NCBI RefSeq assembly: GCF_023016285.1
Contig: NZ_CP095413.1
Location: 248,001 to 312,000, forward strand
DNA length: 64,000 bases
DNA from: Muricauda sp. SCSIO 64092
GTDB taxonomy: Bacteria; Bacteroidota; Bacteroidia; Flavobacteriales; Flavobacteriaceae
Direction: 5' to 3'
The stretch's first letter is position 1, and every line of letters starts with the position of its first letter. A program made the translations under genes and the position numbers. Positions 1-64,000 of this stretch are shown piece after piece. Below the pieces are notes generated by a model. The model did not search any database, had not been told where the DNA came from, and saw only the letters and a list, made by a program, of their open reading frames with translations.

Positions 1-6
1 TTGTTT

Positions 7-1017
7 TCATAGGTCCCCCTCGATTACCTTAAGCACCAGCTTGCCCATTTTCTCACCACTAAAAAGTCTATTAAAGGTTGGGGGGAAGTTCTCAATACCT
101 TCATACACATCCTCTTTGCTTTTCAACTTGCCCTGCGCCATCCAGGTACCCATTTGTTGGGCCGCTTCCCCATACCTTTTGGCCCAATCAAAAACGACCA
201 TTCCCTGCATACTCGCACGATTCACTAAAAGTGATAGGTAATTACTCGGACCCTTGATGGCCATCTTATTGTTGTACTGGGAAATTGCACCGCAGATGAC
301 CACACGGGCATGCATTCGTAATTGGGTCAGTGCAATATCCAGGATTTCGCCACCCACATTGTCAAAATACACATCAATACCTTTTGGGCACAGTTCCTTC
401 AGTCTGTTGCGAACCTTTTCATTCTTATAATCAATAGCGCCATCAAACCCCAATTCAGTGGTGATATAATTGCAATTTTTAGGACCACCGGCAATACCCA
501 CTACCGTACAACCTTTTATTTTGGCAATCTGCCCCACAATGCTTCCTACTGCACCAGCCGCACCGGAGACCAAAACGACATCCCCTTCCTTGATCTTGCC
601 AACTTCCAAAATTCCGAAATAAGCTGTCATCCCAGGCATACCCAGGGTTCCAATATACATCGGAAGCGGGGCCAGTTTCGGGTCAACCGGATAATATCCC
701 TTCCCATCTGTTGCGGTATACTGTTGTACCCCTCCATGACCTGAAACAAAATCGCCTACCTTAAACTTTGGATGGTTGTTCGATGCGATAACCTCACCCA
801 CGGAACCAGCGCGCATTACCGAGCCAATTTCCATGGGTTCGATGTAGGATTTGGAATCGTTCATCCAGCCGCGCATGGCCGGATCCAACGAAATGTAATG
901 CTGCCGAATCAATACCTCGCCTTCTTTGGGTTCCGGAATAGGATTGGTAACCAAACTCCACGTATCGGCATTGGCTTCGCCAATGGGTCTTTTGACAAAT
1001 AAAAGCTGCTTGTTCAT
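7..1017 (-). CDS. Zinc-free NADPH-dependent MDR oxidoreductase (CurA/PTGR-like)
   Basis: 336 aa, normal for the zinc-independent medium-chain dehydrogenase/reductase branch containing CurA, plant alkenal reductases and prostaglandin reductases. These enzymes use NADPH to reduce the C=C bond of alpha,beta-unsaturated ketones or aldehydes in the cytosol. Visible hallmarks are SLDPAMRGWM near residues 44-53, the glycine-rich nucleotide loop GAAGAVGSIVGQ around 152-163, and YFDNVGGE near 217-224. The cysteines and histidine that bind zinc in classical alcohol dehydrogenases are absent. It is the last gene of a minus-strand acyl-CoA catabolic run but stands 112 bp after the preceding gene, with a repeat relic between, so it may be transcribed separately. 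Family assignment is firm; the substrate is unknown. Confidence 0.88.
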   Translation of the reverse strand: MNKQLLFVKRPIGEANADTWSLVTNPIPEPKEGEVLIRQHYISLDPAMRGWMNDSKSYIEPMEIGSVMRAGSVGEVIASNNHPKFKVGDFVSGHGGVQQYTATDGKGYYPVDPKLAPLPMYIGTLGMPGMTAYFGILEVGKIKEGDVVLVSGAAGAVGSIVGQIAKIKGCTVVGIAGGPKNCNYITTELGFDGAIDYKNEKVRNRLKELCPKGIDVYFDNVGGEILDIALTQLRMHARVVICGAISQYNNKMAIKGPSNYLSLLVNRASMQGMVVFDWAKRYGEAAQQMGTWMAQGKLKSKEDVYEGIENFPPTFNRLFSGEKMGKLVLKVIEGDL

Positions 1018-1034
1018 ATCGTTTATTAATTATT

Positions 1035-1105
1035 CGTCACCCCCAACTTGTTCAAGGGTGCTATTCAACACTATTTTCATTAGGATGCTGAAATAGATAC
1101 AGCAT
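1035..1105. repeat. Interspersed palindromic repeat relic
   Basis: Two short inverted repeats in tandem. The first has CACCC and GGGTG arms (about 1039-1060) around an ACTTGTTCAA core; the second is ATGCTG and CAGCAT (1085-1105). From general knowledge of Bacteroidota genomes, this layout resembles the common intergenic element built on a gagcttgtcgaaggg-like core followed by a second hairpin. This copy looks degraded. It separates the enoyl-CoA hydratase gene from the reductase gene and could act as a weak transcript-end hairpin. Confidence 0.5.
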
Positions 1106-1129
1106 ATCCTTGACCTTCCTTGCCAAAAG

Positions 1130-1900
1130 CTACTTTCCCTTGCTGGTAAAATGCTCCACATAGGCGAGCATCTTTGCCCTTATTTCAGGCTTCCACCAAA
1201 GAACGGTTGCCTCTTTTAGGGCATTTGCAGGATTGGGATCCAACTTCTCCAACAAGCTTTTTCTAAGCTTTTGTTTGGTATTGACCAGAATCTCCTGGTC
1301 TGCCCTTAGGTAGATCTGTATTTGCTTTTCGGCCCGTTCCAGAAGGTTATCCAAAGGAACCAGTTCATCTACCAAACCTACTTTTAGGGCTTCTTCCCCA
1401 TGCAACAGTTTTCCTTCCAAAATATAACGATGCGCCAGGCCTTCCCCAATCCAATAGGCATACACCTCACAAAGATTTTGACTGATCTGGATATTCACGG
1501 CCACCTCATTTAACCCTATGACATAGTTCTCTCCCCGGGCCATGTATCGATTATCACAAGCAACCGCCAAAACACAGCCTCCTGCAGGGGCATGTCCTGT
1601 AATTGAAGCTATCAATGGCTTTCTAAATTGTAATAACTCATTGTACAATGCGCCAAAATCGGTGAAAAATTCAGTTATCCTTTTTTTGTCATACTGCACC
1701 AGTTCAATGAGGTCCAGTCCGGCAGAAAAATAGTGGGGCTGTCCTGTTAGAATCACGCCCTTGACCTTAGCATCATCTTCCAATTTCCTGAATGTTTCGC
1801 GCAATTCTTCAACCATTTCAAAATTAAGGGCATTGACTTTGCCCCTATTCATTTGAACAATGGTGTATCCTTCCTTTTCTATGAGTTGTAGTGTATTCAT
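1130..1900 (-). CDS. Enoyl-CoA hydratase/isomerase family protein
   Basis: 256 aa crotonase-fold protein. The oxyanion-hole segments are visible: FSAGLDL near residues 58-64 and APAGGCVLAVACD near 103-115. A glutamate in GLNEVAV (about 130) sits where crotonase family members carry a catalytic acid. The GLNE context is closer to mitochondrial delta3,delta2-enoyl-CoA isomerase (ECI1) than to classical hydratases, which have two catalytic glutamates, so isomerase activity is a serious alternative. It follows the SDR gene by 8 bp and belongs to the acyl-CoA operon. The expected role is handling unsaturated acyl-CoAs made by the two acyl-CoA dehydrogenases. Family certain, exact reaction not. Confidence 0.88.
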   Translation of the reverse strand: MNTLQLIEKEGYTIVQMNRGKVNALNFEMVEELRETFRKLEDDAKVKGVILTGQPHYFSAGLDLIELVQYDKKRITEFFTDFGALYNELLQFRKPLIASITGHAPAGGCVLAVACDNRYMARGENYVIGLNEVAVNIQISQNLCEVYAYWIGEGLAHRYILEGKLLHGEEALKVGLVDELVPLDNLLERAEKQIQIYLRADQEILVNTKQKLRKSLLEKLDPNPANALKEATVLWWKPEIRAKMLAYVEHFTSKGK

Positions 1901-1908
1901 ATCCGTTC

Positions 1909-2667
1909 TTAAATCAAAGAGTTTCCGCCATCAAGGGTTAGGGTCTGTCCCGTAATGAATTTTGAGTTGTCCGATGCCAACCAACAAATGGCCTCTGCAA
2001 TTTCATTCGCTTTTCCAAATCGGCCCATAGGAATAAACCGCATTAGCTTATCACCCATTTCAGGGCTTACCGCCAATAATTGGTCCAGTAGGGCCGACTC
2101 TGTAAAGCCGGGACAAACTGCATTGATTCGAATATTCTTTCGTCCATATTCCAAAGCAGCGGACTTGGTCATCCCCACAACAGCAAATTTGCTTGCCGCA
2201 TAGGATAAATTGTTTCCAGAAGGTTTTAAACCGGCCAAGGAGGCCACATTGACCATATTCCCATAACCCTGCTTTTCCATTATGCCCAAAGCCAATTTCA
2301 TACAATAAAAAACCCCTGTCTGGTTCACCGCTATAACATTATGCCAGTCCTCCAGGGTATGGTCTGCGGTCTTTGCCTGGTTTTTTCCACCAATTCCTGC
2401 GTTGTTGACCATAACATCCAATCGACCGTATTTGGCAACGGTCTTTTTTACCAGGTTTTCAACTTCTTCAAATTGTGTTACATCAGTTTGATACGCGATT
2501 GCCTTACCATCGTCCACCAAAATCCCATCAGCTACCTTTTGGGCATTCTCCATATTGATATCCGAAACAATAACCTGGGCACCCTGTGTTGCAAATAGTT
2601 GGGCCGTAGCCTTGCCAATACCGCTACCTGCACCTGTTATGATGACTACTTTTTCCTTTAGATCCAT
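1909..2667 (-). CDS. SDR family oxidoreductase
   Basis: 252 aa classical short-chain dehydrogenase/reductase: TGAGSGIG cofactor loop at about residues 11-18, NNAG in the middle, a catalytic serine in NVASLAG, and YAASK carrying the catalytic Tyr and Lys. An upstream in-frame start exists at 2808, but the start used here (Met before DLKEKVV) places the Rossmann motif where it belongs. It also gives a one-base TAATG overlap with the DUF1330 gene upstream, a sign of translational coupling. It probably oxidises or reduces a hydroxyacyl/oxoacyl intermediate of the operon. NAD preference is suggested by an acidic residue (SDINMENA) after beta-2. Confidence 0.9.
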   Translation of the reverse strand: MDLKEKVVIITGAGSGIGKATAQLFATQGAQVIVSDINMENAQKVADGILVDDGKAIAYQTDVTQFEEVENLVKKTVAKYGRLDVMVNNAGIGGKNQAKTADHTLEDWHNVIAVNQTGVFYCMKLALGIMEKQGYGNMVNVASLAGLKPSGNNLSYAASKFAVVGMTKSAALEYGRKNIRINAVCPGFTESALLDQLLAVSPEMGDKLMRFIPMGRFGKANEIAEAICWLASDNSKFITGQTLTLDGGNSLI

Positions 2668-3056
2668 TAGTGTTGAATTGATTGACAATGAATTAACCTG
2701 GAATCCAACAAGGCACGTTCGCGAAGGTGGGACGGATATCCCTCGGCCCCGGCCATTCCCATAAAGTCGGAAAAAGCGTTGTATTCCACTATGAGCACTG
2801 CGTGCCAAAGTTCCTCATCCGTAGGGCCGATCAACATGTGCTTTGGAGTTCCAAAAAACAGTACTTTGGCATTGACGTTTTTAAAAAAAGGTGCAGCGGC
2901 ATTTAAATATGCCGTGTAGGCTTCCTTGCCCGTTTCGCCAGTTTCCATAACAATTTCCTTATAACGTAAAAGATTTAACATCACTACGGGCGCATTGGCA
3001 GTAGCATTTTTGAATTTTTGAAACTCGTCCGGATTTGCTTTAAGATAGGATTCCAT
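2667..3056 (-). CDS. DUF1330 family protein
   Basis: 129 aa, matching the usual length of DUF1330 proteins, which adopt a dimeric alpha+beta (ferredoxin-like) barrel fold. Visible features are PVVMLNLLRY near residues 24-33, KEAYTAYLNAAAPFF in the middle, and WHAVLIVEYNAFSDFM followed by an HLRERAL motif. No enzymatic activity is established for the family, so none is assigned. It sits 2 bp after the phosphotransferase gene and overlaps the next SDR start by one base, so it is inside the operon rather than a passenger. In the Pseudomonas levulinate pathway the kinase LvaA needs a small partner, LvaB. This protein occupies an equivalent place but is not visibly homologous. Confidence 0.8.
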   Translation of the reverse strand: MESYLKANPDEFQKFKNATANAPVVMLNLLRYKEIVMETGETGKEAYTAYLNAAAPFFKNVNAKVLFFGTPKHMLIGPTDEELWHAVLIVEYNAFSDFMGMAGAEGYPSHLRERALLDSRLIHCQSIQH

Positions 3057-3058
3057 TA

Positions 3059-4135
3059 CTACAGGTTATCTATTTTGTTTTTTTGAATGGCCAACCAAGC
3101 CGTATCACAGCATAAGGCAGCGGCTTTGTTGAGATGGGCAAATTTTGAGTCGTTGGTATGTCCGTGTTTGAAACGATAATAGATTTGTTGGGCGATGACC
3201 GCAATTTTGAACAGTCCAAATACATAATAGAATACCAAATTATCCACAGATCGTCCGCTTTTGAGCGCATATTGGTGTACAATTTCACTGCGTGAGGGGT
3301 TACCTTCCATTACCGTAGGTGAGGGAAGGCCCTGCTTCATGAATTCAGCATCCTTGGCCGTGGTCCAATAGCCCAGGGAGGTACCTAAATCCATCAAAGG
3401 ATCTCCAAGGGTACACATTTCCCAATCCAGAATGGCCGAAATAGTTGTCCAACTGTCATCTGAAAACACCACATTGTCATATTTGAAATCGTTATGGATA
3501 AGGGTATGGTCATAAGTTTTGGGCTGATTGGCCTCCATCCATCCCATCACTTTTCCAGCCGTTGGAACATTGTCGGTTGCAGCGGCCAGGTATTGCTTTC
3601 CCCAATTGGTCACTTGCCGGGATACATATCCTGTTGGTCTTCCCAAATCCTGTAAACCCACTTCCTTATAATCAATATTGTGAAAGGCCACAAAAGTGTC
3701 CAACCAAGTGTTGGAGATGGTGCTAAACTCTTCCGGTTTTAGCTGCATGTTGTGGGCGGCTTTTGCAGATAAAATCTTGCCTTCCACCTTTTCCATGATG
3801 TAAAAGGGGGCTCCTATTATTTCCTTATCCTCGGTAAAAACAAAGACCTTTGGGGCTTTTAAAAAAATAGGATTCAAATGTTTTAAGACGTTATACTCGC
3901 GCCCCATATCATGACCTCGTTTCGGTGCATGGAAAGGTGGCCTGCGCAATACATATTCCTTTCCTTCAATCTGAAGTAAATAAGTCAAATTGGAGTATCC
4001 ATTTGAAAATTGACACACCAGAAGTTCGCTTTTATCGGAGCTGATCAAACCTTTGGCAGCCAAAAACACCTTTAGTTTTGACGTATTGAGCTCTTCACCT
4101 TCCCGAACTGGTCTTGTAGGATTTTCCAATGCCAT
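3059..4135 (-). CDS. ACAD10/11-type APH kinase (phosphotransferase family)
   Basis: 358 aa protein-kinase-like fold of the aminoglycoside phosphotransferase family, specifically the branch fused to acyl-CoA dehydrogenase in animal ACAD10/ACAD11. Visible signatures are QFSNGYSNLTYLLQ (nucleotide loop, about residues 43-56), YVLRRPP with the ATP-binding-type lysine/arginine region, the catalytic loop HNDFKYDNVVF, and the metal-binding ILDWEMCTLGDPLMDLG. In mammals and in Pseudomonas LvaA, such kinases phosphorylate the 4-hydroxyl of 4-hydroxyacyl-CoAs so that a partner dehydrogenase can eliminate phosphate. The partner lies immediately upstream, 2 bp away. Family certain; the 4-hydroxyacyl substrate is inferred from homology and pairing. 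Confidence 0.88.
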   Translation of the reverse strand: MALENPTRPVREGEELNTSKLKVFLAAKGLISSDKSELLVCQFSNGYSNLTYLLQIEGKEYVLRRPPFHAPKRGHDMGREYNVLKHLNPIFLKAPKVFVFTEDKEIIGAPFYIMEKVEGKILSAKAAHNMQLKPEEFSTISNTWLDTFVAFHNIDYKEVGLQDLGRPTGYVSRQVTNWGKQYLAAATDNVPTAGKVMGWMEANQPKTYDHTLIHNDFKYDNVVFSDDSWTTISAILDWEMCTLGDPLMDLGTSLGYWTTAKDAEFMKQGLPSPTVMEGNPSRSEIVHQYALKSGRSVDNLVFYYVFGLFKIAVIAQQIYYRFKHGHTNDSKFAHLNKAAALCCDTAWLAIQKNKIDNL

Positions 4136-4137
4136 GC

Positions 4138-5355
4138 CTATGATGCGGAATATTTTTTAATAATGTGCTTTCCCAATTGACTCATATGTACCTCATCCGG
4201 ACCGTCCGCTAAACGTAACATTCTTGCTGCGGCAAAAAAATGGGCCAGTGGGGTATCATTTCCAACTCCTTTACCTCCCAAGACCTGAATGGCCCTATCA
4301 ATTACTTTCAATGCCATATTGGGAGCAACAATTTTTATCATGGCTATAAGATCTTTTGCTGCTTTATTCCCCACCTTGTCCATTTTATCCGCTGCCGACA
4401 ATACCAATAACCTTGTCTGTGTTATCTCAGAAGCCGATAGGGCAATGGCTTGTCGAACGCTACTATAGGTATCCAAAGTCCTTCCAAAGGGTTTTCGCTG
4501 TACGGTACGTTCCGCCATGATTTCCAGAGAACGCTGGGCCATACCAATTAATCGCATACAATGATGAATGCGTCCCGGCCCCAACCGGCCCTGCGCAATT
4601 TCAAAACCCCTGCCCTCCCCAAGCAATATGTTGGATTTTGGTACGCTAACATTGGTGAGTTGTATCTCGGCATGTCCTTCCGGGGAATCGGTATACCCAA
4701 ACACCGTTAATGGACGTACAAGTTCCAGGCCCGGGCTGTCCATGGGAACCAGAATCATGCTTTGCTGCTGATATCGCGGTGCTTCAAAATCTGTTTTTCC
4801 CATAACGATGGTAATTTTGCAGTTGGGATCCATAGCACCCGACGACCACCATTTTCGGCCATTGATGATATAGTTATCACCACTGGCAACAATGGCGGTT
4901 TCAATATTGGTGGCATCCGAGGAAGCCACATCCGGTTCCGTCATCAAAAAGGCCGAACGGATTTCCCCATTCAACAGTGGCCTTAGCCACTTTTCCTGTT
5001 GTTCGGGGGTTCCATATTTGGCCAAAACCTCCATGTTTCCCGTATCTGGGGCACTGCAGTTAAAAACTTCCGAGGACCATAGAACTCGCCCCATTTGTTC
5101 TGCCAATGGGGCATATTCCAAATTTGTCAAGCCCGGACTAAAACTGCCATAGGACTTTGGTAGGAATAGATTCCATAAACCTGCCGCCTTTGCTTTCTCC
5201 TTCAACGCTTCGGTGCCTGGCCACCTTTTCCACCTATTTCCAGGATCCGAATGAAACGTATTAACCTCCTCTTCAACAGGTTTAATATGTTCTTCAATAA
5301 ACTGTTGTAGTTTTTTTTGAAGCTTTTGCGACTTTTCAGTGTATTCAAAATTCAT
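4138..5355 (-). CDS. ACAD11-like acyl-CoA dehydrogenase
   Basis: 405 aa FAD-dependent acyl-CoA dehydrogenase. The sequence follows the ACAD11 dehydrogenase half closely: [31 protein letters not shown] in the FAD-binding middle domain, [26 protein letters not shown] and [15 protein letters not shown] at the C-terminus. ACAD11-type enzymes convert a 4-phosphoacyl-CoA to an enoyl-CoA by elimination, letting 4-hydroxy acids enter beta-oxidation. Here the kinase half is a separate gene 2 bp downstream. The upstream neighbour is a DHRS4-like SDR, separated by 17 bp. The start is the first Met (NFEYTEKSQ) and gives a standard-length N-terminal helical domain. Confidence 0.92.
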
Positions 5356-5372
5356 TTGATCGCTTTTTGAAA

Positions 5373-6146
5373 TTAACCTGAAATGAGATAGCCCCCATCT
5401 GCAGCATAAACGCCACCGGTCATATAGGAGCCTGCATCAGAAGCCAATAACATGACCAGCCCTGCCATTTCATCGGGTTCAGCAACTCTTCGAAGCGGGA
5501 TGGTATTGGTATACATACCGACCAATTCTTCATTGGACCAAAGGCTTTCACTAAACTTTGTCTTTATCAGTCCTGGGCATACCACATTGGAGCGGATTCC
5601 ATACTTACCCCACTCTTTTGCCTGATTTTTGGTCAACATGATCAAAGCTGATTTCGTCATGCTGTACAATCCCAAACGAAACCCAGGATGTATCCCCTCT
5701 ACAGAGGCAATATTGATGATGCTTCCCCCATGTACTTTCATATGGGGCTGAACCAAATTGGACAGCAACCAAGGAGCCTTTACATTAACGTCCATAATCT
5801 TATCAAAAACTTCTTCCGCAGTAGCTTCCAATGGACCGTAAAATGGATTGATAGCGGCATTGTTGACCAATACATCTACCTTGCCATAGGTTTCCACAGT
5901 CTTCTCCACCAAGCTTTTTCGTTGTTCCCCATCACCAATATGACACGCAATCCCAATGGCATTCAAACCTTTTGCGCGAAACGCTTCTGCCACTTGATCC
6001 ACAGCTTCCTGTTTTCTACTGCTCACCACAACCTTGGCACCATTTTCTGCCAAACCCTGGGCAATGGAACGACCAATTCCCTTACTTGAGCCCGTTACAA
6101 TGGCCACCTTGCCGGAAAGGTCAAACTTTGATCTTATTTCACTCAT
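5373..6146 (-). CDS. SDR family oxidoreductase, DHRS4-like
   Basis: 257 aa classical [11 protein letters not shown] cofactor loop, [12 protein letters not shown] whose Ser-Arg-Lys after beta-2 favours [20 protein letters not shown] and the catalytic YSMTK. The NAAINPF-GPLE region resembles the carbonyl reductase DHRS4. A Met three codons upstream also exists. The chosen start lies one base after the stop of the preceding dehydrogenase gene (TAAaATG), the more natural coupling. A ketoacyl-CoA or 4-oxoacyl-CoA reductase role, parallel to LvaD in levulinate catabolism, would suit the neighbouring kinase/dehydrogenase pair. That is inference from position. Confidence 0.9.
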
Positions 6147-6147
6147 T

Positions 6148-7959
6148 TTAAGCAAATATCTTTTTGTCCGAATTCAGGGTCAAGGATTCCGGACTCATCA
6201 AAATTTCCGAAAGCCCCTGTGTTTTGGGAAGTTCATAGGTGAAGTAAAACTTCATTGCGTGAATTTTCCCCTCATAAAATTCTTGGGAATATGTCGAGGC
6301 GCCCGTAACCAAAGTATGTTGTGCGTGGGTTCCAATAACCAACCATTGCCAGCCAATGATAATTGTGCTGAAGAATTCCATAAATGGGGTGGCATCGGCC
6401 AAAAAACGTTGATAGTCCCCTTGCCCGGCAAAACGCATCAAGAATTGTAAAACACTTTGGGTAAGTGCTAATTTTTCCCCTAGTTTTTTGGCATAAGGAA
6501 CCAAGGATTCGTAGGTCATCGCCGATTTAATGGATTGTTGTATCTCTTCGGACAACAACATCAAGGCCTTTCCGTTTTCCATGGTAATTTTTCTTCCCAG
6601 CAAATCCTGGGACTGAATTCCCGTAGTACCTTCATAAATGGCAAATATCCTAATATCCCGTAGGTACTGTTGCAAAATGTAGTCTGAACAGAAACCATAC
6701 CCCCCAAGAACCTGAACGCCATTATTGACCGCGGTAATCCCCATTTCGGATGGGTAGGTTTTGACCACGGGTGTCAACAGTTCCAAAAGAAGTCTGTACC
6801 TGGCCCGTTCCTTTTCATTGGCTAAGGATACAGAAAGGTCGTGATACTTTGAGGTAAGGAACACTAAGCTCAAGGCGCCTTCCGAAACTACCTTTTGCAC
6901 CAATAACATCCTACGAACGTCAGGATGGTTTATAATAAGTGTCTGCTCTTGGGAGACATCCTTCTTACCTGTTCGTTCCAACTCCCGACCTTGGGGTCGC
7001 TCGTGTGCATAGCTCAAGGCGGCGTGGTAAGCAGCAGTGGCTATGGCAGCAGCCCCCCTGCCAACGGCAATACGGGCCCCGTTCATCATCATGAACATAT
7101 ATTTTAGCCCTTGGTTGGGCTCTCCTACAAGCCAGCCTTTGCAATCTTCCTTATCACCAAAAAAGAGATGGGTGGTACAATACCCTTTTTGTCCCATTTT
7201 TTGAAAGTCGGCGACCGTAGTCACGTCATTAAACTCTAAGGAACCATCAGGCTTTGGTCGATGCTTGGGAACCACAAATAAGGATATCCCCTTGGTGCCA
7301 GCAGGTGCTCCTTTTATTCTCGCCAATACCAAATGCACAATATTTTCAGCGCCCTGATGATCGCCCCCTGAGATGAATATTTTTTGTCCGTGTATGGTAA
7401 AACAATCCCCATTCGGTTCCGCTGAAGTTACAATATCCGATAATGAACTCCCCGCTTGTGGTTCTGTCAGGCACATGGTACCTCCCCATTTACCCGAAAT
7501 CATATTGGGGACAAAAGTTTCGTTAAGGGATTCATTGCCAAAATGAACAATGAGTTCTGCTGCCCCAAGTGTCAATCCCGCATAGCCTGGCATATGGTTG
7601 TTTGCCGTTTCCTGAATAAATGCTGAGGCATTTATGGCCATTGAAGGTAATTGCAGTCCCCCTATGTCATACGGAAAAGGGGCCCCAATAAAACCCATTT
7701 CCCCAGCCATTTTCATATAGTTTCCAATTTGGGGGTGTACAATGATCTCCCCATCCTTAAAATGTGCCGGTCGCTCATCCATCTCTTTGAAATAGGGAAA
7801 CATTTCCTTATCCGCGAAATCCTTAACCGAATCAAGAAATAGTTCAATGGAACCCTCATCGTATTCGGCAAAGTGTTCTTGGGAAAGTACTTCTTTAATT
7901 TGGTGCACTTGAAACAGTAAAAACTTCAGTGTTTCTATATCTACATACGATTTTTTCAT
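6148..7959 (-). CDS. Acyl-CoA dehydrogenase, DmdC-like large form
   Basis: 603 aa, the long type with an extra C-terminal domain as in DmdC-type (3-methylmercaptopropionyl-CoA) and related dehydrogenases. Visible are GGTMCLTEPQAGSSLSD (FAD/acyl binding), QKIFISGG, YEGTTGIQSQDLLGRK near residue 450 that includes the usual catalytic-glutamate context, and the tail YEGKIHAMKFYFTYELP. An in-frame Met 11 codons upstream is less likely; the chosen start before KKSYVDIETLKF gives the family-typical N-terminus. It is the first gene of the operon and lies 98 bp downstream of a Crp/Fnr gene on the same strand. It should oxidise a medium, long or branched acyl-CoA; the exact substrate cannot be read off. 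Confidence 0.9.
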   Translation of the reverse strand: MKKSYVDIETLKFLLFQVHQIKEVLSQEHFAEYDEGSIELFLDSVKDFADKEMFPYFKEMDERPAHFKDGEIIVHPQIGNYMKMAGEMGFIGAPFPYDIGGLQLPSMAINASAFIQETANNHMPGYAGLTLGAAELIVHFGNESLNETFVPNMISGKWGGTMCLTEPQAGSSLSDIVTSAEPNGDCFTIHGQKIFISGGDHQGAENIVHLVLARIKGAPAGTKGISLFVVPKHRPKPDGSLEFNDVTTVADFQKMGQKGYCTTHLFFGDKEDCKGWLVGEPNQGLKYMFMMMNGARIAVGRGAAAIATAAYHAALSYAHERPQGRELERTGKKDVSQEQTLIINHPDVRRMLLVQKVVSEGALSLVFLTSKYHDLSVSLANEKERARYRLLLELLTPVVKTYPSEMGITAVNNGVQVLGGYGFCSDYILQQYLRDIRIFAIYEGTTGIQSQDLLGRKITMENGKALMLLSEEIQQSIKSAMTYESLVPYAKKLGEKLALTQSVLQFLMRFAGQGDYQRFLADATPFMEFFSTIIIGWQWLVIGTHAQHTLVTGASTYSQEFYEGKIHAMKFYFTYELPKTQGLSEILMSPESLTLNSDKKIFA

Positions 7960-8057
7960 AACCCAGTTTTTGAAAGTGAATGAAGTTAGCACTAATTGTA
8001 GCGAAACTCGTTAAACTGGTTTAATAAATCGAAGGTAAACGGATCAAAAAGGGTTGG

Positions 8058-8639
8058 TCAGGCTTTGGACAACCTTTTCCGAAGCTTGGATAAACCCACA
8101 GGTGTCATACCCAGGTAGCTTGCGATAAGGTAATTGGGTACTCGCCGAAAAAGGTCAGGTCGCTTTTCGAGCAGTCGTAGGTATCGTTCCTCGTTACTTC
8201 GAATACTCATGCGTTCGACCCGGGAAAATAACTTCATGAACGCTTCTTGCATGGAAAGTCTTCCAAATCTTTCCAATTGGTGTGAATTGTTGAACGATTC
8301 TTCCACCACCTCCTTTTTCACAGCGAAAACCATGCTCGATTCAATCGCCTTTAAGTAGCAATTTGAGGGTTGTTGGTTCACATAGGAGGGTAAATCGGTA
8401 AAAAAAACATCCTCGGTATAAAATTCCAAAACCTTAATTTCCCCCTCCTCTTCTTTATAGTAACAAATGCATCCCTTTTCCAAATAATAGAACCGGTCAA
8501 CAATCTGTCCCGACCTTACCAAAAAATCGGATTTTCCCAAGGCTATTCTTTCATATTTGGCCAGTTCCCTTCTTAGGATTTGCTCATCTACATCCGTGTA
8601 AAACAGAACTTTGTTTTTTAGGTTTTTAAGGTCGCTCAA
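8058..8639 (-). CDS. Crp/Fnr family transcriptional regulator
   Basis: 193 aa, normal for the small Bacteroidota Crp-like family. The N-terminal cyclic-nucleotide-binding-type beta-roll includes KSDFLVRSGQIVDRFYYLEK around residues 36-55. The C-terminal helix-turn-helix is RVPNYLIASYLGMTPVGLSKLRKRL. The arginine/serine pair that binds cAMP in E. coli Crp is not evident, so the effector is unknown. No in-frame ATG exists between the upstream TAA and the conserved domain, so translation appears to begin at TTG (8637-8639). It precedes the acyl-CoA operon on the same strand by 98 bp and is a natural candidate to regulate it, though no operator was recognised. Confidence 0.87.
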   Translation of the reverse strand: MSDLKNLKNKVLFYTDVDEQILRRELAKYERIALGKSDFLVRSGQIVDRFYYLEKGCICYYKEEEGEIKVLEFYTEDVFFTDLPSYVNQQPSNCYLKAIESSMVFAVKKEVVEESFNNSHQLERFGRLSMQEAFMKLFSRVERMSIRSNEERYLRLLEKRPDLFRRVPNYLIASYLGMTPVGLSKLRKRLSKA

Positions 8640-9076
8640 AAGAAAATAGATTTAAAAAATTTGCTGATTTCCAGATTAACTATTGGAACTTAGGGAAAGT
8701 AGGATTTCTAGGTGAATGTTTTTTATGCTACTCGATTTTGGTGTTAATAATTCAATTGTTTATTTGATTTTCCATTGGTTAAATAAAAAATCTGTTTCAC
8801 AAAACGAAATGTACCTTAATTCCATCACAATTCAAAACTCCAGAACAAGGTTATATCATTCCAAACATGTTCCAAAACATAGCCTTTGGGCATCTGCATT
8901 CTTCCTTTTGCTTATGGGCCGGCCTGTCCAATCGGTAATTTCCATACTTTCTCCAAGTTTTTGTTGGGCCATCCGCGTTATCTGGATGGCCTCCTAATGC
9001 CGTGCTGGGATAGCACCTTACCGGGTTTTCCCAAGCTTTTACCGCTATTTTCGTTCTGATCTTTTGTAAACTCTGC
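8640..9076. other. Intergenic, no supported gene; one inverted repeat
   Basis: 437 bp between the Crp/Fnr gene and the 3' end of the first giant gene. It holds a perfect 8-bp inverted repeat, GGCCATCC (8967-8974) and GGATGGCC (8984-8991), about 86 bp beyond the giant gene's stop. It could form a hairpin in that transcript but has no U-tract. A minus-strand open frame of about 70 codons (roughly 8840-9060) lacks a convincing start and resembles nothing known to me. AT-rich sequence near 8640-8860 presumably carries the Crp gene promoter. Confidence 0.5.
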
Positions 9077-12000
9077 CTACCGGTTCAAATAAACGATTCC
9101 CTGGACCGGCGGTGTAGTGCCGTCCCCGAAATCTATTGTATAGTAGTACACCCCATTGGGCAGTTTGCCATCCCCCAGAATAAGCCCCTTGTCCGCACTG
9201 CCATCCCAGTCCGGGGTGCCTATGTTCCCTTTGTATACCAGGGTGCCGTTACGGTCATAAACCGACATCGTATAATTGGGGTAATCGTTCTTCAACCAGG
9301 AAATGGAAAAGGCATCGTTGACCCCATCGCCGTTTGGGGAAAAGCCGAGTCTGTTCGCGTTCGGAAATTCGTCACAGCCCTCCATGGAAATCCTTACCAT
9401 CACGGCAACCCTATCGGAGGTACATCCACTGCCATCCTCCAGCAATCCGTAATAGGCGGTACCATCCACAAGGGGAACATCGGCCCCCAGTTCCGTAGTG
9501 CTGTCCGTTTCCGAATACCAACGCAGGGTACCGTTGCCGGAAGCTGCCAAATCCGATACAGTGGGGTTCTCCAAGGTACAGAATACCTGTTCGCCCTCCG
9601 TCTCCAGGATGGGAAGTCCCAGAATAAAGACGGTGGTGGTGCCTATCCCGGTACATCCATTGGCCAAGGTAATCGTAACAGTGAACTCCTCCCCGTCCGA
9701 AACATCGGTCACTTCAGGGTTTTGTATATCAGGATTGTTGAATGTGGCATTTCCATCGCTGGTCCATGACCATGAGGTTCCCAGGCCACTTATTTCATTC
9801 AACTGTAGGGTAGAGCCCTGGCAGATCGGTCCGCTATTGGTCACAATGGCCAGCGGTGCGGTTGTTTCCTGTACCGTTACCGTAGCGGTACAGCTGGCCG
9901 AGTTGTTGCTGGCGTCCGTTACCGTAAGGGTCACGGTGTTCTGCCCCACATCGGAACAACCGAAGCCCGTTCTGTCCAAGGAAAGCGACACCGTGCCGCT
10001 ATTGTCGGAGGAACCATTGTCGATGTCCGATGTGGCAATCGTTGCACTGCCCGCAGCACCCAGTTCCACGCTGATGTCCTTGCAAATGGCCGTGGGGGCC
10101 AAGCGGTCCACTACGGTCACCACAGGGGTACAGCTGTCCGAGTTGTTGCTGCCGTCCGTTACCGTAAGGGTCACCGTGTTGTCTCCAAGGTCGTTGGCAC
10201 CAAAGCCGATCTTCGACACCGCCAGGGTAATGCTCCCACACGCATCGCTGGAACCATTGTCCACGTCCGCCGCCTCAATCGTAGCACTGCCCGAGGCACC
10301 CAGTTCCACGGTAATGTCCTGGCAGCTTGGCGCGGGGACCGTTTTGTCCTCCACGGTCACGGTGGCCGTGCAACTGTCCGAGTTGTTGCTGCCGTCCGTT
10401 ATGATAAGGGTCACCGTGTTGTCCCCAAGGTCGGAACAGCCAAAGCTGGTCCTGTCCAGGGATAGCGATACGGTGGTGCCGCTGTTGTCGGAGGAGCCGT
10501 TGTCGATGTCCCATGTTGTGATCGTTGCGCTGCCCAAGGTGCCCAGTTCCACGCTGATGTCCCGGCAACCTGGAGTAGGCAGCGTGTTGTCACCCACGGT
10601 CACCACAGCGGTACAACTGTCCGAGTTGTTGCTGCCGTCCGTTACCGTAAGGGTCACCATGTTGTCCCCTAGGTCGTTGGCACCAAAGCCGGTCTTGGAC
10701 AATGCCAAGGTGACGCTCCCACAGGCATCGCTGGAACCGTTGTCCACGTCCGATGTGGCAATCGTTGCACTGCCTGAGGCACCCAGTTCGACGCTGATGT
10801 CCCGGCAACTTGGCATGGGGGCCGTTTTGTCCCCTACGGTCACGATGGCGGTACAGGTCTTCGAGTTGTTGCTGGGGTCCGTCACCGTAAGGGTCACCGT
10901 GTTATCCCCGAGGTCGGAACAGCCAAAGCTGGTCCTGTCCAAGGAAAGGATAAGAGTACCACCACTATTGTCGGAGGAGCCGTTGTTGATGTCTGATGCG
11001 GCGATCGTTGCGCCGTCCGAGGTGCCCAGTTCTATGGTAATGTCCTGGCAAGTGGCCGTGGGGGCCGAGCGGTCCAATAGAGTCACCAAAGCGGTACAGG
11101 TCTTCGGATTGTTGTTGGAATCCGTTACCGTTAGGGTAACGGTATTGGTTCCAAGGTCATCGGCCGTAAAGTTGCTCTTGGACAAGGCCAAGGTGACGCT
11201 CCCGCAGTTATCGGAAGAACCGTTGTCCACGTCCGCAGCCATGATCGTTGCTCTACCTGAAGTACCCAGTTCCACGGTAATGTCCTGGCAAAGGGCCGTG
11301 GGGTCGGTTTTATCCTCTACGGCCACCAAAGCGGTACAGCTGTCCGAGTTGCTGCTGGCGTCCGTCACCGTAAGGGTCACCGTGTTGTCCCCGAGGTCGG
11401 AACAGCCAAAGCTGGTCCTGTCCAAGGAAAGGATAAGAGTGCCGCCACTGTTGTCCGAGGAGCCGTTGTCGATGTCCGAGGTGGTAATCGTTGCGCTGCC
11501 CGAGGCGTCCAGTTCCACGGCAATGTCCCGACAACTTGGAATGGGGAACGTGTTGTCTCCCACGGTCACTATAGCGGTACAGGTCTTCGAGTTGTTGTTG
11601 GGATCCGTTACCGTAAGGGTGACGGTATTCGTTCCAAGGTCATCAGCCGTAAAGCTGCTCTTGGACAGGCCAAAGGTGACACTCCCACAGGCATCGCTGG
11701 AACCATTGTCGATGTCGGAAGTGGCAATCGTTGCGCTGCCCGAGGCACCCAGTTCCACGGTAATATTCCGGCAAAGGGCCGCAGGGTCGGTTTTGTCCCC
11801 TACGGCCACCGAAGCGACACAGCTGTTTGAGTTGTTACTGGTATCCGTCACTGTAAGGGTCACTGTATTGTCCCCGAGGTCGGAACAGCCAAAGCTGGTC
11901 TTGTCCAGGGAAAAGGTAAGGGTACCGCCACTGTTGTCGGAGGAGCCATTGTCGATGTCCGATGTGGCGATCGTTGCGCTGCCCGAGGCACCCAGTTCCA

Positions 12001-15000
12001 CGGTAATGTCCTGGCAAAGGGCCGTAGGGTCAGTTTTGTCCTCCACGGTCACCGAAGCGGCACAGCTGTTTGAGTTGTTGCTGGGGTCCGTCACCGTAAG
12101 GGTCACTGAATTCGTTCCAAGGTCATCGGCCCTAAAGTCGCTCTTGGACAGGCCAAAGGTGACGCTTCCGCAGGCATCGCTGGAACCATTGTCGATGTCC
12201 GATGTGGCGATGGTTGCACTGCCCGAGGCACCCAGTTGTACGGTAATGTCCCGGCAACTTGGGGTGGGGGCCGTTTTATCCTCTACGGTCACCGTGGCGG
12301 TACAGCTGTTCGAGTTGCTGCTGCCGTCCGTTACCGTAAGGGTCACCGTGTTATCCCCCAGGTCGGAACAGCTAAAGCTGGTGGTGTCCAGGGAAAGGGT
12401 AATAGTGGTGCCACTGTTATCAGAGGAGCCGTTGTCGATGTCCGATATGGCGATCGTTGCGCTGCCCGAGGCGCTAAGTTGTACGTTGATATCCTTGCAA
12501 CTTGGGGTGGGGAGCGTGTTGTCCCCCACGGTCACCTTGGCCGTACAGCTGTCCGAATTGCTGCTGGTGTCCGTTACCGTAAGGGTCACCATGTTGTCCC
12601 CGAGGTCGTTGGCACCAAAGCTGGTCGTGGACAAGGCCAGGGTGACGCTCCCGCAGTTGTCGGAGGAACTGTTGTCGATATCCGAAGTGGCGATCGTAGC
12701 GCTGCCCGAAGCACCCAGTTGTACGGTAATGTCCTGGCAATTTGGCGTGGGGGCCGTTTTGTCCTCCACGGTCACCGTGGCGGTACAGCTGTCCGAGTTG
12801 CTGCTGGCGTCCGTTACCGTTAGGGTCACCGTGTTGTCCCCCAGATCGGAACAGTCAAAGCTGGTCTTGGACAACCCCAGGGTGACGCTCCCGCAGGTAT
12901 CACTGGAAGCGTTGTCCATGTCCGCCGCCACGATCGTAGCGCTTCCCGAGATGCCCAGTTGTACGCTGATGTCCCGGCAACTTGGTGAGGGGGCCGTTTT
13001 ATCCTCCACGGTCACCGTAGCGGTACAACTGTTCGAGTTGCTGCTGGTGTCCGTTACCGTCAGGGTCACCGTGTTGTCCCCCACATCGGAACAGCTAAAG
13101 CCTGTTTTGGAGAGGGAAAGGGTAACAGTGGTGCCGCTGTTGTCCGAGGAGCCGTTGTCGATGTCCGATGTGGTAACCGTTGCGCTGCCCAAGGTGCTCA
13201 GTTCCACGGTAACGTCCCGGCAACCTGGTGTAGGGTCGGTGTTGTCCGCCACGGTCACCGTGGCCGTACAGGTGTCTTCGTTCCCGTTGGGATCGGTCAC
13301 TGTTAGGGTCTCCGTGTTGTCCCCAAGTTCACTGGCCGTAAAAGTGGTCTGGGACAGACTGAATGAGACGTCCCCACAGGCATCGCTGGAACCGTTGTCC
13401 ACAAACGAGGCCTCCAGAGTGGCCGTGCCATTGGTGCCCAGGTAAATTGTCGCTGCCTTGCATTGTGGCGTCGGGTCGATCTTCTCCGGGCCGTCATCGA
13501 TAATATTAAGGCCGAAAGCGGCACGTTCGTCAGTGGCGGTACAGTACACCAGGCCATCGGCGCCGATGGTGAAAGCGGGGGTCTCATGGAAGCCCTCCCC
13601 GTGCCAACCGATGATCGTGGCGTCCCAGTTGGCCATGGAGAGCCCACTACCGTCGAGCATACCAATGGCATTGGTCAACTGCCCCAAATCCCATTTGCCC
13701 AGGTTCTGGTCAAAAGCCGTTGCGTCGTCAAACATCCACTGCTTATTGGCGACGCTGCCCGTTTCCCAGGAACCAATATCCTGATTAAAGACGCTTGCAA
13801 ACCGAAACATGGAAAACATATTGGTTACCTGGCCGGTGTTCCAGGAACCGATGTCCTGGTCAAAGGAACTTGCGTTCCGGAACATGGAGGCCATACTGGA
13901 CACGCTACCGGTGTTCCAGGAACCGATGTCCGCATTAAAGGAACTTGCACCATTGAACAAGCCGGTCATATCCTCCACTTTGGACGTGTTCCAGCCGGAG
14001 AAGCTCGTATTCCCCTTAAGTTTCGTACAGCTATTGAACATATTGGACATACTGCTCACACTGCCCAGGTCGGGGGCGTCCGTCGCCTTGATCTCCAGAT
14101 TGCTACAACCCGAAAATGCGGATGCCATGGTACTCCAGGAGATGGCGCTGCCCCATTGGTCCACGGAGATTAGCTTTTCCCTATCGAAAAAGGCTCCCGA
14201 AAACAGACTAAAACTTATTCCATCCAAGGTTCCGTTCCCCGAGTGGGCGTTGCGAAGGGCCACCTGTATTTCCCCGGCAGTATGGTTGTGTTTGGTGACA
14301 TCCACAGTAATGGTCCCGTTCTGGTCCGTCAGTTCATAGCTGCCGTCATTGCCCAGGTCCACATCATAGGTTCCCGAGGCCGCGATAACAATGGAGTTCT
14401 TATTGGAGTTGCCTTCGGATTTGGTCGTGTCCCAGGTGGTCACAAATACGCTTGTGGGATCCGTACCCAATACGGTCACCGTGGCCGGACAGGTCTTCGT
14501 GGTGCTGTCGGGGTCGGTCACCGTTAGGGTCACCGTGTTATCACCAAGGTCGGTCGCACCAAAGTCGGTCTTGGACAACGCCAGGGTGATCCCGCAACCA
14601 TCGCTGCCGGCGTCCACAAGGGCGGGATCCAAGGTGGCCGTGCCAGTGGCACCCAGTTCGAGCTCCACCGCCTGTTGCTGGCACCCGGCCGTCGGCTGGG
14701 TACCCGCTTTGCTGTCCCCGGTAATGTTAAGGCTGTTACCTATCAGCGCCGCACGCTCGTAATAGGCCCTACAGTAGACCAGGCCGTAGGCGCCAACGGC
14801 GACCGTCGGCGTGTTGGAAAGGCCCCGGCCCTCCCAACCGATCAGTGTGGCGTCCCAGTTGGCAACCGAGAGCCCACTGTTGTCCAGCATATCGGTGCCA
14901 TTGGTCAACGCCCCTAGGTCCCATTCGCCCAAGTTCCGGTCAAAGGCACCCGCACCGGAGAACATCCCCTCCATATCGGTCACATTGCTGGTATCCCAAG

Positions 15001-18000
15001 AGCCGATGTTTCCGTTGAAGGTACTGGCACTAGTGAACATATTACCCATATCCTCCACCTTGGACACGTTCCAAGCACCAATGGTCCCGTTAAAGGAACT
15101 GGCACCGGAGAACATCCCACCCATATCGGTCACGGCGCCCGTGTCCCAGGAGCCGATGTTGCCGTTGAAGGCACTCGCGCCATTGAACATATCCCCCATA
15201 TCCCCCACTTTGGCCACGTTCCAAGCACCAATAGGCCCGTTAAAGGTAGTTGCACCGGAGAACATGCCCGCCATATCGGTCACCTCCTCGGTGTCCCAGG
15301 AACCGATGTTGCCATTGAAGGTACTTGCACCATTGAACATATCCCCCATATCCTCCACTTTGGCCACGTTCCAGGAAGTGATGTTCCCGTTAAAGGCGCT
15401 TGCGCCAGCAAACATGGAGTTCATATCAGTTACGTTACCAGTGCTCCAGGAACCAATGGCTCCGTTAAAGGTACTTGCACCATTGAACATGTTGCCCATA
15501 TCCTCCACTTTGGCCACGTTCCAGGAACTGATGTTACCGTTAAAGGCACTTGCACCATCGAACGTGTTGCCCATATCGGTCACATTGCTGGTGTCCCAAG
15601 AACCGATGTTACCGTTAAAGGCACTGGCGCCATTGAACATGTTGTCCATATCCTCCAATTTGGCGACGTTCCAGGAAGCGATGTTCCCGTTAAAGGCGCT
15701 TGCGCCGGAGAACATGCCCGCCATATCCATTACCTTGCTGGTGTTCCAGGAACCAATGTCACCGTTAAAGGTACTTGCACCATTGAACATATTCCCCATA
15801 TCCTCCACTTTGGCCACGTTCCAGGAAGCGATGTTACCATTAAAGGCACTTGCGCCGGAGAACATGCCTGCCATATCCATTACCTTGCTGGTGTTCCAGG
15901 AACCAATATCCCCGTTAAGGGTGCTTGCATAGGCAAACATAGAGGACATATCGGTCACTTCTTCCAGGTCAGGGACATCACTGGCCAGAACATTCAGATT
16001 GCCACAGCCGTAAAATGCTGCCTCCATCGTCTTCCAGGAGATACTGCTACCCCACTGGTCCACCGAGAGCAGTTTTAGCCTGTCGTCCGTATTGTTGAAA
16101 TGTATCCGCTCCAGGTCCCCTTTCTCGGAGACGGCATTGCGAAGCGCCACCTGTATTTGTCCGGCGGTATGGTCATGGGTGGTCACATTGATCGTAATTG
16201 GTCCGGTCTGGTCCGTCAATTCATAGCTGCCATCATTGCCAAGGTCCACATCATAATAGATATCCCTGTCGGGGTCGGACTGTTTAACGGGGATAAGGAT
16301 GGAATTACTGTTGGATGTTCCGGATTTGGTGGTGTCCCAAGTGGTTACAAATAGGCTTGCGGGGTCCTCTACGGTCACCTTGGCCGTACAGGTTTTCGTG
16401 CTGCTACCGTCGGCTACCGATAGGGTCACCGTTTCTGTCCCAATATCGTTGGTCGTAAAGCTGGTTTTGGACAGGCTCAGTAAGATCCCACAACCATCGC
16501 TACCACCATCTATAAGGTCAGGCGTCAGGGTGGCCGTACCATCGGTGCCCAGTCGGAGCGTTGCCGCTGCCTTACACTTCGCCGTTGTCTGAACAGTTCC
16601 CTTGCTATCGCCGATAAAGCTGAAGGTCGTCATCGCGGCACGCTGGACAGCGGCCCTACAATAGACCAGGTTTGAGGCGCCAATAGTAACATCATTATTA
16701 AAGCTCTGCCCGTGCCAACCGATGATTGTGGCGTCCCAGTTGTCCATGGAGAGGCCACTGTTGTCAAGCATATTGTTCCCATCGCCCAATACTCCCAAAT
16801 TCCATTTGCCCAAATTCTGGTCAAAGGCGCTGGCCCCACTAAACATGCCCTCCATACTGGTCACACTGCCCGTATTCCAGGAACTAATGTCCCCATTAAA
16901 GGCGGTTGCATTCCAAAACATGGAGTACATGTTGGTCACCTTGCCTGTCTCCCATGAACCAATCTCCTGATTAAAGGCGGTTGCACTGTCAAACATGAGC
17001 GCCATATCGGTCACTTCGCCGGTGTCCCAGGAACCAATGTCCTGATTAAAGACGCTAGCGGCCCAGAACATCTGACCCATATTGGTCACGATGTCCGTGT
17101 TCCAGGAACCGATGTCCCCGTTAAAGGTACTTGCCCCTTTGAACATGGCGTGCATATTGGTAACACTGTCCACAATCCAGGAACTGATGTCCACATTAAA
17201 GACAGCGGCACCGGCAAACATATGGGACATACTAATCACCTTGGACACGTTCCAGGAACCAATATCCTGGTTGAAGGCGCTTGCGTCATAAAACATCCCG
17301 TCCATGTTAATTACCTCGCCCACATCCCAACCGCCAATATCCTGATTGAAATCTAGGGCATCATTAAATAGGTTTTTCATGTTGGTGACCTTGCTTACAT
17401 TCCAACTGCCGATATCCTGATTGAAGCTGGTGGCAGAGAAGAACATGTTTTCCATATTCGTGACCTGGCTTACGTTCCAACTTCCAATGTCCTGGTCGAA
17501 GGCTTCGGCAGCGTTGAACATCCTTGACATATTGATTACACTTCCGGTCTCCCACAAACTGATGTCCTGATCAAAAATCTTGGCACCTTCGAACATACCT
17601 GCCATATTGGTCACACTATCGGTGTTCCAGGAACTGATATCCTGATCGAAGGTGCTTGCGTCTTGGAACATATCGCCCATATCCGTCACTTTGGACACAT
17701 TCCATGATCCGATGTCTTGGTTAAATAGGCTTGCGTTGGCGAACATACCATCCATATCGGTCACATTGCTGGTGTCCCAGGAACCGATGTCCTGATCAAA
17801 GGCTGTTGCGTCCCGAAACATATCGCCCATATCCGTCACTTTGGACACATTCCATAATCCGATGTCCTGGTTAAATAGGCTTGTGCTGGCGAACATACCC
17901 GCCATATCGGTCACCTGGCTGGTGTTCCAGGAACCGATGTCCCCGTTAAAAGTGGTCGCGCCCTGGAACATCTGACCCATGTCGGTCACACTGCCCAGGT

Positions 18001-21000
18001 TGGGGGCGTCCGTTGCCTTGACCTCCAAATGGCTACAGCCATGGAATGCACCGGCCATGGTGCTCCAGGATATCCCACCCCATTGGTCCACGGAGAGCAG
18101 CTTATCCCTGTCCCCTCCATTATTGAACTGGATCCCAGTCAGGATCCCGTTTCCAGAAACGGCATCGCGAAGGGCCACTGCTATCTCCCCGGCGCTATAA
18201 TTTTCGTCAACCACATTAATGGTAACGGGTCCGGTCTGGTCCGTCAGTTCATAGCTGCCGTCATTGCCCAGGTCCACATCGTAGGTTCCCGTGGCAGGGA
18301 TATGGATGGAATTGCTTCCGGAGGTGCCGGATTTGGTGGTGTCCCAAGTGGTCACAAATACGCTTGTGGGGTCCTCCACGGTGACTTTGGCCAAGCAGGT
18401 CGTGCTATCGTTGGGATCGGTCACCGTTAGGGTCACTGTTTCCGTGCCAATATCTTCAGTTGTAAAACTGGTTTGGGACAGGCTCAGCAAAATCCCACAA
18501 CCCTCACTATCATCGTCCACAATGTCGGGCGTCAGGGTGACGGTACCATCGGTGCCCAGTCGGAGTGTTACCGCTTTGCAATTGGCCTTCGTTTGAGTCG
18601 TTGCCTTGGTATCACCAGTGATAAGAAGACTACTACGTATCAACTCAGCGCGTTCGTAAAAGGCCTTACAATAGACCAGGCCGGAGGCGCCAACGGTAGG
18701 TGTATTCGAAAAGCTCTGGCCTTCCCAACCAATCAATGTGGCGTCCCAATTGGCAACCGAGAGCCCACTGTTGCTGAGCATATGGGCGCCATTGGTCACC
18801 TGCCCCAGGTCCCAAGCCCCCAAATTCTGGTCAAAGACGCTGGCGTTCCAGAACATATGCCCCATATTGGTCACCTTGCCCACGTTCCAGGAACCGATGT
18901 ACTGGTTGAACGTACTTGTGCCAGTAGCACCACTTGGTATGGCGAACATCCAGGTCATATTGGTCACCTCCGCCACGTTCCACGAACCGATGTCCCGGTT
19001 AAAGGCCGTTGCGTTCAGGAACATGCCCTCCATATCGGTCACGCCGCTGGTGTCCCAGGAACCGATGTCCCCGTTGAAGGCCTTCGTGTAGGCAAACATG
19101 CCGGACATATCCGCCACATTACCGGTGTCCCAGGAACCCAGATCCTGGTCAAAGACATCCATGGCCCGGAACATGTTGTCCATATTGGTCACCTTGGCCA
19201 CGTTCCAGGAACCCAGGTCCTGGTCAAAGGCAATGGCAAAGCGGAACATCCAGCCCATATTGGTCACCTCGGCGGTGTTCCACGAACCGATGTCCGCGTT
19301 AAAGGCACTTGCAGCGGAAAACATATACCCCATATCCGTCACACTGGACACGTTCCAATTGGAGAGGCCCGCCGTACCTTCGAACAACCTACAGCCGACA
19401 AACATCCCGCCCATATCGGTCACATTGCCCACATCCCAGGAACCGATGTCCCCGTTAAAGTTGCTGGCACTGTAAAACATATTGGACATATCGGTCACGT
19501 TGGACACGTTCCAACCGGAGAGGCCCGTTGTCCCTGTAAGCGAGGTACAGAACCTGAACATACGGGACATATTGGTCACCCTGCCCAGATCCGGGGCATC
19601 GGTGGCCTTGACCTTCAAATTCCCACAGCCATGGAAGGCGCCCTCCATCGTGCTCCAGGGGATACCGCTGCCCCATTGGTCCACGGAGCGCAATTTCCGC
19701 CGGTCACCCCCATTGTTGAAATATATCCTGGTCAGGGTCCCTTTCCCGGACGCTGCACTACGAAGGGCCACCTGTATTTCCCCGGCGGTATAGTTGGTAT
19801 TGTTACTATCCTTATATTCAGTGACATTTATTGTAATGGGTCCACTCCGATCCGTAAATTCATAGCTGCCATCATTGCCCAGGTCTACATCATAGGTCTC
19901 TGTAAGGGGAATGGGAATGGTGATGGAGTTGCTGTGGGACGTGCCGGATTCGGTCGTGTCCCAGGTGGTGAGAAATATTCCTGTTGCATAGTCCACAACA
20001 GTCACCTTGGCCTCACAGTCCTCTGTGTTGTCGTTGGAGTCGGTCACCGTAAGGGTGACCATTTTTGAACCAGTGGCAAGGTCAGCGGTCGTAAAGCTGT
20101 TCGGGGATACGCTCAACGAAACCGTCCCGCAGGTATCGCTGGAACCGTCGTCCACAAGGGCGGGATTCAGGATGGCCGTACCGTTGGTGCCCAGTATGAG
20201 CACCGCTGGCTTGCATCGTGCCGTTGGATCGATCTTTTCCGAAATGTCGCCAGTAATGTTAAAACCTCTGGATATCAGTGCGGCACGCTGCGCAGTGGCC
20301 GTACAGTAGGTAAGGCCGGAAGCCCCAATGGTCACGTTATTGCTAAAGCCCTGGTTGTTCCAACCGATCAACGTGTTGTCCCAATTGGCTACCGAGAGCC
20401 CACTGTTATTGAACATATCCGTACCACTGCTCAACTTCTTCAGGTCCCAAAACTCCAGATTTTGGTCAAAGGCCGTTGTTTTCCGAAACATATAGCTCAT
20501 GTCGGTCACATTACTGGTGTTCCAAGAACCAAGGTCTTGGTTAAAGGCCGTTGCGTCATCAAACATCCACTTCATAGTAGTCACACCGGCCGTGTTCCAG
20601 GAACCAATGTTTTGGTCAAAGGCAGTTGCCCGATAAAACATGCCGTTCATATCTTCTACCTTGTTGGTGTTCCAGGAACCGATATTTCCGTCAAAGGTCC
20701 TTGCCCCATTGAACATATTGCCCATATCGGTCGCATTACTGGTGTCCCAATTGGAGAGATTGTTCGTCGTGGTCCCTGTAAGTGCCGTACACCCTTGAAA
20801 CATCGTGGACATATTGGTTACCTTGCGCAAATCGGGGGTGTCGGTAGCCTCAATCTTCAAATTGGTGCATCCATGGAATGCATCCTCCATAGTGCTCCAG
20901 GAGATGCTGCCCCATTGGTCCACGGAAAGCAGTTTCTCTCGGTCACCTGTATTATTGAAATGTATCCTGTCCAGGGTCCTGAGCCCTTGAACGACGACAC

Positions 21001-21289
21001 CCTGGCGTAGGGCCACTTGTATTTCTCCGGGAGCATAGTTATAGGTGGTCACATTTATGGTAGAGGTCCCTGTCACGTCCGTCAGTTCATAGCTCCCATC
21101 ATTGCCCAGGTCCACATCGTAAGTCCCATAGGCAGGAATGGTAATGGAGTTTACGCCGGATGAGCCGGGTTTGGTCGTGTCCCAGGTGGTGACAAAAACG
21201 CCCTGGGCAAATAGGCCCGTGGTAATCCATAAGCCCGTAAAAAAGGTAAGCACTAGCCTTTTAAGATTCATAAGGTCATGTATTCTCAT
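9077..21289 (-). CDS. Giant T9SS-secreted DUF285 (BspA-like)/HYR surface protein
   Basis: 4070 aa. The signal peptide is about residues 1-29 (ending TGLFAQ). Five cassettes follow, starting near residues 30, 435, 975, 1644 and 2279. Each has a leader (FVTTWDTT...[13 protein letters not shown]...VDQWG), DUF285 repeats of about 24 aa (pattern MFxxAxxFNxDIGSWNxxxVTD; about 5, 10, 16, 14 and 5 units), a closing [10 protein letters not shown] segment and one HYR-like domain. After cassette 5 come 14 more HYR-like domains to about residue 3800, a PKD-like and an Ig-like domain, then the T9SS type B (gliding-motility-associated) C-terminus with [11 protein letters not shown]. The product should be exported and cell-surface attached, probably an adhesin or matrix protein. 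The start is supported by the paralogue, where the distance from MR to FAQ is the same. Long open frames on the opposite strand are repeat artefacts. Confidence 0.93.
9870..13480 (-). repeat. HYR-like domain array (about 15 units of about 200 bp)
   Basis: Inside the first giant gene, about 67-codon units repeat with high DNA similarity. Landmarks are C[RQK][27 protein letters not shown] and [11 protein letters not shown]. Most of the array alternates two subtypes, so the higher-order period is about 400 bp. One subtype reads DNSG...GCSDLG, the other DACG/DNCG...A(N/D)DLG, which moves one cysteine between two positions. The near identity of units predicts unequal recombination and assembly collapse. 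Confidence 0.85.
14930..15960 (-). repeat. DUF285 repeat array of cassette 4 with 48-aa dimer units
   Basis: In cassette 4 of the first giant gene, the 24-aa DUF285 units alternate between a SW(D/N)TSxVTDMxGMFSGA form and a [17 protein letters not shown] form. The DNA therefore repeats with a period near 144 bp, with several copies nearly identical (for example around 15650-15790 and 15790-15930). This is the most homogeneous stretch of the gene and looks recently expanded. Confidence 0.8.
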
Positions 21290-21860
21290 GATGGGTTAAA
21301 GCATTTATATAAGGTAATTGACTTAGATTGGTCGGCATTAAAGAGCGGGAAGGAAGCGCCTCGAGTTCTGTTCTATCCAAGGGCATATGCCCAGATATCG
21401 GACATGGGCGCAAAAAGGAAGTTGGGTATGCCGGAAATTCCAGATACCATGCCCTGGATAACATCCAAGACATTATTCTTCTAAGATTTCCCAAAACGGT
21501 CAATCCCTTACTGATTCTATCTTTCCAAATCATCCAATCAACCTTCCCCGCCGCTCTGGAATCAAAAATGTTCCAAGGTTTTCCAAACGGGAAGATTTCA
21601 TGGGAATTTTCCTCTCCAACCACTATTGATAAGCGTATACTTCCAGTAATGCAAAAGTACCTTCCTTGGGACCAAAGCCCTGCCAAAGATGTAACAGGCG
21701 TTGCTATTTGAAAATAAATGGGATCCATAATTGGGCCTTAACACCAAGGTGTACCCCTGGAATAGGGTTTTCCATTGCGTCATATCCATGGCCAAGGAAA
21801 AGCTTTCCGACAATCCTGCCTTAGTCTCATCGGTAATCTTCAGCACCGATGTCTACTGGA
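21276..21860 (-). pseudogene. Decayed segment upstream of giant gene 1, homologous to 28292-28830
   Basis: This stretch between the two giant genes aligns with the one upstream of the second giant gene. Shared blocks include aaaccctattccag/aaaccctgttccag, a gaggaaaattcc block and a ggaatttccgg...ccctttttg region. A minus-strand frame of 150 codons (21276-21728) is open and its stop overlaps the giant gene's start. Its counterpart is interrupted by TAA yet keeps in-frame matches (EENS, FP, DW, YLE[FI]P). Another frame reads like a beta-barrel strand (GVHLGVKAQLWIPF) before a stop. The best reading is a frameshifted gene relic duplicated along with the giant gene; a conserved leader or a real small gene cannot be excluded. 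No product is recognised. The rest of the gap, 21861-22262, shows no supported feature. Confidence 0.4.
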
Positions 21861-22262
21861 TACGAATAAATAATTGATAATCAGTATGGTAAATGCAAAA
21901 TGTTCGAATTCCACCTCTTAAAAACCTATTTTTTTAGAGATCCCTTGTAAGTGGCTGACAAATAGAATTTTGTGACGATAATACACATGGCTACTACTCC
22001 CTAAAACTAATTATTGGGAACAAACGAGATCCAAAGTACTATTTATTGGACCTAAATTGCATTCCAAAGAATCAAACTGCTATTTGTTTGTAAGCACGGT
22101 CCATATCAACAGCAGTCTACCGATCAGAAAGCAAAGTGTGGGTTTTCCCTGTTATTTCGAAATGAGGATGTAACAACGATTGAGAAATTTCGTCAATAGG
22201 CTTTAGATTTCTCCCGTTGTTTATGGCAATCCTATGTCCAATCTGTTCGCATGTTTCCCTGC

Positions 22263-25200
22263 TTATCGGTTCAAATAGACAATGCCTTGGGCCGGTGGTG
22301 TGGTCCCATCCCCGAAATCTATCGTATAATAGTACACCCCATTGGGCAGTTTGTCGTCCCCCAGGATAATACCGCGGCTCGCACTACCATCCCATTCCGG
22401 GGTTCTTATATTGCCTTTGTACACCAAAGTACCGTTACGGTCATAAACCGCCATGGTGTAATTGGGGTAGTCATCTTTCAACCAGGAGATGGAAAAGGTA
22501 TCATTAACCCCATCCCCATTTGGTGAGAACCCAAGTTTGTCCGCCTCTGGGACCTCAATACAATTTTCGAGGACAACCCTTATCGCGACCCGTTCGGAGG
22601 TACATCCATTGCCGTCCTCCAACAATCCATAATAGCGGGCACCATCCACAAGGGGAACATCGCCTTCCAGTTCCATGGTGCTGTCCACTTCCGAATACCA
22701 ACGTACAGTACCGCTACCTGAAGCTGCCAAATCGGATATCGTGGGGGCTTCCGAAGTACAGAAACCCTGCTCTTCCCCGGCCTGAAGGACAGGAGTCTCC
22801 AAAACGGAGATCACGGAGGTGCCCGTAAGGGTACAACCGTTGGCCAAGGCGACCATAACGGTGAATTCCTCCCCGTCCGAGACATTGGTCACTTCTGGAT
22901 TCCGCATATCAGGATTACTGAAAATGGCGTCCCCATTACTGGTCCATGACCATGAGGTCCCCAATCCGCTCGTCTCGTCCAATTGCAGGGGGGAACCCTG
23001 GCAGATTGGTCCGTTGTTGGTCACCACAATGGTCATCACCGGGGGAGCCACCGTTACTGTGGCAGTGCAGAGGGTTGGATTACCACTTTCATCGGTTGCG
23101 GTAAGGGTCACGATGTTCTCCCCCACATCCGAGCAACTGAAGCTGGTCCTGTCCAGTGAAAGGGTCAAAGTACCACCACTATTGTCGGAAGAGCCGTTGT
23201 CCACATCCGCTGTGGTAACCGTCGTACTACCCGAAATATCCAGTTCCACCGTGAGGTCCTGGCAAATGGCCGTGGGGGCAATCTTGTCCTCCACGGTAAT
23301 TGCGACCTCACAGGTCGCTACATTACCACTGTTGTCGGTCACCGTAAGGGTCACCGTGTTCACTCCAAGGTCATCGGCGGTGAAGCTACGCTGGGAAACA
23401 TCCAAAGAGATGTCACCACAGGCATCTCGGGAACCATTGTCCACAGAGGCTGCATCCAGAATGGCCAGACCATCAGTGCTCAGTTGGATTGTTGTCGCCT
23501 GGCATAACGCCATTGGCTGAATCTTGTCCTCCACCGTTACCGTGGCCGTACAGCTGTCCGAGTTGTTGCTGGTGTCCGTTACGGTCAAGGTCATCCCGTT
23601 GTCCCCCAAATCGGAACAGCCAAAACTGGTTTTGGAGGGGGAAAGGGTAAGGGCGGTGCCGCTGTTGTCGGAGGAGCCATTGTCGATGTCCGATGTGGCG
23701 ATCGTTGCACTGCCCGAGGCGTCCAGTTGTATGGTAATGTCCCGGCAAATGGCCGAGGGGGCAATCTTGTCATCCACAGTCACCAAAGCGGTACAGGTAT
23801 TCGAGTTGTTGTTGGGGTCGGTCACGGTAAGGGTCACGGTATTGTCCCCAAGGTCGGCGGCGCCAAAGCTGGTCTTTGACAACGCCAGGGTAACGTTCCC
23901 ACAGGCATCGCTGGAGCCATTGTCCACGTCCGCCGCCACAATCGTTGCGCTGCCCGAAGTGCCCAGTTCCACAGTAATGTCCTTGCAAATGGCTGTGGGG
24001 GCCGTTTTGTCCTCCACAGCCACCAAAGCCGTACAGGTATGCGAGTTGTTGCTGGTGTCAGTAACGGTAAGGGTCACCGTGTTGTCCCCCAAATCGGAAC
24101 AGCCAAAGCTGGTCTTTGACAACGCCAGGGTAACGTTCCCACAGGCATCGCTGGAACCGTTGTCCACGTCCGCCGCCACAATCGTTGCGCTGCCCGAAGT
24201 GCCCAGTTCCACAGTAATGTCCTGGCAATTTGGCGCAGGGGCGGTCTTGTCCTCCACAGCCACCAAAGCCGTACAGGTATGCGAGTTGTTGCTGGTGTCA
24301 GTAACGGTAAGGGTCACTGTGTTGTCCCCCAAATCGGAACAGCCAAAGCTGGTCTTGGAGAGGGAAAGGGTAAGGGCAGTGCCGCTGTTGTCGGAAGAGC
24401 CGTTGTCGATATCTGATGTAGCGATCGTTGCGCTGCCCAAGGCGTCCAGTTGTACGGTAATTTCCCGGCAAATGGCCGAGGGGTCCGTGTTGTCCTCCAC
24501 GGTCACCAAAGCGGTACAGGTCTTCGAGTTGTTGTTGGGATCGGTCACGGTAAGGGTCACCGTATTCACTCCAAGGTCATCGGCTGTGAAGCTGCTTTTG
24601 GACACCTCCAAGGAGACATCTCCACAGGCATCGTTGGAACCATTATCCATAAGGGCAGCATCAAGACCAACCTTACCGTCAGTACCCAGTTCCAGCAATA
24701 CCTCCTGGCATAGTGCAGTCGGCGGGGTATCTTCTGGACTATCGCCATAAAAGTTGAAGCTCATCGCGGCACGTTCGTCCCCGGCCTCACAATAGACCAG
24801 GCCATCGGCGCCAATGGCGGCACTGGCGGTAAGGTTCTGGGTGTGCCAGCCCTTCAGCGTGGCGTCCCAGTTCGCCTCGGAGAGCCCCGTACCGTTGAGC
24901 ATGGCAGCACCATTGAACAAACTGGCCATGTTCCAGGCCCCAAGGTTCTGGTCAAAGGAACTTGCCCCATCGAACATGCTTTGCATATCCCCTACCTTGC
25001 CCACGTTCCAGGAACTGAGGTCCCGGTTAAAGGCGCTTGCGTCATGGAACACCGACCACATGCTGGTCACATTGCCCACATCCCAGGAACCGATGTCCCC
25101 GTTAAAGGAGGTCGCGCCCCAGAACAGGTACTGCATACCCGATAAACTGGACGTGTTCCAGGCGAGGTCCTGGTCAAAGGACGTTGCGAAACCGAACATC

Positions 25201-28200
25201 CCCTCCATATCCCTCACACTGGACACGTTCCAGGAGCCGATGTCCTGGTTAAAGGCGCTTGCACTGGTGAACATATAGATCATATCGGTCACACTGCCCA
25301 CATCCCAGGAACCGATGTCCCCGTCAAAGACGGTCGCGCCGTAGAACATGGCTCTCATATCCCTTACATTGGCCGTGTTCCAGCTGGCGAGGGAGCCCAG
25401 TTTCCCCGTAAGCGAGGTACAGTCATTGAACATCCATCTCATACTGGTCACGTTGCCCAGATCGGGCGCATCGAGGGCCCTGATCTCCAGATTGCCACAG
25501 CCCCTGAATGCCTCTTCCATGGTGGTCCAGGCAATGCCGCTGCCCCATTGGTCCACGGAAAGCAGCTTGCTGCCCCCGCCCTTGAACCCGGTCAGCGACC
25601 CGGAACCCGCATTGCGAAGGGCCACCTGTATCTCCCCTGCCGTATAGCTGTTACCGTCAGGGTCCGTATATTGGGTGACATCCACATTAGTGGTCCCGGT
25701 CTGGTCGAACAGGTCAAAAGAACCGTCATTGCCCACGTCCACATCGTAGGTCCCGATGGCGGGAATGGTGATGGACGTATCGGTGGACGAGCCGGATTTG
25801 GTCGTATCCCAAGTCGTGACAAACAAGATGGAATTGGGCTCCACAGTTACCGTGATAGTACAGTAGGCCGTTTGGTTATTGGCCGGGGTTTTTACCGTAA
25901 GGGTTACCGTGTTATCACCAAGGTCGGTGGTCGTGAAGGTGTTCCGTTGCAGGGTCAGGGAAACATCTCCGCAGCCATTGCTACCGTCATCCACAAGGTC
26001 TTCTGTCAAAGTAGCCGTACCGGTGGGGCTCAGTTGGACCGTCACATCCTTGCACAAGGCCGTCGGCAGGTCCTGCGAAACGCCGTCACCGGTAATGGCA
26101 AAGTTCATCGAGCCACGCTCGTTGAAGGCCTCGCAGTACACCAGGCCAGAGGCTCCGACGGTAAGGCCGTTGGAGCCCTGTCCGTGCCAACCCACCAGCG
26201 TCGCGTCCCAGTTGGCAACCGAAAGCCCCGTCCCGTTGAGCATGGAGGTCGCCAGGGTCAACAGCCCAAGGTCCCAGCCGCCCAGGTCCTGGTCAAAGTC
26301 GGTTGCCCCATTGAGCATGGAGGTCATATCCGTCACGCTCCCAGTGTCCCAACTGCCGATCTCCCCGTTGAAGGACACCGCCCCGGAGAACATACCGGAC
26401 ATATTGGACACACCAGCCGTGTTCCAGATCGCAAAGCCCGTGCCCCCCTCAAGGGACGTACAGCCCTTGAACATATCCGCCATGGTGGACACACTCCCCA
26501 GGTTGGGGGCGTCATCCGTCCCCACCTTCAGGTTCGTACAGCCCTCAAAGGCGCCTTCCATGGTCCCCCAGGCCACATTGGTGCTCCATTGGTCCACCGA
26601 GAGCAGCTTCTCACTGTCGCCACCGTCCGTGCCACCAAAGTGTATCCGGGTCAGGGTCCCCGCCCCAGTGGCCGCACTGCTGAGGGCCACCTGTATTTCC
26701 CCGGCGGTATAGTTGCCATTGGTTGTAGGGTCGGTGTAATCGGTCACGATCACCGTTGTGGTCCCGGTCTGGTCGAACAGGTCGTAGGTGCCGTCATTGC
26801 CCACGTCCACATCATAGGTACCCGTGGCGGGGATGGTGATGGAGGTATCGGTGGACGAGCCGGATTCGGTCGTGTCCCAGGTGGTGACGAAGGCGCTTGT
26901 TGGGTAAGCCACAATGGTGACCTTGGCCGTACAGCTACTACTGTTCCCATTGGGGTCGGTGACCGTCAGGGTCACCGTCTCCTCACCAATATCGGAGGTT
27001 ACGAAGCTGACCTTCGATAAGACCAGCGAGGCGATTCCGCAGGTATCGCTGGAGCCGTTGTCCACGGAAGCGATGGCCAGGGTACCCGTCCCGTCAGCGG
27101 CCAGTTGTACCGTAGCCGATTGGCATACCGCCGTTGGGGCCACGGTCTCCTCACCGTCCCCGGTAATCTTGAAACCCCTGTCTATCAGCTCGGCCCGCTG
27201 GGTGCCTGCCGTACAGTATTCCAGTCCTGTGGCATGGATGATAACGTTGTTGGAGTTGGTAATCCCCTGTCTGTGCCAGCCGATAAGCGTCGCGTCCCAG
27301 TTCAGGGCCGAGAGATTACTTGACCAGAGCATACTGTTCCCATTGGAGACCTTGCTTAGGTCCCAGGCCCCCAGGCTCTGGTCAAAGGCCCCTGCAAATA
27401 TGAACAGCCCCCCCATATTCTCCACACTACTGGTGTTCCAACCACTGAGGTCCCCGTTGAAGGATTTCGAATTGGCGAACATTTGCGCCATATTGGTCAC
27501 GCTACCCGTATTCCAGGAACCTATTTCCCCGTTGAAGGAATCCGTACCGGCAAACATGTCGGACATATTAGTCACCTTGCCCGTGTCCCACGAATCAAGG
27601 TCACGGTCAAAGATGGCCGTACTGGTGAACATAAAGCTCATATCGGTCACGTTACCGGTGTTCCAGTAACCGATGTCCCCGTTAAAGCTGTCCCCATCAC
27701 GGAACATGCTCCCCATATTGGTCACGTTGCCCGTGTCCCAATTGGAGAAGCCCGCGGCCCCCGTAACCGAAGGGCACCTATCGAACATCCCGCTCAAACT
27801 GGTCAAACTGCCCAGGTTCGGGGCATCCGTTGCCCTGATTTCCAAATAGTCACAGCCACGGAAGGCATTCTCCATGGTGGTCCAGGCGATGCTGCTCCCC
27901 CAGTTGTCCACGGAGATCAGCTTCCATCTGTCCCTTACATTGTTGAAGTTTATCTGCGTCAGCCCACTGGTCCCAGCGGCATTTCGAAGGGCCACCTGTA
28001 TCTCCCCGGCAGCATAGCTGTTACCATCAGGGTCCGTATATTCGGTGACGTTTATCTCGATGCCCCCGGTCTGGGCCGTAAGGTCATATTCCCCATCATT
28101 ACCCAGATCCACATCGTAGGTCCCCGTCGCCGGAATGTAGATTGAGTTGCTGTCGGAAGAACCCGTCCTGGTCGTGGTCGTGCGCCAGGTGGTGATGAAT

Positions 28201-28292
28201 TCGTCCTGGGCAAACAGGCCCGTAGTCATCCATAAATAGGTAAAACAGGCAAGCAGGGGCCTCCAAAGGCCCATAAAATGGTTTGTTCTCAT
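22263..28292 (-). CDS. Giant T9SS-secreted DUF285/HYR surface protein, paralogue 2
   Basis: 2009 aa from the second of two adjacent ATGs, chosen because MR...GLFAQ then has the same 29-residue length as in the paralogue; the first ATG (28295) is possible. The signal peptide is followed by three cassettes (starting near residues 30, 465 and 822), each with the TTW leader, DUF285 repeats and one HYR-like domain. Six more HYR-like domains run to about residue 1750, then come the PKD-like and Ig-like domains and the T9SS type B C-terminus ([21 protein letters not shown]). The last roughly 270 residues are nearly identical to those of the first giant protein, so the pair arose by duplication. It is expected to be surface anchored. 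Sequence in the 26-27 kb part is notably GC-rich compared with flanking genes. Confidence 0.93.
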   Translation of the reverse strand: MRTNHFMGLWRPLLACFTYLWMTTGLFAQDEFITTWRTTTTRTGSSDSNSIYIPATGTYDVDLGNDGEYDLTAQTGGIEINVTEYTDPDGNSYAAGEIQVALRNAAGTSGLTQINFNNVRDRWKLISVDNWGSSIAWTTMENAFRGCDYLEIRATDAPNLGSLTSLSGMFDRCPSVTGAAGFSNWDTGNVTNMGSMFRDGDSFNGDIGYWNTGNVTDMSFMFTSTAIFDRDLDSWDTGKVTNMSDMFAGTDSFNGEIGSWNTGSVTNMAQMFANSKSFNGDLSGWNTSSVENMGGLFIFAGAFDQSLGAWDLSKVSNGNSMLWSSNLSALNWDATLIGWHRQGITNSNNVIIHATGLEYCTAGTQRAELIDRGFKITGDGEETVAPTAVCQSATVQLAADGTGTLAIASVDNGSSDTCGIASLVLSKVSFVTSDIGEETVTLTVTDPNGNSSSCTAKVTIVAYPTSAFVTTWDTTESGSSTDTSITIPATGTYDVDVGNDGTYDLFDQTGTTTVIVTDYTDPTTNGNYTAGEIQVALSSAATGAGTLTRIHFGGTDGGDSEKLLSVDQWSTNVAWGTMEGAFEGCTNLKVGTDDAPNLGSVSTMADMFKGCTSLEGGTGFAIWNTAGVSNMSGMFSGAVSFNGEIGSWDTGSVTDMTSMLNGATDFDQDLGGWDLGLLTLATSMLNGTGLSVANWDATLVGWHGQGSNGLTVGASGLVYCEAFNERGSMNFAITGDGVSQDLPTALCKDVTVQLSPTGTATLTEDLVDDGSNGCGDVSLTLQRNTFTTTDLGDNTVTLTVKTPANNQTAYCTITVTVEPNSILFVTTWDTTKSGSSTDTSITIPAIGTYDVDVGNDGSFDLFDQTGTTNVDVTQYTDPDGNSYTAGEIQVALRNAGSGSLTGFKGGGSKLLSVDQWGSGIAWTTMEEAFRGCGNLEIRALDAPDLGNVTSMRWMFNDCTSLTGKLGSLASWNTANVRDMRAMFYGATVFDGDIGSWDVGSVTDMIYMFTSASAFNQDIGSWNVSSVRDMEGMFGFATSFDQDLAWNTSSLSGMQYLFWGATSFNGDIGSWDVGNVTSMWSVFHDASAFNRDLSSWNVGKVGDMQSMFDGASSFDQNLGAWNMASLFNGAAMLNGTGLSEANWDATLKGWHTQNLTASAAIGADGLVYCEAGDERAAMSFNFYGDSPEDTPPTALCQEVLLELGTDGKVGLDAALMDNGSNDACGDVSLEVSKSSFTADDLGVNTVTLTVTDPNNNSKTCTALVTVEDNTDPSAICREITVQLDALGSATIATSDIDNGSSDNSGTALTLSLSKTSFGCSDLGDNTVTLTVTDTSNNSHTCTALVAVEDKTAPAPNCQDITVELGTSGSATIVAADVDNGSSDACGNVTLALSKTSFGCSDLGDNTVTLTVTDTSNNSHTCTALVAVEDKTAPTAICKDITVELGTSGSATIVAADVDNGSSDACGNVTLALSKTSFGAADLGDNTVTLTVTDPNNNSNTCTALVTVDDKIAPSAICRDITIQLDASGSATIATSDIDNGSSDNSGTALTLSPSKTSFGCSDLGDNGMTLTVTDTSNNSDSCTATVTVEDKIQPMALCQATTIQLSTDGLAILDAASVDNGSRDACGDISLDVSQRSFTADDLGVNTVTLTVTDNSGNVATCEVAITVEDKIAPTAICQDLTVELDISGSTTVTTADVDNGSSDNSGGTLTLSLDRTSFSCSDVGENIVTLTATDESGNPTLCTATVTVAPPVMTIVVTNNGPICQGSPLQLDETSGLGTSWSWTSNGDAIFSNPDMRNPEVTNVSDGEEFTVMVALANGCTLTGTSVISVLETPVLQAGEEQGFCTSEAPTISDLAASGSGTVRWYSEVDSTMELEGDVPLVDGARYYGLLEDGNGCTSERVAIRVVLENCIEVPEADKLGFSPNGDGVNDTFSISWLKDDYPNYTMAVYDRNGTLVYKGNIRTPEWDGSASRGIILGDDKLPNGVYYYTIDFGDGTTPPAQGIVYLNR

Positions 28293-29050
28293 CATATATC
28301 AAGGTATTTGCACAAAAGAATCGATGTTAAATCGACCGATAGTGTTGTATTAAAAAGAATCGGCCCGAACCCCATCCCAGAGGCCATGGCTTTGGTTTTG
28401 GTACTGGATACCGGAGATGGACAAAAAGGGAATACGGGGTGTACTGGAATTTCCAAATACCCTTTCCTGCACAACCTCCCGTACATTGTTTTCCTATTGT
28501 TCATCAAAACAATTGGCATCCTTATAATCCAATCATTCCCAATCCATTAAACCGAGCGGACCCGTTTTTTTGGACTGGAAGTGCCATAAGATTTGGCAAG
28601 TGGGAAGGCCCCGTAGGAATTTTCCTCTTTCAACGCACATGACACTTTTTCAAGTAAAAGTATTCCCTTGGGTCCAACACTTTAACACCAATGTAATAAG
28701 CGCTCTATTTCGATGTAACAATCGTCTGTATTTGGCAATAAGTGGGAGATCCTAAGGGGTTGATTATCTAGTGACCGCTGGAACAGGGTTTGGTCATGCT
28801 CCGGTCACACACTCCAATGGCCACGGAGCCCGAGGAAGTCATTGCCCATCTGATAGAAACGTCCTTTTCCAATGTCCCTTGTTTGGAAACCAATCAATAG
28901 CATTTAAAACCCTTATCATAGATCCCATAAGGAGAACGCCTGCGTTAAACGATGTTGAACCACCCCTTCAACTGACCCAGAATTCCAAAAAATCCAATTT
29001 CCAAGGAAGGAAAGGAACCTGATTCTTCCGGAAATCAACACAAAATGGCC
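28293..29050 (-). pseudogene. Decayed segment upstream of giant gene 2
   Basis: Homologous to the segment upstream of giant gene 1. Minus-strand fragments in different frames look protein-like (KGRFYQMGNDFLGLRGHW before a TGA; DWFPNKGHWKRTF; KGYLEIPVHPVFPF) but are broken by stops and frameshifts. The last fragment runs into the giant gene's start with an ATGA overlap. This fits an inactivated gene, possibly encoding an outer-membrane protein; no family was recognised. The remaining bases to 29137 are AT-rich and contain no gene. Confidence 0.4.
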
Positions 29051-29137
29051 ATCAATTCTATATGGTTTGCCCCTCCTCCATGGCCAAAATCCTTCAATCT
29101 AAATTTGTTAAATAAAAGTTAAATTATAGTACTTTGT

Positions 29138-29170
29138 TTTGCATAGTACCATCTTTTGGATATATATTTG
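29138..29170 (+). promoter_or_regulatory. Bacteroidota-type promoter (-33 TTTG / -7 TATATTTG)
   Basis: TTTG at 29138-29141 and TATATTTG at 29163-29170 match the Bacteroidota sigma consensus TTTG / TAnnTTTG with a 21-bp gap. It lies about 50 bp upstream of the DUF4870 start and would drive the DUF4870-NTF2-like pair. Confidence 0.65.
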
Positions 29171-29220
29171 CATCGTAAGCTAATAGGTTAAACTATTTTC
29201 AATCAAAAATCGAACTAAAA

Positions 29221-29703
29221 ATGGCAACCGTATTAACCAAACATGAGCGCAACTTGTCGGCAATCATCCATGCGTCGACCTTTTCAAAGTATTTTATCCC
29301 CTTTGGAAATTTTATTCTTCCATTGATACTTTGGACCGCCAACAAAAAGGAATACGACTTTGTGGATTACAACGGTAAACAGGCTTTGAATTTTCAAATC
29401 AGCATGTTGTTGTACTCCATAGTGGTCAGTCTGATCAGCATTCCTTTCTTTATTGGTTTTTTACCGGATCTATTGGACGGGAATTTTTGGGGCTTTCATG
29501 GATTGAGCGACCTAAACAACCTGAATATCCATATTAGCAGTGATGATTTCAGATGGGGTCGGTTTTTCTGGCCCGTGGGAATAAGCGGAGTGTTACATGC
29601 CGGCTTGGTAGTGATCAATGTGGTATACACTATTTTGGCCACCATACGTACCAATGAGGGGCAACATTTTCAATATCCATTCACCATAAAATTCATAAAA
29701 TAA
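29221..29703 (+). CDS. DUF4870 domain-containing membrane protein
   Basis: 160 aa integral membrane protein of the DUF4870 (Tic20-like) group. Visible are an N-terminal HERNLSAIIHAS segment, a hydrophobic stretch FIPFGNFILPLILW with the family-typical FVDYNGKQALNFQ loop after it (about residues 46-58), a second pair of membrane spans near 60-80, and a C-terminal span near 120-140 followed by Phe-rich YPFTIKFIK. The function of the family is not established. It is the first gene behind a clear Bacteroidota promoter and overlaps the next gene by one base (TAATG). Confidence 0.88.
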   Translation: MATVLTKHERNLSAIIHASTFSKYFIPFGNFILPLILWTANKKEYDFVDYNGKQALNFQISMLLYSIVVSLISIPFFIGFLPDLLDGNFWGFHGLSDLNNLNIHISSDDFRWGRFFWPVGISGVLHAGLVVINVVYTILATIRTNEGQHFQYPFTIKFIK

Positions 29704-30212
29704 TGAAGGGAGTTGGAAAAATAGCATTATTGGCCTTTGGGATGCTGAGCATGAATCTAAATGCCCAATCCGATACTGAAAATGCGCTTTATACAACGCT
29801 TAAGGCGAAGGACAGTATTTTATTTGATGCCGCCTTTAACAGTTGTGGAATTGCCACTTTACATACCCTGTTCACAATGGATTTTGAGTTCTACCATGAT
29901 AAGGGAGGCATTACAGAAGGCCGGGATACCTTTGTTGGCCGCATAGCCGACGAATGTTCCAACAGAAAACCGGGTGCCCAACAACCTGCCAAAAGGATTT
30001 TGGTGCCGGGAAGTTTGGAAGTATATCCCTTATACCAGAACGGACGGTTGTATGGTGCCATTCAACATGGGGTGCACAGTTTTGAATTTTTAAATGATTC
30101 AGGGGAATATCAAAAGGGAGATATTGCAAAATTCACCCATGTCTGGATTTTGGACGGAGATGAATGGAAAATTAAACGGGAACTGAGTTACGACCATCAG
30201 TTACAACAATAA
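29703..30212 (+). CDS. Secreted NTF2-like protein (DUF4440-type)
   Basis: 169 aa with a signal peptide of about 21 residues ending LNAQ. The mature part has the SnoaL/DUF4440 NTF2-like pattern: an opening helix (LYTTLKAKDSILFDAAFNSC), then DFEFYHDKGG, and a closing strand pair with FTHVWILDGDEWKIKRELSYDH. DUF4440 domains bind small ligands or act as accessory domains; no catalytic residues can be pointed to. Its start overlaps the DUF4870 stop, so the two are translationally coupled. It is probably periplasmic. Confidence 0.82.
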   Translation: MKGVGKIALLAFGMLSMNLNAQSDTENALYTTLKAKDSILFDAAFNSCGIATLHTLFTMDFEFYHDKGGITEGRDTFVGRIADECSNRKPGAQQPAKRILVPGSLEVYPLYQNGRLYGAIQHGVHSFEFLNDSGEYQKGDIAKFTHVWILDGDEWKIKRELSYDHQLQQ

Positions 30213-30227
30213 TCATTAGTGATCAAG

Positions 30228-30344
30228 CTGTGCCTGGCACAGTGGAAAAATCGAAATAGGAGTTTAATCATCAACCTGTGCCAAGCACAGTAGAAGTATC
30301 AAAAAACGAACAAAAACAATTTGCCCTGAGCTTGGTAGAAGGGC
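30228..30344. repeat. Three small palindromes
   Basis: CTGTGCC-T-GGCACAG (30228-30242) is a perfect palindrome and CTGTGC-CAA-GCACAG (30276-30290) is a near copy 48 bp on. GCCCTGAGCTTGGTAGAAGGGC (30323-30344) follows and belongs to the gagcttgtcgaaggg-like class of interspersed palindromes, as at 1035. They lie between the NTF2-like gene and padR. They may be transcript-end hairpins or repeat relics. Confidence 0.55.
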
Positions 30345-30370
30345 CATCAATCAACAATCAACCAAAAACC

Positions 30371-30413
30371 GTTTCCACTCCCGCTGCTCATCACAGCGGG
30401 GCTGGGTGGAAAC
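30371..30413 (+). promoter_or_regulatory. Composite hairpin upstream of padR
   Basis: The outer arms are GTTTCCAC (30371-30378) and GTGGAAAC (30406-30413). The inner arms are CCCGCTG (30380-30386) and CAGCGGG (30394-30400) with a 7-base loop. There is no following T-run. It ends 39 bp before the padR ATG and could be an RNA structure, a repeat unit or a regulator-binding region. Confidence 0.5.
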
Positions 30414-30452
30414 CAAAAACGAACAGTTAATTAATTAAGGAATCCTAAAGTT

Positions 30453-30782
30453 ATGAACATAGAAAACACAAAAGCACAAATGCGAAAAGGGGTTCTGGAG
30501 TATTGCATTCTTTCCATTCTTAGGGAAAATGACAAATATGCCTCAGAAATTCTTGGAGCCCTTAAAGACGCAAAGATGCTTGTGGTGGAAGGTACCATTT
30601 ACCCTTTACTTACCCGATTAAAAAATGCGGGGCTGCTCAACTATCGTTGGGAAGAGTCCACGTCGGGACCACCTCGAAAATATTATGCCCTTACGGAGAC
30701 AGGTCAATTGTTCTTAAAGGAATTGAACGGTACCTGGGACGAACTTAGAAATGCAGTAAACTTGGTAACCAACAACACATAA
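30453..30782 (+). CDS. PadR family transcriptional regulator
   Basis: 109 aa, the short winged-helix PadR type. The N-terminal region KGVLEYCILSILRENDKYASEIL, then VVEGTIYPLLTRLKNAGLL with the recognition helix, and the wing PPRKYYALTETGQ are all visible. It starts 11 bp before the PspC-domain gene and should autoregulate the padR-pspC-DUF2807 operon, a conserved Bacteroidota arrangement tied to envelope stress. The ligand is unknown. Confidence 0.92.
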   Translation: MNIENTKAQMRKGVLEYCILSILRENDKYASEILGALKDAKMLVVEGTIYPLLTRLKNAGLLNYRWEESTSGPPRKYYALTETGQLFLKELNGTWDELRNAVNLVTNNT

Positions 30783-30793
30783 GAAATCAAAAA

Positions 30794-32515
30794 ATGAATA
30801 AGACAGTAAATATAAATTTAGCAAATACCTTCTTTCACATAGATGAAGAAGCGTACAACAAGCTAAGGCGATATCTGGAGTCCATAAAACGCTCGTTTTC
30901 GGGCACGGCCGGTAGCGACGAGATCATTGCCGATATCGAGGCCCGTATTGCCGAACTCTTCTCCGAAAAAATGGAGCATGACAGGCAGGTGATCACCCAG
31001 AAGGAGGTAGATGCCGTCATTAACGTAATGGGGCAGCCCGAGGACTATATGGTGGATGAGGATATCTTTGAAGATGAGCCAAGGCCAAAATCCAAACCAA
31101 TGTCCTCCCAAAGGGTCAAAAAGCTCTACAGGGATAACGAGCAAAAGTATATTGGAGGTGTATGTTCCGGTCTGGAACATTACCTGGGCTTTGATGCCCT
31201 TTGGATCCGATTGATCTTTATTCTTTTGGCCGTATTTACAGGTTTTGGCTTAATAGCCTATATCCTATTATGGATTTTGGTTCCGGAAGCCACCACTACC
31301 TCGCAGAAATTGGACATGCGGGGAGAGCCCATCAACATCAGCAATATAGAACGCAAAGTAAAAGAGGGGTTTGATGATGTTGCAGACAAGGTCAAAAACG
31401 TTGACTACGAAAAAGTAGGCAGCAAGGTCAAAAGCAGCTCCAAGACCTTTTTTGACACCATTGGTGATATTTTCATGTTTTTATTCAAAGTATTTGGAAA
31501 ATTTATAGGCATCTTATTGATAATCATTGGTGCAGCCACCCTGATAGGCCTTTTTGTGGGATTGGTCACCGTAGGTGTTATCGATATCGTCCATTTCCCG
31601 GGTGTTGATTTTTACGATATTGTAAATACCACCGGTGCCCCGGTATGGTTGGTCTCTTTTTTATTGTTTTTTGCTATTGGTATCCCTTTCTTCTTTGTCC
31701 TTTATCTGGGCCTGAAGATCTTGGTCAACAACCTTAAGTCCATTGGGAACATTGCCAAGTTTACCCTTCTGGGTGTTTGGTTGTTATCCATTGCGGTCTT
31801 AATTGCACTGGGGGTCAGGCAAGCGGCGGCCCATGCCTTTACAGGGACAACGACGATTAATGAGGAGTTTTCATTACAACAGCCCACGGACACAATTGCC
31901 ATACGTATGCGGTCCACGGAAAATATTGAATATGATCAAAGGTTCAACTTTGACGATCTGGCGATGGTCTATGATGAAAATGGGCAGGCATTGCTTTATT
32001 CCGAAGATGTGAGGTTCAACATTAAAAAATCCACGGACAGCATCATTCGTTTGAAAGTAAAAAAAGACGCGGACGGAAGTTCTTTTGAAGAAGCCAGGGA
32101 ACGTTCCTCAATGATTGCCTACGGCTATACCTTTTTAGGAAATGAATTGGTCCTCAATGATTTTTTGACCAGTAATATTTCGGAAAAAATGCGTAACCAA
32201 GAGGTGAGGAACATCGTCTATATTCCTGAGGGCATGGTGGTGAGGTTTGATGATTCGGCCAAAGGAAACATAGGCAGGAGCACAAAAAACGACAAGGATC
32301 TTTACCGAAATGATATAATTGATTACCTATGGGTCATGGGCAGCGATGGCGAATTAAAATGCCAGGACTGCCCGGATGACCTTGATTGGAACGACGATGA
32401 CAGCGGACGGATCATTATCAATGAAGACGGGGTTGACATTAACATAGAGGATGGCAATGACTCCTTTAAAGTGAAAGTAGATGAGAACGGAGTGGAGATA
32501 AAAGCCAAGGATTGA
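30794..32515 (+). CDS. PspC domain-containing envelope stress protein
   Basis: 573 aa. Residues 1-90 are a soluble helical region (DIEARIAELFSEKM...VINVMGQPEDY). A PspC domain spans about 107-165 (KKLYRDNEQKYIGGVCSGL then two hydrophobic helices). Further membrane segments lie near 225-262, 283-308 and 322-342. The C-terminal 230 residues are a beta-rich soluble domain with an acidic tail (EDGVDINIEDGNDSFK). In enterobacteria PspC is an inner-membrane sensor of the phage-shock response; the Bacteroidota homologues keep only the PspC region. The operon with padR upstream and a DUF2807 lipoprotein downstream supports an envelope-related role. Confidence 0.9.
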   Translation: MNKTVNINLANTFFHIDEEAYNKLRRYLESIKRSFSGTAGSDEIIADIEARIAELFSEKMEHDRQVITQKEVDAVINVMGQPEDYMVDEDIFEDEPRPKSKPMSSQRVKKLYRDNEQKYIGGVCSGLEHYLGFDALWIRLIFILLAVFTGFGLIAYILLWILVPEATTTSQKLDMRGEPINISNIERKVKEGFDDVADKVKNVDYEKVGSKVKSSSKTFFDTIGDIFMFLFKVFGKFIGILLIIIGAATLIGLFVGLVTVGVIDIVHFPGVDFYDIVNTTGAPVWLVSFLLFFAIGIPFFFVLYLGLKILVNNLKSIGNIAKFTLLGVWLLSIAVLIALGVRQAAAHAFTGTTTINEEFSLQQPTDTIAIRMRSTENIEYDQRFNFDDLAMVYDENGQALLYSEDVRFNIKKSTDSIIRLKVKKDADGSSFEEARERSSMIAYGYTFLGNELVLNDFLTSNISEKMRNQEVRNIVYIPEGMVVRFDDSAKGNIGRSTKNDKDLYRNDIIDYLWVMGSDGELKCQDCPDDLDWNDDDSGRIIINEDGVDINIEDGNDSFKVKVDENGVEIKAKD

Positions 32516-32681
32516 TGACAATTCAGCCTTAAAAATTTACAATTGGGAAAGTTTTAATAGAAAAGACAGCACTTAAATACGAATTTCATACTGAATTTAT
32601 CTCGGTATCCATTGAATTAAGAACCATATCAATCAATTAATAACGAATCCTGGAACAAGTCCAGAACAAAAAACAACAATC

Positions 32682-33404
32682 ATGACTACACTAGCAAGAA
32701 TTGCAATCGCAGCACTACTGGCCCTTTTTACGTCTTCCTGCGCCTTTGACATCAGCTTTGGCGAAGGTAAAAGGGGGAACGGCCAGGTAGTAGAAGAATC
32801 CCGTGAGGTCGCGGATGGGTTTACCGCAGTCTATGCCTCTGAAGGCCTGGATGTCTTTGTGACCCAAGCGGACAAATTCAGTATCAATGTTGAGGCAGAT
32901 GAAAATATCATTGACCTCATAGGGACGGATATTAGGGACGGGCGACTTAAGATCCATGCCATTGAAAATATTGGCAGGGCCACCAAAAATGTGTACGTTA
33001 CATTGCCGGAAGTCAATGTCTTGGAAACTTCGAGTGGCGCGGATTTAATCGCGCAAAACACCATCACCTCGGATAAAATTGAATTGGAGGCCAGTAGCGG
33101 TTCCGATTTGGAAGTAGAATTGGATGCCTCAACCGTAGTTGCGGAATCCAGTAGTGGGGCAGATATTAAGGTTTCCGGAAAAGCAGAAACGCTTTATGCG
33201 GATGCCAGCAGCGGGGCTGATATTAAGGCCAGAGGGTTACTAACAAAAAAATGCATTGCCAATGCGAGCAGTGGATCGGACATATCCGTCAATGTTTCGG
33301 AATCCCTTACAGCGGACGCCAGCAGTGGTGCGGATATATCCTATACCGGGGAAGCCACGGTCCAAAAAAGAAAGTCCGTTTCGGGAAGCGTATATAAGTA
33401 CTGA
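32682..33404 (+). CDS. DUF2807 (head GIN domain) lipoprotein
   Basis: 240 aa. The signal peptide ends in lipobox LFTSSC with the lipidated Cys at residue 20. The mature part is a right-handed beta-helix-like DUF2807 domain with repeating (A/E)SSGAD(I/L) steps from about residue 115 to 230, spaced about 17-20 residues. It probably sits in the outer membrane or faces the periplasm. It follows pspC after 166 bp and is closed by a strong terminator at 33430, marking the end of the padR operon. Molecular function is unknown. Confidence 0.9.
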   Translation: MTTLARIAIAALLALFTSSCAFDISFGEGKRGNGQVVEESREVADGFTAVYASEGLDVFVTQADKFSINVEADENIIDLIGTDIRDGRLKIHAIENIGRATKNVYVTLPEVNVLETSSGADLIAQNTITSDKIELEASSGSDLEVELDASTVVAESSSGADIKVSGKAETLYADASSGADIKARGLLTKKCIANASSGSDISVNVSESLTADASSGADISYTGEATVQKRKSVSGSVYKY

Positions 33405-33429
33405 ACCTAACTGATTTCCCATTGAACAA

Positions 33430-33455
33430 AATCCCGAATTCTTCGGGATTTTTTT
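33430..33455 (+). terminator. Rho-independent terminator after the DUF2807 gene
   Basis: Stem AATCCCGAA (33430-33438), loop TTC, stem TTCGGGATT (33442-33450), then a T-run (seven T's in all). It lies 26 bp after the DUF2807 stop. Confidence 0.88.
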
Positions 33456-33532
33456 ATGGGTGACCTTTAGAACTTTTTTTGTTCCACCCACTACTGTGTA
33501 CCAGATACGGAAGGAATGCGGGTGCATTGCCA

Positions 33533-33565
33533 AAAGGCCTGCCCGTTCCGTTAGGGCCGGCCTTT
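33533..33565. other. Inverted repeat
   Basis: AAAGGCCTGCCC (33533-33544) pairs with GGGCCGGCCTTT (33554-33565) with one mismatch and a 9-base loop. A second short palindrome, AAGCCCCCGGGCTT, lies at 33594-33607. Both are in the 335-bp gap between the DUF2807 gene and the next gene. Neither has a T-run. The rest of the gap is AT-rich promoter-like sequence. Confidence 0.55.
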
Positions 33566-33739
33566 ATCCACGCAAAAAATGCTGTTTTTCCCCAAGCCCC
33601 CGGGCTTAAGACCGGTTTTTAAACAAATGGCAATACTAATTTGAATCAATCTCAATTTGATTCTATTTTTTTTAAATTATTCACAAAAAAATTAGTAACT
33701 TTTTAGAGAATTCATTGCTCCAACAAAAAACTACTAAAA

Positions 33740-34189
33740 ATGAAAAAAGTATTAGGACTGCTATTCTTGATGCTGATTTTAGTTTCAGCCACTGAATTGA
33801 CCTTCAACGAACCCGATGCTTTTCATTCCATTGAAGGGACCTGGGAATTGGTAAGCTTTCACCATTATGATGATGGTGTGAACATTTCAAGTACGGAACC
33901 AAAGGCCGAGGGGTATCGACAAGTAAAAATGTACTATAACGGGAAAGTAATGTGGTCAAGATATGTTCCTGGCCAACCCAATGGCCGCTTTGGGTATGGA
34001 AATTACTTTATTACCGAAGATGAACTGCACGAAACCATTGTATATGGAGATAATGAAATGATGAAGGCTTTGGATACCCTAACCGAATTTGTATTTGAAC
34101 TGGAACTCCAAAAGGATACCTACAGCCAAATAAGCCTGGATGAGGAGGGCAATCGTACCTTCTCTGAAAATTACAAGCGTATTGACTAA
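33740..34189 (+). CDS. Secreted lipocalin-like hypothetical protein
   Basis: 149 aa. The hydrophobic N-terminus (KKVLGLLFLMLILVSATE) fits a signal peptide or membrane anchor. The mature region begins SIEGTWELVSFHHYDDG and continues with KMYYNGKVMWSRY and YFITEDELHETIVYGD, the strand pattern of small lipocalin-like proteins (GTWxL start). It is a single gene between its own promoter region and a bidirectional terminator. No ligand or function can be named. Confidence 0.75.
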   Translation: MKKVLGLLFLMLILVSATELTFNEPDAFHSIEGTWELVSFHHYDDGVNISSTEPKAEGYRQVKMYYNGKVMWSRYVPGQPNGRFGYGNYFITEDELHETIVYGDNEMMKALDTLTEFVFELELQKDTYSQISLDEEGNRTFSENYKRID

Positions 34190-34213
34190 TTAAACATAAC
34201 CAATCAAATACTA

Positions 34214-34242
34214 AAAACGCTGGGTCCGGGACCCAGCGTTTT
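34214..34242. terminator. Bidirectional terminator
   Basis: Perfect 14-bp palindrome: AAAACGCTGGGTCC, one base, GGACCCAGCGTTTT. The A and T ends let it work in both directions. It lies between the convergent lipocalin-like gene (plus) and trxB (minus). Confidence 0.92.
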
Positions 34243-34265
34243 GCTTTAGTGCACCTTACCCCCTA

Positions 34266-35234
34266 TTACGAACCCACAGGTTCCGAGGTCTCTATGGTTG
34301 CTAAGTAACGTTCGGCATCCAAAGCTGCCATACAACCTGTTCCGGCCGCCGTGACTGCCTGTCTGTAGATTTTGTCCTGAGCATCACCACTGGCAAATAC
34401 ACCCGGTTTATTGGTTTTGGTGGAACCCGGTTGCGTAATGATATAACCCGTGTCGTCCATATCCAATTGTCCTTTAAAAATGGCCGTATTGGGGGTATGC
34501 CCTATGGCGATGAAAAGCCCGGTAATGGCTATTTCCTCTTTTTCCCCTGTTTGATTGTTGACCATACGTAGGCCCTCTACCACTTGCTCGCCCAATACTT
34601 CATCTATTTCCGTATTGTAACGAATTTCAATATTCTCCAGATTATTTACGCGATGTTGCATGGCCTTGGAAGCCCGCATATGGTCTTTCCGTACCAACAT
34701 GGTTACCTTTTCACAGATATTGGCCAAATACGAAGCTTCTTCCGCAGCGGTATCCCCGCCCCCTACTATGGCCACTTCCTGACCTTTGTAAAAAAAGCCG
34801 TCACAAACCGCGCAGGCCGAAACTCCACCTCCACGTAAGCGCTGTTCACTTGGCAAACCCAAGTATTTGGCAGATGCGCCCGTGGAAATGATGATGGTTT
34901 CCGCCTCGATCTGTTTACTGTCATCCACGGTAACCCTATGGATTCCCCCAACCTCATCACTCAATTCCACAGCGGTAACCATTCCAATACGCACATCCGT
35001 TCCAAAACGCTCGGCCTGTTGTTGCAATTGGGACATCATAGTTGGGCCATCGACCCCTTCGGGGTATCCGGGAAAGTTATCCACTTCCGTAGTGGTAGTC
35101 AACTGTCCTCCGGGTTCCATACCTGTATAGACCACAGGTTTTAAATCGGCCCTAGCTGCATAAATGGCAGCAGTGTAGCCAGCAGGTCCCGATCCTATGA
35201 TCAGTGTTTTTATTTGTTCTATTTGTTCAGACAT
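34266..35234 (-). CDS. trxB: Thioredoxin-disulfide reductase
   Basis: 322 aa flavoenzyme that uses NADPH to reduce thioredoxin in the cytosol. Visible are the FAD loop GSGPAG (residues 14-19), GGQLTTTTEVDNFPGYP, the redox-active CAVCDG with Cys141 and Cys144 (most relatives have CATCDG), the NADPH loop GGGDTAAEEA and the C-terminal FAD motif ASGDAQDKIYRQ. An in-frame ATG six codons upstream exists. The start used has a good ribosome site (AGAGGAAAAG) just upstream. It is transcribed away from the BLUF gene. Confidence 0.95.
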   Translation of the reverse strand: MSEQIEQIKTLIIGSGPAGYTAAIYAARADLKPVVYTGMEPGGQLTTTTEVDNFPGYPEGVDGPTMMSQLQQQAERFGTDVRIGMVTAVELSDEVGGIHRVTVDDSKQIEAETIIISTGASAKYLGLPSEQRLRGGGVSACAVCDGFFYKGQEVAIVGGGDTAAEEASYLANICEKVTMLVRKDHMRASKAMQHRVNNLENIEIRYNTEIDEVLGEQVVEGLRMVNNQTGEKEEIAITGLFIAIGHTPNTAIFKGQLDMDDTGYIITQPGSTKTNKPGVFASGDAQDKIYRQAVTAAGTGCMAALDAERYLATIETSEPVGS

Positions 35235-35384
35235 ATGCTTTTCCTCTAACATTTATACTAAAACAAAAGTAGGTGATTTGGTCAAAAACTTACAGTTTCC
35301 AAAAATAGCTTTTAAACAAAAGACTAACAATGTAGCTTTAAAGCCCAGGAAGTAAAACCAAGGAATAGGCATGGCGGACATTCC

Positions 35385-35400
35385 ATTGCAATGATGCAAT
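35385..35400. promoter_or_regulatory. Palindrome in the trxB-BLUF divergent region
   Basis: ATTGCA-ATGA-TGCAAT, a perfect 6-bp inverted repeat 40 bp before the BLUF start and 150 bp before the trxB start. It is a plausible operator for either gene; the binding protein is unknown. Confidence 0.45.
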
Positions 35401-35439
35401 AAGTAAGATTTTTCCTTCGTTCTATGGATAAATAAAGTC

Positions 35440-35865
35440 ATGAAAGCCGTATTGTACCTAAGCAAAGCCAATCAGGAATTTGATAAGGAAAGTTTAAAAG
35501 CCCTGGAATTACAATCTGCCGAGAACAACAGGAAGTTGGGGCTCAGTGGTTATCTCTATTTTGATGGTTCCAAATTCTTGCAATATCTCGAAGGGGAAGA
35601 AGAAAACCTAATGCCCCTACTGAACAAAATACGTGAGGACTCCCGTCATGAATTTTTATGCGAGACCCAAGAAGAAATCCCCGCAAAACGATTTCCCGAA
35701 TGGAACATGAAAAATATCCAAAGTATGGTCCTTGAATTGGGCCTGGTGGAAAAAACCATCATTCAAACCCTCAGTATTTTTGTGGAAAAGGGATACCACC
35801 TGGACAAGGGCATTTCCCGCGATTTATTTAAGCTGATGGACCATTTAAAAGTGGTCACTTTTTAA
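35440..35865 (+). CDS. Stand-alone BLUF photoreceptor
   Basis: 141 aa: a BLUF domain (blue-light sensing using FAD) plus a short helical tail with no output domain. The flavin-site residues are in place: Tyr6 in VLYLSKA, Asn30 in SAENNRK, Gln48 in FLQYLEGE, then Trp88 and Met90 in FPEWNM. RxxDSRHEFL near residues 65-73 is also typical. Short BLUF proteins signal by binding a separate partner. The neighbours are trxB (divergent) and a Na/Pi-type transporter (convergent, 10 bp apart); neither is an obvious output. Confidence 0.92.
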   Translation: MKAVLYLSKANQEFDKESLKALELQSAENNRKLGLSGYLYFDGSKFLQYLEGEEENLMPLLNKIREDSRHEFLCETQEEIPAKRFPEWNMKNIQSMVLELGLVEKTIIQTLSIFVEKGYHLDKGISRDLFKLMDHLKVVTF

Positions 35866-35875
35866 CACGCCATCA

Positions 35876-36823
35876 TCAAACCTTGGCCAATTTATCCGGT
35901 AGCCAATAATTCAACAATCTTTCTGCCATACCCACAAAGGGCAGGAAGACCATCACCCCGGCAATATTAAAGATCATATGCGCATTGGCAATTTGATTGT
36001 CCAAAGCCTGGCTTTGGGACACCCTTAAAACGAAGTTGAGAAAGTGGTCAAAAACCAACAATCCAATTATAATGGTCGTAAAATTGAACAACAGATGAAA
36101 AAGGCCAGCTTTAATGGCCTGCCTACTGCCTTTTATCGTTGCAATTAACGTATCCGAACAGGTGCCCAATTCCGAACCCAACATAATGGCCAGTCCCCCG
36201 GCCAAAGAGATAAGCTTCTGTTTCCCCAGCACAATGGCCATACCGACCGTAGCACTTGATGATTGGACAATGAGGGTAATGAGTCCCCCAACTAAAGTAC
36301 CTTTTATCAGATTTTGATCAATATGGGTTATCCATTCCTCAAATACTACACTGTCCCTTAATGGAACTACCGACCGTTCCATGATAAAGAGTCCAAAAAA
36401 CAGCATTCCAAAATAGAACAAGGCGCTGCCGTATCTTTTTAAGGTCTCGCCCCGGGCAAAAAATTCCATCGCCAACCCAACGATCAAGGGAACAACGGCA
36501 TATTTTCCAATATCCAAGGCTATCAACTGACTGGAAAAGGTTGTTCCAATATTGGCGCCCATAATGATCCCTATGGCTTGTTTAAATCTCAGTGTTCCTG
36601 CATTTATAAAGACAATGGCAAGGATAATCACTGCTGAGGACGAACCCAAAAGAATGGTCAGGACCGTGCCAACCACAATGGACAGGACTAGGTTACCGGT
36701 ATACTTGGCGATTATCCGTTTGGCTTTCTCCGTGGCAATGTCCTGCATGGTTTTGGAGAGCCTCGATATCGCATAAATAAAAAGTAAAAGTCCTCCCAAT
36801 AATAGGGGAAGTATTTCTATCAT
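35876..36823 (-). CDS. Na/Pi-cotransporter-like membrane protein
   Basis: 315 aa, about eight hydrophobic segments. The two inverted repeat signatures of the NptA/SLC34-like family are visible: LGSSSAVIILA near residues 60-70 with GANIGTTFSS after it, and IVQSSSATVGMA near 188-199 with LGSELGTCSDT after it. It lacks the C-terminal PhoU-like domain that many bacterial members carry. Expected activity is Na+-driven uptake or export of phosphate across the inner membrane; the anion is not proven. The neighbouring BLUF gene converges on it with only 10 bp between. Confidence 0.88.
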   Translation of the reverse strand: MIEILPLLLGGLLLFIYAISRLSKTMQDIATEKAKRIIAKYTGNLVLSIVVGTVLTILLGSSSAVIILAIVFINAGTLRFKQAIGIIMGANIGTTFSSQLIALDIGKYAVVPLIVGLAMEFFARGETLKRYGSALFYFGMLFFGLFIMERSVVPLRDSVVFEEWITHIDQNLIKGTLVGGLITLIVQSSSATVGMAIVLGKQKLISLAGGLAIMLGSELGTCSDTLIATIKGSRQAIKAGLFHLLFNFTTIIIGLLVFDHFLNFVLRVSQSQALDNQIANAHMIFNIAGVMVFLPFVGMAERLLNYWLPDKLAKV

Positions 36824-36915
36824 TAAGTGTATTTAGCTTAAGAACCCATTTAAAGTTGTTGTAGGTAAATCCTTAAAAATACTTGAAGGTGAGAGGATAG
36901 TTTTCAACCAAAAGG

Positions 36916-37047
36916 CTATGAAATGGTTAACTTTTTGTTTCCTATTGGTCCTGCGGACTCCTTTCCTTGATTGGACTGATTTTCTTTGCAAGCACCAAAG
37001 AATAAGGCAAAACCCAACAGGGCACTAAGGGTAATCTTCTTTTTCAT
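36916..37047 (-). CDS. Small lipoprotein (43 aa)
   Basis: A 43-codon gene translated by hand from the sequence. It has MKKK, a hydrophobic core, lipobox LFFGAC with Cys at residue 20, then a short polar tail of 23 residues (KENQSNQGKE...). An AAAAAGAGAAAA purine tract precedes the ATG. It lies 56 bp downstream of sdhB on the same strand, so it may be the last gene of the usp-sdhCAB unit. It is too short for family assignment; a lipid-anchored peptide is the most that can be said. Confidence 0.7.
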   Translation of the reverse strand: MKKKITLSALLGFALFFGACKENQSNQGKESAGPIGNKKLTIS

Positions 37048-37103
37048 TTTTCTCTTTTTAGGTAATCTCAAACACGATTCCCAAACCCATTCCTGGATTT
37101 AGG

Positions 37104-37847
37104 CTACCCCAACCATTTGGCCTTGGTCCTTCTCGCATTCATCTCTGCGATATTGAGAATGGAGATTCCTTCCGGGCATTCCACTTCACAGGCCCCGGTG
37201 AACGTACAACTCCCAAATCCTTCCAACTCCATTTGACGGGTCATTTCCAAAACCCGTTTGGAGGCTTCTTGTTTTCCCTGGGGCAAACTATTTAAATGAT
37301 TGATTTTAGCAGCGGTGAACAGCGAAGCTGAGGAATTTTTACATGTGGCCACACAAGCGCCACAGCCAATACAAGCAGCGGCATCCATAGCTTTGTCCGC
37401 AAGCTCTTTTCCAACCAAAATGGCATTGGCCTCCGGAGCCGTTCCGGTTTTTGCGGATATATACCCCCCTTTTTCAATGATATTGTCCAAAGCGGAACGA
37501 TCGACCACCAAATCCTTGATAATGGGAAAAGCACTGGCCCGCCATGGTTCCACCACTATGGTTTCCCCATCTTCAAAACTTCGCATATGCAACTGACAGG
37601 TGGTCATATGGTCATGTGGGCCGTGGGCCCGCCCATTGATGAAAACCCCACATTGTCCACAGATGCCCTCCCGGCAATCGTATTCATAGGCAATGACCTT
37701 TTTATTGATGGACACCAAAAGTTCATTGAGGTGGTCCAAAGCTTCCAAAAATGACATATCTTTTGTAAGTCCATCTACCTCGTACGATTCAAAATTGCCT
37801 TTGCTGGCCGCATTTTCCTGCCGCCATATTTTGAAAGTGACCTTCAT
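37104..37847 (-). CDS. sdhB: Succinate dehydrogenase/fumarate reductase iron-sulfur subunit
   Basis: 247 aa, carrying electrons from the flavin subunit to menaquinone. The [2Fe-2S] cysteines are Cys58, Cys63, Cys66 and Cys84. The C-terminal clusters use CIGCGACVATC (159-169) and Cys214, Cys220 and Cys224 in CTFTGACEVECPEG. The pattern suits a [4Fe-4S] plus [3Fe-4S] set. It is the third gene of sdhCAB, 31 bp after sdhA. It is a peripheral membrane subunit on the cytoplasmic side. Confidence 0.96.
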   Translation of the reverse strand: MKVTFKIWRQENAASKGNFESYEVDGLTKDMSFLEALDHLNELLVSINKKVIAYEYDCREGICGQCGVFINGRAHGPHDHMTTCQLHMRSFEDGETIVVEPWRASAFPIIKDLVVDRSALDNIIEKGGYISAKTGTAPEANAILVGKELADKAMDAAACIGCGACVATCKNSSASLFTAAKINHLNSLPQGKQEASKRVLEMTRQMELEGFGSCTFTGACEVECPEGISILNIAEMNARRTKAKWLG

Positions 37848-37878
37848 ATCCTATTGTGGTTTATTGCCTTTTCCATTT

Positions 37879-39786
37879 CTATTTATAACTTCTTACGGTA
37901 GGTTGCACATTTTCAAACGCCAGGTCTTCCCTATGTAGGTTAAAATGCCCCTCATTATACTCCCAAGCGGAAACATAGGAATAGGTATCGTCATTCCGTA
38001 GGGCCTCACCCTCACTGGTTTGAAATTCTTCCCTAAAATGCGCCCCGCAGGACTCTTCGCGTTCCAAAGCATCGGTGCACATCAATAGCCCCATTTCCAA
38101 AAAATCGGCCAGGCGAAGTGCTTTCTCCAATTCGGTATTCATCTCCTTATGCCCTCCGGTCACATTGACCTCATTCCAAAAGGCATTGGTAATCCCCTTG
38201 ATTTGGGCAATGGCTTTTTCCAACCCCTCCGCATTTCTGCTCATGGCGCATTCCTGCCACATTACCTTGCCCAGTTCCCGATGAAAATGGTCCACTGTTT
38301 TATTGCCCTGGACAGAAAGCAATTTGTTGATATGTTCCTTCACCTCATTTTCCACCTTTTCAAATTCGGGATGTTCAGTGGTAGGGTGATCCTCTTTTAA
38401 GGCATGGGCCAGATAATTATTGATGGTGTTGGGTAATACAAAATAGCCATCAATGCTTGCCTGCAACAACGAATTTGCCCCCAAACGATTGGCCCCATGA
38501 TCGGAAAAATTGCATTCACCGATGGCATATAGGCCCGGTATGGTGGTCATTAGCTCATAATCTACCCAAAGTCCGCCCATGGAAAAATGGGCAGCCGGGG
38601 AAATCTGCATAGGTTCGTTATACGCATCAACCCCAGTTATCTTTTTGTACATTTTAAAAAGATTGCCGTAGCGATCTTTTATGGTCTCCATACCAAAACG
38701 CTCGATGGCATGTTTAAAATCCAGATATACTGCGTTTTTAAGTCGGCCTACTCCGTACCCCGAATCAATCCGCTCCTTGGCAGCCCTGGAGGCAATATCC
38801 CTGGGGGCGAGGTTCCCAAAACTTGGATAACGCCGTTCCAAATAGTAATCGCGCTCCCCTTCGGGGATGGTATTGGCCTTTCGGTCATCCCCTTTCTTTT
38901 TAGGTACCCAAATTCGCCCGTCGTTACGTAAGGATTCGGACATCAATGTTAGTTTGGATTGTGCCTCACTGGTCTGTGGCAATGCGGTGGGGTGTATTTG
39001 GGTAAAACTGGGAGCAGCAAAATAAGCTCCCCTTTTATGGGCCTTCCAAATGGCACTCCCATTACATCCAATGGCCAGGGTTGAAAGTCGGAACACACGG
39101 GAGTAGCCCCCTGTGGCCAATACCACGGCATCTGCGGCAAAACGCTTTAACTTACCCGTTATCAAATCCCGGACAATGATTCCTTTGGCCCTTCCTTCAA
39201 TGACCACTAGATCCAATAGTTCGTGACGCGGAAACATTTCCACTTTTTTGGCGCGTTTCATTTTGTACAACTGGGAATAGGCCGCCAACAGAAGCTGTTG
39301 TCCCGTTTGACCGCGAGCATAAAAAGTTCGCTGTACCTGAACGCCACCAAAACTGCGGTTGACCAGTACGCCACCGTACTCCCGGGCAAAAGGTACGCCT
39401 TGCTGTACGTAATGATCGATCAAGGGAGCGGAAAGTTCGGCCAGACGGTATACATTGGCCTCCCGTGAACGAAAATCCCCCCCTTTTAAGGTATCGTAGA
39501 ACATTCGCCATACACTATCCCCATCATGCTGATAGTTCTTTGCGGCATTGATACCGCCTTGCGCGGCTACGGAGTGGGCCCTTCGGGCAGAATCCTGATA
39601 ACAAAAGCATTTGACATCATACCCTAATTCGGCGAGCGTTGCAGCTGCACCTGCACCTGCCAGTCCCGAACCCACAACTATAATGTTCAGCTTTTTCTTG
39701 TTGGCAGGGTTGATCAGTTGCGCCTTTATCTGATAGTTGCGCCATTTGTTTTCCAGAGGTCCTTCGGGAATTTTTGAATCCAACAT
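37879..39786 (-). CDS. sdhA: Succinate dehydrogenase/fumarate reductase flavoprotein subunit
   Basis: 635 aa. The start before [14 protein letters not shown] is the conserved Bacteroidota N-terminus; a further Met 14 codons upstream lies inside sdhC and is rejected. The FAD loop is [12 protein letters not shown], followed by [14 protein letters not shown] whose His is the expected covalent FAD site. HPTALPQ and the substrate-site arginines of YERRYPS and [16 protein letters not shown] are also present. It oxidises succinate to fumarate in the TCA cycle. It lies 7 bp after sdhC. Confidence 0.96.
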
Positions 39787-39793
39787 CTTCGAG

Positions 39794-40447
39794 CTATTTA
39801 AGGAATACAATAGATGGAATAATACCAAAACCCACGGCTATGATAATTGCATACACCAAAGAGACCTTGGCTATGGTCCTGAGTCCCCTTTTGTGGTAAA
39901 AACCCAAGGTCATAAAAGCACTTTTCAATCCATGGTGAAGGTGCAACCCCAAGGGAACCATCAGTAGTGTATAGAAAACAACATAATAGCCATTTTGAAA
40001 CAGGCTATAGGTTACCTCATAGACATCTACATGGCCATTGGCATCCAGACCTACCCCCTCACCCATCCCCAGTTTGATACGGGCCCAAAAATTGGCAAGG
40101 TGCACCACTATGAACAATAGGATGGAAATACCCAAAAGCCCCATATTTTGGGAGGTCCAACTGCTGTTCTCCTTATATTGGTTTACCAGGTAACCTTTGG
40201 TTTTGGCCTTTCGGTTATTTATCGTAATCAAGAGGGCGTAGATCACATGTAAGATAATGGAAAGGTACAATATATAGGCTACGATCTTTATCAAGGGACT
40301 CTCCCGTAAGGTGGTCGAGTACGAATTGTACAAACTTCTAGCGGTTTCCTCGGGCAATACCAAAATACTGTTGGCGGAAAGGTGCACAATCAAAAAAATA
40401 CAAAGGAACAGTCCCGTAAGTGCAATAATCGATTTTCTAAAGAACAT
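39794..40447 (-). CDS. sdhC: Succinate dehydrogenase cytochrome b subunit (type B)
   Basis: 217 aa membrane anchor with five hydrophobic spans, the size of the single-anchor, dihaem type B enzyme found in menaquinone-using bacteria. Candidate haem-ligand histidines lie in LIVHLSANS (span 1), ILHVIYALL (span 2), VVHLANFW (span 3) and [12 protein letters not shown] (span 4). It starts 24 bp after the Usp gene upstream, close enough for cotranscription. Confidence 0.92.
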
Positions 40448-40471
40448 TAAGAGCCTGTTTAGGATTTTAGC

Positions 40472-41266
40472 TTAATCGTGGAGAATGAGTAACGGTACGG
40501 GGCTATTGAAGGTTTGTTTCAACGTAACACTTTCGTTCAGCAGACGATCCATAAATCCTTTCTTTGCCCGAATAAGGCAAACCAACCCAGAAAAGTCCTT
40601 CATCAAGTATTCGTTCAAATCCTTATTGGTATCGCCTGTACCAAAGGCATAGTCAACGGAAGTACTCAAATCCTTCATGGCCTCCAGCACCTTTTCAATT
40701 TGAGGGGTTTTCTCATCGGCAATATGCAATATTTTTATGTTGCTTTGATGCATGCCGGCGATTTTAACAAGTGGGCCGATGACCTTGGGATCAGAAAAAG
40801 GGTCATCGCTAACGGCAAATACAATTTTCTCCAAGGGCCTATACGTATGCCCGTCCGGCACCACAATTACAGGAGCAGAGGTTTTGGAAACGACCCCTCC
40901 AGCCACACTGCCCATAAATACCTCTTTAAGTCCGCTAGCCCCTTTGGTGCCCATTACAATAAAGTCATAATGCCCACTATCCCCCAATGAAGCAATTGCG
41001 GAAACGGCGTAGTCTTTAACGATCCTCGTTTTAAAAACCACTTCGGGGTGGTCTTTTTGAACGTTTTCCAAAAGTCCATCCATTCGTTTTTTGGCGTCCT
41101 TTTCCAAAACGTCATCAATGTTTTTCATAAGCAGTGCTGTAGACCTTGCACCGTAAATGTGCAATATGGTCACTTCCAAAGAAGTAGTACTAAAAAGTTG
41201 AATGGCATAGGACAATGCATTGGAAGACGTATCGGAAAAATCAACGGGGACAAGAATCTTATTCAT
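40472..41266 (-). CDS. Universal stress protein, tandem Usp
   Basis: 264 aa with two Usp folds. The first (residues 1-140) starts KILVPVDFSD and carries the ATP-binding motif G-2x-G-9x-G(S/T) as GTKGASGLKEVFMGS (106-120). The second (about 145-264) lacks that motif and is degenerate. Usp proteins of this type bind ATP and modulate survival under energy or redox stress. It is the first gene of a minus-strand unit that continues 24 bp later into sdhCAB, and it is head-to-head with a second usp gene. Confidence 0.9.
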   Translation of the reverse strand: MNKILVPVDFSDTSSNALSYAIQLFSTTSLEVTILHIYGARSTALLMKNIDDVLEKDAKKRMDGLLENVQKDHPEVVFKTRIVKDYAVSAIASLGDSGHYDFIVMGTKGASGLKEVFMGSVAGGVVSKTSAPVIVVPDGHTYRPLEKIVFAVSDDPFSDPKVIGPLVKIAGMHQSNIKILHIADEKTPQIEKVLEAMKDLSTSVDYAFGTGDTNKDLNEYLMKDFSGLVCLIRAKKGFMDRLLNESVTLKQTFNSPVPLLILHD

Positions 41267-41684
41267 TTTTAATTCATTTAGGGTGAATGACCATTTGACT
41301 GGATATCATTTATGCAACCATCAAAGCTTGAGCGTCATCTCCAAGAGGATATGACAGCGGCTTATTATTTCAATATATTCTGAAATTTAACAACAGATTC
41401 TTTAGCAAAACTTTAGAAGGAAAAGGCGCCCAAAAAAACCGTAAAATGGTTACTTCACCCCCATCTTCTTGCTACTTAGGCGGTTGGAAAGCCCCTTTTT
41501 TCAATTTCGATGGAGCACCTATGATTATTTGATTATACTGCCCGATTCTTAAGTTTCTCTAAAGAATTCTTCAATAGTTTTATTGAGATTGGAAATGGTA
41601 CACGAAGAGGCCGTTTTAAACTGCGGCAACGGTAGTGGGGTACCTCATCCGTATATTGTTAACCCTAGTTAAAGGCACGATATC
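41267..41684. promoter_or_regulatory. Divergent control region between two usp-led operons
   Basis: 418 bp without a gene, separating usp-sdhCAB (minus) from usp-TPR-V-ATPase (plus). It is AT-rich at both ends and should hold two opposing promoters. A weak minus-strand match (TTTG then TAAATTTC) lies near 41380-41410. A small palindrome TTAAC-CCTA-GTTAA (41659-41672) lies 12 bp before the plus-strand ATG. No known regulator motif was identified. Confidence 0.6.
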
Positions 41685-42827
41685 ATGAAACTTTTGGAAA
41701 AGATTTTAGTAGCACAGGATTTTAGCCAGTCCTCCGAAAATGTAGTATCCAGTGCCATAGAATTGGCCAAGATATTCCAATCCACAATTGTACCCATTCA
41801 CATACTCCCGGATGATGTTTTAAACGAAAAGGTGAGGACATTGCTGAACGAAACGGCACTGACCAAATTGAAGGAGACCACTGATCAAATTAAGCATGAG
41901 GGGGTAGCGGCCGAAAAACCATTGCTTATGGTTGGCTCACCCCATGAGGCCATCACCAGGGCGGCAGTAGATGTCAGTGCCAATCTCATTCTGTTGGGTT
42001 CGGGTGAAACCAAAAAAGGGGATACTTTTAGATTGGGTACCACGGCCGAGCGCATCATTCAAAAAAGCGGAAAGCCCATTTTTGTGATAAAGGAAGGTGT
42101 TTTACTTAATGTACAACACATTTTGTGTCCCGTGGATTTTTCCGACCCTTCCAAACGGGCGCTTAAAAATGCAATTACGATGGCCCGTAGGTTCAAATCG
42201 GAATTGACCATACTGGCCGTATGCGAACTGCAGGGCTCCACTTGGTTCACTTCGGAGAAGGACAAAGAATTGGAGAACGAACTCAGGTATCGCATGCACA
42301 AAGAGGAATTTGATTCGTTTTTGAAGGAATTCAATCTAACCGGTCTCAATTGGACAAAGGAAATCCCCAAGGGAAATCCTTCCGAGGAAATACTCAGCAC
42401 CATTTCGAAGAAAATGATCGATTTGCTTATTATAGGGACTTCCGGCAGAACCGGGTTGAACCGAATGCTTATGGGAAGTGTTACCGAAAAAGTAATACGG
42501 GAAGTTCCCTGCTCCTTCCTCACCTTAAAATCCGAAGATGCCATTTCCCTACAATTGGAAACCAACATTAGGAACATCGAGGAACTTCATGGCACCGCTA
42601 TGAAATTAATGGAAGATGGTTTTTATGAGGAGGCCATTGGCCAACTCAAAGCCTGCCTGAACATCAATAGCATGTATGTACCTGCCTATACCGGTTTGGC
42701 CAAGGTTTATGAAAAGCTGGACCAACCGGAAAGGGCCAAAGTATATAGAAACAACGCAAAGGATATCATGGACAAGATTTGGTATCAAAAAATAGAGGAA
42801 GAAGTCCGCAAACTACGCGGTAGCTAA
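41685..42827 (+). CDS. Universal stress protein with C-terminal TPR
   Basis: 380 aa. There are two Usp domains (residues about 1-137 and 143-280) and a C-terminal tetratricopeptide pair (about 300-365: MEDGFYEEAIGQLKACLNIN, then YTGLAKVYEKLDQPERAKVY). The second Usp domain has an intact ATP motif (GTSGRTGLNRMLMGS, near 250). The first has an altered one (GSGETKKGDTFRLGT). It ends 15 bp before the V-ATPase subunit A gene, making it the lead gene of that operon. Nucleotide sensing coupled to a TPR docking surface is a reasonable guess. No partner is known. Confidence 0.9.
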   Translation: MKLLEKILVAQDFSQSSENVVSSAIELAKIFQSTIVPIHILPDDVLNEKVRTLLNETALTKLKETTDQIKHEGVAAEKPLLMVGSPHEAITRAAVDVSANLILLGSGETKKGDTFRLGTTAERIIQKSGKPIFVIKEGVLLNVQHILCPVDFSDPSKRALKNAITMARRFKSELTILAVCELQGSTWFTSEKDKELENELRYRMHKEEFDSFLKEFNLTGLNWTKEIPKGNPSEEILSTISKKMIDLLIIGTSGRTGLNRMLMGSVTEKVIREVPCSFLTLKSEDAISLQLETNIRNIEELHGTAMKLMEDGFYEEAIGQLKACLNINSMYVPAYTGLAKVYEKLDQPERAKVYRNNAKDIMDKIWYQKIEEEVRKLRGS

Positions 42828-42842
42828 AAAATATCCGATACT

Positions 42843-44588
42843 ATGCACAAAGCAAAAGGGGAAGTAGTGAGCGTCAACGAGTCGCTCGTTGGTGTTAGAA
42901 CTACCGATGGGGCCATTATGAATGGAGAGGTGGCCTACATCATTGTTGAGGATGGCAAGAGACTAAAATCCGAGGTCATCGATGTGAAAGAAGGCAATAG
43001 GGCCTACCTGCAGGTATTTGAAGATACCAATTGGATGAAGGTAGGTGATCCGGTAGAATTTACAGGCCTTCCTTTGGCGGTAAAATTAGGTCCCGGAATA
43101 TTGGGCTCCGTAACGGATGGGCTACAGAACCCTTTATACGAATTAGGTAAAATTGAATGGTTTTTGGAAAGGGGCCTAGAGGTCGATCCCCTGGACAACA
43201 CCCAAAAGTGGCACTTTACCCCAATGGTAGAGGAAGGTGCGGCCGTTACCGGCAGCACCGTTTTGGGTTCCGTTCCCGAAAAATTATTTGAGCATAAAAT
43301 CTTTGTTCCCTTTTCCATACAAGGCAACCATACCGTTACCCATATCGTAAAAGAGGGCGACTACACCGTTGACGAACCCATAGCCACGATCCAGGACAGT
43401 ACGGGTAAAAGCGTGGAGCTTACGATGGCCTTTGAATGGCCGGTAAAAAGGCCCATGCCCTTCACAGAGCGGTCGGTACCCATAAAACCAATGCCCACGG
43501 GAATCCGAATTTTGGATGCATTATTTCCCATTGCCTACGGTGGCACGGCCTGTAATCCAGGTCCATTTGGAGCAGGAAAAACAGTACTGCAGCACAGTTT
43601 GGCCCGTCACTCCCAGGCAGATGTGGTCATTATTGCCGCCTGTGGCGAACGTGCCGGGGAGGCTGTGGAAGTTTTTAAGGATTTTCCAGAACTCATCGAT
43701 CCTAGGACCGGGAAATCATTAATGGACCGTACCTATATTGTAGGGAACACCTCTTCCATGCCCGTAGCGGCCCGGGAGGCATCCGTTTATATGGCCACCA
43801 CTGTAGGGGAATACTATCGAAAGCAAGGATTGAACGTTTTAATTCTGGCCGATTCCACCTCACGCTGGGCGCAGGCACTTCGTGAGACTTCAGGTAGAAA
43901 GGAGGAAATTCCAGGCCCTGAAGCCTTCCCTATGTACATTTCTACCCTGATCTCCGCTTTTTATGACCGCGCAGGGGTTGAAATCCTAGGAGATGGCAAT
44001 ACGGGGTCGTTGAGCATTATCGGTACCGTTTCCCCAGCAGGCGGAAACTTTGACGAACCGGTTACCCAGGCCACCCTTTTGAGCACCGGGGCTTTTTGGG
44101 GATTGTCCAGGGCTTTGTCCGATGCAAGGAAATACCCCGCTATAGATCGTATAGACAGTAATTCCAAATATCCCTCGCAGTTGGAACAAGAAGAAGTAAC
44201 GTATTTATTGGAATTGCTTCGTGATGGTAAAACCATAGCCTCCAACATTATTTTGATGGGGGAAAAGGGCATTACCGATGAGTCCTACATTCGTTATCAA
44301 AAAGCCGAATTACTCGATGCGGTATTCCTTCAACAAAACAGTTTTCATGAAGTGGATGGAGTGACCCATCCCGAAAGACTGCGCCTAATGTTCAACATGA
44401 TCCAAGAAATCATCGATACACCGGTCGACATCAAAGGAAAGGAAGAAATACGGTCGCATTTCAATTTTATCCGACAGGCCTTTCTCGATTGGAACTATAT
44501 GAAACCGGACGAGGAGGGATTTGACAAACAAAAAACAAAACTATTGAACTTGCTTAAACAGATGGGGCATGTTGCAGAAAACGTATGA
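42843..44588 (+). CDS. atpA: V-type ATP synthase subunit A (catalytic)
   Basis: 581 aa catalytic subunit of the A3B3 head of a V/A-type rotary ATPase (not the F-type alpha chain). The P-loop GPFGAGKT lies at about residues 240-247. It is followed by a GERAGE motif, the family insert region before it, and ADSTSRWAQALRE. The bacterial V/A-type start KGEVVSVNESLVGVR is typical. The stop overlaps the start of the subunit B gene by 20 bp. Confidence 0.96.
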   Translation: MHKAKGEVVSVNESLVGVRTTDGAIMNGEVAYIIVEDGKRLKSEVIDVKEGNRAYLQVFEDTNWMKVGDPVEFTGLPLAVKLGPGILGSVTDGLQNPLYELGKIEWFLERGLEVDPLDNTQKWHFTPMVEEGAAVTGSTVLGSVPEKLFEHKIFVPFSIQGNHTVTHIVKEGDYTVDEPIATIQDSTGKSVELTMAFEWPVKRPMPFTERSVPIKPMPTGIRILDALFPIAYGGTACNPGPFGAGKTVLQHSLARHSQADVVIIAACGERAGEAVEVFKDFPELIDPRTGKSLMDRTYIVGNTSSMPVAAREASVYMATTVGEYYRKQGLNVLILADSTSRWAQALRETSGRKEEIPGPEAFPMYISTLISAFYDRAGVEILGDGNTGSLSIIGTVSPAGGNFDEPVTQATLLSTGAFWGLSRALSDARKYPAIDRIDSNSKYPSQLEQEEVTYLLELLRDGKTIASNIILMGEKGITDESYIRYQKAELLDAVFLQQNSFHEVDGVTHPERLRLMFNMIQEIIDTPVDIKGKEEIRSHFNFIRQAFLDWNYMKPDEEGFDKQKTKLLNLLKQMGHVAENV

Positions 44589-45900
44589 GAACATAGATAG
44601 CATTGGCCGTGCCATTCTGAGCATTAAGGCCCAAGGGGTGCACAACAAGGAATTGGCAGAAGTAATCTATCCCAATGGTCAAAAGGCTTTTGCCCAGGTG
44701 ATTGCCTTGGATGGTGATGAGGTGACCCTACAACTGTTTGGGGGCGGATTTGGCGTTTCAACGGATTGCAAGGTTCGCTTTCTGGGAAAGCCCATACAAG
44801 TAGGATTTTCCGATGATATGTTGGGAAGGGTCTATTCGGGCAACGGTCAGCCCATTGATAAAGGCCCAGAACTGATGTCAGATATGGTCCGGGTGGCCGG
44901 GCCCTCCATCAATCCGGTAAAAAGACTCATTCCCAAAGATATGATTCGTACAGGGGTACCTATGATCGATGTGTTCAACACCCTGGTACGTTCCCAAAAG
45001 ATACCCATTTTTGCTAAAGCGGGCGAACCCTATAACCGTCTGTTGGCCAATATAGCCACCCAAACCGATGCCGATGTTATTATCATTGGAGGGGTTGGAC
45101 TCAAATATGATGAATTCCATTATTTCAGGCAACGTATTGAGGAGGCCGGTAGTAAGAACAAAACCATCATGTTCATCCATACCCACAGGGATTCCATTGT
45201 AGAGGGCCTCATGGTACCTGATTTGGCCCTGGCCGTGGCAGAACAATTTGCATTACAGGGTAAAAATGTATTTGTATTGTTGTCCGATATGACCCAATGG
45301 TCGGATTATCTGCGGCAAGTGGCCAATGCCCAGGACCAGATTCCGGCAAATCAGGGATATCCCGGTGACCTATACTCCCAGTTGGCGAGCCGATATGAAA
45401 AGGCTGCCGACATTGATGGTGCGGGTAGTTTGACCATTTTAGGGGTAACCACCATGGATGACGTTACCCATCCCGTTCCGGACAATACGGGATATATTAC
45501 CGAAGGACAATTTTATATGAAGGATGGCTATCTGGAACTGTTCGGTTCTTTAAGCCGTTTAAAACAACAGGTGAATGACCGAACGCGTCCCGACCACAGA
45601 AGCATTATGAATGCCATGGCGCGATTGCTGTCAGAGGCCGAGGAACGTGTAAAGGCACAGAAGTTCGGCTCGGTCAAGGACGATTACTCCCTACGATTGT
45701 TGGAATATCGAAAGACATTTCAAAGGGAATTGATGGACCCTTTCCGCTATTTGGAATTGGAAGATGCCCTGGATTTATGTTGGGACATCCTTGCCCAACA
45801 TTTTAAAAAGGAAGAAGTAGGGCTGTCCTCCAAGCTGATTGAGGCGTATTGGCCTGAAAAAGGGAAGTTCAAAATTTTAAAAGAAATGATCCATGAGTGA
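44569..45900 (+). CDS. atpB: V-type ATP synthase subunit B (regulatory)
   Basis: 443 aa non-catalytic head subunit. It lacks a true Walker A lysine motif (IFAKAGEPYNRLLANIA stands in its place) and keeps the LSDMTQWSDYLRQVANAQDQIP signature and SLSRLKQQVNDR. The ATG overlaps the end of subunit A and places the N-terminal beta-barrel (TYENIDSIGRAILSIKAQGV) correctly. Its stop overlaps the subunit E start. Confidence 0.96.
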   Translation: MLQKTYENIDSIGRAILSIKAQGVHNKELAEVIYPNGQKAFAQVIALDGDEVTLQLFGGGFGVSTDCKVRFLGKPIQVGFSDDMLGRVYSGNGQPIDKGPELMSDMVRVAGPSINPVKRLIPKDMIRTGVPMIDVFNTLVRSQKIPIFAKAGEPYNRLLANIATQTDADVIIIGGVGLKYDEFHYFRQRIEEAGSKNKTIMFIHTHRDSIVEGLMVPDLALAVAEQFALQGKNVFVLLSDMTQWSDYLRQVANAQDQIPANQGYPGDLYSQLASRYEKAADIDGAGSLTILGVTTMDDVTHPVPDNTGYITEGQFYMKDGYLELFGSLSRLKQQVNDRTRPDHRSIMNAMARLLSEAEERVKAQKFGSVKDDYSLRLLEYRKTFQRELMDPFRYLELEDALDLCWDILAQHFKKEEVGLSSKLIEAYWPEKGKFKILKEMIHE

Positions 45901-46492
45901 GAACACGTTGGAAAAACTGATTGCCACCCTTAAATCAGAAGCCATAGAAGCAGCTGACAATGAAGCGGTAAACATTGTGGAGAGTGCACATGCCCAGGCA
46001 AAAAAAATTATCAAGGAAGCGGAAGCCAAGCGAGAGGAACTGTTGGGCAATGCTGAAAAAGAAGCGCAGGCCACGCTGATCAAAGGTGAGGGTGCCTTAA
46101 AGCAGGCGGCGCGGGATCTTACCGTTTCGGTGCGCAACGATTTGCTGCAATTGCTCAAAACAGTATTGGAAAAAGAGGTGGAGGCCCAATTTACCCCTAA
46201 ACTAATGGAACAGGCCATCACCAATACCATAGCGAATGTGGGTAGTGGGGTCACCCTAACACTTTCCAAAAATGTGGAAACGGAGTTGGCCAAAACAGTC
46301 CAAAAGCAATTGCAGGCGATGGACAATTTGGATTCCATCATCACGGATCCCAGTCTGCTCAAAGGATTTTCGATTACCAAGACCGATCAAGGGTGGAGCT
46401 ACCAAATTTCGCCAAACGCAGTAGCGGAACTGTTGAATGCCCATCTTAGCCCAAAGTGGGTGAACCTCCTTAAAAACGATTTGGATACATGA
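45893..46492 (+). CDS. atpE: V-type ATP synthase subunit E (peripheral stalk)
   Basis: 199 aa. The N-terminal half (to about residue 75) is a long charged helix with alternating Lys/Glu/Ala (AQAKKIIKEAEAKREELLG), and the C-terminal half is a globular domain (SKNVETELAKTV...ITDPSLLKGFSI). This is the layout of the EG-type peripheral stalk. No separate subunit G/H gene is visible in the operon. It overlaps both neighbours by 4-8 bp. Confidence 0.88.
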   Translation: MSENTLEKLIATLKSEAIEAADNEAVNIVESAHAQAKKIIKEAEAKREELLGNAEKEAQATLIKGEGALKQAARDLTVSVRNDLLQLLKTVLEKEVEAQFTPKLMEQAITNTIANVGSGVTLTLSKNVETELAKTVQKQLQAMDNLDSIITDPSLLKGFSITKTDQGWSYQISPNAVAELLNAHLSPKWVNLLKNDLDT

Positions 46493-47070
46493 TTGCGGGA
46501 AACCTGGAATATGTGATGGGCAGCTTACCACATCTATCTTTTAAAGACACGGATGAGGAACGTTCCAGGGTAGTTTCCATCTTTCAAAAATATGCAGGTC
46601 CTTCCGAAACCGGGAAAGGCATTATTGCCATTTTGGATGGGGAAGCCGGTAAGTTTTTAAGTTCCGGTAGTCATCGCATATTTCAACAGATCAATTTGGC
46701 AACCATTCACTCCGAAACCTTTCAAAAAAGTAAAAACAGCGTCCTGGCCATATTTTCCACCTATGTGTTTGCACTTAAAAAGGGCGTACAGCAATTGCGT
46801 ATCGCCCGGAAAAATGGAGCAGACCCCTCCATAACAAAGAAACTTCCATTGTCCTTAGTACCCGGTACACCTCTGGAAGAGGAAATTCAACTCTTAAAAT
46901 TGCAATGGGACCAACTGGAAGAACTTTCCATGGGGCACTACACGGATTTTGCGGCCTTATGCATCTACAAGCTAAAACTATTACTGTTGCTCCGCTGGTG
47001 GAGCTTTGATGAAAAACAGGGTTATGCCAATTTTTTGAACAGCACAAAAAAGACAGAAGATGGCCGATAA
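46489..47070 (+). CDS. DUF2764 V-ATPase-associated protein
   Basis: 193 aa member of DUF2764, recognised by the opening NLEYVMGSLPHLSF and by its place in the V-ATPase operon, as in Chlamydia and Bacteroides. The mid region is helical (LKKGVQQLRIARKN...LPLSLVPGTPLEEEIQLLKLQW, here shown in parts) and ends LLLLLRWWSFDEKQGYANF. Its role is not established. Since no subunit C/d gene is present, a C-like socket role between rotor and membrane ring is a reasonable hypothesis. It starts by ATGA overlap with subunit E. Confidence 0.85.
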   Translation: MIAGNLEYVMGSLPHLSFKDTDEERSRVVSIFQKYAGPSETGKGIIAILDGEAGKFLSSGSHRIFQQINLATIHSETFQKSKNSVLAIFSTYVFALKKGVQQLRIARKNGADPSITKKLPLSLVPGTPLEEEIQLLKLQWDQLEELSMGHYTDFAALCIYKLKLLLLLRWWSFDEKQGYANFLNSTKKTEDGR

Positions 47071-47671
47071 GATTTTGATGAACAAAAATACGCTGGCAGC
47101 CCTAAAAACAGAGCTTAAGGAATACAATACGGCGCTGCCGGTCTTTGAAATGAAGGAACAGCAGTTAAAGGAGGTGGTACAGACCATAGAAAATACCATC
47201 GCCAGACTAAAGCAGGCCATCGCTACCACAAATGAAGGAACAAAAAAATGGGTGGCGGTCATGGCGGAAGAGACAATTGACCTGGCCGAAATCGTAAAGG
47301 TGGAACGTGTCATCACCAAAAAAAGGGAAATCGCAGGAGTGTCCATTGAGGTATTTGAGGACCTTGTCTTTCAAGATGCCGAAATTGACTTTTTCAGCAC
47401 TCCCCTTTGGGTAGATGTGGCCGTACAAGTGATCCAGGAACAGAAAACCAATCGTACACTGGTCGAGATTGAGGAACGAAATCTGGAACTCCTCTGGGAA
47501 GAACTGGCCGAGGCCCGAAGGATGAAAAATGCCCTTAAGGAAGTATTTATTCCCGAGACCAAGGATAACATCCGAAAAATTGAGATTTATCTTGGTGATG
47601 TGGAACGGCTGGCCATAGGATGCGCCAAACTGGTAAAGAAGAAAAAGGAGGAGAAAAAAGTCGTGGTATGA
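47060..47671 (+). CDS. atpD: V-type ATP synthase subunit D (central stalk)
   Basis: 203 aa, mostly two long antiparallel helices, as in the rotor axle subunit D. The N-terminal LMNKNTLAALKTELKEYNTALPV and the C-terminal LWEELAEARRMKNALKEVFIP...LVKKKKEEKK are typical. The start overlaps the DUF2764 gene and the stop overlaps the subunit I start as ATGA. Confidence 0.93.
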   Translation: MADKILMNKNTLAALKTELKEYNTALPVFEMKEQQLKEVVQTIENTIARLKQAIATTNEGTKKWVAVMAEETIDLAEIVKVERVITKKREIAGVSIEVFEDLVFQDAEIDFFSTPLWVDVAVQVIQEQKTNRTLVEIEERNLELLWEELAEARRMKNALKEVFIPETKDNIRKIEIYLGDVERLAIGCAKLVKKKKEEKKVVV

Positions 47672-49515
47672 TCGTAAGGATGAAGGAAATATTGCTTTTT
47701 ACCACCGCGCGCTCCGTGGATGATACCATTTTGCAATTGGGTGAATTGGGCGTTGTGGACATCAAGGAAATCAACCGCCCTGGAAATGGAACCGTAGAAA
47801 GACGTTTGGAAGCGGTACACCGTGCGGAAAGTGCCATTTCCCTTTTAAGGGACCATGTGCCAAAGAACCGTCACCTTGCCAACCGTGTAAAACATACTAC
47901 CAAGGATCCCAAACAACTCGTGGACCGCGTCTTACAGACCGGGGAGATCAGGCAAAAATGTCAGGAAAAAATTGATGAACTCAGCCAACAGTTGAACTGG
48001 TACGGCATCTGGGGCCAAAATGTAGTTACAAAGGACATTCCTTACCTAAAAAAGAAGGGCCTTCACCTCCGGCTATACCTTATGGACAAATCGGTAGCCG
48101 ACACTTTAGATCAAAAACACACTATAGTGAGGTTCCCGGAGCATGATGGTAGGATTCCCCTGGTATTGATTGCCCGAAATGAATCCGAGAAACTGAACCA
48201 TAAGGAAGAATCCCTGCCCAGGGCATCCTTTGGGGACCTTAGTCAGCAAATCGAAAGAAAAAAGCGGCAATTGGCCGAGGTGGAGAATTTCCTGGAGGAC
48301 CAAACCGAAAATATCGCATGGCTTGAAGCGTACCACCTGCACTTACAAGATCGGTTGAGCACACAACAGGCATTGGAAGGTATGGGGGACATTGAGGGAA
48401 GGTTAAAATACCTCAAAGGTTATATTCCCCGAACTGCTGAGGACAATTTTATTGCCGCCGCAGAAGCAAACCACTGGGGATACCATATTGCAGAGCCCGA
48501 AAAACCGGAGGACGTGCCCGTTTATATCAAGAACCCCAAATGGATCAGTATTATCAATCCGGTCATGAAATTCATTGATATTGTGCCGGGGTATAAGGAA
48601 GTGGACGTTTCCATCTATTTTTTGGTTGCCTTTGCCCTATTTTTTGCCATGTTGGTCGGTGATGCAGGTTATGGGCTGATCTTTTTATTGGTCACTTTTT
48701 TCCTTAGAAAAAAATTAACGGCCCAGATGCGCATTTTAATCTATGTGCTCAGTGGGACCACCATTATTTGGGGGGTGCTGAGCGGCACCTATTTTGGAGC
48801 TGAACAAATAGCCGCCCTCCCCTTTCTCAACAACTTGATCATTCCTGAAATTGCAAGTTTTGGGGCGGACAATATTTCCTTTATGATGCACCTATCCTTT
48901 TTGATAGGGGCCATTCATCTTACGATTGCCCATGGTATTCGAGTGTTCCAATTCATCAATTCCATTCGCGCACTGAGCGAGGTGGGTTGGATTGCGTTGG
49001 TATGGGGCCTCTTTTTGATCACTGAACAATTGGTACTTGGCAAGGCCATGCCCGATTGGGGATTATGGTTATTTGTCGGGGGAGCAGCATTGGTAGCCCT
49101 TTTTTCGGTGGAAAGCAAAAACTTTTTCAAAAGTATGGGAGTTTCCATAGCCAACCTGCCCCTGAGCTTGATCAGCGGATTTTCGGACATTGTTTCCTAT
49201 GTAAGGCTCTTTGCCGTGGGGATGGCCACTGCTGCGGTTGCAGCCAGTTTTAACAATATGATTTTACCGGAAGGAATGACAGGTATGGGTATTGTGAACT
49301 TAATCATGGCGGCCATTGCCTTGCTGTTGGGGCATGGGTTGAACATTGCCCTGGCCTTGATGGCCGTCATGGTTCATGGTATCCGGTTGAACATGTTGGA
49401 GTTTGCGGGACATCTGGGAGTCCAATTCTCAGGTGAGGCCTATAAACCCTTTAAACTCATTTCCCCGGAAAACAGAAATAAGAACAAAACAACAATATCC
49501 ATTCAAACAGGATAA
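47668..49515 (+). CDS. atpI: V-type ATP synthase subunit I (membrane stator)
   Basis: 615 aa from the ATGA-coupled start (IVRMKEILLFTT); an earlier Met at 47620 lies within subunit D and is rejected. The N-terminal half is cytosolic and helical (to about residue 310). The C-terminal half has about seven to eight membrane spans. The conserved stretch FSDIVSYVRLFAVGMATAAV near residues 505-530 contains the arginine expected to face the rotor glutamate. This subunit forms the ion half-channels. Confidence 0.93.
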   Translation: MIVRMKEILLFTTARSVDDTILQLGELGVVDIKEINRPGNGTVERRLEAVHRAESAISLLRDHVPKNRHLANRVKHTTKDPKQLVDRVLQTGEIRQKCQEKIDELSQQLNWYGIWGQNVVTKDIPYLKKKGLHLRLYLMDKSVADTLDQKHTIVRFPEHDGRIPLVLIARNESEKLNHKEESLPRASFGDLSQQIERKKRQLAEVENFLEDQTENIAWLEAYHLHLQDRLSTQQALEGMGDIEGRLKYLKGYIPRTAEDNFIAAAEANHWGYHIAEPEKPEDVPVYIKNPKWISIINPVMKFIDIVPGYKEVDVSIYFLVAFALFFAMLVGDAGYGLIFLLVTFFLRKKLTAQMRILIYVLSGTTIIWGVLSGTYFGAEQIAALPFLNNLIIPEIASFGADNISFMMHLSFLIGAIHLTIAHGIRVFQFINSIRALSEVGWIALVWGLFLITEQLVLGKAMPDWGLWLFVGGAALVALFSVESKNFFKSMGVSIANLPLSLISGFSDIVSYVRLFAVGMATAAVAASFNNMILPEGMTGMGIVNLIMAAIALLLGHGLNIALALMAVMVHGIRLNMLEFAGHLGVQFSGEAYKPFKLISPENRNKNKTTISIQTG

Positions 49516-49542
49516 AAAACAAAATCAATAAAATTCTAGATT

Positions 49543-50010
49543 ATGGTAGGTATGGCAATTTTGACAACAACGGTAACAGGACTTGGTGATATGGGAATGT
49601 CATTGAGCATTGCTTCAATTGGATCTGCAATAGGAACGGGAATAGCCGGTATGGCCGCTATAGGAGCCTGGAAAAAAATGATTACCAGCGGACAAAAGGC
49701 GGCAACGGCCCTACTTATTTTTGTAGGGGCCCCGCTTTCACAGGTCATTTATGGTATGATCCTTAAAAATGCGATTGCAGATGCCAACCTCGCACCTGAC
49801 TCCTATCTTTGGCAAATTATCATTGGACTTGTGGCCGGGGCAGCTATGGCAGGTTCTGCCATATTTCAAGGGAAGACCGGAGCTCGGGCCTGTGATGCCA
49901 TTGCTTCCGGTGCCAGCGATACGGCCAAGTACATTATGATCATTGGTATCGTGGAAACGGTTGCCCTTTTTGTAATGATATTTACGATGACCGGACTGCC
50001 GACTGGATAA
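49543..50010 (+). CDS. atpK: V-type ATP synthase subunit K (proteolipid ring)
   Basis: 155 aa, four membrane helices in two hairpins. The single ion-binding carboxylate is Glu138 in IVETVALF (helix 4). Helix 2 has APLSQVIYG (Ser66, Gln67, Tyr70) and helix 3 has IFQGK (Gln109). These positions correspond to Thr64, Gln65, Tyr68, Gln110 and Glu139 of Enterococcus hirae NtpK, the Na+ ligands in its structure. This suggests Na+ rather than H+ coupling. It is the last gene of the operon, 27 bp after subunit I. Confidence 0.94.
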   Translation: MVGMAILTTTVTGLGDMGMSLSIASIGSAIGTGIAGMAAIGAWKKMITSGQKAATALLIFVGAPLSQVIYGMILKNAIADANLAPDSYLWQIIIGLVAGAAMAGSAIFQGKTGARACDAIASGASDTAKYIMIIGIVETVALFVMIFTMTGLPTG

Positions 50011-50136
50011 CTCCTTGCAAACCACCACACCTTACAAATCCAAACGCTGATGTCCAGTCGGTAAAATGTCATGTTTTATTTGGCGTACACCCTTTACATT
50101 TGGACCATAAAATGGATGTGTTGAAACCCTTCTACT

Positions 50137-50817
50137 ATGAAAATATTGGTAATAGAAGACAATGTGGAACTGCTACGGGACATCAAAGGTTTTCTGGAGG
50201 AGGAAGGAAACATCTGTGAAATAGCGCCCAACTATAAAAGTGCCCATGATAAAATAGGGTTCTTTCCGTACGATATTTTAGTTGTTGACATTACCCTTCC
50301 GGATGGCAATGGTCTGGATATCATAAGTGAGGTAAAAAAAGAAAGTATTGATGCCGGCATTATTATAATTTCGGCGAAAAACGCAGTGGGGGATAGAATC
50401 CATGGATTGGAAATTGGTGCGGACGATTATTTGACCAAACCTTTTTATCTGGCGGAACTCAACGCACGGATCAAAGCCCTTTACCGAAGAAAAGTCTACA
50501 ATGGCAGTACGGAAATCCTTTTCAACGAAATCAGAATTAAACCGGACAGCTATGAAGTTTTTATCCATGACCGTATTCTGAACCTCACCAAAAAGGAATT
50601 TGACATCATTCACTTTTTTGTGGTCAATAGACATCGCCTCTTGACCAAAGAGGCCATTGCAGAACACCTTTGGGGGGATGACATTGAAATGGCGGACTCT
50701 TACAAATTCATCTACACCCATCTGGCCAATCTTAGGAAAAAAATTGCCGAATTGGGCGGGAACGACTATATTCAATCCATCTACAGTGTTGGATACAAAT
50801 TCACGGATCGCGAATGA
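50137..50817 (+). CDS. Response regulator, OmpR/PhoB type
   Basis: 226 aa. The receiver domain (1-120) has the acidic pair ED at 7-8, phospho-acceptor Asp51 in VVDITLPDGNG and the conserved Lys in LTKPFY. The winged-helix DNA-binding domain (about 128-224) has TKKEFDIIHFFVVN and the recognition region YKFIYTHLANLRKKI...YIQSIYSVGYKF. It overlaps the histidine kinase gene (ATGA). It lies 126 bp after the V-ATPase operon on the same strand. Confidence 0.95.
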   Translation: MKILVIEDNVELLRDIKGFLEEEGNICEIAPNYKSAHDKIGFFPYDILVVDITLPDGNGLDIISEVKKESIDAGIIIISAKNAVGDRIHGLEIGADDYLTKPFYLAELNARIKALYRRKVYNGSTEILFNEIRIKPDSYEVFIHDRILNLTKKEFDIIHFFVVNRHRLLTKEAIAEHLWGDDIEMADSYKFIYTHLANLRKKIAELGGNDYIQSIYSVGYKFTDRE

Positions 50818-52073
50818 ACCTCGTCAGAAAGACCAATACGTACTATCTCCTATTTCTGGCCCTTATTTTTCCAGTCATGCTTTCCATGGATTATTACCTT
50901 ATTCAATATTTGGTGAACGGTGAGGTAGAAGAACTCCTCTTACACGAGCGTGAACGTATCGATTTTCATCTTAAGGAAGAAGGTGCACTTCCCACCTCCA
51001 ATTATTTGTTTCAAACCGTTCCTGTAAAAGAAGGTTCAACGTTCAATGAAGTATTCAGGGATACCTTATTGTATGAAGCCTATGCTGACAAAAACATCCC
51101 TTATCGCATCTACACGTTCAAATCGTCCATAAATTCCCAACCCGTAAAAATCTCCCTCAAACATATTCTGTTGGAAATCAATGAGCTCATATGGACGCTT
51201 TTTGTAACCACCAGTTTTATTATCGTATTGCTGGCCCTCGGGTTTTACTTCATCAATCGTAAAATATATAAATGGGCATGGAACCCCTTTTTCAAGAACC
51301 TCGCAAAACTCAAACAATATGATGTGACCAAAAAGGAACCCATCCACCTTAAAAGCTCCAATATCATAGAGTTCGAAGAGCTGAACCATGTGATTACGGA
51401 CTTGATACATCAAGTAAAGAAAGACTTTCAGAACCTCAAGGAATTCAACGAAAACATTTCACATGAAGTGCAGACTCCCCTAGCCATTATCCGAAACAAG
51501 GTGGTCTTGCTTTTGGAGAGCCAAAACCTTGATGAAAAGGAACTTCAGCGGATGCAAGCTATTTATCAAGAAACCAATAAACTCTCAAAAATAGGAAAAT
51601 CACTGACCCTAATTTCGAGGATCGAAAACCAGGAATTTAAACGATTGGATAGTGTGGATGTCCATACCATTATAGGGAACATTCTCAGTCATATGGAGGA
51701 GATCATTAACTTTAAACATCTTACCGTATCCACGGAACTGAATCCCGTGACCATAGAATGTGATCATATATTGGCCGATATCCTGCTCACCAATCTTATC
51801 AAAAATGCCGTGCAGCACAACAAGGAGGGTGGAGTGATAAAAATGGCTTTGAACGAGGAGAAATTTGAAATTATCAATACCGGCGAGATTTCCGAGATAG
51901 CCACCGAAAAACTGTTCAACCGGTTTCAAAAAGGCAGTTCGGTAAAAGAGTCCCTTGGACTGGGCTTGGCCATCAATCAAAAAATATGTGAAATCTATGG
52001 ATTTCAATTGGATTATCAACGCAAGGATAAAATACACACGTTTTCTTTGTTCTTTAAAAGAAACAAAGAGTGA
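50814..52073 (+). CDS. Sensor histidine kinase
   Basis: 419 aa. Two membrane helices (about residues 10-32 and 124-148) flank a periplasmic sensor of about 90 residues with no recognised fold. The H-box ENISHEVQTPLAIIRN carries His217. The ATPase domain has the N-box LTNLIKNAVQHN and a short G-box (KESLGLGLAINQ). The D-box is reduced (FEIINTGE), as in many small Bacteroidota kinases. It is paired with the response regulator and is followed 48 bp later by ppc. Confidence 0.93.
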   Translation: MNLVRKTNTYYLLFLALIFPVMLSMDYYLIQYLVNGEVEELLLHERERIDFHLKEEGALPTSNYLFQTVPVKEGSTFNEVFRDTLLYEAYADKNIPYRIYTFKSSINSQPVKISLKHILLEINELIWTLFVTTSFIIVLLALGFYFINRKIYKWAWNPFFKNLAKLKQYDVTKKEPIHLKSSNIIEFEELNHVITDLIHQVKKDFQNLKEFNENISHEVQTPLAIIRNKVVLLLESQNLDEKELQRMQAIYQETNKLSKIGKSLTLISRIENQEFKRLDSVDVHTIIGNILSHMEEIINFKHLTVSTELNPVTIECDHILADILLTNLIKNAVQHNKEGGVIKMALNEEKFEIINTGEISEIATEKLFNRFQKGSSVKESLGLGLAINQKICEIYGFQLDYQRKDKIHTFSLFFKRNKE

Positions 52074-52121
52074 TAAACACAATAACTATTAGGCAAATCA
52101 ATTAATACACACAAATACTAT

Positions 52122-54839
52122 ATGGAAAAGAAAACACTTGAGCTGGAAGGGCTTCTAAAAATAAGGACGGATTTTAACTATCTCGTTTCCACCTTTAAAG
52201 AGATGCTGTATTCGCTTGGAGAGGACGACATAGCTGCAATGATCCCCTCCGAAAGTAACCCATCATCTTTAAATCATTCCAAGGTCTCCAATGGAAAGCT
52301 TGCACAAGCCATTGGAATTTCCTTTGAGTTGCTCAATTTGGTGGAAGAAAATGCGGCTACCCAATTCCGGCGAAAAACGGAAACCCAGTTTGGATTGGAA
52401 AACATCCGTGGGTCATGGGGAGAGACCTTAAAACTTTGGAAAACATCGGGACTCAAAGAGCAAGAAATAGTGGACTTGTTATCCAAAGTAAATGTAATGC
52501 CCGTGTTAACGGCGCATCCTACGGAAGCCAAGCGGTTGACCGTATTGGATATTCACCGCGAACTTTATGTACTGTTGGTGAAAAATGAAAACCCGGTTTG
52601 GTCGGCTTCTGAGCGGGAAGTCATTAAACAAGAAATTAAAAGTGTACTGGAACGCTGGTGGCGCACGGGTGAAATCTATCTACAAAAACCCAGATTGGAA
52701 GATGAACGCAGCAATGTAATGCATTATTTTGTCAACGTGTTTCCCGAAGCGTTGCACCTCACGGACCAGCGTTTACTCGATGCTTGGAAATATACCGGAT
52801 TTTCTACGGAACTGCTCAAATGGCCGGAACAGTTTCCCAATCTGCAATTTGGAAGCTGGGTAGGTGGTGATCGGGATGGGCATCCCTATGTTACCCCAGC
52901 TTTCACTGCCAATACCCTAAAGCTCCATCGACAGGCCGCACTGAAGATAATGCGAAAGGAATTGGTTCAATTGGCCCGAAAGCTCAGTTTTTCGGAATTC
53001 TTAAATGACATTCCAGCGAAGTTCCTCTCTGATTTAAAGGTACAGGCAAAAGCCCTTGGCAAAGCCGGACAGGAGGCCGTGGAACGCAATCCTTCAGAAC
53101 CCCTTCGGCAGTTTGTGAATTTAATGATCGTTCGTTTGGACAATACCATGGCAGAACGCTTCGAGCTTGGTGAGGATAGCTATTATGGGCGTCCCAACGC
53201 CTTGGCTGCCGATTTAAAGGAATTAAGGGCCCTCTTAATACACTTAAAGGCCGATCGTATTGCCACGCAGCACCTCTTTCGCCTGGAACGCTCATTGGCC
53301 TGCTTTGGCTTCCATTTGGCAAAGCTGGATATACGGCAGAACAGTGCTTATCATGAGAAGGCCATTGAACAAATACTAAAAGCCTCCGGCTTTAAAGATG
53401 CAAACTATTCGAGCTGGGATGAGGAAAAAAGGTTGTCCTTTATCAATGAAGAACTACAGAGTAACCGTCCATTTCTGGTCACGGATACCTCCTGTGGACT
53501 GGAAGCGGATAATGTACTTGGGTATTTTAGGGAGGTAAAGCGATATGTTGATCGGTACGGGGCAGATGGCATTGGTTCCGTGATCGTTAGTATGACCCGT
53601 AGTTTGAGCGACCTGCTTGTTGTTTTTCTATTCTTGCGCGAAGTGGGCCTCAAAGAAGCCCGACTTCCGGTAGTGCCACTTCTGGAAACCATTGATGATC
53701 TGGTGGAAGGCCCAAGCATCCTAGAGGCATTTTTAACCCATCCCACTGTGAAAGAGCAACGTGAAGGTAAAACGTCTTTTGTACAAGAAGTGATGTTGGG
53801 GTATAGTGACAGCAATAAGGATGGTGGAATATTGACCAGTCGATGGAACATATACAAGGCAGAAGAAAGACTGACACAGGTAGGTGACCGTCATGACGTT
53901 AAGCTTCGTTTTTTCCATGGAAGGGGTGGAACCATTAGTAGAGGTGGAGGTAAAATCCATCGCTTTTTGGAAAGTATGCCCCCTGGCTCCATGAGTGGGC
54001 ATATAAAGATGACCGTACAGGGCGAGACCATTGCAAATCAGTTTGCGAATCGCGTGAACGCCGGTTACAATTTGGAGATGTTTATTTCAGGAACGGCCCG
54101 GCAGGCAATGCGCTCTTCGGACAAACGAAAAGAGCAAAAATTGTATGACATCATGGACCGTCTTGTAACCATGGCACGCAGTAAGTACAGGGAATTGCTG
54201 GACCACCCTAAATTTATTGAGTTCTATAGCAAGGCCACCCCTATAGATGTATTGGAACAAAGCAAAATTGGTTCCAGGCCGGCACGAAGAACCGGTCAGC
54301 GGTCCCTTAACGACCTTCGCTCCATTCCCTGGGTGTTCAGTTGGAACCAATCGCGATTTAACCTTACCGGATGGTTTGGAACTGGTGAGGCTTTTGGCAA
54401 GTTCAAAGAGCAGCATCCGGAGGATTTTGAATTCTTAAAGACTGCGGCCCGGGAATGGCCATTCCTGAAATACGGTTTAATTCAAATCGAGACCAATCTC
54501 TTGAATTCGGATACACAAATTATGAAAATTTTTGCCGATCAGGTAACCGATGCCAATACAAGAAAGGAACTCATGGAACTTATCCTTACCGATTACGATA
54601 CTTGCTTAAAACAGATTGAAAATCTCATGGGTTCATCTGTTGAAGATCGAAGAATCTCGAGATTGGAAAACAACAGACTGAGGAAAGAGGCCCTGGGCAT
54701 ACTCCATGAAATACAAATGGAATCACTCATAAAATGGCGCAAGCTAAAGGAAAGTGACCCACAGGAAGCCAATGAACTATTGCTCATGCTTTTGTTATTG
54801 GTCAATACCCTATCCGGTGGATTGAAAAACACAGGGTGA
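52122..54839 (+). CDS. ppc: Phosphoenolpyruvate carboxylase
   Basis: 905 aa, full length. It makes oxaloacetate from PEP and bicarbonate to refill the TCA cycle. Catalytic landmarks are TAHPTEAKR with His at about 132, GYSDSNKDGG, FHGRGGTISRGGG (the usual form is GGTxGRGG) and the C-terminal NTG, which is conserved in the family. It is the last of the plus-strand run and is followed by a strong hairpin. Confidence 0.96.
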   Translation: MEKKTLELEGLLKIRTDFNYLVSTFKEMLYSLGEDDIAAMIPSESNPSSLNHSKVSNGKLAQAIGISFELLNLVEENAATQFRRKTETQFGLENIRGSWGETLKLWKTSGLKEQEIVDLLSKVNVMPVLTAHPTEAKRLTVLDIHRELYVLLVKNENPVWSASEREVIKQEIKSVLERWWRTGEIYLQKPRLEDERSNVMHYFVNVFPEALHLTDQRLLDAWKYTGFSTELLKWPEQFPNLQFGSWVGGDRDGHPYVTPAFTANTLKLHRQAALKIMRKELVQLARKLSFSEFLNDIPAKFLSDLKVQAKALGKAGQEAVERNPSEPLRQFVNLMIVRLDNTMAERFELGEDSYYGRPNALAADLKELRALLIHLKADRIATQHLFRLERSLACFGFHLAKLDIRQNSAYHEKAIEQILKASGFKDANYSSWDEEKRLSFINEELQSNRPFLVTDTSCGLEADNVLGYFREVKRYVDRYGADGIGSVIVSMTRSLSDLLVVFLFLREVGLKEARLPVVPLLETIDDLVEGPSILEAFLTHPTVKEQREGKTSFVQEVMLGYSDSNKDGGILTSRWNIYKAEERLTQVGDRHDVKLRFFHGRGGTISRGGGKIHRFLESMPPGSMSGHIKMTVQGETIANQFANRVNAGYNLEMFISGTARQAMRSSDKRKEQKLYDIMDRLVTMARSKYRELLDHPKFIEFYSKATPIDVLEQSKIGSRPARRTGQRSLNDLRSIPWVFSWNQSRFNLTGWFGTGEAFGKFKEQHPEDFEFLKTAAREWPFLKYGLIQIETNLLNSDTQIMKIFADQVTDANTRKELMELILTDYDTCLKQIENLMGSSVEDRRISRLENNRLRKEALGILHEIQMESLIKWRKLKESDPQEANELLLMLLLLVNTLSGGLKNTG

Positions 54840-54904
54840 TACCTGATGTAGCTATTTGGGAATTGTTACCCATTGGTTCTTCCCAAAAGCAAATAATCAT
54901 TGGA

Positions 54905-54938
54905 AACAGCGTACCCAAATTCTATTGGGTACGCTGTT
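54905..54938 (+). terminator. Hairpin terminator after ppc
   Basis: 14-bp perfect stem AACAGCGTACCCAA / TTGGGTACGCTGTT with a 6-base loop, 66 bp after the ppc stop. It is followed by CAATTG, so the T-run is poor. The remaining gap to 55164 is AT-rich with no supported gene. Confidence 0.75.
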
Positions 54939-55164
54939 CAATTGTAGAAATGTTCTCTATTGAAACTTCCTTCCAAATCTTTATACTGCCCATTTACATG
55001 GCAAGCGATATACAAGTTCAAAGTTATCTTGTTTAAAAATAAAATCCGTGCCTTTCTTAATTCTTCAAAAGGAGATAACTCAATCCAAAACAGCTAATTG
55101 CTACATGCTTGATGTGACAATTAATTAAGAGATTAAAACTGGCTTATGTCGTGAGAATAATCCC

Positions 55165-56427
55165 TTAATCAAAAACTGCCTTTATTGTAGCACCCGCTCT
55201 TCGATTTGGCCCAATCAAAGTAATGGCCTTTTCTTCTTCAGCTCTAGCATAATAAGATGGAAACAAAAAATAACCATTCAATGTTAATGTTAATAGAGTT
55301 CTTTCATCATTTACCATTAGATCATAATTGTTTGAATTGGCAATAAGATAAAGGGAGCCATTTGAAGGTATGGCAATCATATCTGGAAGGTTTTCCCCTG
55401 ACAATTCCAATAAATCATCTCGTTGATACAGCGTCTGATTTAGGGAAACGGGATTGGGAGCATTTTCTGCCAATAAATCAATAATACCTTCCGATTCGGC
55501 TATAAGGCCATTTGCTTCGTAAACAATTTTATAACTGGGATTTGAAGGAATGTCGTTTGGTATTTGGAAACTTAAGGAATAAAAAGTAACAAACTCTTCC
55601 TCAGTTTTCCGAATACTGGATATAGTAACAGGGAACTTATTTTGCCCGTCGTAAAAGTAAACTTCGGAGTTATCCACGTCCATATCAAGAAATTCTCCAT
55701 TGATTACCATGTCAGCCCCTGTATAAAGCAGCATGGGGTTGTTACTGAAAATTCCAACGACGGTTCTAAAACCAGTAATCCTAGGCTTGTTAATTATAAT
55801 TTTATATTCAACCTCAACTCCATTCTCTGCGGTAACCGTATATTTTTTTAGGTCATTAAAATCCTGGGCGACATCACTTTCCGGTAAAATCCTCGCATGT
55901 TCGGAAATTTCAATAGTCGGAGCTATATCGCTGATATCCATTAATCCAGCATTGAAGCTTATCTCCCTTAATTCATTGTCAATATTTGCTTCTATAATTT
56001 GACCATTCAAAGTAATCTTAAAAGATAAAATATCAGTGGCATTACTTAGTGGCCTATTGTCAACCCTAACCCTATAAACATTTGAATCTCCATTTTCCGC
56101 TAAAACCGTATAGGCCACTTCCTCTTCAAAATTCTGTTCAACGTCTGGTGGGGGAGAAACGGACGCCTTATTGGAATATTCAATCTTTGGACGCAGTCCT
56201 TTGATATCCGCTCCCGCCGTTTCGAAAGAAATTAATCGGGCAGACTGGTCAATAGTACCAAACTGTTCTTCATCGTTTAATGTTAAACTAAAGGAAGTTA
56301 TTAAGTTTTCTGTGCTTAAAGGCTCTGTAACATAAGGTTCTATAATCGTAATTATTTCTGGCTCATCTTTGCTGCAGGCACATAAAATAAAAAAGATATA
56401 TAGTAAATAAGTACTTTTTGATTTCAT
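55165..56427 (-). CDS. Lipoprotein with DUF5018-like and IPT/TIG-like domains
   Basis: 420 aa. The lipobox ILCAC puts Cys at residue 18, followed by SKDEPE, an acidic stretch like the Bacteroidota surface-export signal. Two DUF5018-like repeats (about residues 42-125 and 127-215) share the phrases ITSFSLTLN/ILSFKITLN and YTVLAENG/YTVTAENG. An immunoglobulin-like IPT/TIG region follows (about 217-325), then a C-terminal beta domain. It is the last gene of a four-gene operon, 17 bp after the propeller lipoprotein gene. It is probably surface exposed; binding or scaffold role. Confidence 0.8.
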   Translation of the reverse strand: MKSKSTYLLYIFFILCACSKDEPEIITIIEPYVTEPLSTENLITSFSLTLNDEEQFGTIDQSARLISFETAGADIKGLRPKIEYSNKASVSPPPDVEQNFEEEVAYTVLAENGDSNVYRVRVDNRPLSNATDILSFKITLNGQIIEANIDNELREISFNAGLMDISDIAPTIEISEHARILPESDVAQDFNDLKKYTVTAENGVEVEYKIIINKPRITGFRTVVGIFSNNPMLLYTGADMVINGEFLDMDVDNSEVYFYDGQNKFPVTISSIRKTEEEFVTFYSLSFQIPNDIPSNPSYKIVYEANGLIAESEGIIDLLAENAPNPVSLNQTLYQRDDLLELSGENLPDMIAIPSNGSLYLIANSNNYDLMVNDERTLLTLTLNGYFLFPSYYARAEEEKAITLIGPNRRAGATIKAVFD

Positions 56428-56444
56428 CTTTTTTGTTTTGTCCG

Positions 56445-57848
56445 TTAATTTTTTAAACCATGTACGGAAGGGTAAACCACGATATCTCCACTTCCTTCCA
56501 CTAGGGTTAAAGATTTAGCTATAATTTCATCCGTGTTCGTTTCCCAATCCAAAATACCCGTATCTGCCCTTACTGCGTATATTTTTTTACTCCAGTCCCC
56601 AATGTATACCACATTTTCATAAACGATCGGTGAAGAGGTTGTTTCATTTCCCAAATCAAACTTCCATATTAGCTGACCACTTTTTGCATCCAAACAAACC
56701 AGCTCTCCGCTACCATTTCCTGAAACGCCTATGTATATTCGGTTGTCGTAAATAAAGGGAGATGTTTGGAGCGAACCTGAAGGGCTATAATCCCAGTTTT
56801 GACTTCCTGTGGTAATATCAAAGGAGTAGAGATTATGATATGTACCGGTTATGATTTGATCTTCAAAAATAGTTGGGGAAGGGAAAAAAGTATTGAACGT
56901 TCCTGCATTTATACTCCAATTTTTCTCTCCGGTATTCTTGTTCACCGAATAAAAACGTCCAATGTTATCCCCGTAGTAAATGTTCTCATTTACTATTAAA
57001 GGGTTGGTATTTATGCGAGATGCAGCGCCTGTTGAATTAGGATCTACCTGCCGACTCCAATCGGTAGTTCCTGTTATTTTATCAATGGCATATATGTGAT
57101 CATTGTTTCTACTACAAACAAAAACCCTATTGTCATCAATAGCTAGTGGTGCATAATAATTCATAAAACTCCTTTCCCATATTTTTTCACCAGTAATGCG
57201 ATCCACGCAGAATAGATCTGAGCTGGTATTAAACGCATAAACATTGTCTTTATCCGCAATGATATTTCTGTATTCAGCATTATTATGAATACTAGGCGTA
57301 CTCGTAAACACAATTTCACCAGTTAAAATATCCAATCCATTTATTCCATTAATGCCAGAATAGATAACATCTTGGTAGATGGAATGTGTCTCAATAAAGG
57401 AGGTGGCCTCTTTCCAAAGCGCTTGTTTGGTATGTAGATCAAAAGCGGTCAGCATTCCATTAAATTCCGAATAAAAGAGAATCTTGCTTTTGGGAGAATC
57501 AAAATTCAAACTGGCTTCCACGGTTCCCCCTCTCTTATCGGTGGCAATAACCCTGGCAACATAACTTGTATTGTACTGCAATTGAACACTGGCAATTGAT
57601 TCAGTATAATCACCTATTAGGGCATTATCTACATAGAGTTTATAATAGATTTGATCATTGTCCGTATCTATTACATCTTCCCAATCAATGGTTACCGTAC
57701 TTCCCTCAAAAGTGACATTTGTTACATTGAAGCTTCCCGGTATTGAATTGGGTTTTGGCGGGTCTTCTTGCTCAATGACCGTAACCGGGTCACTATCTGT
57801 ACTACAAGAGATAAAAAAAAGAACAAAGATTAGATAAGAATGTCTCAT
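56445..57848 (-). CDS. Lipoprotein with Fn3 and PQQ-type beta-propeller
   Basis: 467 aa. The start before RHSYLIFVLFF is chosen because it gives a clean signal peptide with Cys15 (FFISCSTDSD); a Met 20 codons upstream would spoil it. A fibronectin type III domain (about 35-125) is followed by an eight-bladed-type propeller whose blades carry repeating phrases such as GLDILTGE, CVDRITGEKIWE, AIDKITGTTDW, SVNKNTGEKNW and CLDAKSGQLIW. No quinone-binding residues are evident, so the PQQ label describes the fold only. It may be a surface or periplasmic scaffold. Confidence 0.83.
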   Translation of the reverse strand: MRHSYLIFVLFFISCSTDSDPVTVIEQEDPPKPNSIPGSFNVTNVTFEGSTVTIDWEDVIDTDNDQIYYKLYVDNALIGDYTESIASVQLQYNTSYVARVIATDKRGGTVEASLNFDSPKSKILFYSEFNGMLTAFDLHTKQALWKEATSFIETHSIYQDVIYSGINGINGLDILTGEIVFTSTPSIHNNAEYRNIIADKDNVYAFNTSSDLFCVDRITGEKIWERSFMNYYAPLAIDDNRVFVCSRNNDHIYAIDKITGTTDWSRQVDPNSTGAASRINTNPLIVNENIYYGDNIGRFYSVNKNTGEKNWSINAGTFNTFFPSPTIFEDQIITGTYHNLYSFDITTGSQNWDYSPSGSLQTSPFIYDNRIYIGVSGNGSGELVCLDAKSGQLIWKFDLGNETTSSPIVYENVVYIGDWSKKIYAVRADTGILDWETNTDEIIAKSLTLVEGSGDIVVYPSVHGLKN

Positions 57849-57864
57849 TGGCACTTGATTGTTT

Positions 57865-58575
57865 TTAACTTTTAAAAATCCAGATGTCCCCAATACTTTC
57901 GCCACCATTGTTATCTTTTACAACAATCTTCCAATAATAGGTTTTGCCCGGAGTCACTGAAACCTCATGTGTCGATGGAACGCTATTTTCTTCTATTAAG
58001 GCAGGAGGGGTGGTTTCTCCAAAATAAATGTCATAATACAGCAAATCCCCATCCACATCACTGGAAGACCATTCAAGGAGCACATTATTTTCCTCAACCT
58101 TAGAAAATGATTTTGGATGGATTAGAGTAGGTGTAAAAGGTAAATAATTTGCAATCCCTTCTCCCTCGGTATAGAAATTCCATGAAGATGAGTAATTACT
58201 ATATTCGCCATTGTCATCTTTAGCTCTAATTCTCCAATTGAGTTGAACACCTTTTTCAAGGGTAAATGTTACTGTAGTTTCTGATACGGTTGTCTTTTCA
58301 ATAATACTATTGAACGCCCTGTCCTCGGCCAACTCAATTTCATAAGAAATCGCATCGCCTTCTTTATCGGTTGATGGATCCCACTTAAATTCCAAAGGAT
58401 TATCCGTACAAAGCAATCCATTTGTTGGAAAAATGGTAGTAGGTGTTGTAGGTGCTGTATTCCTTACCTCGGAATCAGGTTTGGGTTCTTGTACAATTTC
58501 AGGTTCATCTTCCCCACCGGATTTACTACAAGCATTTAAGGTAAATAAGCACAAAAAAATAATCATTTTTTTCAT
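57865..58575 (-). CDS. Lipoprotein with two Fn3-like domains
   Basis: 236 aa. Lipobox LNAC with Cys16 is followed by SKSGGEDEPE, again an acidic post-Cys stretch. Two fibronectin-type repeats (about 45-135 and 140-235) share the phrases FKWDPSTDKEGDAISYEIEL / LEWSSSDVDGDLLYYDIYF and NWRIRAKDDNGE / YWKIVVKDNNGG. The start overlaps the stop of the ELWxxDGT gene (ATGA), giving tight coupling. The propeller gene follows after 16 bp. Confidence 0.83.
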   Translation of the reverse strand: MKKMIIFLCLFTLNACSKSGGEDEPEIVQEPKPDSEVRNTAPTTPTTIFPTNGLLCTDNPLEFKWDPSTDKEGDAISYEIELAEDRAFNSIIEKTTVSETTVTFTLEKGVQLNWRIRAKDDNGEYSNYSSSWNFYTEGEGIANYLPFTPTLIHPKSFSKVEENNVLLEWSSSDVDGDLLYYDIYFGETTPPALIEENSVPSTHEVSVTPGKTYYWKIVVKDNNGGESIGDIWIFKS

Positions 58576-61500
58576 TTCTTCATGATTTTAAGTGCAATGG
58601 GGTTACCCGTTCCAATCTTTATGTAATAAAGCCCGGAGGACAAACTTTCCATCGAAACTTTTAAAATCCCTTCTGAGACCTCAAATAAGCCTGAATCCAC
58701 CAATTGAAAGTTTGAATTATAAATTCTTACCGTAATGTTCGTTGGATGATTTTTGGGCAAATAAATGTAAACATCATCCACAGTAGGGTTTGGCGCAAAG
58801 CTCACCTCCCCTTTGGTCATTTCAACTTTTTTAGCAAAAAAGCCTTCACATGGAAACTTTGAGGTTACCTGCACTAAATCTCCATTATTGACTTCAATGG
58901 AAAATGAGGATGACATGGTTGTGAGCTGTTGGCTTCCATTAACGGAAACCTTATATGGAGGGGTACCCGAAAACATTTCTATGTTTTCAACCAGCTTTTG
59001 ATTTAAAATAGAGGAATTTGATTTACCTGAGATTGCCAGGGCATCCGCTATCTCAAAACCAAAGCAGCTAATAAAATCCGGTTCGTCAGTAATGGTAATA
59101 CAAAGTTCATACTTTCCTGCATGTAAGTTTTGAATTGTCAGCGCTGTGGTGAAGTTATACCCATCATTATTAATGCTTGCAACATAGTTATGATTTTCGT
59201 TGGCTGCAATCAATAACTGTCCATTGTTCCTATTCACACAAGTTACCCCTATGGTTTCAATGCTGAAATTGTTTGAAGGTAACTCAAAGAGAATTGGGCA
59301 TCCTTCAGAATCAACGGTGTATATGGGCAGTGTTCCAGGACACAAATCCCTATCATTCATAACCCCATCCTCGTCATCATCCAGCTCACTTTGTCCACAA
59401 CCATTTTCGTCTACAGAATCGCCTATTGGAGTTAGGGGGCATAAATCAAGGGAGTCAATAACGCCATCCCCATCTGTATCCAATATGTCTGCCCCAGAGC
59501 AACCATTTGCATCCACAGCATCGTTGGGCAAGGTATTTGGGCATTGATCCAAGTTATTGGTTACACCATCATTATCGTCATCCAATTGGTTTTCGGCGCA
59601 GCCCACGCTATTGACTTCCATGTGGGACAAGGTCCCGGGGCATTCATCAAACAAGTCCACAACACCATCATCATCGGTATCGACAAGATTATTGTCTGCC
59701 CCAATACGCAAAAGATATGCGGCGTAAAGTTCCGTTCCACTAATTGTGGTCGATCCATTATAAAAGACCCTATGCTCAGCCCCAGTCAAGTGAGAGATTG
59801 TACTTAGGGATGAAGAACCATTTATAACATTGACATCCAAACCATAAATTTCATTCGGATCCCCCGTTGTTAACCATATCCTACCGGAACCATCGCTCTG
59901 TATAAAAATTAGATTAGCCCTGAAGCAAGTTTTTTCACTGATCCAGACGAAATTATCCAAGTAATCCACAATCGGGATTGTACCGTCCACAGTTCCATCC
60001 GTCCTCCAAAGTTGTCTCATAAACCCATAACTGTTCTCCAATCCAAAATATAAATACTCGCCACATGTTTCCAGATTATTGGTTAGTGGCATTGTAACCG
60101 GAATGTCCCCTACATATAATGTATACGTGCCTTCAACAGTTCCGTCTGACCTGAATAATGCGCGGTTCGCCGTATCAAAAATACGTGCGGAAAAATAGAA
60201 ATCATTTTTAAAGATAGCGGCGTGGTCAATTCGATCATTGCCTAATTTTTGAAGGAACAAAGTTCCTTGATGTGTCCCATTGGAAAACCAAAGCTCTCTT
60301 GCTTCCTCAGGATAAGTTCTCCCTCCATTATCCTGGATAACAAAAAGCCCACTACCTGTTGCATAAAGATGTTCAATGGCGACAAAATGGTGGACAAAAC
60401 GATTTTCACCCGAATTTGGGTCTATTTTGTACAAACCGCTTCCCGAAGCTCCACTTCCGAAAAAATAAACCTCATCATTGAAACCTGTGAAAGTCCTTGA
60501 ACCATTTCCACCTCTTGAGGCAGTAACCGAAGAATCCGTAACTTCATAGGTTCCATGAGTTGTACCATCGGTAACCCATAGTCCTACTTTGGTACCATCA
60601 AATGCCAAAAAGTACAGTTTTCCATCAATTACTGAAAAGGATTCAAGAGAATTGAAATTAACCATACTGTCATCATAGCCCCTAACTGTACCTGGGTTGA
60701 TGTCCTTTAGCATAAACGTACCTTCCAAAGTACCATCACTGATCCATGGCTCATAGCCGTGAATTCCGTCAGTAGCTATATATACCAACTTTCCATCAAA
60801 TGCTATGAATTCTGATTCATCATCAATGTAATGCCCATTTGGATATACGTATAGTGGTTTGGTTCCTTCAATTGTGCCATCGGAGGTGCAAAGGCCAAAA
60901 ACCCCATACAAATTGCACCTAAAATAAACCTGATCTCCAACAGTGGTAAGCAACGAAGGATTAGCACCGAAAGTACTATTTAGGTCATAAAAAAGGGAGG
61001 TACCCCCATCAGTGCCATCGGAAACCCAAAGTTCTATTCCATTACGCTCCGTTTCAGCAGCAAAAAAAGCGTTACCCCCTAATGCAATAATATCATTATT
61101 ATGCGCGCTGGTATTGGAAGAAGTTGCCTTACCAGAAACGACTTGGGTACCTTGTGGAGTACCATCACTCTTCCATAAGATTTTTTTGTTATTGGAACCA
61201 TTGTCACCAAAAAAGAAAATTGACTCTCCAAATTCGTTAAGAGTCAAATTGTTGACCGACGTGTTTTTTAAGAAACTCGTACCCGCTAAAGTTCCATCGG
61301 AAACCCAAAGTTCATTTCTACTAAAATTATCCGTTACATGGAAAAAAGCCTTTGAATCCGAAAAAATCAATTGTGGTGGATAGCCAAAGGACGAGAATTG
61401 CCCTTCTACAATATCCACAAAAAGTGAGGTACCCTCTGAAGTTCCATCCGTTTGCCAAAGTTCCGTGCCGTGAATTCCATCATCAGCTAAAAAAAATAAT

Positions 61501-62357
61501 TTTCCATTCAGAACTCCACCGTAAAAATTGTTGGTACTGGAATTATTGGAGTTGCCCTCATATACATCTTTAACCAAGGTAGTTCCCTCCGGGGTTCCAT
61601 TCGATTTCCAGAGTTCACTTCCTGTAACCCCGTCATTGGCAAAAAAATAAAAATTGTCATCAAAAGACTTATACCCATACGTATTTTGAACCGATCCTTG
61701 ATTACCTTCATTTATGTCTTTAAGTAAAACCGTTCCATCGGATGTTCCATCGGACATCCACAGCTCTGTACTAAATTCAACGGTATATGCCTTAAAAATT
61801 AATTTTCCATTAAAATCAAAAAAGTCAAAAGGAGAACTATCACCCTCACCACTATTAATGTCCTTAAGGACAAAGGTCCCATCTAAAGTACCATCACTCA
61901 CCCATATTTCATGCCCAAGTGTTTCATCATAGGCACTAAAAAAAACTTTGTTTTCCAAGGCGAGGATATTCCTTATTAATCCATCTTGAGCGAAGGCTAA
62001 ACTTCTGTTGGTTAGTTGAATCGTTCCTTCCTCCGTACCATCACTTACCCATAATTCATCTGTTCGAATGTCTTTTTTCTCAATGAAAAAAACAATATTG
62101 CCCACTGGTAATATCAAACCTATACCATTTGACTGCGCGGATTTAGCAAAAAATCGCGTTCCATCAACCGTTCCATCCGTAAACCATATTTCTGTATCGT
62201 CAGCCGTAAAATAAAACCCATTTTCCGCTTTTGTAAATCTTTCTGGATACCCATTATTTGAAAAAACCAATTCCAATAATTCGGCATCAATGGTTTGTCC
62301 TATTAGAAGGCCAAAAGAGAATAGCGAAAAAATTGTGGTGAGAAATTTATTGGTCAT
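58572..62357 (-). CDS. T9SS-secreted ELWxxDGT repeat protein with thrombospondin-3 repeats
   Basis: 1261 aa. The signal peptide ends near LLIGQ (residue 21). About 15 ELWxxDGT-type repeats follow (for example ELWVSDGTEEGT, EIWVSDGTLDGT, ELWKSNGTPEGT), spread over residues about 50-860, likely a beta-propeller array. Four calcium-binding thrombospondin type 3 repeats (DTDDDGVVDLFDECP and similar, about 890-1030) come next, then a beta domain and a type A T9SS C-terminus (FAPNPTVDDVYIYLP...SGLYYIKI). It should be exported and attached to the cell surface. It leads a four-gene operon with three lipoproteins. Confidence 0.9.
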   Translation of the reverse strand: MTNKFLTTIFSLFSFGLLIGQTIDAELLELVFSNNGYPERFTKAENGFYFTADDTEIWFTDGTVDGTRFFAKSAQSNGIGLILPVGNIVFFIEKKDIRTDELWVSDGTEEGTIQLTNRSLAFAQDGLIRNILALENKVFFSAYDETLGHEIWVSDGTLDGTFVLKDINSGEGDSSPFDFFDFNGKLIFKAYTVEFSTELWMSDGTSDGTVLLKDINEGNQGSVQNTYGYKSFDDNFYFFANDGVTGSELWKSNGTPEGTTLVKDVYEGNSNNSSTNNFYGGVLNGKLFFLADDGIHGTELWQTDGTSEGTSLFVDIVEGQFSSFGYPPQLIFSDSKAFFHVTDNFSRNELWVSDGTLAGTSFLKNTSVNNLTLNEFGESIFFFGDNGSNNKKILWKSDGTPQGTQVVSGKATSSNTSAHNNDIIALGGNAFFAAETERNGIELWVSDGTDGGTSLFYDLNSTFGANPSLLTTVGDQVYFRCNLYGVFGLCTSDGTIEGTKPLYVYPNGHYIDDESEFIAFDGKLVYIATDGIHGYEPWISDGTLEGTFMLKDINPGTVRGYDDSMVNFNSLESFSVIDGKLYFLAFDGTKVGLWVTDGTTHGTYEVTDSSVTASRGGNGSRTFTGFNDEVYFFGSGASGSGLYKIDPNSGENRFVHHFVAIEHLYATGSGLFVIQDNGGRTYPEEARELWFSNGTHQGTLFLQKLGNDRIDHAAIFKNDFYFSARIFDTANRALFRSDGTVEGTYTLYVGDIPVTMPLTNNLETCGEYLYFGLENSYGFMRQLWRTDGTVDGTIPIVDYLDNFVWISEKTCFRANLIFIQSDGSGRIWLTTGDPNEIYGLDVNVINGSSSLSTISHLTGAEHRVFYNGSTTISGTELYAAYLLRIGADNNLVDTDDDGVVDLFDECPGTLSHMEVNSVGCAENQLDDDNDGVTNNLDQCPNTLPNDAVDANGCSGADILDTDGDGVIDSLDLCPLTPIGDSVDENGCGQSELDDDEDGVMNDRDLCPGTLPIYTVDSEGCPILFELPSNNFSIETIGVTCVNRNNGQLLIAANENHNYVASINNDGYNFTTALTIQNLHAGKYELCITITDEPDFISCFGFEIADALAISGKSNSSILNQKLVENIEMFSGTPPYKVSVNGSQQLTTMSSSFSIEVNNGDLVQVTSKFPCEGFFAKKVEMTKGEVSFAPNPTVDDVYIYLPKNHPTNITVRIYNSNFQLVDSGLFEVSEGILKVSMESLSSGLYYIKIGTGNPIALKIMKK

Positions 62358-62890
62358 ATCAATTTTTGGTTCGCTGAACTAAATAGCTCAAAAGTGTTTT
62401 CTTAATTGACACCCTTTTGGCCCTGCAAGAGATAAATTCAAAAAGATGACCAGTTTATAAAGGCTAATTTGGTTCATCTTTCAAAGAAAATGCATGATAT
62501 TTATCATTTTTTCAAATTGTATGTTCCCTGGGAGCATAAAAAGCTTTGTACTGTAAACATTTTCAATCCCCACAAATCAACACCAACGGGCAAGCGATAT
62601 CTTTTACACTTCTTTCCTGTTTATTGGGTGAGGTCATTTCGTTCCTATTCCTAGGGAAATTAAAATGCAAAATCTTTCCAATATACTGGCATGGGGATTT
62701 GTTTGTCGCTTCGTCCTATAACAATCCATTCAGAAGTAGTCAATTGAAAGTCCTTGCCTTTTGAGATCCGTAGTCTGACAAATTACACCCCCCGCAAGTG
62801 GACCCTATAGGTCTGCGTTTTCCTGTAGTTTCAAATAATACAATTCCATAAAATGGTCTCTTTTTCACCTACGACCAGTAGTGCCGCAAT
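62358..62890. other. Intergenic, no supported gene
   Basis: 533 bp between the ELWxxDGT gene and the truncated gene. It is AT-rich near 62360-62560. Short plus-strand frames here have no start context or recognisable product. Promoters for the minus-strand ELWxxDGT operon must lie in the first part; no convincing TTTG / TAnnTTTG pair was found. Confidence 0.5.
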
Positions 62891-64000
62891 TTATTGGGTG
62901 GCCTCAAACACTTGAATTTCGGAAACTCCTAATCTTTGTCCTGGAATCCATGCCGTGGACATATCCGCTATTCCATCCGTTATGGTGAATTTCACCCATT
63001 TTATCTTTTTTGCAGGGAACCTAATCTCCGTAGGGGTTTGAGCACTATTGGAGGGGGCTGCATACATCCATTCCATGGAACCATCGCTGAACACAAAATA
63101 CCCTTCCTTGGTCCATCTGTCTCCGGCAGGACTGTCATATATTCGTATCCTGTCTATTGTTTTTTCTTCATCCCACTCCAATTTTAGCATGGCCCCTTTG
63201 CCTTCATTGGAAATCCATTCGAACGCCTTTTGTTTGTTATCAATATCTATGATGCCGTCAATAGCGGCCTCGGGCTTACTCTCTTCTTCAAATGAGGTCG
63301 CCCAGACTTTTGCCATAGGGGCTATGTTCCTTAAATCCTGCTTTACCTCCTCAAAAGGTGCATCTTTTAAAACAAAGGCAAGCTCATGCATGGATGCCGC
63401 ATAACGATTTTGATGCGGATTGATGTTTTGTACACTATAATTACTGGCAACGGTCAACCATGCGCTGGTACCATCATCGTTAATGAATTGGGACGGTATG
63501 TTGGGGAAATAGGTTTGAGCGCCCCAATCTTTCATGTAATGTACAATTTTATAGGGGCCCGTTATCTCATCGGCCTCCCAAAAAACAGTGATATTATAAG
63601 GTAGGTTCTCCTCTTCCTCCATTAATCTACAGGTTATCAGAATGTATTTGTCCATCTTTGGGAAGTACGTTATGCTTTCGCTACCCAAATGATTGGGCCA
63701 ATCCACAATGGGTTTGGCGTTCGCTACCTCTTTCATCCAGATGGGTTTGCCATTTTCGGCATGTCCTGCAAAAAACTCATAGTTTTCCGCTTGGGTAATA
63801 CCTTCCGAAGTGGCATGGGTCCGGCATAAATAAATGGCATCCCCTTTATCCCAGTTATTCTGGCCGTTTCCTGAGCTATATCCATGGGCACTCAAATAAA
63901 TCCGTTCATCTTCAGCCTTATTGTTCTTAGCAAAATTTACCGCATGTACCGCACGGAATTTAGCTATCCCGGTTTCATTAAAAAAGTTCCCATCCAGGTC
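62891..64000 (-). CDS. Secreted propeller protein with C-terminal discoidin-like domain (5' truncated)
   Basis: 3' part only. The frame stays open to the window edge, so the true start lies beyond 64000; at least 369 residues are visible. The upstream part (DAIYLCRTHATSEGIT, HLGSESITYFPKMDKYILIT, ITGPYKIVHYMKDWG, YFPNIPSQFINDDG) reads like a DUF4185/glycoside-hydrolase-type beta-propeller. The last roughly 130 residues (VWATSFEEESKPEAAIDG...LEWDEEKTIDRIRIYD...VKFTITDG...GVSEIQVFE) match the F5/8 type C (discoidin) pattern, usually carbohydrate binding. A role in polysaccharide handling is inferred; the active site cannot be judged. Confidence 0.7.
   Translation of the reverse strand, partial: DLDGNFFNETGIAKFRAVHAVNFAKNNKAEDERIYLSAHGYSSGNGQNNWDKGDAIYLCRTHATSEGITQAENYEFFAGHAENGKPIWMKEVANAKPIVDWPNHLGSESITYFPKMDKYILITCRLMEEEENLPYNITVFWEADEITGPYKIVHYMKDWGAQTYFPNIPSQFINDDGTSAWLTVASNYSVQNINPHQNRYAASMHELAFVLKDAPFEEVKQDLRNIAPMAKVWATSFEEESKPEAAIDGIIDIDNKQKAFEWISNEGKGAMLKLEWDEEKTIDRIRIYDSPAGDRWTKEGYFVFSDGSMEWMYAAPSNSAQTPTEIRFPAKKIKWVKFTITDGIADMSTAWIPGQRLGVSEIQVFEATQ

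Follow-up and report, generated by a model that had tools for sequence, protein, structure and literature searches.

The 64,000-nucleotide stretch analyzed here (the window), from Muricauda sp. SCSIO 64092, carries two operons arranged head to head, both beginning with a gene for a universal stress protein. By open reading frame (ORF) calls, the minus-strand operon is uspS-sdhCAB, and the plus-strand operon consists of uspT, encoding a Usp-Usp-TPR protein, followed by V-type ATPase genes. The gap from uspS to sdhC is 24 bp, that from uspT to atpA is 15 bp, and the divergent region between the two usp genes covers 418 bp (41267-41684). Genes, strands, and all three distances match a preliminary description of this DNA, which had claimed just such a layout. 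That description ended at position 50010, but the plus-strand unit continues into regulator genes at 50137-52073. The features, in order, are:

35876..36823, minus: Na/Pi symporter-like gene (NF037997 above cut-off), next gene on the same strand as complex II
36916..37071, minus: small lipoprotein-like ORF, doubtful, 51 codons
37104..37847, minus: sdhB/frdB, iron-sulfur subunit (NF005746 above cut-off)
37879..39828, minus: sdhA/frdA, accessory flavoprotein subunit, longest ORF (NF005749 above cut-off; accessory clade in tree)
39794..40447, minus: sdhC/frdC, cytochrome b558-type membrane subunit (TIGR02046, sdhC_b558, above cut-off)
40472..41266, minus: uspS, two-domain universal stress protein (PF00582; ATP motif in domain 1, residue 106)
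41382..41389, minus: -7 element TAnnTTTC of the uspS promoter, 7 nt past the box
41397..41416, minus: candidate regulator box of the uspS promoter, CTAAAG-N5-CTAAAGAAT, exact match
41548..41567, plus: candidate regulator box of the uspT promoter, CTTAAG-N5-CTAAAGAAT, exact match
41575..41582, plus: -7 element TAnnTTTA of the uspT promoter, in the same register in relatives
41685..42827, plus: uspT, two Usp domains and C-terminal TPR-like helices (PF00582; ATP motif in domain 2, residue 251)
42843..44588, plus: atpA, V-type ATPase subunit A (NF003220 above cut-off)
44569..45900, plus: V-type ATPase subunit B (NF002555 above cut-off)
45893..46492, plus: probable subunit E (position; tblastn, 22% against the E position in other Bacteroidota operons)
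46489..47070, plus: DUF2764-like protein (position and a weak match, 20.5 bits, below the cut-off of 24.1)
47060..47671, plus: V-type ATPase subunit D (PF01813, ATP-synt_D, above cut-off)
47620..49515, plus: V-type ATPase subunit I, longest ORF, overlapping D (NF004429, 405 bits, below equivalog cut-off)
49543..50010, plus: atpK, V-type ATPase rotor subunit K, four helices (NF005174 above cut-off; alignment)
50137..50817, plus: OmpR-type response regulator (PF00072 and PF00486; co-occurrence with box)
50814..52073, plus: sensor histidine kinase (PF00512 and PF02518)
52122..54839, plus: presumed PEP carboxylase, after the kinase gene in part of the loci

The longest sdhA frame opens with TTG, and an inner ATG near 39786 is the likelier start. 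The lipoprotein-like ORF, previously counted as an operon member, does exist, but its membership is doubtful, since tblastn matched it in only 1 of 12 scan loci (L026). Within the stretches covered, the PEP carboxylase gene is present in six loci and absent from five others; it is possibly linked to the cassette.

Across the 17 related Flavobacteriaceae loci that were read, the uspS/uspT/atpA arrangement, with the usp genes divergent, is invariable. Complex II is intact beside uspS in 11 and missing from 6, so it is not core to the cassette. The pairings on which the preliminary description had staked its reading therefore fared differently: uspT stays with the V-ATPase throughout, but uspS remains with uspT in loci lacking complex II, so we rejected the idea that uspS belongs to complex II. 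In two of these (L031 and L033) the Na/Pi symporter-like gene adjoins uspS. The divergent region, proposed earlier for a conservation survey, contains two inverted conserved blocks in an alignment of the 17 regions. Searching 5.8 billion proteins with uspT gave 770 matches at E 1e-30 or better, and the best 120 of these are named universal stress proteins, mostly of Flavobacteriaceae; as the matches carry no gene context, we made little use of them. Among the literature listings searched, none showed a description of a usp-led complex II/V-ATPase layout.

Both promoters share an element, CTWAAG-N5-CTAAAGAAT, positioned 7 nt ahead of a flavobacterial -7 box, the consensus of which is TAnnTTTG (PMC9723704). 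The exact box occurs twice in the whole 5.69-Mb genome, both times in this divergent region, with one further site at one mismatch. On the uspT side the box is present with zero or one mismatch in 16 of 17 loci, and TAnnTTT lies in the same place in all 16 box-bearing loci. The uspS side is more variable: 14 of 17 loci retain the box with at most two mismatches, L027 and L028 have a degenerate version with three, and just 10 of 16 preserve the third T of the -7 element on this side. When box and -7 element were combined into one pattern and searched in 16 whole genomes, all nine matches fell in this region of six genomes, with none in the ten others and none for a reversed control. Sites with up to two mismatches to the box number 17 and 15 in this genome, against 20 and 22 for the control, a level that rules out a large regulon of the exact box here. 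Sigma-70-type promoter matches (38; shuffle mean, 32.1) and terminator-like sites (19; shuffle mean, 22.5) were also counted and were not used as evidence.

The regulator gene downstream of the V-ATPase encodes a receiver and a winged-helix DNA-binding domain and is adjacent to a kinase gene, with PF00072, PF00486, PF00512, and PF02518 all above cut-offs. The box at both promoters is a conserved direct repeat, as in regulons of the OmpR/PhoB family, of which the PhoB box is an example; like them, the cassette combines a receiver plus winged-helix regulator with an 11-bp-period direct repeat over the -35 region, but its half-site is CTWAAG, its -7 box is of the flavobacterial type, and its regulon seems to comprise just two promoters. 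Orthologues of the regulator at 80% identity or more occur in 6 of 397 family genomes, and these are the six carriers of the window-type V-ATPase that have the box. A seventh carrier (G308) lacks both the box and such a regulator.

Paralogous regulators provide a further view of the same repeat. Ten of 24 loci have exact copies of CTNAAG-N5-CTNAAG beside the paralogue's own gene, eleven copies in total against a shuffle mean of 0.075, though some loci are close kin and the 24 are not independent tests; the other 14 have no exact repeat. Other spacers gave 0 to 3 copies, so the N5 spacing alone is enriched. These loci (L129-L152) are 24 of 30, the six excluded being the cassette's own orthologues; five more matches had no locus. 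Given the common box, its co-occurrence with the regulator, and the repeat beside paralogous regulators, a dedicated two-component system appears to be the coordinator, and both boxes very probably answer to the OmpR-type regulator encoded after the V-ATPase. Coordinated control, as foreseen in the preliminary description, is supported by the same rare box and -7 element at both promoters, but the two-component system is a likelier controller than the Usps to which control had been assigned.

The V-type ATPase has recognizable catalytic subunits A and B, together with D, I, and the rotor subunit K, although I scores below its equivalog cut-off, and the subunit E candidate at 45893..46492 has no Pfam match. 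A classical V-type ATPase operon has separate F and G subunits; none were found in this operon, whose genes are limited to A, B, E-like, DUF2764-like, D, I, and K. Few V-ATPase subunits are also noted for Bacteroides (PMC10197588). In composition (A, B, D, I, K, E-like, and DUF2764-like) and in Na+-ligand types, the cassette resembles the Bacteroidota DUF2764 operon of Bacteroides fragilis (PMC10197588), but its order is A-B-E-DUF2764-D-I-K rather than E-DUF2764-A-B-D-I-K, its subunit A is only 43 to 47% identical to six other Bacteroidota enzymes, and it is led by uspT. The Na+ ligands of the Enterococcus hirae K subunit are E139, Q110, T64, Q65, and Y68 (PMC2359735). Aligned with other Bacteroidota K subunits, the cassette K has E138, Q109, S66, Q67, and Y70 at these positions, with the types kept; the ligands were read by alignment since K found no match in the PDB at 0.001. 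The numbering of the PGTQGLYG motif in K was assumed. By these residues, the enzyme would be an ATP-driven Na+ pump.

The minus operon encodes flavoprotein, iron-sulfur, and b558-type membrane subunits, the complement of a type-B complex II. By profile it is either a succinate dehydrogenase or a fumarate reductase, with no decision between the two. A housekeeping succinate dehydrogenase encoded elsewhere in the genome makes this a second copy, and in an SdhA tree the cassette sequence falls in an accessory clade. Besides the window, the tree included 20 housekeeping rows and 25 of the 29 loci L162-L190 (without L172, L174, L183, and L187), 46 rows in all; five further matches had no locus. Among ten contexts of the nearest kin, five are Dcu-AspA-asparaginase operons, one is beside AspA, and four lack aspartate genes. 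In the five operons (L191-L195, other Flavobacteriaceae) the C-A-B subunits are closely related and SdhA is 84 to 86% identical, but the cassette complex II is led by uspS, faces a V-ATPase, and has no adjoining Dcu, aspartase, or asparaginase gene. Because its nearest kin lie partly in such operons, we read the enzyme as one that probably works as a fumarate reductase rather than in the tricarboxylic acid cycle.

Both Usps carry PF00582 domains above cut-off, with the ATP motif G-2x-G-9x-G(S/T) in one domain each (uspS residue 106; uspT residue 251). The TPR profile matches uspT weakly (19.8 bits; cut-off, 26.8), but its predicted model, with a mean pLDDT of 81, has four C-terminal helices (286-310, 314-327, 332-344, and 348-379) that would fit two TPR pairs, as expected. 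The uspT alignment comprised 16 sequences, fewer than all loci.

Taken together, these features lead us to regard the locus, with somewhat more confidence than doubt, as one co-regulated accessory energy cassette, switched by a two-component system and comprising a fumarate reductase and an ATP-driven Na+ pump. The kinase would phosphorylate the OmpR-type regulator, which would bind both boxes at about -39 to -20 and turn on both operons together. Positive feedback is possible because the regulator and kinase genes lie downstream of the V-ATPase genes, though direct autoregulation is not indicated, as no box was found at the cassette's own regulator gene. The minus operon would supply fumarate reductase as an electron sink, and the plus operon an ATP-driven Na+ pump to sustain the ion gradient when respiration cannot. 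The Usps would be co-induced partners of both operons, and through its ATP motif and its TPR part uspT may couple the ATPase to ATP status. The inducing signal, guessed from the parts, would be loss of respiration.

Whether the Usps themselves act on the enzymes is the point on which another account differs. By analogy with TeaD, the ATP-motif Usp of the Halomonas ectoine transporter TeaABC, which is said to regulate that transporter (PMC3673472), they could sense ATP and, by contact with the enzymes, coordinate complex II with the rotary ATPase. The usp-first order, uspT-atpA adjacency in all 17 loci, the single ATP motif per Usp, and the TPR-like tail are in keeping with this, as is a different usp heading the other V-ATPase type in G069 and G283. 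We nevertheless consider it unlikely: uspS persists in the six loci without complex II, uspT relatives (38 to 49%) in four genomes do not adjoin a V-ATPase, the leading usp in G069 lacks a perfect ATP motif, and the transcriptional switch already accounts for coordination. TeaD shares with uspT an ATP motif and an operon tie to a membrane transport system, but uspT has two Usp domains plus TPRs, accompanies a rotary ATPase, and matches TeaD only at family level (E 3.5e-4). A narrower proposal, equally speculative, would make UspT a soluble ATP-sensing regulatory partner of the rotary Na+-ATPase, its TPR tail on V1 and its Usp pair adjusting pump activity to ATP status, with the amounts of pump and fumarate reductase left to the two-component system and its twin boxes; usp-led V-ATPase operons would thus have arisen in two Flavobacteriaceae V-ATPase lineages.

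The other alternatives concern the enzyme and the switch. There is a modest chance that the second complex II is simply another succinate dehydrogenase of the ordinary kind, in a cassette for salt or envelope stress instead of respiration loss. The undecided profiles permit it, DcuA/B are absent from this genome, a Na/Pi symporter-like gene adjoins complex II, and the B. fragilis V-type ATPase matters for fitness in deoxycholate (PMC10197588); it fits less well with the housekeeping copy, the Dcu and AspA contexts of six of the ten nearest kin, and the presumed PEP carboxylase gene close by in some loci. It is considerably less probable that the boxes answer to a different, unlinked regulator, with the neighboring two-component system controlling something else. 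Because the box also has imperfect inverted symmetry, another dimeric regulator could read it, and the missing box at the regulator gene is compatible with this, but box and regulator share the same six genomes, G308 lacks both, and the genes of paralogous regulators are accompanied by the repeat at the N5 spacing alone.

What is new here is the common box at both promoters and its apparent link, drawn from sequence comparison, to the neighboring two-component system. A single dedicated switch may serve the electron sink and the ATP-driven pump alike, and the box predicts a DNA target for a regulator family found in many Flavobacteriaceae. The functions of Usps are for the most part obscure, and the cassette offers a natural case that ties them to a named enzyme. 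As a small unit open to experiment, it also bears on how some Flavobacteriaceae may survive the loss of respiration.

Two operons, uspS-sdhCAB and uspT-V-ATPase, diverge within the window, taken from one 5,689,803-base contig (bases 248001-312000), and a two-component pair follows atpK:

40472-41266, minus strand, uspS, two-domain universal stress protein (Usp) gene leading the accessory complex II operon
41267-41684, divergent region between uspS and uspT
41685-42827, plus strand, uspT, Usp-Usp-TPR-like gene before atpA
50137-50817, plus strand, OmpR-type regulator of the cassette
50814-52073, plus strand, sensor kinase

The gene map first described was borne out, with gaps of 24 bp between uspS and sdhC, 15 bp between uspT and atpA, and 418 bp in the region common to uspS and uspT. 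A BLUF blue-light sensor gene (35440-35865) adjoins a Na/Pi symporter.

A uspT search of genome contigs returned 14 loci, comprising 12 relatives at 72-99% identity and two Algoriphagus matches (22%) that were dropped. Adding G369, G366, G019, and G308 from the family search and the window itself gave 17 distinct loci, the closest of which (98-99% identity in uspT) belong to "Flavobacteriaceae bacterium GF1" and to a MAG of Croceivirga. These relatives place the genome in the Flavobacteriaceae. The arrangement is real and conserved, as uspS and uspT diverge and uspT lies upstream of atpA at all 17 loci. The preliminary description expected both pairings to recur among relatives; that of usp with the V-ATPase did, but intact sdhCAB follows uspS at only 11 of 17. 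At L027, sdhC beside uspS is reduced to a stub, no sdhCAB follows uspS in L031, L033, L080, L081, or L082 (the G308 locus), and accessory complex II is also absent elsewhere in genomes G366, G019, and G308. Of the 13 loci extending past atpK (L029-L032, where sequence ends too early, are not counted), 12 have the regulator and kinase genes after it, the exception being L082; in L080, two more usp genes and a transporter-like ORF intervene. Extra two-domain usp genes flank the cassette in L035 (4649-5461), L036 (1966-2778), and L080 (1172-2825).

V-ATPases are rare in the family: a search of 397 Flavobacteriaceae genomes found subunit A in nine, seven of the window type (82-100% identity), all with uspT immediately upstream, and two of another type (45%); it found no V-ATPase in two members of the same genus as the window. 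In the other type (G069 and G283), atpE is preceded by a different usp, with a gap of 11 bp in G069, where the operon runs E-DUF2764-A-B-D-I-K and the leading usp lacks a perfect ATP motif. In a phylum sample, V-type subunit B occurred in 8 of 395 genomes, two of them window type; tblastn found no usp in the sequence available around the six others, which in one extends only 418 bp upstream. Because subunit A of G069 is nearer to these six enzymes (58-61%) than to the window (45%), Usp-first order occurs in two V-ATPase lineages. Full-length uspT relatives were present in 7 of 299 family genomes, three with the window-type V-ATPase and four (38-49%) with no V-ATPase nearby, although only 1.5 kb was read in one. 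The G112 relative (L043, 1501-2628) has internal stops and lies close to a transposase-like ORF.

Subunit K contains one conserved ligand-type glutamate, and in alignment it retains residues of the Na+ ligand types (E, Q, S/T, Q, and Y) listed in PMC2359735. Na+-type ligands are likewise argued for the Bacteroides fragilis V-type enzyme, called functionally uncharacterised in PMC10197588. Since two further ATP-synt_ab proteins encoded elsewhere in the genome best match F-type subunits by position, the V-ATPase likely serves as an ATP-driven pump and not as the main ATP synthase. Each Usp carries one canonical ATP motif (residue 106 in UspS, 251 in UspT), and the predicted UspT model (mean pLDDT 81; low-confidence stretches 253-264 and 283-293) has two Usp domains and four C-terminal helices. 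Elsewhere in the genome (2541500-2561000), many usp genes lie in a row, together with genes for a sensor kinase and a receiver protein.

Conservation of the divergent region, which the preliminary description put forward for checking, takes the form of two blocks inverted to each other in an alignment of 17 regions. In its gene's direction, each reads CTWAAG-N5-CTAAAGAAT and, after a further 7 nt, TAnnTT(T). Because the Flavobacterium sigma-A -7 box, TAnnTTTG, occupies -12 to -5 (PMC9723704), the repeat would span roughly -39 to -20. At 16 of 17 loci the uspT-side box occurs with 0-1 mismatch, with TAnnTTT in register at all 16. On the uspS side, 14 of 17 loci have a box with at most two mismatches, all followed by TAnnTT (10 with the third T); it is degenerate (three mismatches) in L027 and L028. 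Both boxes are missing from L082. Genome-wide there are two copies of the exact box, both in the divergent region. Across 16 whole genomes, the promoter-level pattern gave nine matches, all in this region of six regulator-bearing genomes, with none in the other ten and none for the reversed control.

Coordinated control of the operons, as originally proposed, gains from these matching promoters, but physical contact by Usp proteins does not: on sequence evidence, twin regulator boxes account for the coordination better than such contact would. The part types are already known; the novelty would lie in the usp-led combination with its dedicated switch, of which literature searches found no published description.

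A second, housekeeping SDH is encoded elsewhere in the genome. In an SdhA tree of 46 rows, 20 housekeeping and 16 accessory sequences each form one group (100/100), and four V-ATPase-linked rows group at 100/99 within the accessory clade. Accessory-type SdhA (at least 81%) occurs in 18 of 388 genomes, four of them at a V-ATPase. Among 10 accessory contexts away from V-ATPases, five (L191-L195) encode a Dcu transporter, aspartase, and type II asparaginase, then C, A, and B; a sixth (L200) has aspartase before A; and four have no Dcu, aspartase, or asparaginase. (Family names are from NCBIfam for two loci, with asparaginase in one, and otherwise from sequence likeness.) The L191-L195 operon resembles aspartate-to-fumarate respiration in Flavobacteriaceae. 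Judged by its genes, the Dcu-aspartase-asparaginase-complex II grouping is a fumarate-respiration context, and because some of its kin sit there, the window enzyme is probably a fumarate reductase. Counting against this, the genome lacks DcuA/B, which was found in one of seven carriers. At six loci the kinase gene is followed by that for PEP carboxylase, a possible source of oxaloacetate, but none was seen within the 0.8-1.9 kb covered at five others.

Orthologues of the cassette regulator (at least 80%) occur in 6 of 397 genomes, precisely the window-type V-ATPase carriers having the box; G308 has the V-ATPase without the box and without a regulator above the search threshold. Paralogous regulators (46-56%; L129-L152, 24 loci, some of the same genus and so not fully independent) have 11 exact copies of CTNAAG-N5-CTNAAG near their own genes, spread over 10 of 24 loci; 40 shuffles gave a mean of 0.075 and a maximum of 1, and other spacers from 0 to 11 gave 0-3 matches. 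With one mismatch allowed, a copy lies upstream of the regulator gene, no more than 120 bp away, at 9 of 24 loci (0-1 for other spacers), on the strand pointing away from that gene, with both strands represented at one locus. The DNA-binding region of the regulator is well conserved. Because the paralogues' repeats lie beside their own genes, this evidence from outside the window ties the putative regulator box to this family. Against this assignment count the lack of an exact box beside the cassette's own regulator gene and the possibility of reading the box as an imperfect inverted repeat. CTNAAG-N5-CTNAAG beside paralogous OmpR-type regulators of Flavobacteriaceae is a lead to their regulons.
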